A stretch of DNA of 33,292 nucleotides from assembly GCF_000337195.1 (NCBI RefSeq), contig NZ_AOID01000030.1, positions 67,305 through 100,596 of the forward strand, in the 5' to 3' direction. How positions within the stretch are numbered: position 1 is the stretch's first letter; every line of letters starts with the position of its first letter. Shown piece after piece: positions 1 to 33,292 of this stretch. The position numbers and the translations under genes are program-made. Origin of the DNA: Natrinema versiforme JCM 10478 (GTDB lineage Archaea; Halobacteriota; Halobacteria; Halobacteriales; Natrialbaceae). The notes under the pieces are model-generated. The model was not told the DNA's origin, made no database searches, and saw only the letters and a program-made list of their open reading frames with translations.

Positions 1-2
1 GG

Positions 3-179
3 GACGCGAATGCGGCGCTGAACGTCTTGCAGCGCGGCTTTTCTGAACTAGGGCTGGGATGGCCCGAAGACACGCCTGTGGAGACTGCACTCCCTACGGA
101 CACTCATTCGATGTCTGCAAAGCGCGTCATCGAAACAGGAAGCCCCACCCTCAACGAAGCCGCACCAGCGGCTGAGTAG
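3..179 (+). CDS. tnpB: RNA-guided endonuclease TnpB, C-terminal fragment
   Basis: The visible 58 residues begin DANAALNVLQRG. The D-x-N-A-A-x-N signature is that of the last RuvC catalytic motif of TnpB (IS605 OrfB family), with Asp as the third metal ligand. The frame is open from the window edge to TAG at 177-179. TnpB proteins are guided by a right-end RNA to cut DNA and help keep the element in place. The tail after the motif (about 50 residues, ending in NEAAPAAE) is typical in length for haloarchaeal copies. The 5' end, the zinc finger and the other two catalytic acids lie outside the window, so intactness cannot be judged. Confidence 0.75.
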   Translation, partial: DANAALNVLQRGFSELGLGWPEDTPVETALPTDTHSMSAKRVIETGSPTLNEAAPAAE

Positions 180-186
180 GGTGGGG
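143..186 (+). ncRNA. Two-tier hairpin over the tnpB stop, probable right-end/omega-RNA element
   Basis: CCCCACCCT (143-151) pairs perfectly with AGGGTGGGG (178-186). Inside it, AGCCGC (158-163) pairs with GCGGCT (168-173) around an ACCA loop. The structure overlaps the last codons and stop of tnpB. In IS200/IS605 elements this place holds the right-end hairpin and, in TnpB systems, the 3' scaffold of the guide RNA, whose guide is the flanking DNA. The pairing is seen directly; the RNA role is inferred from the family. Confidence 0.5.
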
Positions 187-190
187 TAGT

Positions 191-586
191 TCACACCCCA
201 CTATCACGGATGACCATCACCTTCACGCGGCGCACGTCATCGAAATCACGGAGACGGTACGTCAGTTCACGGACCCGCTCGGCAGCGCCTCGGCAGAATA
301 GTGATTCGAGACACCACTCGCCTTGGTGAGTATGACTCGTATTGAGAATCACGTCCTGATACCCGTGCTGGACGGCGTGGAGTTCCTGTATCACTTCGTG
401 GTGGCGATAATCGAAAGCAACGAGGGCAACGACCTCCTCAGTTGTCTCCTCGAGGCGAGTATGGGCTTCGATATACTCCAGCATCGCCTCTCGGACGGCC
501 CGCGACCGATTTTCGATCCCCTGTTCCGTCCACACCCGGTCGAACTCCTCGACTACCTCGTCTGGGATGTTGAAACTTGTTCGCAC
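191..586 (-). CDS. nikR: Nickel-responsive transcriptional regulator NikR
   Basis: A 131-residue protein with an N-terminal ribbon-helix-helix (residues 1-45, MRTSFNIPDEVVEEFD) and a C-terminal ACT-like nickel-binding domain. The square-planar nickel ligands of NikR are all present: His74, His85, His87 and Cys92, the last three in SHTHQGEWCLE. The start is GTG at 584-586, chosen because the ribbon-helix-helix strand begins there. NikR binds DNA as a tetramer when nickel is present and usually represses nickel uptake. It is divergent from a NicO-family permease, its likely target. Its stop codon lies 4 bp from the hairpin of the converging insertion element, so its last residues may have been altered by the insertion. 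Confidence 0.9.
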   Translation of the reverse strand: MRTSFNIPDEVVEEFDRVWTEQGIENRSRAVREAMLEYIEAHTRLEETTEEVVALVAFDYRHHEVIQELHAVQHGYQDVILNTSHTHQGEWCLESLFCRGAAERVRELTYRLRDFDDVRRVKVMVIRDSGV

Positions 587-689
587 GGCTACTGATTCGT
601 CTTTCTCCTACAAGAGGGTCCGCGTATGACGATTCCCCTGATCCGGTATTAAAAACCGTTATTCGCGTCCTCAGCGGAGTTCGCCGTAG
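587..689. promoter_or_regulatory. nikR / nickel permease divergent promoter region
   Basis: A 103-bp divergent gap. A TATA-like TATTAAAA at 647-654 sits about 40 bp before the permease ATG, giving a short leader. GTATGA at 624-629 equals a half-site of the E. coli NikR operator. A similar GTATTA follows at 646-651, exactly 22 bp on, but in direct orientation, whereas the E. coli site is inverted. The TATA is moderately convincing; the operator is only a suggestion. Confidence 0.4.
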
Positions 690-1553
690 ATGTTACACGG
701 TGACTCGCTCGGGCTTCTCCTCGGGGCGGTCGCACTCGGTGGCATTCACGGCATCGAACCGGGTCACGGCTGGCCCGTTGCCGCATCCTACGCGCTCGAC
801 CGAACGAACAAGTGGGCATACGGGTTCGCGGCGAGTTTCATCCTCGGCGTCGGCCATCTCGTCAGCAGTATTGCGATGGTCGGAGCGTTCTTCTACGCGA
901 AGGAGTACTTCGATCTCACGCAAGTCAACGAGCCGATTCCGATTCTCGATGGCATTCACATCGGTGGACCGGTTAGTCTCGTGGCCGGTGTCTTACTCAT
1001 CGCGCTCGGCATTCGTGAGTACTCTCACGGACATTCTCACGGCAACCACGATGCTAACCACGACTCCGATCACCACAACTCCGACCATGGACACTCGCAT
1101 GACCACGAACACAACTCGGAGGTGCATCACGGTCGCTCGCGGGAACGAGGCCATTCACGTGGTCACAGCCACGACCACGATAACGGTGGACTGATTTCTC
1201 GGCTGAAGAGCGTCGTCCCACTCGTCGGCGGGCACTCTCACTCCCACGATGACCACGACGAGGCCGCCGACCGGACCCTCCTCGGTATCGCGTGGTTCGC
1301 ATTCGTCCTCGGATTCGCCCACGAGGAGGAGTTCGAGATTATCGCGCTCTGTGCCGGGTCGAACTACTGCCTCGAACTCATGAGTGCGTACGCCATCACC
1401 GTTATCGTGGGTATCGTCAGTCTGACGATGCTGTTGATTGCGGGCTATCAGCACTCCGAGGAGAAAGTCGAGCAGTACACGCCGTACCTCCCGGCGTTCT
1501 CCGCAACCGTCCTCATCATCATGGGTGTCGGATTTATCAGTGGTCTATTCTAA
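690..1553 (+). CDS. NicO-family nickel/cobalt permease with histidine-rich loop
   Basis: A 287-residue membrane protein. Helices lie near residues 7-35, 42-70 and 92-108, then a cytosolic-type loop (about 111-192), then helices near 197-222, 231-253 and 266-287. Motifs GGIHGIEPGHG in the first helix and GFAHEEEFE (208-216) match the paired His-containing signatures of NicO/RcnA-type transporters. The loop carries about 22 histidines, many as SHGHSH or HDHEH, and should bind Ni2+ or Co2+. Placement opposite nikR points to nickel transport. Direction is uncertain: the RcnA branch exports metal, while NikR more often controls importers. The next gene on the right converges on it. Confidence 0.8.
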   Translation: MLHGDSLGLLLGAVALGGIHGIEPGHGWPVAASYALDRTNKWAYGFAASFILGVGHLVSSIAMVGAFFYAKEYFDLTQVNEPIPILDGIHIGGPVSLVAGVLLIALGIREYSHGHSHGNHDANHDSDHHNSDHGHSHDHEHNSEVHHGRSRERGHSRGHSHDHDNGGLISRLKSVVPLVGGHSHSHDDHDEAADRTLLGIAWFAFVLGFAHEEEFEIIALCAGSNYCLELMSAYAITVIVGIVSLTMLLIAGYQHSEEKVEQYTPYLPAFSATVLIIMGVGFISGLF

Positions 1554-1619
1554 GGTCAAAGTGAGCGAGTTGAAGAACGGAGAGCAGTGAGGATCGATCC
1601 GCCGTTAGACTCGAGTCGC

Positions 1620-4154
1620 CTAGTTCTGCCCCGCTAAAGATCGAAGCGACTCCCGCCACTGGATCTCCCCGAGCGGGCCGAATCGCCTCTCGAGGCGGTC
1701 CCAGACGACGATCGTCGAGGGAAGCAGGAGGATCGACGTGAGATAGGCGTAGAAGATCCCCAGCGCGAGCAGGAGTCCGAACTCCATGATCATGGGGATC
1801 AACGCGAGGTACAACACGCCGAGTCCGCAGACGGTGGTGAGCATACTGCCGGTCAGGGCACCGCCGGTGCCGCGGACGGTCACCTGGAGCGCCTCGTGGA
1901 CGTCGGCTCCCGCCTCGTATTCGTCGACGAACCGGTGCATGAAGTGGACCGTGTAGTCGACGCCGAGCCCGATCGAGATCGACAGGATCGGGGTGTTGAT
2001 CGGCGACAGCGCGATGTCGAACAGGCGCATCGAGCCCGCCAGCATCGCGACGGTCACGAGGACCGGAACGAGGTTGATGACGCCGTAGACCATCCGTCCC
2101 TCGAGCCACCAGTACGACAGCATCAGGAAGACCGCGGTGAGGAGGAACGCGACGACCAGACTCTTGATCGCCGAGTCGCCGATGCGGTCGATGACGGCCT
2201 GATTGACCACCAACTCGCCCGTCGCCGTCGCGTCCATCTCCATCTCGTCTGCGACCGCCTGGGCGGCGTGGGTCGCGTCCGTCTGGTCGGCGTCGGAGTC
2301 GACCTGATAGACGATGCGGGTCGAACTACGGTCGCTCGTGACGTACTGTTGGGCGGACTCTTCTTCGAGCAGTTCGTCGTAGACCCGGTCGATATCCCGA
2401 TTCGGAAGCCCGTCGTTGTCCGAGTCAGTTTGCCTGACTGTCGCTGCGAACTCGGGGTCGGACGACTTGCGTTGCTCGATCGTGCCGACGACGCTGTCCG
2501 CCTCCGCGCGCCGATCGGTTTCCTTGAACGTCTCGGGCGGATCGGTAAGCGCCCGGTCGATGTCGCGGAGCCCGGCGGCCGATCTCACGTCCGGATCGTC
2601 CACGTAGACGGTTACCGACCCCACGAGCCCCTGATCGAAGTCTTCCTCGAGGTAGTCGAGTACGGTCATGAACGTGTACTGACTGGGTGCGAGCGGTCCG
2701 GGAAGCCGTTCATACTGGTCGATCCGATCCTCGTCCGGGAAGAACGCCTCCTGCGAGAACTCCGAATCGACGCCCGTGCCGTAGCCGGCCGCTGCCGCGC
2801 CGAAGACGAGCGCGCTCACGAGGATGATCGCGGGCGCGATCCGCGCGAGCGTTACCCCGACCGGAAGGATCCGACCGAGGACGGAGTCTTCGTTCCCCAT
2901 CGGGCTCGTGCCGAACTTCGGGAATCGAGTCCCGTCGCGGAGTCGATCCAGTCCGACCTTCCCGGCCGGGAGGAAGACGCCGAAGATGAGGAAGGTAAAC
3001 AGGATACCGACCCCGGCGACGATACCGAAATCACGGAGCTGGCCTATCGAACTCGTCAGGTTCGAGGCGAATCCGATTACGGTCGTCATCGTGACGATCA
3101 GGAACGCACCTGTGAGCTGGCGCGTCGTGATACCCATGGCGTCGCCGATCGCCGCACCGGTCGCTCGTTCCTCACGGTATCGGTTGATGATGTGAATCCC
3201 GAAGTCGATCCCGACGGCCAGCAAGAGCGGGAAGACCGTGATCATCATATCCGAGAACGGAATGCCAGCATAGCCCATGAACCCGAACGTCCAGAGCATC
3301 GTCATCATCAGCGCGGCCAGCCCGAGGGCGAGATCGACCGGGTCGCGGTAGGCGACGATCAGGAAGAACAGGATCAACACGAGCGCCGCCGGGAAGACGA
3401 CGATCGCGGTGTCGCCGAGCAGTTGCAGCATCTCCTCTTCGATGATCGCGCTGCCGAATACCTCGACGTTCTCGCCCGTTTGGTAGCCGTCGATCTCGTT
3501 GGCTACCGCGGCCGTTTCCGACTGGAGTTCTGCCGTGTCGTCCGTGTCAGCGTTCGGCGGCGTATCGTAGGTGACCGCGATCTGGCCGACATCTGCCTGT
3601 GCCGACTCCCGGGTAAAGTCCGTACTCACCGGCAGCCCCGCGGCCTCATCGGCGTCCGCGATCGCCCCCTCTAACTGCCGCTGGGAGGCGCGTTCGATGG
3701 CGCGTCGCTGCGTTTCGGGCGTGTCCGCCTCCGGATCGAGTTGTTGGGCGACGAGCGAGGCCGGACTCGTCGACGACTCGACTCGCAGCCCCGCATCGTT
3801 TTCCGCCCGCTCCTGAAACTCGAGCATCCGGAGGAGGCTCTGCTTCGAGAGGGTGTTGCGCTCCTCGATGAACAGGCTCGCGGTCGAGCCGCCGCCGTCG
3901 CGACCCTCCCGCTCGAAGTCGGCTTGCATATCCTCGAGGGCCTGCTGTTCTTCCATTCCCTCGGTGAACTGGTCGGTTCCGGCCTGTTGCTCGCCCCCGC
4001 CGCCGATTCCGCCGACGAACAGGACGGTAACGACGGCAAAGGCGAGGACGATCCGCCACGGATGGTCAGTGATCGCCGTATTGAGTCGATCGGGAAGGGA
4101 GCGATCGCTCTCCGCGGCATCGTCCCGGTCGCGGATCTCGTCGATGTCCGGCAT
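1620..4154 (-). CDS. RND superfamily exporter (MMPL / sterol-sensing type)
   Basis: An 844-residue permease with the duplicated RND layout: helix 1 near 34-52, a large outer loop, helices 2-6, a second large loop, and a final helix group. Each half carries the proton-relay segment of MMPL/HAE3 proteins, GIDFGIHIINRYREE in the first and GVDYTVHFMHRF in the second. Such proteins use the proton gradient to export lipids or hydrophobic compounds. The ATG (4152-4154) lies 3 bp after the stop of the upstream CARDB protein, so the two form one operon, probably repressed by the divergent TetR regulator. The substrate is unknown; an archaeal lipid or a toxic hydrophobic compound is a guess. Confidence 0.88.
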   Translation of the reverse strand: MPDIDEIRDRDDAAESDRSLPDRLNTAITDHPWRIVLAFAVVTVLFVGGIGGGGEQQAGTDQFTEGMEEQQALEDMQADFEREGRDGGGSTASLFIEERNTLSKQSLLRMLEFQERAENDAGLRVESSTSPASLVAQQLDPEADTPETQRRAIERASQRQLEGAIADADEAAGLPVSTDFTRESAQADVGQIAVTYDTPPNADTDDTAELQSETAAVANEIDGYQTGENVEVFGSAIIEEEMLQLLGDTAIVVFPAALVLILFFLIVAYRDPVDLALGLAALMMTMLWTFGFMGYAGIPFSDMMITVFPLLLAVGIDFGIHIINRYREERATGAAIGDAMGITTRQLTGAFLIVTMTTVIGFASNLTSSIGQLRDFGIVAGVGILFTFLIFGVFLPAGKVGLDRLRDGTRFPKFGTSPMGNEDSVLGRILPVGVTLARIAPAIILVSALVFGAAAAGYGTGVDSEFSQEAFFPDEDRIDQYERLPGPLAPSQYTFMTVLDYLEEDFDQGLVGSVTVYVDDPDVRSAAGLRDIDRALTDPPETFKETDRRAEADSVVGTIEQRKSSDPEFAATVRQTDSDNDGLPNRDIDRVYDELLEEESAQQYVTSDRSSTRIVYQVDSDADQTDATHAAQAVADEMEMDATATGELVVNQAVIDRIGDSAIKSLVVAFLLTAVFLMLSYWWLEGRMVYGVINLVPVLVTVAMLAGSMRLFDIALSPINTPILSISIGLGVDYTVHFMHRFVDEYEAGADVHEALQVTVRGTGGALTGSMLTTVCGLGVLYLALIPMIMEFGLLLALGIFYAYLTSILLLPSTIVVWDRLERRFGPLGEIQWRESLRSLAGQN

Positions 4155-4157
4155 CGA

Positions 4158-5777
4158 TTAGTGTTGTCGCCACCAGAGGCCGACCCCGATACCGCTCACG
4201 GCGAGGGCAGCGAGTATCCCGACGATAGCCGACGGGAACCCGCCACCGTCATCGCCGCCGGCTTCGACCTCGATCGGGTGCTGGTAGACGTCCGAGAGGA
4301 CCGTCTCACCGCGTGCGGTGTCGTACTCGAAGTCGAGCTCTACGGGGTGGGTTTCGACGCTCGCGTCTCCCGACGCCGAGACCTCGAAGGGAATTTCGGC
4401 CGACTCTCCCGGCTCGAGTTCGTCGACGAACGCCTCGTCATCGGGCGCGTCGAGGGGGCTATCGGTGTAGAGCCTGGCGTCGATGTTCGACAGCGTCTCC
4501 GGGCGCTCGTTCGTGATCTCGAGGACGAGATCGCTCGAGTCGCCCTGCCGGACCGACACGCCGTCGTCGCTGATCGAGAACTCGTCGGTTCGGTCGTCGA
4601 CGACGACCCGCTCGGAGATCGGGCCGTCCTGCAGCGTCGTGTCTCCGCTTCCGGTGTACTCGACGGTAAAGCGGAGCTGCCGGGCTCCCGAATCGGCCTG
4701 CCCGCTGACGTCCGTCGGATAGGCGAACGTCGCGGCTTCCCCCTGTTTCAGTTCGGGGAGCGCATAGCGCGTGTCCTCGACGAACAGCGAGTCGCTCATC
4801 GGCTCGACGATCAACACCGCGTCGTCGACGGGTCGCGGCCCGTCGTTGACGACTTCGCCAGTTACGTTCCCCTCGTAGCCGACCGAGAGGGTGTCCTCGA
4901 GGTTGCGGATCGAGAACGATTGCTCGGCCGTCGGTGACAGCGACGTTCGGACGGCGTCGGCAGTCCGGTCGATACCGGAGCCGTCCTCGTAGGTGAACCC
5001 GACCTCGATGGGTTTGTCCACCGCGCCGGTCGACTCGGCCATCGTCGCCTCGACGGTCGTCGTCGTCGACTCGTTCGGTGCGAGGTCGCCGATAGCGTTC
5101 TGGCTCGTTCCGCCGTCGATCGTCACGCCGCCGAAGCCGGTGACGGAGACGCGCGTGTGATTCGCGGCTTTGGCTCCCGTGTTTTCGATCTCCATCGTCA
5201 CGTCCCCGCTTGCACCGGGCGCGACATCGGTTGCGACGTTCGAGACGGTAAAGCGTGGTTCGTCCGGAACCGTCACTCGGTAGTCGATGGTCTCGGTCTT
5301 CGTGAGTCGCTGTTGGGAGCTCGAGGCGTCCGAGACGCGGTTCGTGTAGGAGTACTCGACGTCGACCTCGATCTCGTACGTTCCCGGGTTGACGTCTTCG
5401 GGCACTTCGATCGCGAGCGGTGCCGTCGCGATCGCACCGTCCTGAATCGGGCCGACCGCTACTTCGCCCGAGGCCGACTCGAAGGGACCGGCATCGTCTA
5501 TCTCGGCGGTCACGCCGCGGGCCGTGAGCACCCGATCGGCCTGGGCCCCGGTGTGAAGATCTCCGTTATTGACGAGTTCGACCTCGAGCGCGGCTTCGGT
5601 TCCCGGCGTGACATCCGGATTCGAATCGACGGCGTCGAGGTCCGGTTCGCCGCGGGTCAACTCGCCGCTCGCCTGCTGTGCCAGCGCACCCGCGACACCG
5701 AAGGGGGCGATGAACCCGACGACGGTGACGGCTGCGAGGACGAGGGCGATAGTTCGATCGCGATTCACGGAGACCAC
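4158..5777 (-). CDS. Secreted, membrane-anchored CARDB/COG1361-type protein
   Basis: A 539-residue protein with a signal peptide (about 1-34, cut near GALA-QQ), several repeated beta-sandwich segments of the kind called CARDB/NEW3/COG1361 (conserved pattern NTGAKAANHTRVSV and ELEPGESAEIPFEV), a GGDDGGG linker and one C-terminal helix (about 515-534) ending WWRQH. The start is GTG at 5775-5777; an in-frame TGA two codons upstream rules out a longer form. Archaeal RND exporters are often paired with such proteins. I infer that it is an outer-face partner of the exporter encoded 3 bp downstream, perhaps like a periplasmic adaptor. No enzyme motif is visible. Confidence 0.8.
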   Translation of the reverse strand: MVSVNRDRTIALVLAAVTVVGFIAPFGVAGALAQQASGELTRGEPDLDAVDSNPDVTPGTEAALEVELVNNGDLHTGAQADRVLTARGVTAEIDDAGPFESASGEVAVGPIQDGAIATAPLAIEVPEDVNPGTYEIEVDVEYSYTNRVSDASSSQQRLTKTETIDYRVTVPDEPRFTVSNVATDVAPGASGDVTMEIENTGAKAANHTRVSVTGFGGVTIDGGTSQNAIGDLAPNESTTTTVEATMAESTGAVDKPIEVGFTYEDGSGIDRTADAVRTSLSPTAEQSFSIRNLEDTLSVGYEGNVTGEVVNDGPRPVDDAVLIVEPMSDSLFVEDTRYALPELKQGEAATFAYPTDVSGQADSGARQLRFTVEYTGSGDTTLQDGPISERVVVDDRTDEFSISDDGVSVRQGDSSDLVLEITNERPETLSNIDARLYTDSPLDAPDDEAFVDELEPGESAEIPFEVSASGDASVETHPVELDFEYDTARGETVLSDVYQHPIEVEAGGDDGGGFPSAIVGILAALAVSGIGVGLWWRQH

Positions 5778-5847
5778 CCGTCAGGACGCTCGAGCACGGG
5801 CGACGCGTCGATCGACGATTTCGCCTCCCACGGATCATGTTCGGCGG

Positions 5848-5864
5848 AATGACAATCGCTCATT
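5848..5864. promoter_or_regulatory. Inverted repeat, possible TetR operator 1
   Basis: AATGACAATCGCTCATT contains perfect 5-bp arms AATGA/TCATT separated by 7 bp. It lies in the divergent region between the exporter operon and its TetR-family neighbour, on the exporter side. Short AT-rich palindromes here are typical of TetR-family sites. No binding evidence is available. Confidence 0.4.
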
Positions 5865-5898
5865 GACTACTGTCTGGGAGGAACGGGGTATAACTCTT

Positions 5899-5914
5899 TT
5901 GAATAAACGTTCAA
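5899..5914. promoter_or_regulatory. Inverted repeat, possible TetR operator 2 overlapping a promoter
   Basis: TTGAATAAACGTTCAA has arms TTGAA/TTCAA separated by 6 bp. On the minus strand the same bases read TTGAACGTTTATTCAA and include a TTTATT element that could be the TATA box of the exporter operon. A repressor bound here would block TBP/TFB. A second repeat lies about 50 bp away at 5848-5864. Confidence 0.5.
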
Positions 5915-6036
5915 TCAAACCCATTATGGTACCCGGATGCGATTGGCCGGTATGACTCCGATCGAATCGCTCGTTTCCGTCGTGGGCGTTCGAGCGACAC
6001 TCGACGTAGCCCAGTGCAACGCCGAGGTGACCGACC

Positions 6037-6639
6037 GTGACTGACGGCGTGTTCGAGGATCCGGCGAACACGCGCGAGGAAATCCTGGCCGCCACCTACC
6101 GCTGTCTCAGAAATCACGGCTACGCCGACCTGACAATGCAAAAGATCGGCGACGAACTCGAGCAGAGCCCCTCGCTCGTCTATCACCACTACGAGAACAA
6201 GGACGCGCTGGTGATCGCGTGTCTCGAGTACCTGCTCGAGCACTTCGAGGGCAAGCTCGGTCGCGGACGGGTCGACGATCCACAGGACCGACTCGAGGAA
6301 ATGCTCGACTGGTGGTTCGCGACGGATGTCGACAACGACTGGCACGCGTTCCTGACGACGGTCCTCGAACTCCGGGCGCAGGCGGTTCACGACCCGGACT
6401 ACCGAGCACACTTCACCCGAAGCGACCGCGTGTTCAAAGAGTCGCTCGCGGCGGCTCTCCGCACGGGGATCGATGCCGGCGTCTTTCAGGAGTGCGATCC
6501 GGACGCCGTCGCCGAGACGCTCCAAACGGTACTCATCGGGGCAATCCTTCGGCGCTCGAGCACCGATGCCGATGTGTGGCTCGAGGAAGTGCACGGTGAA
6601 TTAGAGCGGTATCTCGAGTCGCGCGTATACAAGAACTAG
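6037..6639 (+). CDS. TetR/AcrR-family transcriptional regulator
   Basis: A 200-residue protein with an N-terminal helix-turn-helix (about 10-56: TREEILAATYRCL, then DLTMQKIGDELEQSPSLVYHHYENKD) and an all-helical ligand-binding domain with a TetR_C-like pattern. The recognition helix and the YHHYENK segment are the family hallmark. The start is GTG at 6037-6039, just ahead of the conserved helix; no better ATG exists. It is divergent from the CARDB-RND operon and probably represses that operon and itself, with release by the exported compound. The ligand is not predictable from sequence. Confidence 0.9.
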   Translation: MTDGVFEDPANTREEILAATYRCLRNHGYADLTMQKIGDELEQSPSLVYHHYENKDALVIACLEYLLEHFEGKLGRGRVDDPQDRLEEMLDWWFATDVDNDWHAFLTTVLELRAQAVHDPDYRAHFTRSDRVFKESLAAALRTGIDAGVFQECDPDAVAETLQTVLIGAILRRSSTDADVWLEEVHGELERYLESRVYKN

Positions 6640-6930
6640 TTTTCTCGAGCCGAATCCTCCATCTCAGAGTGATTGATATGACAGGAGCATTGTCGTTGGT
6701 TGGCCCGTAAGACCGTATTACTCCAAAATCTGGATTTCTGCATCGCGATTGGTGAGCATACTCGCTCGAGGAGACTGGACTGAGATCGAGTGGTGGTCTC
6801 GAAACTCGTAATATTATTTTGTAGCGGCTGTTGTTGTCCTATGTTATCCAGGGTCACTTTCAGTGGTACCACGCTGCAGTCCAGCGATTAAGTAATTTTT
6901 ACCGTGCAATGGCAGAGGGCTATGCTTCCA
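6640..6930. other. Non-coding upstream region of the S-layer gene
   Basis: No convincing gene. The stretch is poorer in GC than its neighbours and has AT-rich blocks (for example around 6809-6822). Open frames here lack haloarchaeal codon bias. It may hold upstream control sites of the highly expressed S-layer gene. Confidence 0.5.
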
Positions 6931-7079
6931 GAAAGCTTATTACTAAATCCTTAATACCAATGAAACACCCCTACCCGGTGCGAGTCCCCAAGCCGGGATC
7001 GATGCGGTATCGGCAATAACTCGCACTCCAGGTGAATCACTCGCTAACCAACCGAAATACAACGATAATACAACACTAA
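6931..7079 (+). promoter_or_regulatory. Probable S-layer gene promoter and long 5' leader
   Basis: GAAAGC followed by TTATTA (6931-6942) resembles a BRE/TATA pair and would start the transcript near 6965, leaving a leader of about 115 nt. A leader of about 110 nt is known for the Halobacterium S-layer gene. The leader can fold a CCCGG (6974-6978)/CCGGG (6993-6997) hairpin and contains a 19-codon ORF (6960-7019). Other AT-rich TATA candidates lie upstream (6885-6900), so the start is uncertain. Confidence 0.35.
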
Positions 7080-9647
7080 ATGACAGACGACACAACCTAC
7101 CGCGAAAAGGGACGTGCAGTAGTCCTGGCCGCGCTTATGGTGCTGTCCGTTGTTGCCATGTCCGCAGCGTTTGCGGGCGGTGCAGCAGCGGCATATAATG
7201 GCGGAGATTCCGATGTTAACACAGAATACAGCGCAGACGACTTGGATGGCAAACTTGTCTGGCAAGGACAAGTCCTAGGCGTTGGCGACCTTGGTAGCGA
7301 CAACGAGATTACACTGAAAGAAGACCAAGGTGACGACGGCAACCGAACCGTCGAACAGTTGAGCAGTGACGACGATGGTAACGTCGAAATCGACACTTCG
7401 CCCCTCGAGGCTGGGAACTACTTCCTCGAAGGAGGGGATGCAACCCCTAGCAACCAGTTCGAAATCGTTGTTCAGTCGTTCAGTGCGACTGACTTCGAAG
7501 ACGATACGGTTGATGACGACGAAACTGTCGACTTCGAATTCAACTCCAATCGCGGTACGTACGCCGTGAACGTTACCGCCGATGGCCTCGAAGATGAAGA
7601 TCTCGACTCGATCTTCAACACGTCGACAGACAATAATGACTTCGACGTCACCGATTACGACAACAGTAATGACAGTGACGACGAGGTCATTAAGATCTCT
7701 GGTATCAGTGACGCGGACGACTACACAGCGAACTTTACCGACATCGACACCGGTGAGTACACGTTCGACTTCGAGTCGAACGACACGTCCGCCACATCGA
7801 ACGACACGATCACTGTGACCGAGGGCGAAGACGGCAGCCTCTCGTTCGGTGACGAAGTCATTGAAACGCGCACGAACACGGCCGAGATCCCGGTCGAACT
7901 TGAGGAGACCGACCAAGGTTACCTCCGTGTCGGTACGATGGAGGACGCTGGCTACGAAGTCTACCTCCTTGTCGAGGACGATGACAACAACGAAGGCGAG
8001 ACCGGCGAGGTCGTCGTCGAGATGGACACTATCGCGGCAGCTAACAACACTTCGAGTGTTGAGGATGCCTTCTCGCCAGCTGACAGCGACGACTCTGTCA
8101 GCCTCGAAGTCGTCCACAACGAAAGTGCAAACGAGCATCTCGGCTCTGGCGACTACCCGCTGTCGCTCTCGACAGATATTAACGAAACGCTCACCGACGC
8201 GAACGATGCGACGGACTTCTCTGAGGATGATCTCGAGGCCTTCGACGATAGCGAAGAAGACACCTCGTACATGACTCTCGAGAACCGTCAGACTCTCGCT
8301 GAGGACGCTGTCACGGCGCACACTGCGCCGCAGGGCAACCTCAACGACATCACTGACGAACTTGACGACGACGAGACCCTCAACGACCTAATCGAAGAGG
8401 AGAACATCACGGCTACCGACACGGTTGCCGACGGTGATGGTATGCTCGTCAGTCTCGAGACTGAGGGACTCCACAGCTACTTCGAAGAGGGAGACACCTT
8501 CGAAGACATTAACAGCGCTGCCAACTCCAATGGTCAGGACTTCAACCTCACCATCGAGGGCGAGGACAGCGGCCCGAACGCTGACCCGCCAGTCTGGACC
8601 ACGAGTGACACCGTTGGTAGTGATGAGACCGCTACGATCAATGACTCTGTAGAGGTCGTCGCTGCGAACCAGTCGGAGGGCACCGTGCTCTTCAACGTTG
8701 ATTACAGCGGATTCGGATCCGAATTCGAAACTGGTGACTCCTACGACACCACCTTCAACGTCAACTACGACTGGGAGTACGCAAGCGAAGAAGCTGAGGA
8801 CAACGAAGAGAACGAGGAAGCCGTTGACTCGTTCGACCTCGAACAGCGTGAATTCGAGCTCGACGACAGCAACGAAGAGCTGCCCGCCTCCGCAACGGCA
8901 ACTGTGACCGGCGAGACCAACGTCGCACCCGGCACGGAAGTTAGCGACCGCCTGCGCTCGGCTGGTAACTTCACGCAGTCTAACGATGCCTACGTCGCTG
9001 ACGACGGGACCTTCGAAATCGGTCACGACCTCAGCGAGTACGAGGCAGGTATCGATTATACCCTCGAGGCCGACGAAGAGGGTGGCACGGAAGATGACCT
9101 CGAAGGCACCACCATCCCTGGTGACGCGCTCCAGTCCTTCGACTACGACGTCTCCACCGACCCCGCAGAGCCGACGGTCGGTGACACTGTCACCGGTACG
9201 GTTTCCGTTGACAACCCCAACGACGCTCAGAAGTCCGAGGACGTCGAGTTCGTCTTCGACGGTGAGACGCTCTACAACGACACTGTCGACCTCGACAGTG
9301 GCGCAAGCGACACGATCGTCGACGGCGCAACCCTCCTCGAGACCGCTGAGAAAGGCGACTACGAGTGGGAACTGATCGTTGACGGCGAAACCGAAGACTC
9401 CGGCACGGTGACTGTCGCCGAAGACGACAGTGGCTCGGATGACAGTGGCTCGGACGACTCCGGTTCGGACGACTCCGGTTCGGACGACTCCGGCTCGGAC
9501 GACTCCGGTTCGGACGACTCCGGTTCGGACGACTCCGGTTCGGACGACTCCGGTAGCTCCGACGACGGCACGCCCGGCTTCGGTGTCGGCGTCGCCCTCG
9601 TCGCGCTGCTCGGCGCTGCCATGCTGGCACTCCGCCGCCAGAACTAA
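7080..9647 (+). CDS. S-layer surface glycoprotein with PGF-CTERM anchor
   Basis: An 855-residue, very acidic secreted protein. Residues about 8-38 are the haloarchaeal surface-glycoprotein signal peptide (REKGRAVVLAALMVLSVVA, cleavage near AAAA). A beta-rich body follows, with about fifteen N-x-S/T sequons for N-glycosylation. Then comes a DSG spacer (about 783-828) and a PGF-CTERM tail (PGFGVGVALVALLGAAM, then RRQN), the signal for archaeosortase A cleavage and lipid attachment. It should form the cell-wall lattice. Codon use differs from neighbours, with more GAA and AAC, which fits very high expression. A hairpin plus T-rich stretch follows the stop. The glycan genes at the right of the window may serve this protein. 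Confidence 0.88.
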   Translation: MTDDTTYREKGRAVVLAALMVLSVVAMSAAFAGGAAAAYNGGDSDVNTEYSADDLDGKLVWQGQVLGVGDLGSDNEITLKEDQGDDGNRTVEQLSSDDDGNVEIDTSPLEAGNYFLEGGDATPSNQFEIVVQSFSATDFEDDTVDDDETVDFEFNSNRGTYAVNVTADGLEDEDLDSIFNTSTDNNDFDVTDYDNSNDSDDEVIKISGISDADDYTANFTDIDTGEYTFDFESNDTSATSNDTITVTEGEDGSLSFGDEVIETRTNTAEIPVELEETDQGYLRVGTMEDAGYEVYLLVEDDDNNEGETGEVVVEMDTIAAANNTSSVEDAFSPADSDDSVSLEVVHNESANEHLGSGDYPLSLSTDINETLTDANDATDFSEDDLEAFDDSEEDTSYMTLENRQTLAEDAVTAHTAPQGNLNDITDELDDDETLNDLIEEENITATDTVADGDGMLVSLETEGLHSYFEEGDTFEDINSAANSNGQDFNLTIEGEDSGPNADPPVWTTSDTVGSDETATINDSVEVVAANQSEGTVLFNVDYSGFGSEFETGDSYDTTFNVNYDWEYASEEAEDNEENEEAVDSFDLEQREFELDDSNEELPASATATVTGETNVAPGTEVSDRLRSAGNFTQSNDAYVADDGTFEIGHDLSEYEAGIDYTLEADEEGGTEDDLEGTTIPGDALQSFDYDVSTDPAEPTVGDTVTGTVSVDNPNDAQKSEDVEFVFDGETLYNDTVDLDSGASDTIVDGATLLETAEKGDYEWELIVDGETEDSGTVTVAEDDSGSDDSGSDDSGSDDSGSDDSGSDDSGSDDSGSDDSGSDDSGSSDDGTPGFGVGVALVALLGAAMLALRRQN
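9435..9554 (+). repeat. 15-bp tandem repeat, 8 units, coding SDDSG
   Basis: Eight uninterrupted copies of a 15-bp unit code the S-layer spacer. Units 2-8 read tcggacgactccgg followed by T or C and differ only at that last base; unit 1 uses gat and agt codons instead. Near identity at silent positions implies recent slippage or gene conversion. Copy changes keep the frame and alter spacer length between lattice and membrane. Confidence 0.95.
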
Positions 9648-9660
9648 ACTGTAACAACTA

Positions 9661-9700
9661 CCGGCTCACGCCGGCCCTAACTTTCGCGGTTTTCTTTTAT
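9661..9700 (+). terminator. Hairpin plus T-rich terminator after the S-layer gene
   Basis: CCGGC-TCAC-GCCGG (9661-9674) lies 13 bp after the stop and is followed by TTTTCTTTTAT at 9690-9700. Archaeal termination mainly needs the T-tract; the hairpin may protect the transcript end. The tfb gene has a similar CCCGC-TGAC-GCGGG arrangement. Confidence 0.55.
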
Positions 9701-10185
9701 CGGGCACCACACCACTAGCGATAGGTGTAGTCGTCTCGAGTCGATGCAACGACACAGGGATAGCCATGATTGTCTCCGCTTATCTGCGAGAACCGACGAG
9801 ATAATCGGTGACACCTGCGTTGCACTCGAGACGGTGACAGACACTGACCCGCTCGAGAGAGTCCCCTCTCCTTGTGGACCAACACAACGCTGGTCGCTCA
9901 CAGACCAGCTGATCGAACACGCTCGAGTTGATCGCGTTCGAGCTGTCTCGAGGAACCAAGACTGAGCCGACGCCGCCAACGGCACAGTTCGTCTTGCTGT
10001 GCTCGAGACTGATGCCTATGCGATTTCAAGTTCGCCTCGAGACGACAAGTCGACACAGGGCCAGCGTCACTGTGCGAGAGCCGTGTCCCTATCCAGTTTG
10101 AGAAGACAAAACGATACGTCGCAACAAAGATCGAGACAGCCGGTTCAGACAGAGAGACAACGCGCTGCGCAGCCGCTGAAACCGA
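9701..10185. other. Long convergent gap rich in CTCGAG
   Basis: A 485-bp stretch between two converging genes with no believable ORF: frames of 70-100 codons exist on both strands but have no family signature and no codon bias. It contains seven CTCGAG palindromes, at 9735, 9825, 9852, 9922, 9947, 10002 and 10036, far above chance, often extended as CTCGAGA or CTCGAGT. It could be decayed coding DNA or a site array. Confidence 0.6.
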
Positions 10186-11511
10186 TCAGTCGTCTGCCGC
10201 GGCCGGTTCGACCTCTTCCACGCTCGAGTCGGCTCGCTCGAGGTCCTCGAGGTACTCGTCGGCGTCCAGTGCGGCCTTTGAGCCCATGCCGGCGGCGGTG
10301 ACGGCCTGCTGGTAGTGGTAGTCGACGACGTCGCCGGCACCGAAGATGCCGGGGACGTGGGTTTCGGTCTGGCCGCCGCCCTCGCCGCCTTTGGTCTTCA
10401 GATAGCCGTCGGCGTCGGTCTCGACACCGGTGCCCTCGAGGTAGTCGGTGTTGGGCGTGTGGCCGATGGCGAAGAAGACGGCTCCCACGTCGAAGCCGAA
10501 CTCCTCGGTTTCGGGGTCTTCGAGACGGTCGGTGGGGTGGCCCTTGTCGTTCTCGACGAGGGTGACGTGGTCGACGCCCTCCTCCTGGGAGCCGTGGATC
10601 TCGATCAGTTCGGTGTTTTTCATGATCTCGATCTCGCCGTCGTCGACCTTCTCCTCGACGCGGTCGACCCAGTAGTCCTCCGCGCGGAACTCCTCGCGCC
10701 GGTGGGCGATGTAGACGGTGTCGGCGAACTTCGTGAGGAAGGTGGCCTCCTCCATGGCGGCGTCGCCACCGCCGACGACGAGCATGTCTTCGCCGCGGAA
10801 GAACGCGCCGTCACAGGTCGCACACGTCGAGAGGCCGTAGCCCATGAGTTCGTCCTCGCCGGGGATCTCGAGCGTGCGGGCGCTGGCACCAGAGGCGGCG
10901 ATGACGGCGTCGGCGGTGTAGACGTCGCCGTCTTTCATCTCGACGCGGAAGGGACGGCTGGAGTCATCGACGGATTCGATGATCCCGTTTTTCAGGTCGG
11001 CTCCGAACTGTTCGGCCTGCTCTTTCATGTTGTTGACCAGTTCCGGGCCGCCGATGCCGTCGGGGAAACCGGGGTAGTTGGCCACGTCGGTGGTCAGGGT
11101 GAGCTGGCCGCCGGGTTCGTCGCCCTCGATGACGAGCGGCTCGTTGTTCGAGCGGCCGGCGTAGATCGCGGCGGTTAGCCCGGCGATGCCGGTGCCGGCG
11201 ATGATGAGTTTGCGGTGTTCGACGACCTCGTCATCGTCGTCGGTCGCGATGCCGAGTTTTTCGTCGAGTTCGCCGGTCTCGTTGAGCGCGCTGGTGTCGT
11301 CCCAGCCGCCGATCAGTTCGTCGTCGATGAATACTTCGGGGGCAGTTTTGCGGCCGTCCGCTCGGTCGACCATCTCGTCGAAGAGATCGTCGTCGTCGGT
11401 GACGTTGTACGTCTCGTACTCGATTCCCTTGCTGTCGAAGAGGTCCTTGGCCTTCTCGCAATACGGGCAGTCCGTCTTCGTATAGATCTCGACGCGTGGC
11501 TGGTCGCTCAT
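10186..11511 (-). CDS. trxB: Glutaredoxin-thioredoxin reductase fusion
   Basis: A 441-residue two-domain flavoprotein. Residues 1-88 are a glutaredoxin-like domain with the CPYC site (Cys15, Cys18) and TAPEVFIDD (57-64, holding the cis-Pro). Residues 99-420 are a low-molecular-weight thioredoxin reductase: FAD motif GTGIAG (106-111), redox site CATC (Cys230, Cys233), NAD(P)H motif GGGDAA (247-252) with HRREEFRA (270-277) favouring NADPH, and AGD near 392-394. The acidic tail is typical of halophiles. Electrons could pass from NADPH through FAD and CATC to the attached CPYC domain, making the enzyme its own thioredoxin-like partner. It has its own promoter and a probably leaderless mRNA. Confidence 0.9.
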   Translation of the reverse strand: MSDQPRVEIYTKTDCPYCEKAKDLFDSKGIEYETYNVTDDDDLFDEMVDRADGRKTAPEVFIDDELIGGWDDTSALNETGELDEKLGIATDDDDEVVEHRKLIIAGTGIAGLTAAIYAGRSNNEPLVIEGDEPGGQLTLTTDVANYPGFPDGIGGPELVNNMKEQAEQFGADLKNGIIESVDDSSRPFRVEMKDGDVYTADAVIAASGASARTLEIPGEDELMGYGLSTCATCDGAFFRGEDMLVVGGGDAAMEEATFLTKFADTVYIAHRREEFRAEDYWVDRVEEKVDDGEIEIMKNTELIEIHGSQEEGVDHVTLVENDKGHPTDRLEDPETEEFGFDVGAVFFAIGHTPNTDYLEGTGVETDADGYLKTKGGEGGGQTETHVPGIFGAGDVVDYHYQQAVTAAGMGSKAALDADEYLEDLERADSSVEEVEPAAADD

Positions 11512-11514
11512 GTA

Positions 11515-11844
11515 TCAAGGTATGGATAGAGCGCCTAAACCCCTTGCGCTCTCAGCAATCGCCCCCTCTTGTGACGACGGCTGCGGGTCCTCGGTCGCCG
11601 ACGTTGCGCCATCGACGAACTCGAGAGAGACCGTCAGTTCTCGCTCGGTTCGATCCTCGAGCGCCGTCTCGAGTCGGTCGACGAGGCTGGGATACGGATG
11701 GTCTGTGGGCCGCTGGACGACGACCGTCATGACCGTTTCGTCGCTGACGATTCCGACATCATTGGACTGGGCTCGGTCCTCGACCAACTCGAGGTGAGCG
11801 TATTCGCCGTCACCGAGGACGGTTCTGACCTCGTCGATGACCGT
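11515..11844 (-). pseudogene. Conserved-looking coding segment with no standard start codon
   Basis: Reading down from 11844, about 109 codons show strong GC-rich third positions and a protein-like sequence (IDEVRTVLGDGEYAHLELV, then VSDETVMTVVVQRP and ERELTVSLEFVDG), ending at TGA (11515-11517) 3 bp from the trxB start. The frame stays open upstream but without ATG, GTG or TTG until it runs antisense to the DUF357 gene. The codon before VIDEV is ACG, one change from ATG. I do not recognise the family. It could be a gene that lost its start, one with an unusual start, or the remains of a longer gene. The trxB promoter lies within its last codons. Confidence 0.45.
11532..11540 (-). promoter_or_regulatory. 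trxB TATA element
   Basis: On the minus strand GTTTAGG is centred about 26 bp before the trxB ATG, the spacing that gives a leaderless transcript in haloarchaea. It lies inside the final codons of the upstream reading frame. Confidence 0.4.
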
Positions 11845-11889
11845 CCACCGAGCCGACGCACTTACGGACGCAAGCGACGAGGAACGATC

Positions 11890-12177
11890 ATGGCAGCCGA
11901 TCTCGAGGAGAAGACGAATCGGTACGGCGAGTTGCTCGCGGCGGCGCTGGAGGAGGCGTCGGTCGCGCCGCCCGAGGGGACGCCGATGGCCGAGGCGGCC
12001 GACGACTGCTACGAGATGGCGGCGTCCTATCTGGAGGACGGGACCCACTTCCGGGAACAAGATGATCTCGTCAATGCATTGGCCTCGTTCTCGTACGGGC
12101 ACGCGTGGCTCGACGCCGGGGCCCGTGTCGGCCTGTTCGACGTCCCGACGGAGGGCCACCTCTTCACCGTCGAGTGA
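11890..12177 (+). CDS. DUF357 family protein
   Basis: A 95-residue helical protein. The pattern DLEEKTNRYGELLAAALEE followed by SYLEDGTHFREQDDLVNALA and SYGHAWLDAGARVGLF matches the DUF357 family, widespread in Euryarchaeota and of unknown function. The predicted fold is a short helical bundle. The ATG at 11890 was chosen because the family homology starts right there; the frame is open further upstream but lacks conserved content. It lies upstream of tfb but is separated from it by 200 bp with a strong promoter, so it is probably a single-gene unit. Confidence 0.85.
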   Translation: MAADLEEKTNRYGELLAAALEEASVAPPEGTPMAEAADDCYEMAASYLEDGTHFREQDDLVNALASFSYGHAWLDAGARVGLFDVPTEGHLFTVE

Positions 12178-12241
12178 CGCGAGTCGGGGACGTGAACGTG
12201 GTCCCTGCCATCTCAAACGATTAATCACTATGTAACCGGAA

Positions 12242-12294
12242 CATATATACCAACTTTGGCGATTAGCTTATAAAGTAGGCGAAGCATTTATATG
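12242..12294 (+). promoter_or_regulatory. Clustered TATA elements upstream of tfb
   Basis: Three TATA-like boxes stand in a row: CATATATAC (12242-12250), CTTATAAAG (12267-12275) and TTTATATG (12287-12294), the last preceded by the BRE-like GAAGC. The last would start transcription near 12316, the middle one near 12298. Several core promoters suggest autoregulation or condition-dependent starts for this general transcription factor. Confidence 0.6.
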
Positions 12295-12311
12295 CCTTAC
12301 GACCTTACTCT

Positions 12312-12368
12312 ATGTTAGCTGAGGCGACCGGGTTTCTTCTGGTTACCCCACCCGGGAGCCCCGAGTAA
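12312..12368 (+). CDS. 18-codon leader ORF upstream of tfb
   Basis: ATG at 12312 opens an 18-codon frame (MLAEATGFLLVTPPGSPE) that ends at TAA 12366-12368, 15 bp before the tfb ATG. The stop falls in the right arm of a hairpin GGTTAC (12341-12346)/GTAACC (12365-12370). Ribosomes on the leader ORF would open this hairpin. Its presence in the mRNA depends on which TATA box is used: certain if transcription begins near 12298, marginal if near 12316. Function is inferred only. Confidence 0.3.
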   Translation: MLAEATGFLLVTPPGSPE

Positions 12369-12383
12369 CCCACCCGACACACC

Positions 12384-13364
12384 ATGACAGACACCAGCAT
12401 CCGAACCTATACGAACGAGCAAGAGACCGAAACCGAAGAGGAGACCACCGCGGTATCCGACGAGCAAGAGCACTGTCCCGAATGCGGTGGCCGACTCATC
12501 TCCGACGACGAACACGCCGAAACGGTCTGTTCCGACTGCGGGCTCGTCGTCGAGGAAGACGAGATCGACCGCGGCCCCGAATGGAGAGCCTTCGACTCTG
12601 CCGAGAAAGACGAGAAGTCCCGCGTCGGCGCGCCGACGACCAACATGATGCACGACCAGGGGCTCTCGACGAACATCGGCTGGCAGGACAAAGACGCCTA
12701 CGGCCGCTCGCTCTCGAGTCGCCAGCGCCAGAAGATGCAGCGCCTGCGCACGTGGAACGAGCGGTTCCGCACCCGCGACTCCAAGGAGCGCAACCTCAAG
12801 CAGGCACTCGGCGAGATCGACCGAATGGCGAGCGCGCTCGGTCTCCCGGAGAACGTCCGCGAGACCGCGTCGGTCATCTACCGCCGCGCGCTCGAGGAGG
12901 ACCTGCTGCCGGGTCGTTCGATCGAGGGCGTCGCGACCGCGTCGCTGTACGCCGCCGCCCGACAGGCCGGCACGCCGCGTAGCCTCGACGAGATCTCGGC
13001 CGTCTCCCGCGTCGAGAAGATGGAGCTGACCCGCACGTACCGCTACATCATCCGGGAACTCGGCCTCGAGGTCAAGCCGGCCGACCCCGAACACTACGTG
13101 CCGCGGTTCGTCAGCGACCTCGATCTCTCCGACGAGACCGAACGCATGGCCCGCGAACTGCTCGAGTCGGCCCGTCAGGAGGGCGTCCACAGCGGTAAGT
13201 CGCCGGTCGGCCTCGCGGCCGCCGCCGTCTACGCCGCCGCGCTCCTGACCAACGAGAAGGTCACCCAGAACGAGGTCAGCGAAGTCGCGAGCATCTCCGA
13301 AGTGACCATCCGGAACCGGTACAAGGAACTGCTCGAGGCCTCGGACACTGCTGCGCCCGCCTAA
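12384..13364 (+). CDS. tfb: Transcription initiation factor IIB
   Basis: A 326-residue TFB. The N-terminal zinc ribbon has Cys31, Cys34, Cys49 and Cys52 (CPECGGRL and CSDCGLV). The B-finger/B-reader region follows (RGPEWRAFDS, then SRVGAPTT), then two cyclin-like repeats (about 120-215 and 220-315), the second with the helix-turn-helix that reads the BRE (VTQNEVSEVASISEVTIRNR). It recruits RNA polymerase to TBP-bound promoters. Haloarchaea usually carry several TFB paralogues with partly distinct regulons; which one this is cannot be decided here. All functional parts are present. It is transcribed alone and ends before a hairpin/T-tract. Confidence 0.95.
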   Translation: MTDTSIRTYTNEQETETEEETTAVSDEQEHCPECGGRLISDDEHAETVCSDCGLVVEEDEIDRGPEWRAFDSAEKDEKSRVGAPTTNMMHDQGLSTNIGWQDKDAYGRSLSSRQRQKMQRLRTWNERFRTRDSKERNLKQALGEIDRMASALGLPENVRETASVIYRRALEEDLLPGRSIEGVATASLYAAARQAGTPRSLDEISAVSRVEKMELTRTYRYIIRELGLEVKPADPEHYVPRFVSDLDLSDETERMARELLESARQEGVHSGKSPVGLAAAAVYAAALLTNEKVTQNEVSEVASISEVTIRNRYKELLEASDTAAPA

Positions 13365-13395
13365 ACGGTCGGCATCGACGGCTGTCATCTGTCGT

Positions 13396-13418
13396 CCCGC
13401 TGACGCGGGTGGTCTTTT
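13396..13418 (+). terminator. Hairpin and T-tract after tfb
   Basis: CCCGC-TGAC-GCGGG (13396-13409) is followed by TGGTCTTTTC. It lies about 30 bp after the tfb stop and resembles the element after the S-layer gene. Confidence 0.5.
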
Positions 13419-13472
13419 CGGTTGAACGGAACTGCGGCAACGTTTTTCACCGCTCATGTGAAAGTGTGTGAC

Positions 13473-13652
13473 ATGGATAGAACGACCGTCCAACTGTTGT
13501 GTCCTGAATGCGCGAAAGACTGGCAGGTTTCCCCGGACGAATTACCCGCGCCCGCCGAGATGTTCCACTGTCCGAACTGTCACGCGTCCCGTCGGACGGC
13601 CGAGTTCATGCGGACGGACCGCGATCTGCAGACGTTAAAACAGCTCGGGTAG
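13473..13652 (+). CDS. Small zinc-ribbon protein
   Basis: A 59-residue protein, MDRTTVQLLCPECAK at the start, with two Cys pairs (CPEC and CPNC, 24-25 residues apart) forming a treble-clef or zinc-ribbon site, then RRTAEFMRTDRDLQTLKQLG. Small proteins of this kind are very common in haloarchaea and most have no known role. I chose ATG 13473 over an in-frame upstream ATG because a TTTTTCA element is centred about 27 bp ahead, which suggests a leaderless mRNA starting at this codon. It may bind DNA, RNA or a protein partner; nothing in the neighbourhood decides this. Confidence 0.75.
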   Translation: MDRTTVQLLCPECAKDWQVSPDELPAPAEMFHCPNCHASRRTAEFMRTDRDLQTLKQLG

Positions 13653-13910
13653 TGCCGCGGTCGGTCACGGTCCGTTTCCATTTTTGTGACCCGTCATCTG
13701 TACGACCGTCATACCAGCACTAGCCATGGTTTAACTCTCGGGAGTGACCCCCTCGGAAACTGGACCGAAAACACTCGTTACAGGAGTAAAACAATCGGTA
13801 ACTCCGTGTTGTCCTGCGGTTTTTCTCGCGTAGGGACCGCATTCGAACCGTCTCATTCGATGACAGACCGGCCGGTCAACACGAGCTGCGTGTTAACGCG
13901 ACTCAAGATA

Positions 13911-13919
13911 ATAATATAA
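13911..13919 (+). promoter_or_regulatory. TATA box of the UPF0058 gene
   Basis: ATAATATAA is centred 26-32 bp before the two possible start codons (13941, 13947), so the transcript should have little or no leader. Confidence 0.6.
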
Positions 13920-13946
13920 CCCTGCAGTGGGTAGGAGTGGATGGTT

Positions 13947-14183
13947 ATGAAGAAGCAGGAGCTCATTCACCTTCACGGCCTTCTGGCGGAGGTATCGAAC
14001 CAGTGTGCAGAGTGGAACGACTGTCAGATTGACCTCGAGAAGTACGAGTCGAAAGGCATCCGGCCGACCTCGATTCACAAATCGAAGACTGATCACAAAG
14101 CCGCTGTTTTTGCGATCGCCGAGGGAATTACGACGAACATGCGGGAAGAGGAGCAGGAAGCAGTCGCCGCCACTGCAGACTGA
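13947..14183 (+). CDS. UPF0058 family protein
   Basis: A 78-residue helical protein starting MKKQELIHLHGLLAEVSNQ, the conserved opening of UPF0058 proteins, an archaeal family of unknown function. I place the start at ATG 13947 because the family begins with MKKQE; ATG 13941 would add two residues. The two conserved His (HLH) and an acidic, helical remainder suggest a small dimeric helical protein, possibly metal-binding, but this is inference. It has its own TATA box and stands alone. The 294 bp to its left contain no gene. Confidence 0.85.
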   Translation: MKKQELIHLHGLLAEVSNQCAEWNDCQIDLEKYESKGIRPTSIHKSKTDHKAAVFAIAEGITTNMREEEQEAVAATAD

Positions 14184-14267
14184 GCAACTCGTCGCATCCT
14201 CCGGTCGATCACAGCCCGTACTGGCGAGACTCGGTTCTGGATGGTGACGTCTCGACGACGAGATCAG

Positions 14268-14756
14268 TTACTCGACGAGGTCCTCGAACTCGGGGAGGAT
14301 CTCTTCGTCGTCTTCCTCGTCGTCCGAATCGCTCGCCGTCTCGGCCCGGTCGTCCGCCTGCGCAGCGTCCGTTGACTCGTCGGTTTCGGCCGACTCCTCG
14401 TCGCCTTCGTCGCCGTCCTCGTCTTCGATGACGTCGATCTGCGTCACCTCGAGCGGGATGTTCTCGAGGAGTTGGCCGATCTCTTTGCGCGCGATACGCG
14501 AGGCGTGTTCCTCGCGCTCGACGTTGAAGACGGTCATCTCCAACTCGAGCGCGACGAGCGCTTCGTCGGCCGCGATGAACGCGGGCGGGAGTTCCTCGCC
14601 CGATGGGGAGGTTCGCTCACCCATGTTGATCTCGACGTAATTGAGGTCAGGGTTCAACATCTCGCCCGTCTTCGAGATGGCGATACGGATCGCCTCGTCT
14701 TCCGTTTCCACGTCGAATACCGGCACGGCAGCTTCGACGACGACCCTGCAATCCAT
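14268..14756 (-). CDS. UPF0212 (DUF555) family protein
   Basis: A 162-residue protein. Residues 1-115 match UPF0212/DUF555 (MDCRVVVEAAVPVFDVETED, with SKTGEMLNPDLNYVEI), a conserved archaeal family of unknown function with an alternating beta/alpha pattern. Residues about 113-162 form an extra tail that is almost entirely Asp, Glu, Ser and Ala, a halophile addition. It is divergent from the OGG1-like glycosylase gene, with 142 bp between them. There are no visible catalytic residues. Confidence 0.85.
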   Translation of the reverse strand: MDCRVVVEAAVPVFDVETEDEAIRIAISKTGEMLNPDLNYVEINMGERTSPSGEELPPAFIAADEALVALELEMTVFNVEREEHASRIARKEIGQLLENIPLEVTQIDVIEDEDGDEGDEESAETDESTDAAQADDRAETASDSDDEEDDEEILPEFEDLVE

Positions 14757-14898
14757 ACACAGACGTTGTATGCCCTACAGTAAGAAGGTTCGCCCGACGA
14801 CGGGCAATTGGACCGTGCTGCCTGTCGGGGCCGACCCCACGACGCGACGCCCGGGCAGTTCGAAAGGCAAAAGCCCGCGCCCCCGAAGGCTCGAACGA

Positions 14899-15780
14899 AT
14901 GGAGACGGGGACGATCCCACTCGACGACCTCGCCGGCGGACTGGACCTGTATCGCACGCTCGAGAGCGGCCAGAGCTACCTCTGGCGGCGCGACGACGGC
15001 GAGATGTACGGCGGGACGCCCGCACCCGGCGCGTGGTACTCGACCGTCGTCGACGGGGACGTGATCCGCGTCAGAACCCGCGACGGCCGCCTCGAGTGGG
15101 AGTCGACAACCGACGCCGAACCGACTGTGCGCCGACTGTTGCGCCTCGACGACGACCTCGAGGCGATCGTCGCAGCCGGGCCGGACGATCAACTGCTCCG
15201 CGAGGCCTACGAGGCCCACCGCGGGATGCGCCTCGTGCAGGATCCCGCTTTCGGCTGTCTGATCTCGTTTATCTGCTCGGCACAGATGCGGGTCGGGCGC
15301 ATTCACACGATGGTGAAGACGCTGGCCAGCGAGTACGGCGACGAAATCGTCGTCGACGGGGAGACCTATCACGCGTTCCCGACACCGGACCAACTCGCGA
15401 CCGCGACCGAAGCGGAACTCCGTGAGCTGGGGCTCGGCTACCGCGCCCCCTACGTCGTCCGGACCGCCGAGATGGTCGCCAGCGGCGAGGCCCATCCCGA
15501 AGACGCGCGCGAACTCGAGTACGAAGCCGCGCGAGAGTACCTCACCAAATTCGTCGGGGTCGGCGACAAGGTCGCCGACTGCGTGCTCCTCTTCTCGCTC
15601 GAATTCGACGAGGCCGTCCCGCTCGATACGTGGATCAAGTCGGCGATCGAGGACTACTTTCCCGACTGCGACCGCGGGTCCTACGCTGCGACCTCTCGAG
15701 CGCTCCGCGAACGGTTGGGCGGCGAGTACGCCGGCTACGCCCAAACGTACGTCTTTCATCACCTTCGAACCGGGGAGTGA
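14899..15780 (+). CDS. OGG1-like 8-oxoguanine DNA glycosylase/AP lyase
   Basis: A 293-residue HhH-GPD glycosylase. It has an N-terminal OGG1-type beta domain (about 1-95, with LESGQSYLWRR), a helical domain starting VQDPAFGCLISFICSAQMRV, the hairpin FVGVGDKVADCVLLF (218-232) with catalytic Lys224, and the catalytic Asp243 in VPLDTWIK. Lys plus Asp marks a bifunctional enzyme that removes 8-oxoguanine and nicks the backbone. Homology starts at ATG 14899 even though the frame is open further up. Related N-glycosylases (AlkA-like) lack the Lys, so OGG1 is the better name. It has its own promoter (AAAGGCAAAAG near 14870). Confidence 0.88.
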   Translation: METGTIPLDDLAGGLDLYRTLESGQSYLWRRDDGEMYGGTPAPGAWYSTVVDGDVIRVRTRDGRLEWESTTDAEPTVRRLLRLDDDLEAIVAAGPDDQLLREAYEAHRGMRLVQDPAFGCLISFICSAQMRVGRIHTMVKTLASEYGDEIVVDGETYHAFPTPDQLATATEAELRELGLGYRAPYVVRTAEMVASGEAHPEDARELEYEAAREYLTKFVGVGDKVADCVLLFSLEFDEAVPLDTWIKSAIEDYFPDCDRGSYAATSRALRERLGGEYAGYAQTYVFHHLRTGE

Positions 15781-15843
15781 CGCCTGTCAGTCCGTGCAGA
15801 TCTCCGCGGAACGGTTTTGTGAATCGCTTGTCAATATCCTCGT

Positions 15844-16161
15844 ATGGCCACCGAATCGGTCCTCCCGCTCCTCGCGACCGCGGGGGTCATCGGCGCACTG
15901 GGCATCCTGATCAAGTGGTTCGGGATGGTCCGACTGATCGCGGGCTACGATCCGGACCGGGTCGCCGACGAGGAGGGGCTGGCGGATTTCGTCGGCACCA
16001 ACACCCTGTACGTCGCGGCGCTCGTCCTACTGGTTGCCGTAATCGAATATGCGGACCCATTCGAAGGCACCGAGGTAGTCTGGCTCGCGTTCGCCGTCGG
16101 CGTCTCCGTACTCACCGCCCGGATGATCGTCGGCGCTCGCCGCTACGAGGAGCCGACGTGA
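15844..16161 (+). CDS. Small integral membrane protein (DUF3784-like)
   Basis: A 105-residue protein with three predicted helices (about 7-28, 52-68 and 76-95). The segment LIAGYDPDRVADEEGLADFVG between helices 1 and 2 resembles the DUF3784 family, membrane proteins of unknown function. It lies 63 bp after the glycosylase and converges with the next minus-strand gene, 15 bp apart. No transport or enzyme signature is visible. Confidence 0.7.
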   Translation: MATESVLPLLATAGVIGALGILIKWFGMVRLIAGYDPDRVADEEGLADFVGTNTLYVAALVLLVAVIEYADPFEGTEVVWLAFAVGVSVLTARMIVGARRYEEPT

Positions 16162-16176
16162 CCGTGGGATTCGGCC

Positions 16177-16422
16177 TTACTCGTAATCGTCGCGGCCGGT
16201 CACGGCCCAGTAGGCCTGCGAGACGAGCGTGATCACGAAGACGACGACGAGGATCCCCGCGACCCAGAGCGCGATCCGCTGGCCGAGCAGGAAGTACGTC
16301 AGCGCGCTCGCGCCGACGACGAACAGCACCGCGCCGACGAGCAACTCGAGTAGCTCCCGAAGCGATGCCCGATTGCTCGAGACATCGACGTACTCGTTCT
16401 CGAAGCGGTCGATAATTCCCAT
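16177..16422 (-). CDS. Small two-helix membrane protein, unknown function
   Basis: An 81-residue protein: a charged N-terminus (MGIIDRFENEYVDVSSNRAS), two hydrophobic helices (about 28-47 and 52-70) and a short tail ending GRDDYE. The ATG (16420-16422) overlaps the TGA of the 46-codon gene upstream in a TGATG arrangement, implying coupled translation. I do not recognise the family; similar short membrane proteins occur in many haloarchaea. Third codon positions are GC-rich, so it looks real. Confidence 0.65.
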   Translation of the reverse strand: MGIIDRFENEYVDVSSNRASLRELLELLVGAVLFVVGASALTYFLLGQRIALWVAGILVVVFVITLVSQAYWAVTGRDDYE

Positions 16423-16562
16423 CAGCAGAATTCACCCGGTGTCGTCCGATTTCGCTTCAGCGGCTGTGCCCGGGAGCCGGCTGGAGTTGCGAGGATGTCG
16501 CCAACGATCCGCGGCTCCTCGCCCTCGCACTCGAAGCGAATGCTGTCTCTATGCCGCCCCAT
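16422..16562 (-). CDS. 46-residue hypothetical protein, coupled to the membrane gene
   Basis: ATG at 16562 opens a 46-codon frame (MGRHRDSIRFECEGEEPRIV, ending TTPGEFC) whose TGA overlaps the ATG of the 81-residue membrane protein as TGATG. Third positions are GC-rich and the product is charged, with two Cys. No family is recognised and no clear TATA lies upstream. The coupling is the main support; it may instead be chance. Confidence 0.35.
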   Translation of the reverse strand: MGRHRDSIRFECEGEEPRIVGDILATPAGSRAQPLKRNRTTPGEFC

Positions 16563-16657
16563 CACTGGGAGGGCTAGGGGCTCGAGGCACCTCCCGTTGT
16601 CGCTTCGATCGGTCTCTCGGAGCCGGATTTTTGGCGGTCGCGGTCGAGGGCTCGCAC

Positions 16658-16936
16658 ATGGCGGAACGAACCCGCGCACACGTCTTCGTCTCGGGGACGG
16701 TACAGGGCGTCTACTACCGCGCGAACACTCGCGACACGGCTCGCGAGGCCGGCGTCGACGGCTGGGTGAAGAACTTAGACGACGGCCGCGTCGAAGCGGT
16801 CTTCGAGGGACCCGAAGGTGCCGTCGAGGAACTGATCGAGTGGTGTCATACAGGGAGTCCGGCAGCCGACGTCGAGAACGTCGAGGCGGAGTACGAAGAC
16901 CCGCAGGGAGAAGACGGATTCGAGATTCGGTACTGA
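16658..16936 (+). CDS. acyP: Acylphosphatase
   Basis: A 92-residue protein with the complete acylphosphatase signature: RAHVFVSGTVQGVYYRANTR holds the phosphate-binding loop and catalytic Arg21, and GWVKNLDDGRVE holds catalytic Asn39. It hydrolyses carboxyl-phosphate bonds such as acetyl phosphate. The size and ferredoxin-like fold pattern match the family exactly. The start at 16658 fits the family; a TTTTTGG element about 28 bp ahead suggests a leaderless mRNA. It converges with a 52-residue minus-strand gene 19 bp away. Confidence 0.93.
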   Translation: MAERTRAHVFVSGTVQGVYYRANTRDTAREAGVDGWVKNLDDGRVEAVFEGPEGAVEELIEWCHTGSPAADVENVEAEYEDPQGEDGFEIRY

Positions 16937-16955
16937 CCCGCGCCCACAAATCGTC

Positions 16956-17114
16956 TCAGCGAAACAGCGTTCGAACGGCGATGTCGACGTATTCGAGAAA
17001 CGAGACCGTCGGCGTTCCCGGCAAGTAGCAGTCGGGTTCGGACTGCTCGAGCGGGATGCCGGGGTAGTCACCAGCGGCGGATTCGAGGGTGTCGTCGGCT
17101 TCGACTGTGTCCAT
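16956..17114 (-). CDS. 52-residue hypothetical protein
   Basis: ATG (17112-17114) opens a 52-codon frame, MDTVEADDTLESAAGDYPGI at the start and SFLEYVDIAVRTLFR at the end. An excellent TATA (CATAAATAG on this strand, 17135-17143) is centred 25 bp before the ATG, the exact spacing of haloarchaeal leaderless genes. The protein is acidic, with a Gly/Pro-rich middle (YLPGTPTVSF) and one Cys. I do not recognise a family. Promoter position and codon bias make it a likely real gene. Confidence 0.55.
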   Translation of the reverse strand: MDTVEADDTLESAAGDYPGIPLEQSEPDCYLPGTPTVSFLEYVDIAVRTLFR

Positions 17115-17134
17115 GAATCGGCTACGAACTGCGG

Positions 17135-17143
17135 CTATTTATG
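17135..17143 (-). promoter_or_regulatory. TATA box of the 52-residue gene
   Basis: The minus strand reads CATAAATAG, centred about 25 bp before the ATG at 17114. This predicts a leaderless transcript. Confidence 0.55.
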
Positions 17144-17294
17144 AATTCAGAAATATAGTTCCGAGATAACAAACCAACAATCGTTATTGAGTAACCCTCG
17201 CACGGAACGTGGGCTCACGGAACGAAGGGAGCCGACCGACAGCAGTGACACCGGCTCCGCGAGTGATGAGACCGTCACGTTCCGGCTGAGAGGG

Positions 17295-17792
17295 TCACTC
17301 GGGCTGGGGTAGGTATGCCTCGAGCCACGGCGGCTCCTCGGTGTACTGCCACTCCGCCCAGTCGGCCTTCTCGCCGGCGTAGTAGGCGCGGTAGGCGGCC
17401 ACCGGGTCGTCGGGTCGTTTGTACTCGTCGGGCATGGCCTGCGGACGCGGCGTCGGCTCGGCGGCGGGGAACGCGATCTCGTCGGGGTCGATGCGGTCGA
17501 TGACATCCCAACTCGCGTGGTCGCCGTCCTTGTCGTAGCGCTCGACGAACTCCGCGTTGAGCGCCTCGGCGTGCTCGCGCAGTCGGAGCCAGTTCGCCCG
17601 CGACTCCGTCGCCCACTTCGTAACGGGGTGATCGACGTGGGTCGATTTATAGAGAAAGTCAGCCTCGAAGCCGTTCTCGCGAGCCGCGGTACACAGCACC
17701 TGCGCGGCCTCGAGCAGCAACTTGTTCACGTGCTGGTCGCAGTGATAGCGCGCCGCGAGCCGCGGGTCCTCGTCGAGCCAGAAGACGTTCAC
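17295..17792 (-). CDS. Uncharacterised protein of a phage-shared family
   Basis: A 165-residue protein starting VNVFWLDEDPRLAARYHCDQHVNK. The opening pattern (F-x-LD-x-DP, then H/Q-CD-x-HV-x-K, then EAAQVLCTA) resembles an uncharacterised family often met in tailed-phage genomes as well as haloarchaea. Conserved Asp, Cys, His and Lys in the first 25 residues and HVDHPVTKWATESRANW in the middle look like an active site, but no function is assigned. I chose GTG (17790-17792) because homology begins there; an ATG at 17864 would add 24 unconserved residues. It is divergent from the NAD(P)HX-repair gene. Confidence 0.7.
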   Translation of the reverse strand: MNVFWLDEDPRLAARYHCDQHVNKLLLEAAQVLCTAARENGFEADFLYKSTHVDHPVTKWATESRANWLRLREHAEALNAEFVERYDKDGDHASWDVIDRIDPDEIAFPAAEPTPRPQAMPDEYKRPDDPVAAYRAYYAGEKADWAEWQYTEEPPWLEAYLPQPE

Positions 17793-17896
17793 GTCGGCGG
17801 TAGGGACTCGATCGAATTGGCTCTGCCGCCTAACTGCGTTCCCGGGTTCCGACGGGGTCCGCAACGTTGAACGGACGGCCCGTCGAACCCTCGCCC

Positions 17897-19324
17897 ATGA
17901 TCACAGGCGAGCGAATGGCTGCCGTCGACGCGAACGCCGCGGCGCTGGGCGTGCCGCGAAAGCAGTTGATGGAATCGAGCGGACACGCCGTCGCCCGCGC
18001 GGTCCGCGAGGCGGCCGACCCCGGGGCTCGAGTCGCCATCGTCGCCGGCCGCGGGAACAACGGTGGGGACGCGTTCGTCGCCGCCCGGTTCCTTGATGAA
18101 TATGACGTCACCACATTGCTGCTCGGGCGCGCCGCGACCATCGGCACGGATATCGCCCGCAAGAACTGGGACGCCCTCGAGCAGGCCGAGTACGACACGC
18201 GAGAGATCACGGACTCGAGCGGGTTCGCCCTCCCGGACGCGGATGTCGTTGTCGACGCGATGCTCGGAACGGGGATCAGCGGCGACCTTCGAGAGCCTGC
18301 CGCGACCGCGGCCGACGCGATCAACGACGCCGACGCCACCGTCGTCGCGGTCGACGTGCCCTCGGGTTTCGACGCCGACGCGGGCGACCACGCGGCAAAC
18401 GGCGTCGAGGCCGACCGGGTCGTCACCTTCCACGACACGAAGCCGGGACTCGAGGCCCTCGCGGCCGACGTGACGGTCGCGGACATCGGGATTCCGGCCG
18501 CCGCGGAGCGGTTCGCCGGCCCCGGCGATATCGCCCTCGCTCGCCCCGAGAGCCGCGACGGCCGCGCGTTCGTCATCGGCGGCGGTCCCTACACCGGCGC
18601 GCCGGCGCTGGCCGCGCAGGCGGCGCTCCGGGCCGGCACGGAACTCTCCTTCGTCGCCGCGCCCGACTCCGTCGCCGGCGAGATCCAGGGCTACGCCGAG
18701 GATCTCATCGTCCAGCCCTACGAGCACGACCGGCTCACCCCGGAGCAGGTCGACGGCCTCGTCGATACGGCCGAGCGCCACGACGATATCGTCGTCCTCG
18801 GTCCGGGCCTCGGCACCGCCGACGAAACCCTCGAGGCCGCGCGCGCGTTCCTCGAGTCCTATACCGGGCCGGCGGTCGTCGATGCCGACGCGCTCGAGGT
18901 CGTTCCCGACCTCGAGACGGACGCGACGCTGGTCTGTACGCCCAACCGCCGCGAACTCGCGCGGATGGGCGGTCCGGACACCGACTCGCTCCGCGATGCA
19001 GTCGACGAAATCGAGGGGTTCGCGGCCGAACTGGGTCACGTCGTGCTCGCGAAGGGCGTCGACGACGTGGCGACCGACGGCGAACGGACCCGAATCAGCC
19101 GCGCCGGCGCGCCCGGCATGAAAGTCGGCGGCACTGGCGACACGCTCGCCGGCATCGTCGCGGCGCTGCTCGAGCACGCCGACCCGCTCGACGCGGCGAC
19201 GGCGGGCGCGTACGTCAATGGACTCGCCGGCGAGCGACTCGCCGAGACCGAGACGAACGGGCTCCTCGCGTCGGAGATGGTAGACGAGATCCCGGCGGCC
19301 TTGTGGGGTGATTCCGATGAGTGA
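17897..19324 (+). CDS. nnrDE: Bifunctional NAD(P)H-hydrate epimerase / dehydratase
   Basis: A 475-residue fusion. Residues 1-215 are the YjeF_N epimerase (GRGNNGGDAFVAARFL, 51-66, and VDAMLGTGISG), and residues about 220-470 the YjeF_C ADP-dependent dehydratase (VIGGGPYTGAPALA, VLGPGLG, and KVGGTGDTLAG with the GGTGD site at 411-415). Together they repair hydrated, dead-end NADHX and NADPHX. Start ATG 17897 (MITGERMAAVDAN) fits the family; an in-frame ATG 30 bp up adds unconserved residues. The last 8 bp overlap moaC, showing an operon with tight translational coupling. Confidence 0.93.
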   Translation: MITGERMAAVDANAAALGVPRKQLMESSGHAVARAVREAADPGARVAIVAGRGNNGGDAFVAARFLDEYDVTTLLLGRAATIGTDIARKNWDALEQAEYDTREITDSSGFALPDADVVVDAMLGTGISGDLREPAATAADAINDADATVVAVDVPSGFDADAGDHAANGVEADRVVTFHDTKPGLEALAADVTVADIGIPAAAERFAGPGDIALARPESRDGRAFVIGGGPYTGAPALAAQAALRAGTELSFVAAPDSVAGEIQGYAEDLIVQPYEHDRLTPEQVDGLVDTAERHDDIVVLGPGLGTADETLEAARAFLESYTGPAVVDADALEVVPDLETDATLVCTPNRRELARMGGPDTDSLRDAVDEIEGFAAELGHVVLAKGVDDVATDGERTRISRAGAPGMKVGGTGDTLAGIVAALLEHADPLDAATAGAYVNGLAGERLAETETNGLLASEMVDEIPAALWGDSDE

Positions 19325-19862
19325 GAACGACGACGCGCGCGACGAGTCAAACACCGATGCAGCCGATGCGAGCAAGGGCGAACGCGCGGCCGACGACCTC
19401 ACGCACACCACCGACGAGGGCGATGTCCAGATGGTCGACGTCGGCGACAAATCAGACAGCGAGCGCCGTGCGGTCGCGGCCGGAGAGATCCGCCTCCGGC
19501 CCGCCACTGTCGAGGCGATCCGCGAGGACGAGGTCGGGAAAGGCGACGTGCTCGCGACCGCTCGCATCGGCGCGATTCAGGCCGTCAAGCACACGTGGGA
19601 GACGATCCCGATGTGCCACCAGATCCCGATCACGAACGTCGACACCGAGTTCTCGCTCGCCGAGGACCGGGTCGAGGTCCGGGTCGGCGTCGAGACCACC
19701 GGCAAGACGGGCTGCGAGATGGAGGCTCTCGAGGGCGTGACGACCGGCCTGAACGTCGTCTGGGACATGGTCAAAGCGGTCGAGAAAGACGACGACGGCC
19801 AGTACCCCGAGACGGGAATCGAGAACGTTCGTGTGCTCGATAAGCAAAAACAGCAGGCATGA
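19317..19862 (+). CDS. moaC: Cyclic pyranopterin monophosphate synthase MoaC
   Basis: A 181-residue MoaC. After an acidic leader of about 40 residues absent from most homologues, the core shows MVDVGDKSDSERRAVA, the substrate-site KHTWETIPMCHQIPI and EMEALEGVTTGLNVVWDMVK with the conserved Asp and Lys of the MoaC active site. It makes cyclic pyranopterin monophosphate in molybdenum-cofactor synthesis. ATG 19317 overlaps the nnr stop by 8 bp; its own TGA overlaps the next ATG as ATGA. No other Mo-cofactor gene is in the window, so partners must lie elsewhere. Confidence 0.92.
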   Translation: MSENDDARDESNTDAADASKGERAADDLTHTTDEGDVQMVDVGDKSDSERRAVAAGEIRLRPATVEAIREDEVGKGDVLATARIGAIQAVKHTWETIPMCHQIPITNVDTEFSLAEDRVEVRVGVETTGKTGCEMEALEGVTTGLNVVWDMVKAVEKDDDGQYPETGIENVRVLDKQKQQA

Positions 19863-20893
19863 GCGGTGAGACGGCGCTCCGGACGCCGCTCTGTGAGGCA
19901 TTCGAGATCGAGTACCCGATCGTACAGGCACCGATCGGGAGCGCGACGACGCCGGAACTCGCGGCCGCCGTCTCGAACGCCGGCGGACTCGGCCACCTCG
20001 CGGTCACGTGGCGCGATCTCGAGGAGACCCGCCGAGTGATCCGCGACACGCGCGAGCGGACCGACGAGCCGTTCGCGGTCAACCTCGTCCTCGACGACGC
20101 GACGACGGTCGTCGACACGGACGAGCACCTCGAGACGATCCTCAAAGCAGGCGTCGATGTCGTCACCCTCTCGTTCGGCGAGGCGGCCCCCTACGTCGAT
20201 CGGATTCACGACGCGGGCGCGGTCGTCGCTCAGACCGTCGGCAGCGCCGAGCAGGCCCGCGCGGCCGTCGACGGCGGCGTCGACGTGATCGTCACGCAGG
20301 GCCTCGAGGCGGGCGGCCACGTCCAGAGCGAGGTGGCGACGACGGCGCTCGTGCCCCGCGTCGCGGACGCGGTGGGCAACGAGGTCCCGATCGTCGCGGC
20401 CGGCGGGATCGCAGACGGTCGCGGGATCGCAGCCGTGCTGGCCCTCGGCGCAGATGGCGCGTGGCTTGGCACCCGGTTCGTCGCGACCGAGGAGGCGGCG
20501 GTTCACGACGAGTACCAGCGGCGACTCCGCGAGAGCGACGAGACCCAAACCGAGCACACGATCCTCTTCGACAAGGGCTGGCCCGGAACCCCACACCGCG
20601 TGTTGGAAAACGAGACGCTCGAGCGCTGGGACCGCGAGGGACGGCCACCCGCCGGAGAACGGCCGGGCGAGAACGATGTCATCGCGCGGGCCGACGACGG
20701 TGACGGCAGCGGCGAGCCGATCGAACGCTACGACGAAGCGCTCGCGACGCCGGCCGTCGACGGCGAGATCAAGGAGATGGCGTTGTTCGCCGGCCAGAGC
20801 GTCGGTCTCACCGACGAGGTTCGGCCGGCGGGAGCGTTACTCGAGGACCTCGTCTCGAAAACGCGGACCGCTATTTCGAACGTGCCGAGGTAA
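19859..20893 (+). CDS. Nitronate monooxygenase / FMN-dependent enoyl-reductase-like protein
   Basis: A 344-residue TIM-barrel flavoprotein. YPIVQAPIG (N-terminal strand), VTQGLEAGGHVQSE with the conserved His of nitronate monooxygenases, VAAGGIADGRGIAAVLALGADGAWLGTRF (FMN phosphate site) and EEAAVHDEYQRRL are all present. The family oxidises propionate 3-nitronate and similar toxic nitronates; some homologues are enoyl-ACP reductases, unlikely in an archaeon. The ATG overlaps the moaC stop by 4 bp (ATGA), so it is the third gene of the operon. The physiological substrate in haloarchaea is not established. Confidence 0.85.
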   Translation: MSGETALRTPLCEAFEIEYPIVQAPIGSATTPELAAAVSNAGGLGHLAVTWRDLEETRRVIRDTRERTDEPFAVNLVLDDATTVVDTDEHLETILKAGVDVVTLSFGEAAPYVDRIHDAGAVVAQTVGSAEQARAAVDGGVDVIVTQGLEAGGHVQSEVATTALVPRVADAVGNEVPIVAAGGIADGRGIAAVLALGADGAWLGTRFVATEEAAVHDEYQRRLRESDETQTEHTILFDKGWPGTPHRVLENETLERWDREGRPPAGERPGENDVIARADDGDGSGEPIERYDEALATPAVDGEIKEMALFAGQSVGLTDEVRPAGALLEDLVSKTRTAISNVPR

Positions 20894-21051
20894 GCCTCAC
20901 AGAGCGCAACGCGGTCGGGAACTCGAGTCAGGGAAGCGTCGATTTCTCATAACGGGCCAGCACGTCTGTCCGGACGCCGGTGGGCTCGAGTCAGTGAGAG
21001 ACGAAACCCGAGCCACAACACTGATAGTAGTGCCTTACTGTCACTGTCGAC

Positions 21052-22233
21052 ATGAGTATCCGTTCTGCGGTGGTTCTCGCGGCGGGCGAGGGAGCCCGGC
21101 TGCGGCCGCTGACGAAGCATCGACCGAAGCCGATGCTTCCCGCGGCGACCAAACCCATTCTCGAGCACGTTTTCGACGCGCTCGTCGACGCCGGGATCAC
21201 GGAGATCACCGTCGTCGTCGGCTACGGCCACACCCACGTCCAGTCGCATTTCGGGTCGACGTACCGCGATTCCTCTCTGGAGTACGTCGTCCAGGACAAG
21301 CAACTCGGTAGCGGCCACGCGCTGCTGGCGGCCGAATCCGCGGTTTCGGAGCCGCGGCTCGTCCTCAACGGTGACCAACTCGTCGCCGGACAGATCGTCG
21401 AGGATGTTCTCGACGCCCACGAGAACGACGACGACGCGCTCGCGACGCTCGGGCTCATTCGGCATGCGGACGTCGGCGAGTACGGCGGCGTGATCTGCGA
21501 GGACGACGGCACCGTCGAGACTATCGTCGAACGGCCCCGTGATGACCGCACTTATAAGCTCAACGCGGGGGTCTACGCGTTCGAGCCGGAACTCTTCGAC
21601 TATCTCCACGGTCCGGAACCGCACCTCAACGAGTACTCGCTCGTCGACGGCATCGCGAACGCGGTCGACGCCGAGGAGACCGTCCGCGGCGTCACCTCCG
21701 ACGGGATCTGGATCGACGCGACGTATCCGTGGGACTTACTCGAGGTCACGGAGACCCTCTTCGAGAGCGCGGACGGCGTCGAGAGTACGGTATCGTCGAC
21801 CGCGCGAGTCCACGAGTCGGCGACGATCGTTGAGCCGACCGTGATTTCGGCGGACTGCGTCGTGGGCCCCGGGGCCGTCGTCGGACCCAACGTCGCGCTC
21901 GGCGAGAACGTGACGGTTGGGGCGAACGCCGTCGTCGAGCACAGCGTCGTCGATGCCGACACGCGCGTCGGGTCGGGGGCGGCGCTCGTCGACTGCGTCA
22001 CCGGCCGCAACGTCCGCGTCGGCACCGGGTCGACTGTCGTCGGCGGGCCCGGAGATGTCCGCGTCGGCGACCGCGTCCACGAGGGCGAGCAACTGGGTGC
22101 GCTGCTCGCGGACCGCGTTCGCGACGACGGCGGCGTGACCTACGCGCCGGGAACGATCGTCGGCTCCGACGCCGTCATCAACGCCGGAACGACCGTTCGC
22201 GGGACGGTCGAAGAGGGGACCGAGGTGCAGTAA
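21052..22233 (+). CDS. glmU: GlmU-like bifunctional sugar-1-phosphate nucleotidyltransferase/acetyltransferase
   Basis: A 393-residue protein. Residues 1-235 are a nucleotidyltransferase (AAGEGARLRPLTKHRPKPML, NGDQLV, and NAGVYAFEPELF). Residues about 245-393 are a left-handed beta-helix of hexapeptide repeats (VVGPGAVVGPNVALGENVTV). It matches the archaeal enzymes making UDP-GlcNAc from glucosamine-1-phosphate, though related members use glucose or mannose phosphates. The glmS gene follows 2 bp later, which supports the amino-sugar role. The gap before it (158 bp) holds a weak TATA-like CTGATAGTAG about 26 bp upstream of the ATG. Confidence 0.85.
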   Translation: MSIRSAVVLAAGEGARLRPLTKHRPKPMLPAATKPILEHVFDALVDAGITEITVVVGYGHTHVQSHFGSTYRDSSLEYVVQDKQLGSGHALLAAESAVSEPRLVLNGDQLVAGQIVEDVLDAHENDDDALATLGLIRHADVGEYGGVICEDDGTVETIVERPRDDRTYKLNAGVYAFEPELFDYLHGPEPHLNEYSLVDGIANAVDAEETVRGVTSDGIWIDATYPWDLLEVTETLFESADGVESTVSSTARVHESATIVEPTVISADCVVGPGAVVGPNVALGENVTVGANAVVEHSVVDADTRVGSGAALVDCVTGRNVRVGTGSTVVGGPGDVRVGDRVHEGEQLGALLADRVRDDGGVTYAPGTIVGSDAVINAGTTVRGTVEEGTEVQ

Positions 22234-22235
22234 CG

Positions 22236-24038
22236 ATGTGCGGAATCGTCGGATACGTCGGGTCTACCGGCGGTGACGACGCCGTCGACGTGGTCCTCGA
22301 TGGCCTCTCGACGCTCGAGTACCGCGGCTACGACTCCGCGGGGCTGGCCGTGCCGACCCCGTCGATGGCGGTCCACAAGGCCGCCGGCGAACTCTCGGCC
22401 CTCGAGGAAACAGTTCCCCGAGACGACCTCGCGGGCGAATCGGTCGGAATCGGACACACGCGCTGGAGCACCCACGGCGCGCCGACGGATGCCAACGCCC
22501 ACCCCCACAGCGACGAGGCGGAGCGCGTCGCCGTCGTCCACAACGGGATCATCGAGAACTACCAGCGACTGCGCGACGACCTCGCCGACGCGGGCGTCGC
22601 GTTCCAGAGTGAGACCGACACCGAAGTGGTCCCGCACCTGATCAGACGCTACCTCGACCGCGGCGCGGACCCCGAAACGGCGTTCCGGTCGGCGATCGAC
22701 CAACTCGAGGGTAGTTACGCGATCGCCGCAGTGTTCGACGGATCGGAGACGGTGTACGCGGCCCGGCAGGACTCCCCGCTCGTCGTCGGCCTCGGCGAGA
22801 CTGGCACGTACCTCGCGAGCGACGTCCCCGCGTTCGTCGACCACACCGACCGCGTCTGTTACCTCGAGGACGGTGACTTCGTCCGACTGACCGCCGACGG
22901 TGCGGTCGTCACCGACGGGGAGGGGGAGACCGTCGACCGACCGATCGAAACGGTCGCGTGGGATCCCGAAGACGCGGAGAAAAGCGGCTACGACCACTAC
23001 ATGCTCAAGGAGATCCACGAGCAGCCGTCCTCGCTCCGCCAGTGTCTCCGCGGCCGGATCGACGAACTCGAGGGGACGGTCAATCTCGAGGAACTGAGCG
23101 ATATCGACCACGACGGGCCGGTCCAGTTCGTCGCCTGTGGCACTTCCTATCACGCGGCGATGTTCGGCGCGGAACGGCTCCGGGCCGGCTGCGTGAGCGC
23201 GCAGGCGTTCCTCGCCAGCGAGTACGCGAGCGATCGCGTTCCCGTCGACGGCGACACGCTCGTCGTCGGCGTCACCCAGAGCGGGGAAACCGCCGACACG
23301 TTGCGCGCCCTGCGCGAGGCCGCCCGGGCCGGGGCGACGACGCTCGCGGTGACCAACACCGTCGCGAGTTCGGCCGCGCGGGAGTGCGACCACGCCCTCT
23401 ATATCCGGGCCGGTCCCGAGATCGGCGTCGCCGCGACGAAGACGTTCGCGAGCCAGCAACTCGCGCTCGCGATGCTGGCGTTCGAACTCGGCGACGATCC
23501 CACGCGCGCCGAACTCGAGGCGCTCCGGGACGTTCCCGGACAGGTCCAGACCGTCCTCGAGACGACCGACGCCAAGGCGGTCGCCGAGGCGTACGTCGAC
23601 GCGGACGCGTACTTCTCCGTCGGACGGGGGTATCACTACCCCGTCGCACTCGAGGGGGCGCTGAAGATGAAGGAGATCACCTACCGGCACGCGGAGGGGT
23701 TCGCGGCCGGCGAACTCAAACACGGCCCGCTCGCACTCGTGACCGAGAACACGCCGGTGTTCGCGATCGTCACCGGTGACGGCGAGACCGCCCGAAAGAC
23801 GATCGGGAACGTCAAACAGATTGCGTCTCGGGATGCGCCCATCGTGGTGGTCACCGACGGCAAATCTAGGGTGACACGTTATGCAGACCACGTCCTCGAG
23901 ATTCCTGCCACCGACGACCTCGGTGGATCGGTGCTCGCGAACGTTCAGCTACAACTGGTAGCCTACTGGATTGCACATGGTTTGGAGCGATCGATCGACA
24001 AGCCGCGGCACTTAGCGAAGAGCGTAACAGTCGAGTGA
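22236..24038 (+). CDS. glmS: Glutamine-fructose-6-phosphate aminotransferase (isomerizing)
   Basis: A 600-residue GlmS. It begins MCGIVGYVG, so Cys2 becomes the N-terminal nucleophile of the glutaminase domain, followed by GHTRWSTHG and HNGIIENY. Two SIS domains follow (VACGTSYHAAMF, VTQSGETADTL, ATKTFASQ and the C-terminal AEGFAAGELKHGPLALV), and the chain ends KPRHLAKSVTVE, the usual GlmS C-terminus. It makes glucosamine-6-phosphate, the first step to UDP-GlcNAc. The start is 2 bp after glmU and certain. The operon continues with uppP 22 bp downstream. Confidence 0.96.
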   Translation: MCGIVGYVGSTGGDDAVDVVLDGLSTLEYRGYDSAGLAVPTPSMAVHKAAGELSALEETVPRDDLAGESVGIGHTRWSTHGAPTDANAHPHSDEAERVAVVHNGIIENYQRLRDDLADAGVAFQSETDTEVVPHLIRRYLDRGADPETAFRSAIDQLEGSYAIAAVFDGSETVYAARQDSPLVVGLGETGTYLASDVPAFVDHTDRVCYLEDGDFVRLTADGAVVTDGEGETVDRPIETVAWDPEDAEKSGYDHYMLKEIHEQPSSLRQCLRGRIDELEGTVNLEELSDIDHDGPVQFVACGTSYHAAMFGAERLRAGCVSAQAFLASEYASDRVPVDGDTLVVGVTQSGETADTLRALREAARAGATTLAVTNTVASSAARECDHALYIRAGPEIGVAATKTFASQQLALAMLAFELGDDPTRAELEALRDVPGQVQTVLETTDAKAVAEAYVDADAYFSVGRGYHYPVALEGALKMKEITYRHAEGFAAGELKHGPLALVTENTPVFAIVTGDGETARKTIGNVKQIASRDAPIVVVTDGKSRVTRYADHVLEIPATDDLGGSVLANVQLQLVAYWIAHGLERSIDKPRHLAKSVTVE

Positions 24039-24060
24039 AATCACTACCGAATTCCCGGCA

Positions 24061-24888
24061 GTGAGTCGAATTGAATTCGTCGTCGCGATACTCGCCGGGA
24101 TCGTCCAAGGAGTCGTCGAGTGGCTCCCCGTCTCGAGTCAGGGCAACCTCTCGCTGTTTCTGACACTCGCCGGGACCGATCCCGCGGTCGCCGTGCAGTT
24201 GGCGCTGTTCCTGCAGGTCGGGACGACGCTCTCGGCGGCGACCTACTACCGCGACGACATCGCGGCGGCCGTCCGCGCGGTGCCCAGTTGGCGGCCTGGC
24301 GATGCGTACCGTGGCGAGAACGCCATCGCGTCGTACGTCGTCGTCGCCACGCTGATGACCGGACTCGTCGGCATTCCGTTATACGTCTATGCGGTCGACC
24401 TCGCCGGCCAGCTCACCGGTGGCGTCTTCATCGCAGTTATCGGCGTCCTGTTGGTTCTTACGGGTGGCCTGCAGCTGGTATCTGAATCGATGTCGATAGG
24501 GATCCGCGACGCACCGACGCTGCTGGATTCGGTGCTGGTCGGGGCCGTCCAGGGCGTCGCGATCCTGCCCGGCATCTCGCGGTCAGGCGTCACGACGAGT
24601 GCACTGCTGTTTCGCAGCTACGACCCACCGACCGCGTTCCGCCTGTCGTTTTTGCTGTCGATCCCCGCAAGCCTGGGGGCGGCCGCGCTCACCGTCGCGG
24701 GAGCCGGCGGCCTCCCGGGAATCGCACTAGGGCCGGCATTGGTGGCGTTGAGTCTCAGCGCTGTCGTTGGCTATTGCACGATCGATGCGCTTATGAAGGC
24801 CGTCGATCGCGTTCCGTTCTGGCTCGTTTGTTTCGGTCTGGGAACGTTCGCGATTGTCGGCGGCGGCATGGTCTCTATACTGGTCTGA
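24061..24888 (+). CDS. uppP: UppP/BacA-family polyprenyl-diphosphate phosphatase homologue
   Basis: A 275-residue membrane protein with about eight helices. Its two signature segments are VQGVVEWLPVSSQGN (15-29; Glu20) and LPGISRSGVTTS (169-180; Arg174). In bacteria UppP frees undecaprenyl phosphate for reuse; in archaea the expected substrate is dolichyl diphosphate, the N-glycan carrier. The usual His after SSxG is Asn29 here. The start is GTG at 24061. Its position after glmU-glmS and before an STT3-like gene supports a role in carrier recycling for glycosylation. Confidence 0.8.
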   Translation: MSRIEFVVAILAGIVQGVVEWLPVSSQGNLSLFLTLAGTDPAVAVQLALFLQVGTTLSAATYYRDDIAAAVRAVPSWRPGDAYRGENAIASYVVVATLMTGLVGIPLYVYAVDLAGQLTGGVFIAVIGVLLVLTGGLQLVSESMSIGIRDAPTLLDSVLVGAVQGVAILPGISRSGVTTSALLFRSYDPPTAFRLSFLLSIPASLGAAALTVAGAGGLPGIALGPALVALSLSAVVGYCTIDALMKAVDRVPFWLVCFGLGTFAIVGGGMVSILV

Positions 24889-25009
24889 GGAGCGACGTGT
24901 GTCCAGAGGCGGGGCGTTCGTAAGACTCGTTAGGTGACCGTTCCGTCGAAGCTAATCCCAAGGCGCTTCCAGAGAACTACCTAGCTTATGACCAACCTGG
25001 GCAAAAGAA

Positions 25010-25018
25010 CTATACAAA
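25010..25018 (+). promoter_or_regulatory. TATA box of the 54-residue zinc-finger gene
   Basis: CTATACAAA, preceded by a GCAAAAGAA BRE-like stretch, is centred 28 bp before ATG 25042. A near-leaderless mRNA is predicted. The rest of the gap from 24889 shows nothing clear. Confidence 0.5.
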
Positions 25019-25041
25019 GATCGTGACTTGATGCTAACGAG

Positions 25042-25206
25042 ATGCAACTGACGGAGAATACGGCTTCTGGACACCCTCTCCTCGAGGCGCTCGAGGGGAA
25101 TGCTTGTTCCTACTGCAAGGGGGGACGACTCGTGCAGGACAGCTACAAGGGGAACGAAGCAGTGATTTGTGACGAATGTGGTACACCGGGCGCACAGGTG
25201 TGGTAA
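25042..25206 (+). CDS. 54-residue zinc-finger protein (HVO_A0556-like)
   Basis: ATG 25042 to TAA 25204-25206 codes 54 residues with two Cys pairs, ACSYCKGGRLVQDSYKG and VICDECGTPGAQVW, forming a compact four-Cys zinc site. The pattern C-x2-C, YKG, C-x2-C-GTPGAQ-W matches a small haloarchaeal family I recall as HVO_A0556-type; the name is from memory. It has its own TATA box and lies 72 bp before the STT3-like gene. Haloarchaeal small zinc fingers are often tied to regulation, so control of the glycosylation genes is possible but unproven. Confidence 0.75.
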   Translation: MQLTENTASGHPLLEALEGNACSYCKGGRLVQDSYKGNEAVICDECGTPGAQVW

Positions 25207-25278
25207 GTCTACAGGCGTGGCCGTTACCGTTCGTTCAGAGCGAAAGCATGATAGCCCTGTCTGCTCTCCTGCAGCACA

Positions 25279-27738
25279 ATGCCTACTGACGGCGATGCGG
25301 GCCGCCTCGCGGACGTGACCGCATCATTTCTCGCGGATCACGATGACGGCGAACAGGCGCTTGAGGCCGTCCTCGCAGTTGACGCTGACCACGAGACGTG
25401 GACCTTCGACGATGTGGACCTGGACTCTGGTACCTTCGGGGAGCTCGTCTCGCGAGGGATCGTCTCAAAGGCCGACGACGCATATCAGGTCGCGGAGCCG
25501 ACGATCGTCGAGGCCGCGCTGACGGGTGAGGAGGTCGAGCCGGAGGCGGGGGCGGACGACGGCGGGCTTGAAATTGACCTCGAGCAGTTTCGGGACACGG
25601 TTGACTTCCGGGCCCTGACGGGGCTGCTGGGGTGCCTACTGGTCGTGGCTGCGGCTCGACTGACGGCCTATGGGTCAGTGTTCCAGCAGGGCTACATCGT
25701 GTCACCAGGAAATGACCCGTACTACTTCCGATACTGGATGGAGGAGTTGTTGGCGGCGAGTGCGGGACCGGCGGACTACGGAGTTCTTATCAATCTTCCA
25801 ACCGAAGGGGCCAGCCGACGGCCGCTCTCGCACGCAACGAACTGGTTCCTCGCCGAGTTGCTTGGCGGTGGCCAAGGCGCGGCCGATACAGTTGCGGCGT
25901 GGCTGCCTATCTTCGCGTCCGTTGCGCTCGCCCTCGTACTCTACGAGCTTACCATCCTGCTGACACGGGATGTCCGAGTTGGGATCACATCGGTTCTCGT
26001 CTTTGCGGTGACGCCGATCCACGCGGTCTATACGGGGCTTGGCTTCCTCGATCACAATGCCCATCAGTATTTCTGGCTCGGAATCACGCTGGTAACGCTC
26101 ACGTGGCTCGCCGTCGACCTGCAGCGACGACTCGAGAGTAGCACCAATCAGGATACAGCCGTTCGAGAACACCTCCGATCACCGACGACATGGAGTATCG
26201 CCGTCCTTTTCGGACTCTCAGTCGTGGCCGGAGTCCATACGTGGGGTGGCTCGCCACTACTGCTGGTTCCACTTGCAGCGTACATCGGATTCCGCGTCGC
26301 ACTCGACGTTCGAGCGGGGCTTTCACCAGTGCGTGCGAATCTGCCACTCCTCGGCGGATTGCTCGTCGGCAGTAGTCTTTCGCTTGTCGTCCACCACCAG
26401 TGGGGGTGGCACGCATCGTTCGTCGCAGTCACACCAATGCTGGTGTTCGGAGGGGGGGCTGCCGTGACCGCGCTTGGGGAACTATGGCAGCGGTTCGACG
26501 TCCGATCTCGAGGACTGATCGCTCTCGAAGCGGTCGTCGCGATCGTCGGACTCGTCGGGTTTCGAATCCTCCGTCCTGCGGCGTGGACCAACGCGGCCGA
26601 ACGGGCGACCGATCTCTTTTTCCGCGGTGGAGCGACTGAGACGGCCTCCCTGTTCGCAATGGAATACGTCGTGATCTTCGGTCCGCTATACCAGCTCGGC
26701 ATGGGGTTCTATGTCGCGTTGGCAGTACTGGGTTGGGTAGCATGGACCGTTACCCGTGAGTACGAACCCGGGTGGCTACTCGTTGGTACCTACGCAGGCT
26801 ATCTCCTCGTGTTGGCAGGTATTCAGGTGCGATTTGCCGGCCAACTCGCGATCCCGCTGGCCGTGCTTACCGGCCTCGGCATCGTCCACCTGCTTTCGGT
26901 CGTCGAACTGGCGCGTACGCCAGTTCCGTTTCAGGGCCGAAATTCTGGTTCAACCGGTGGTTCTCGAGAGAGGGAGATGGTTGCCGCGGACGGTGGCCGG
27001 GGGCTCGAGCCGTCGATTTCGCTACCCGACAAGCGTGCAGTCGGGTACGTGATCGTGATCGGGTTGCTCGTCTTCGGACTAAGCCTCATCTACGTCCCTG
27101 GACTGACGGCGGACGTGACCCACAGCGAGGCACAGGTCGAAGCCGCGGGCGCGATCGACGACCACGCCGCGACGACGGACCGCACGTATCCCGAAACCTA
27201 CGTGCTGAGCGAGTGGGGCGACAACCGGATGTACAACTATCTCGTCAACGGGGAAGCCAATAGTTACAGCTACGCCCGAACCAACTACGATGCGTTTCAG
27301 TCGACGTCCGATCCCGACGGCTGGTACGACCGGTTCGATGGCCGGGTCGGTTACGTCGTCGTGACGGCGACCGACGGGGAACGTCCGGCTAGTAGCGCGC
27401 AGGCCCGCTTGCTCGAGAACTGGGGTGCCGGCGGATCCAATACCGATGCGCTCGCCCACTATCAAGCGGTATACGCCGCCGATGATGTCGCGGCGTTCGC
27501 GGTAGTGCCCGGAGCGACGATCACCATGTCTGGCTACGAAGGCGAGGCTGTAACCCTCAGTACTGACGTGTCCGTATCGGCCGAATCATTCACATACGAA
27601 CGGACGGTGACAGTCAGCGAGAACGGTCAAATTACGGTGACAGTCCCCTATACTGGCGAGTATGTTATCGGAAATGAAACGGTCACTGTCACCCAAGAAG
27701 ACGTACTGAACGGAAACACAGTCAATCACGTGGAATAA
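25279..27738 (+). CDS. STT3/AglB-like GT-C membrane protein with altered catalytic motifs
   Basis: An 819-residue protein. Residues about 1-85 look like a winged-helix segment (DSGTFGELVSRGIVSKADDA). About 12 membrane helices follow (113-610) with STT3-like features: NDPYY (145-149) in the first outer loop and FLDHNAHQYFW (257-267) where STT3/AglB has DHH-x-x-E. The C-terminal globular domain has VLSEWGDNRMYNY (EWGD at 645-648) where oligosaccharyltransferases have WWDYG. STT3 moves lipid-linked glycans to Asn in N-x-S/T. This copy may be an OST paralogue, use another acceptor, or be inactive. It is shorter than Haloferax AglB (about 1,050). Neighbours are sugar and glycan genes. Confidence 0.75.
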   Translation: MPTDGDAGRLADVTASFLADHDDGEQALEAVLAVDADHETWTFDDVDLDSGTFGELVSRGIVSKADDAYQVAEPTIVEAALTGEEVEPEAGADDGGLEIDLEQFRDTVDFRALTGLLGCLLVVAAARLTAYGSVFQQGYIVSPGNDPYYFRYWMEELLAASAGPADYGVLINLPTEGASRRPLSHATNWFLAELLGGGQGAADTVAAWLPIFASVALALVLYELTILLTRDVRVGITSVLVFAVTPIHAVYTGLGFLDHNAHQYFWLGITLVTLTWLAVDLQRRLESSTNQDTAVREHLRSPTTWSIAVLFGLSVVAGVHTWGGSPLLLVPLAAYIGFRVALDVRAGLSPVRANLPLLGGLLVGSSLSLVVHHQWGWHASFVAVTPMLVFGGGAAVTALGELWQRFDVRSRGLIALEAVVAIVGLVGFRILRPAAWTNAAERATDLFFRGGATETASLFAMEYVVIFGPLYQLGMGFYVALAVLGWVAWTVTREYEPGWLLVGTYAGYLLVLAGIQVRFAGQLAIPLAVLTGLGIVHLLSVVELARTPVPFQGRNSGSTGGSREREMVAADGGRGLEPSISLPDKRAVGYVIVIGLLVFGLSLIYVPGLTADVTHSEAQVEAAGAIDDHAATTDRTYPETYVLSEWGDNRMYNYLVNGEANSYSYARTNYDAFQSTSDPDGWYDRFDGRVGYVVVTATDGERPASSAQARLLENWGAGGSNTDALAHYQAVYAADDVAAFAVVPGATITMSGYEGEAVTLSTDVSVSAESFTYERTVTVSENGQITVTVPYTGEYVIGNETVTVTQEDVLNGNTVNHVE

Positions 27739-27792
27739 ACTATTTTATCGGTGACCCCCATCAGCGGTTTCTAGATCAATTTCCGAACCCTC

Positions 27793-27845
27793 ATTTACAT
27801 ATCTAAATAGGTCCTATACATGAATATAAAATACTATATGTAAAT
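27793..27845. repeat. 10-bp perfect inverted repeat in an AT-rich boundary
   Basis: ATTTACATAT (27793-27802) pairs with ATATGTAAAT (27836-27845) around 33 bp of AT-rich DNA. It lies just after the STT3-like gene, where base composition drops sharply. It could be a protein-binding site, a cruciform or the remnant of a mobile element end. Confidence 0.5.
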
Positions 27846-27862
27846 AACGGACACAAAGTCAA

Positions 27863-27878
27863 TTTTTATTATTGTTTT
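27863..27878 (+). terminator. T-rich stretch, possible terminator
   Basis: TTTTTATTATTGTTTT lies about 125 bp after the STT3-like gene. Archaeal RNA polymerase stops at such T-tracts. Confidence 0.35.
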
Positions 27879-27993
27879 CCCACATTCATTGAGTTGGCCT
27901 GTCGTTTTCCTCCCATGATTTTCTCAGAAGAGGGCGACCGATCGGCCATTAAGATTATATTACGTTCGTCAGAACACCTCTGACAGTCAGCAC

Positions 27994-28182
27994 GTGCCAC
28001 GTGAGAAAATGTATGGAAAAAATATGGGTCGTGAGAAATATACGGGGGATAACAGGGGGAAGTCTTGCTCCGTGCTAGAAGGATCGAAGATAGGGTGTGC
28101 TCATGGGGAGATCAGATCATCAGATAATCCTGATTATGCAGTCAGGTGTAAGATCTGCTCTACGCCATATATAACCATATAG
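27994..28182 (+). CDS. Small Cys-rich protein, unknown
   Basis: About 62 residues from GTG 27994 (start uncertain; ATG 28009 and 28024 are alternatives). The C-terminal half has four Cys and one His: KSCSVLEGSKIGCAHGE and VRCKICSTPYITI, a plausible small zinc site. It ends 4 bp before the Dpm1-GtrA start, so the two may be co-translated. Codons are AT-rich, unlike the rest of the window, which suggests transfer or a recently acquired region. I recognise no family. Confidence 0.4.
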   Translation: MPREKMYGKNMGREKYTGDNRGKSCSVLEGSKIGCAHGEIRSSDNPDYAVRCKICSTPYITI

Positions 28183-28186
28183 TTAA

Positions 28187-29398
28187 ATGGCGGAAGAAAA
28201 TATACTGATAGAGCAGACTGATACTGCAGAGCAACAAGTACGCTCCGCAGAGACAATAGCTTATCCGCGGTCCGAATCCGTCGATGAAGTTCTCGCAGAC
28301 AGTAAGAGCGTCACGCTTGTCATCCCGACGTACAATGAACGAGATAACGTCGAACCAATAATCGATCGGTGCCTCACTGCGTTATCGGAGCACGCAGTCG
28401 AGATTGTCATCGTCGACGATGATTCGCCGGACGAAACATGGCGGATCGCACGTGAAGCATACACGAACGACGACCGAGTTCGGGTGATCCGGCGAACCGA
28501 GGAAAGCGGACTCGGAACGGCAGTGTTGCGCGGCTTCTCGGAAGCGTCCTACGAGTTCTGCGCCGTCATCGACGCCGATCTCCAACACCCACCTGAGAAG
28601 CTCCCCGAACTCCTTGACGCGTTCGAGGAGGGGACCGATGTCGTGATCGGCAGCCGTCATATCGATGGCGGTGGCATCGAAGGATGGTCGCGGTTCAGGC
28701 GCGTCGTAAGCGCCGGTGCGACAAGCGCTGCTCGTCTGGGCGTCCCCGAAGCCAGGGGTATCTCAGATCCGATGTCCGGGTTCTTCGCCGTCCGACAGGA
28801 TATTCTCGCCGAGGCCGAACTGAACCCGAAGGGCTATAAGATCCTGCTAGAAGTACTCGCGAAGTGCGATCCTGACGGTGTCGCCGAAGTGCCGTACGTG
28901 TTCACCGAACGCGAACGTGGCGAGTCGAACCTCACCCACGACGAGTACGTGAAGTTTGCCGAGCACGTCGCGATGCTCGGTATGAGTAGTCGTGAACTCG
29001 AGCGGTTCGTCGAACCGGAGCGCGCGACTCGAGCGCTCGAGTTCGGAGCCGTCGGTGGGATCGGCGTCGTCGTGAACACACTCGTGTTCATGGCCGGACG
29101 CGGAATCGGTTCCCACTACCTCCTAGCGGCGACGGCCGCGTTCGTCGCTGCGGTCCACTGGAATTTCCTCGGAAATTGGTTGATCACGTTCGACCAACCA
29201 GAGAATGGACTCCTCGGGAAGTACCTGCGGTTCAATCTAGTGTCTGTCGCCGGGTTCCTGATCTACACGGGGCTGCTCGCGGTAGCCATTCAGGGACTCG
29301 GAACGCCTGATCTGATCGCTAATCTCGCCGCGATTGGCGGAAGTTCGCTGTGGAACTTCCTCGGCGCGGAGAAGTTTGCGTTCCTCCCCAACACCTAG
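28187..29398 (+). CDS. Dolichol-phosphate sugar synthase (Dpm1-like) fused to GtrA
   Basis: A 403-residue protein. After an N-terminal tail of 40 residues comes a GT2 domain: TLVIPTYNERDNVEPII (43-59), IVDDDSPDETW and the metal-binding DAD (129-131) in VIDADLQHPPEKLPE, then VIGSRH. Residues about 280-400 form a GtrA domain of four helices (EFGAVGGIGVVVNTLVF and HWNFLGNWLITF). Dpm1 enzymes charge dolichyl phosphate with mannose or glucose on the cytosolic face; GtrA domains are linked to flipping the lipid-linked sugar. One protein could thus make and move the donor for outer-face GT-C enzymes, such as the one encoded downstream. Confidence 0.9.
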   Translation: MAEENILIEQTDTAEQQVRSAETIAYPRSESVDEVLADSKSVTLVIPTYNERDNVEPIIDRCLTALSEHAVEIVIVDDDSPDETWRIAREAYTNDDRVRVIRRTEESGLGTAVLRGFSEASYEFCAVIDADLQHPPEKLPELLDAFEEGTDVVIGSRHIDGGGIEGWSRFRRVVSAGATSAARLGVPEARGISDPMSGFFAVRQDILAEAELNPKGYKILLEVLAKCDPDGVAEVPYVFTERERGESNLTHDEYVKFAEHVAMLGMSSRELERFVEPERATRALEFGAVGGIGVVVNTLVFMAGRGIGSHYLLAATAAFVAAVHWNFLGNWLITFDQPENGLLGKYLRFNLVSVAGFLIYTGLLAVAIQGLGTPDLIANLAAIGGSSLWNFLGAEKFAFLPNT

Positions 29399-29411
29399 GA
29401 CATAATTATGA

Positions 29412-29850
29412 GTGATCCAGAGCCTGAACTTCCTCTTGCTATCGGTAGTATCGTCTTATCGTATCTGCAGCGGCGCTGATGATTTTTGGTTGACATCGAG
29501 AGGATATGCGTCTCCAATCGGAGGTTCTACAACGTTACTAACTCTGTGGTCGATTTACGGTCTCGTTTTTCCTCTCACGATTGCTGGAGTTCTTAAACTC
29601 AATCTCTCTAAATGGGGTTGACCTCTAGCATACGTCTCGATTGCAGTCATCTTCACAGGGCTTATAATAGCGTTCTTCCTGAATCCGTTTCAGGGTACTC
29701 TCGGTACCGATGCGATGCTGTCCTGCCAATTTTCGGTTGTCCTTCTGTTACAGGGGGAGAATCCGTATGCACACTCGATGGAGCCAGCGTTTGATAAGTA
29801 CTCAATTGAGAGAACACAATTAATAATCGCGTTCAGGTCAGTCCCTGCGA
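29412..29850 (+). pseudogene. Remnant of a GT-C (DUF2029-like) glycosyltransferase
   Basis: One frame reads YASPIGGSTTLLTLWSIYGL and LKLNLSKWG, then a TGA (29619-29621), then goes on in the same frame as YVSIAVIFTGLIIAFFLNPF, GTLGTDAMLSCQFSVVLL and LQGENPYAHSMEPAFDKYSI. The GTDAM...LLQGENPY part aligns with GSDVP...VLEGVNPY of the intact GT-C gene downstream, showing shared ancestry. A short upstream frame (29408, MSDPEPELPLAIGS) probably holds the true start, which would need a frameshift near 29475. Homology stops near 29850, so only the first 150 or so residues remain. It is an inactivated copy. Confidence 0.65.
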
Positions 29851-30049
29851 TGATCTTCAGGCAAAGTGTGATGCTGCCGGAGCGAATGGGACTCTCGAAT
29901 TTGAACCCGGGTCGTATACTGTTTCTGCGGCCGTCACCCCATATGACGGCTAACACTTCGAGATGGTCCAGAAGTTGCTCGCTCGAATCGCTGCACGCAT
30001 GGAAGACTGGGCGCAGTCGACAGATGGTTGTAGAGACGAGCAGTGCTGA
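29810..30049 (+). pseudogene. Broken coding fragment of an unknown protein
   Basis: A second frame is protein-like: NNRVQVSPCDDLQAKC, then NGTLEFEPGSYTVSAAV and TPYDG up to TAA (29951-29953), and on in the same frame as HFEMVQKLLARIAARMEDWA to TGA (30047-30049). It has no start and is joined out of frame to the glycosyltransferase remnant. GTLEFEPGSYTVSAAV resembles an Ig-like surface domain; I do not recognise the rest. This looks like the tail of another gene brought next to the first by a deletion. Confidence 0.4.
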
Positions 30050-30122
30050 ACCGTCCACGATCCATCAACTAATCTAAGTTACAGAGGGCGGCGCAGAAGG
30101 GGATCCTACTTCCAGTGCTTCA

Positions 30123-30136
30123 ATACATTTATGTAT
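30123..30136 (+). promoter_or_regulatory. Palindromic TATA region before the 39-residue membrane peptide
   Basis: ATACATTTATGTAT is a perfect palindrome (arms ATACAT/ATGTAT around TT) containing a TTTATG TATA-like core, centred about 28 bp before ATG 30158. This predicts a leaderless mRNA for the following genes; the symmetry may also bind a regulator. Confidence 0.5.
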
Positions 30137-30157
30137 CGACTGTCGAATTAGCGCAAC

Positions 30158-30277
30158 ATGGAATTCAGTGGTACAGCAACACTTGCACTTGTAGCCACGT
30201 TTCTGTTCCTTTTCGTTCCGACAGCATATCACTACGTTAAAAAGGGGTCCTCATCAGTGGCCTCTCATATTCAATAG
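30158..30277 (+). CDS. 39-residue single-helix membrane peptide
   Basis: ATG 30158 to TAG 30275-30277 codes MEFSGTATLALVATFLFLFV and then PTAYHYVKKGSSSVASHIQ: a short outer end, one hydrophobic helix (about 5-25) and a basic tail (HYVKKG), so the C-terminus should face the cytosol. Only 1 bp separates it from the GT-C gene. A well-placed TATA region precedes it. It could be a small partner subunit or a leader peptide for translation of the next gene. No family is recognised; a truncated signal-peptide remnant is the alternative. Confidence 0.5.
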   Translation: MEFSGTATLALVATFLFLFVPTAYHYVKKGSSSVASHIQ

Positions 30278-30278
30278 A

Positions 30279-31541
30279 ATGACTTCAGATTCAGACCTTC
30301 AACGGTCAATGCGGTATCTAAGGCGGATCGGGGTCGTCATTGCAGTGATGATACTCTTTGGATATTCGATGAGCATCTATCGGCGCTCCCGGATTCACGA
30401 ACACCCCACTATCGCAATTATCGTTCTCGTTCTCTGGGCAGGTGCTCTTATTATCGGCGCACATCTACTCTTTCGCTCAACCCGGCTCCGGTTCGTGGAA
30501 CACAGCTCGGTCGGCTTGCTGTTGGTTTCAACGACCGTCTTCGCATTGGGGACCATATACATAGTGAGCCCGACGCATCTTGGGAGCGATGTTCCACTCT
30601 TCACACGATATGCAGCGATGCAAGTTCTCGAAGGCGTCAACCCGTATCAAATTCCTTTCGACGGAGTTCATGAATTACTGCGCCACAATGAGTACGTCAG
30701 CACGCCAAAACGTGATGGGACACACGTCGTGTCATTGTCGTATCCCGCGTTCTCATTTTTGGCGTATGTACCCGTCGTCTGGATGGGATTAGATGTCCGT
30801 CTTTTGGGTGCAGTCATACTATTCCCGATCGTCGTGCTGCTGATCTACTGGTACGCGCCTGATGAGTGGGGCGTTATTCCAGTTCTCCCCTTGTTCGCTA
30901 ACCAGGGCTTCCTCAATACAGTCGTCGTCGACTACGAGATGTTGTGGGTGCTGCCGTTGATGCTGGCTGCTATGTTCTGGTACCGCGATCTTGACCTGTC
31001 TGCCGTCTGGTTTGGTATCACCTGTGCAGCAAAGCAAAATCCGTGGCTTATCGGGCCGTTCATCGTCCTGCGCTTTGTCTTTGGTGCAGACGATTATCGG
31101 ACAGGGCTCAAACGCTCAATTAGATATGGCGGCATCTCATCAATAGTATTCCTCATTCCGAATGTACCATTTCTCATCTCCAGCCCAGAAGCCTGGTTCC
31201 AAGGCGTTTTCACACCGATTGCTGGCGAAGGAGCGCCACTGATATTTTATGGACAGGGACTCGCGGCCCTTTCTTGGGCAGGATTAGTTCCGATTGCAAA
31301 ATCAGCGTATTCGTACGTCCTCCTTGGTGGACTTGCGTTTGCGGCTATCGCCTACGTCCTCTATCTTGACGAACTGAAAGATGTGATGTGGGTTGTCCCG
31401 ATGCTACTTATGTTCCTGAATTACCGAGGGTCACAGAAATACTATACAATGCTACTCCCAATCGCGATCATCGTAATTATAAGCATGTATAGATACCAAG
31501 GCGATGATGCCGACACGTCCCCGGAGGTGGAGTATGCGTAA
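30279..31541 (+). CDS. GT-C membrane glycosyltransferase (DUF2029/GT87-like)
   Basis: A 420-residue protein with 10-12 predicted helices. The first large outer loop holds THLGSDVPLFTRYAAMQVL and LEGVNPYQIPFDGV; the Asp in GSDVP is where GT-C enzymes keep their catalytic or metal-binding acid, and EG-x-NPY is typical of DUF2029/GT87-like mannosyltransferases. CAAKQNPWLIGPF is another family-like segment. It should move a sugar from a dolichyl-phosphate donor onto a surface glycan, and the Dpm1-GtrA gene upstream could supply that donor. The stop overlaps the next gene by 8 bp. Codons are less GC-rich than in housekeeping genes, which fits island DNA. Confidence 0.75.
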   Translation: MTSDSDLQRSMRYLRRIGVVIAVMILFGYSMSIYRRSRIHEHPTIAIIVLVLWAGALIIGAHLLFRSTRLRFVEHSSVGLLLVSTTVFALGTIYIVSPTHLGSDVPLFTRYAAMQVLEGVNPYQIPFDGVHELLRHNEYVSTPKRDGTHVVSLSYPAFSFLAYVPVVWMGLDVRLLGAVILFPIVVLLIYWYAPDEWGVIPVLPLFANQGFLNTVVVDYEMLWVLPLMLAAMFWYRDLDLSAVWFGITCAAKQNPWLIGPFIVLRFVFGADDYRTGLKRSIRYGGISSIVFLIPNVPFLISSPEAWFQGVFTPIAGEGAPLIFYGQGLAALSWAGLVPIAKSAYSYVLLGGLAFAAIAYVLYLDELKDVMWVVPMLLMFLNYRGSQKYYTMLLPIAIIVIISMYRYQGDDADTSPEVEYA

Positions 31542-32559
31542 GAAGATATCACCGGCCCTTGGTCTTGCGATTGGCTTCACAGTATTCGTCGGCCTCGTCT
31601 TTGGCCTCTCTGTAGTCGATCAAGCGGGGTCGGACTTAGAAATTGACGTCGTTGGTGCAGCTGATCCAAACGGCACTGGACAAGTCACTGAGATCACCGT
31701 CAAAGTGAGAAATACCGGAGACCAGCCAGTTGACCCTGTTTTCTCCGTCATTGGGAAATCAGAGAACAACTACAACTGGGTGTCTAACATATCACGAATA
31801 CCGGCAGGAGAGACGACGAAGGCCACGCTGAACGTGAAGTATATCCAGCAAGGTATTCCACAAGATACCAGCTTCAAAGTCAGAGTGAACGACAGGGAGA
31901 ACACAGCTCGGAAAGCACTCAGCGGGCTCTATCCAAATGCAGTCTGCGAACCAGCAGTCAAAGATAGCTCGTTCGAATACTGGATGTACGATAACGAATT
32001 TGGCGACCAACGGCCAGCCCTGTGGTCACTAAACGTCTGGAGACCAGGGCTTGAACCAAACGGCAGCTTCACGAGTCAGTCAGGACCAAATAACGGTTCT
32101 GCGATGCTGACGGTCGAAGCGCCAAACCGTGAGACAGGGACGTGGACACAGGCCAGCTACGCTCAGTCTATGACGGACGTACCGGACCGCCTCTCTGTTG
32201 AGTTCGCGCCTTATTCAGATTCGACAGTCTGGCGCGACGGGGATCGTGACGGCCTGCCAGCAGAGTTCGTCGGGGTTCGATTCGTTGATCCAACAGAGAA
32301 CAAGCGAATCTGGCTCGGGTACTCTGAGAACGTTGATAAACGCACAACGGTGCATATTGAGGGCGATGTTGAATATGTTATTATACTAACACCAAAGCAG
32401 AAAACAACAATTTCGCCCGCAAGCGTATATCGTGAGCGTGGCTGGGCAGTCAGCGATAGCTACACCCTCAACGCCGGTGTCGCTGCATGGCCACCTATGG
32501 ACAACACATCAGTTATCAGTGGGTTTGAGCAGGTAACAACACACAGCTGTTCGGACTAA
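31534..32559 (+). CDS. Membrane-anchored surface protein with Ig-like domain
   Basis: A 341-residue protein. MRKKIS and a hydrophobic stretch (about 7-28) form a signal anchor. Residues about 33-130 are a CARDB-like beta-sandwich (VRNTGDQPVDPVFSV and RIPAGETTKATLNV). Residues about 140-340 form a beta-rich domain with two Cys near its ends (NAVCEP and HSCSD) that could be a jelly-roll or carbohydrate-binding fold. The start is ATG 31534, fixed by a strong Shine-Dalgarno (GGAGGTG, 31523-31529) 5 bp ahead, inside the previous gene; the 8-bp overlap means coupled translation. It probably sits outside the cell, as an acceptor or binder of the glycan. No enzyme motif is visible. Confidence 0.7.
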   Translation: MRKKISPALGLAIGFTVFVGLVFGLSVVDQAGSDLEIDVVGAADPNGTGQVTEITVKVRNTGDQPVDPVFSVIGKSENNYNWVSNISRIPAGETTKATLNVKYIQQGIPQDTSFKVRVNDRENTARKALSGLYPNAVCEPAVKDSSFEYWMYDNEFGDQRPALWSLNVWRPGLEPNGSFTSQSGPNNGSAMLTVEAPNRETGTWTQASYAQSMTDVPDRLSVEFAPYSDSTVWRDGDRDGLPAEFVGVRFVDPTENKRIWLGYSENVDKRTTVHIEGDVEYVIILTPKQKTTISPASVYRERGWAVSDSYTLNAGVAAWPPMDNTSVISGFEQVTTHSCSD

Positions 32560-32572
32560 GCAGAACTGGTAG

Positions 32573-33204
32573 CCATTTGATATTGAGGAGCGGATTGGAC
32601 GGGTGAATCAGCGCTGCAAGCAGCGTAATTATACATCTTATTGATGTGAGCATGGTGTTATTTACTTATCAAACTACAATGAAGTCCACCACTCGAGAGA
32701 AGATGCGTTGAATCAACACGAGTTTGAGCGGTTGGTTTGAGGCTCTCACCAGATGGACGACTTCTACTCACTACAAACCGGGTTTGTGCTCCACTTTGCT
32801 GGACAGTTGGGGATGCGACAAGGCGAGATCGCCCACCTCGTTGAGCGGTGGGTCGACCTCGATCGGAATATGATCTGCATTCCAGTTCACGAACGCTGCA
32901 TCAAGGGTCGGGAGTCGATGGGAATCTGCGGTTCCTGCCGCCAGCAGGTGAAACAGCGCGTAGAACACAACGACGAGATGACGCTGAGGAACTGGCCTGA
33001 TTCCAAAAACGGAGGATGCCGTTCGTGACATCCCATTCGGCTTCCATCCTCGCGTCTCGCTGATTATCAAGGACTTCTTTGACGAGTACGACGTGTGGCC
33101 AGCGAGCGCCAATGCGGTCAATTGACGGGTCGCGAAGGCAGGGGAACTCTCCGGCCTTGAGTGTAATGCCTACTCCCACACACTTCGCGCGACAGCAGCG
33201 AGTT
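32573..33204 (+). pseudogene. Tyrosine recombinase (integrase) pseudogene
   Basis: A haloarchaeal integrase in decay: PFDIEERIGRVNQRCKQRNY, then TGA (32642-32644); HHSREDALNQHEFERLV, then TGA (32738-32740); FAGQLGMRQGEIAHLVERWV with catalytic Arg I; CIKGRESMGICGSCRQQVKQ. A one-base insertion in the A-run at 33005-33009 then shifts the frame to TEDAVRDIPFGFHPRVSL, TGA (33123-33125), and YSHTLRATAASY, the H-x-x-R box. The gene stops there at an insertion sequence, so the final Tyr is missing from the window. It cannot be functional as read. It marks the right part of the glycan region as former mobile or island DNA. Confidence 0.85.
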
Positions 33205-33205
33205 A

Positions 33206-33292
33206 TAGTATCCGTTAGAATTTTCCGCTCAGAGATTGTTGCTATAGTCAATGGACCATCTCGACGAGATCTCTGTCGAAGAACTCCAAGAC
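33206..33292 (+). mobile_element. Left end of an IS630-like insertion sequence
   Basis: Homology to the integrase stops inside AGTTATAGTA, at a TA dinucleotide, the target of IS630/Tc1 elements. About 45 bp of AT-rich end sequence (TATCCGTTAGAATTTTCC) leads to a transposase start. The right end and the repeats lie outside the window, so the boundary is approximate (33204-33208). Confidence 0.55.
33251..33292 (+). CDS. Transposase N-terminus (IS630 family), cut by the window end
   Basis: The 14 visible residues, MDHLDEISVEELQD, match from memory the opening of haloarchaeal IS630-type transposases, which go on with a helix-turn-helix. The start fits the position just inside an insertion-sequence end. 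With so few residues the assignment is tentative. Confidence 0.5.
   Translation, partial: MDHLDEISVEELQD

Follow-up and report, generated by a model that had tools for sequence, protein, structure and literature searches.

Halobacterium salinarum was the first non-eukaryote in which N-glycosylation was described. In Campylobacter, the pgl genes jointly encode the phosphoglycosyltransferase PglC, the flippase PglK and the STT3-like transferase PglB, which carries the WWDYG motif and recognizes an extended sequon. In A. fulgidus AglB, Asp47, Asp161 and His163 are metal ligands, while Glu360 of the TIXE motif is an indirect ligand (PMC8342417). The S-layer glycoprotein of H. salinarum carries a GalNAc-linked repeating-unit glycan on Asn-2 that comes from a dolichol pyrophosphate carrier and is blocked by bacitracin, and this glycan tolerates replacement of Ser-4 by Val, Leu or Asn; the review that reports this offers no explanation, and lists only one oligosaccharyltransferase (OST) gene in the species (PMC2952790). 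Later work considers the role of AglB for the Asn-2 glycan unclear and points to the apparent existence of a novel oligosaccharyltransferase (PMC6591318; PMC3871713).

The window analyzed here, a stretch of 33,292 nucleotides from Natrinema versiforme JCM 10478, encodes an AglB/STT3-like paralogue on the plus strand (25279..27738), which also carries the other single genes given below with window coordinates. The reading frame is intact from its ATG start and yields 819 amino acids, arranged as a winged helix (residues 1-87), a GT-C membrane part (about 110-613) and a C-terminal globular part. In scans with the single protein, the sole domain to clear its cut-off is AglB_L1, a peripheral domain (PF18079, residues 745-794; 27511..27660). 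The query has no Pfam match to PF02516 and scores 122 bits against TIGR04154, whose cut-off is 450; its H. salinarum orthologue clears PF02516 at 29.4, and AglB_core was detected in neither protein by family scans. Likewise, a PDB sequence search with the single protein gave zero matches and a clade profile was required, which aligned to A. fulgidus AglB(-Long) with its key residues in register (E 1.8e-24). The structure model (pLDDT 86.8, pTM 0.79) finds A. fulgidus AglB as its best Foldseek match (E 1.7e-20), and VIA-align superposes it on 3waj with a Z of 33.8 and an rmsd of 3.8 over 594 aligned residues, the AglB fold spanning residues 105-819. The predicted GT-C/AglB fold, C-terminal part included, is thus well supported by the model, and the STT3-like plan proposed in the original prediction was borne out by an overlay on AglB that gave a GT-C fold rather than some other one. 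Like A. fulgidus AglB-Long (3WAJ/5GMY/7E9S), the paralogue has the full GT-C fold, the C-terminal part and the AglB_L1 domain; unlike AglB, it adds an N-terminal winged helix, is linked to polyprenyl glycosylphosphotransferase (PGT, PF02397) genes and falls under the TIGR04154 cut-off.

Motif conservation, counted across 86 distinct homologues of the paralogue, divides along the two sides of the active site. Asp146 (25714..25716), which lies in an NDPYY outer loop found at residues 145-149 as predicted, aligns to the metal ligand Asp47 in the first DXD motif and is kept in 83 homologues, the other three being gapped there. Glu454 (26638..26640) aligns to Glu360 and is kept in 81, with the Thr-Ile part of TIXE lost so that the motif reads GATE, and Arg518 (26830..26832), the counterpart of Arg426 in the QxRF motif, is also kept in 81. 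Departures at these three positions are mostly gaps, and the residues are near-invariant in complete sequences. The paralogue is probably catalytic, because Asp146, Glu454 and Arg518 match Asp47, Glu360 and Arg426 of AglB. The acceptor side differs: EWGD (residues 645-648; 27211..27222) stands in place of WWDYG, just where the original prediction put it, as part of a clade signature [ST]xWGxNRxYN in which the profile alignment sets S-x-W over the canonical S-W-W. EWGD is nearly invariant among 15 orthologues from the genus, W646, R650 and N653 are conserved across the 86 homologues, and WWDYG occurs in none of them. For the DK/MI motif, the canonical D..K has no visible counterpart in the paralogue, in a region where the alignment is weak. 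As read from these alignments, the pattern is one in which the catalytic and donor side is kept while the acceptor side is rebuilt. By fold and catalytic residues the protein is an STT3 superfamily member and most likely works like one, though we do not claim functional membership among the OSTs, because WWDYG is replaced.

The second DXD motif proved less unusual than first thought. Asp258-His259-Asn260 (26050..26058) aligns to Asp161-His162-His163, and the DHNAHQYFW segment does start at residue 258, but its reading as an altered motif was rejected, since 15 of the 19 canonical haloarchaeal AglBs in our tree are DHN and 4 are DHH, all while WWDYG is kept (L131-L154). Among the paralogues, the deeper branches have DHH and the Natrialbaceae-rich clade has DHQ/DHN and EHR. 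The departures in this region are x-x-Q instead of x-x-E, and EHR in one sister subclade, where it may disturb the metal site.

The paralogue is not the main AglB enzyme of its genome. A canonical AglB with WWDYG, the second copy that the original prediction proposed to look for, is encoded once in the same genome, and none of the three findings named as speaking against a paralogue (a different fold, unconserved motifs, no canonical AglB) was obtained. The paralogue is present in 208 of 392 haloarchaeal genomes sampled, and canonical AglB scores above cut-off in 141 of 146 genomes of the order. Paralogues are monophyletic with respect to AglB, the two forming separate clades with support of 100 on each side. 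In a phylum-wide search, full-length matches to the paralogue are confined to the order, and matches beyond it are partial, weak and similar to AglB homology. Close relatives were not found on viral contigs, and a literature search, with key subscription papers outside its scope, returned no description of the clade.

Gene neighborhoods tie the paralogue to a different kind of glycan assembly. PGT and GlmU-like genes are the commonest neighbors at about 45 named relatives, followed by epimerases, GT4s, sulfatases and flippases. When 60 paralogue loci were compared with 20 canonical-AglB and 20 random loci at a reach of about 10 kb, a PGT gene lay nearby at 33/60, 0/20 and 0/20, respectively (p 3e-10). 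A GlmU-like gene was found at 24/60 paralogue loci against 3/40 controls, and a surface glycoprotein gene at 12/60 against 0/40 (p 0.001), with no S-layer gene detected within 10 kb at the remaining 48. The link extends to whole genomes, as PGT occurs in 197 of 208 genomes with the paralogue and in 51 of 184 without it (odds ratio 47), being unmatched in 11 paralogue genomes. Kinship in these counts was handled by genus collapse and within-genus comparison only: collapsed by genus, PGT is present in 57/60 with the paralogue and 13/35 without, and within the genus of the window, 15 genomes have both and 5 have neither. The paralogue probably belongs to a separate sugar pathway from AglB.

The window itself fits this description, with the gene order glmU-like, glmS, bacA, paralogue, GT2-GtrA. 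The first of these encodes a GlmU-like sugar-1-phosphate nucleotidylyltransferase with hexapeptide repeats, a recurrent neighbor of the paralogue (21052..22233), and is followed by GlmS, a glutamine-fructose-6-phosphate transaminase of amino-sugar supply (22236..24038). Directly upstream of the paralogue is a BacA/UppP-type polyprenyl-diphosphate phosphatase (24061..24888), a gene that is also next to the paralogue on plasmids of Haloplanus and Salinigranum. Downstream is a gene that fuses a GT2 polyprenyl-phosphate glycosyltransferase with a GtrA/DPMS membrane domain (28187..29398). Two further genes are of uncertain membership: a 420-residue membrane protein (30279..31541) that has a GT-C appearance by eye only and zero family matches in Pfam and NCBIfam, and, about 16 kb upstream, an S-layer-like surface glycoprotein with a haloarchaeal signal peptide, a BGTF domain and PGF-CTERM (7080..9647), a possible acceptor. 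The window stops at a contig end, and the one PGT of the genome lies outside it. Across 18000-33292 of the window, G+C drops from about 0.70 to 0.50, which is typical of an exchangeable surface-glycan island. Grouped upstream, at 1620-9647, are an MMPL transporter, a COG1361 S-layer-family protein, a TetR regulator and the surface glycoprotein; the same set, rearranged, adjoins the paralogue on a Salinibaculum plasmid (L164 5103-13099).

We favor, with somewhat better than even confidence, a reading in which the paralogue is a second, dedicated OST-like enzyme beside AglB that serves bacterial-style, PGT-initiated lipid-linked glycans under a different acceptor rule. GlmS and the GlmU-like enzyme would supply an amino-sugar nucleotide, from which a PGT would put sugar-1-phosphate on polyprenyl phosphate to give a pyrophosphate-linked sugar. 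Glycosyltransferases would lengthen this lipid-linked sugar, a flippase would export it, and the paralogue would move the glycan to a surface acceptor outside the cell, after which the BacA/UppP phosphatase would recycle the released polyprenyl pyrophosphate. In catalysis, Asp146 and Asp258, in most cases together with residue 260, would act with the metal; Glu454 would work on the acceptor, and Arg518 close to the leaving group. We infer the polyprenyl-pyrophosphate donor from the PGT and BacA neighbors. With xWGxNRxYN standing where AglB has its Ser/Thr pocket motif WWDYG, a standard N-X-S/T sequon is probably not what the enzyme accepts; at least in Halobacterium, the S-layer glycoprotein would be the likeliest acceptor. 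The earlier suggestions for this gene included a transferase that follows a different acceptor rule, and the predicted AglB fold, the conserved catalytic and donor residues and the clade-wide replacement of WWDYG argue for it. The proposal resembles Campylobacter pgl in its logic, where genes for a flippase and an STT3-like transferase likewise go together with that for a PGT which starts a pyrophosphate-linked glycan, and departs from it in that the haloarchaeal PGT is of the large WbaP-like type and the paralogue is without WWDYG. If true, it would describe an STT3 enzyme with a rebuilt acceptor pocket, which could help to explain and to engineer sequon specificity.

Many paralogue loci resemble exopolysaccharide loci, being rich in GT4, sulfatase, flippase (Wzx) and Wzy_C/O-antigen-ligase-like genes. 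It is conceivable, therefore, that the paralogue completes an exopolysaccharide or lipoglycan pathway as its terminal transferase or ligase, taking a PGT-initiated donor to a lipid or a growing polysaccharide rather than to protein. That the peptide +2 pocket motif is gone would suit such an enzyme, as would the precedent of an H. hispanica DolP-based exopolysaccharide enzyme clustered with aglB (PMC9943897). We regard this as unlikely, though a serious alternative: distinct O-antigen-ligase-like genes are present at some of the same loci, the paralogue retains the AglB C-terminal part and the acceptor-facing Glu of AglB, and S-layer genes lie near it in Halobacterium, Haloplanus and Salinibaculum. 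Improbable to a further degree is an ordinary extra AglB isoform, acting on N-X-S/T sequons through a rearranged pocket and differing only in its donor glycan. The AglB fold and conserved catalytic residues are what such an isoform would have, and WWDYG has been reported to be conformationally plastic, but the motif is replaced throughout the clade, no paralogue carries it and AglB_core goes undetected.

The reading as a second, dedicated enzyme can be set against the H. salinarum S-layer, using a genome (G088) that we take to be H. salinarum because its bacteriorhodopsin is 100% identical to the PDB sequence (92% in the next genome). Within about 14 kb, this genome encodes the S-layer gene csg, the paralogue, glmS, a glmU-like gene, a second nucleotidyltransferase and a PGT; the paralogue is 3.3 kb downstream of csg on the same strand, and the canonical AglB is located away from the cluster. 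Halobacterium sp. CBA1126 (G181) has the same csg-paralogue cluster, and the distance between the two genes is about 20 kb in G174 and about 48 kb in G118. Across the genus, the paralogue occurs in 4 of 13 genomes, all of them among the 5 that have an H. salinarum-type csg.

PGT and amino-sugar genes beside csg, together with an STT3-fold enzyme lacking the +2 pocket motif, would fit each of the facts reported for the Asn-2 glycan: the dolichol-PP carrier, the HexNAc (GalNAc) link, the bacitracin sensitivity and the tolerated loss of Ser-4. Judged from sequence, the paralogue is a good candidate for a missed glycan-attaching enzyme in Halobacterium. That the whole clade is the missing second haloarchaeal OST, which would transfer dolichol-PP glycans to S-layer Asn residues without a +2 Ser/Thr and make the H. 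salinarum Asn-2 repeating-unit glycan, is a plausible but tentative extension. The laboratory strain in which the glycan was studied differs from the genome compared here, in which csg is unlike that of the laboratory strain and the published peptide SDAVNSSGGVKDNIDTSDFNQGVSSTSSIR reads DAVDSEGEMKDNIDTSTFNQGVSSTSSIR; by analogy, the mature S-layer N-terminus is ANAD(QV) in G088 against Asn-Ala-Ser in the laboratory strain. A second STT3-fold enzyme beside the S-layer gene makes the second-glycan question testable in H. salinarum.

In the S-layer protein of G088 (L166 6447-8987), Asn-2 is kept, with Asp at the +2 position where the laboratory strain has Ser. An N-terminal Asn is common to nearby S-layer proteins, as an anecdote rather than a specific feature. 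We also considered the paralogue as the Asn-498 enzyme of Hfx. volcanii, which is likewise without an assigned second enzyme; this is disfavored, since a review gives AglB as the sole Stt3 homologue there and no PGT was found in the Hfx. volcanii control genome.

About 85 winged-helix-like residues had been noted before the membrane part, and in the model this N-terminal segment (residues 1-87; 25279..25539) is predicted to fold as a winged helix. A non-catalytic sensor or partner of AglB, with this domain as its regulatory part, draws on that position and on the EHR variants of one subclade, but is very improbable given the conservation of Asp146, Glu454 and Arg518 and given that the paralogue goes with PGT, while AglB occurs with or without it. 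Few parts of the clade are as well conserved as this domain (LDSGTFGELVS), and the matches that structure searches return for it are all generic winged helices (Z 8.0 at best). A profile of the domain matches exactly two proteins in each of seven genomes: the first is the paralogue, the second a short protein that is the only match in an eighth genome, which lacks the paralogue. In the genome of the window this second protein is an EMC3/TMCO1-like insertase (PF01956; L003 1387-2409), whose N-terminus is homologous to the winged helix by profile-profile comparison (E 3.9e-12). Given STT3 topology, the winged helix would be cytoplasmic, and its sharing with the insertase suggests, speculatively, a ribosome or translocon link or a docking role.

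Some paralogue copies were matched as two overlapping pieces or contain stop codons (G016 C1:1412536-1415052; G006 C1:1786348-1788855; L082), and the gene may be decaying in places. Several others are longer by about 200 residues at the C-terminus (L059, L061, L124, L126, L129; L232 11965-14913), and in one of them the extension is annotated as a LamG-like jellyroll, possibly a glycan-binding module.
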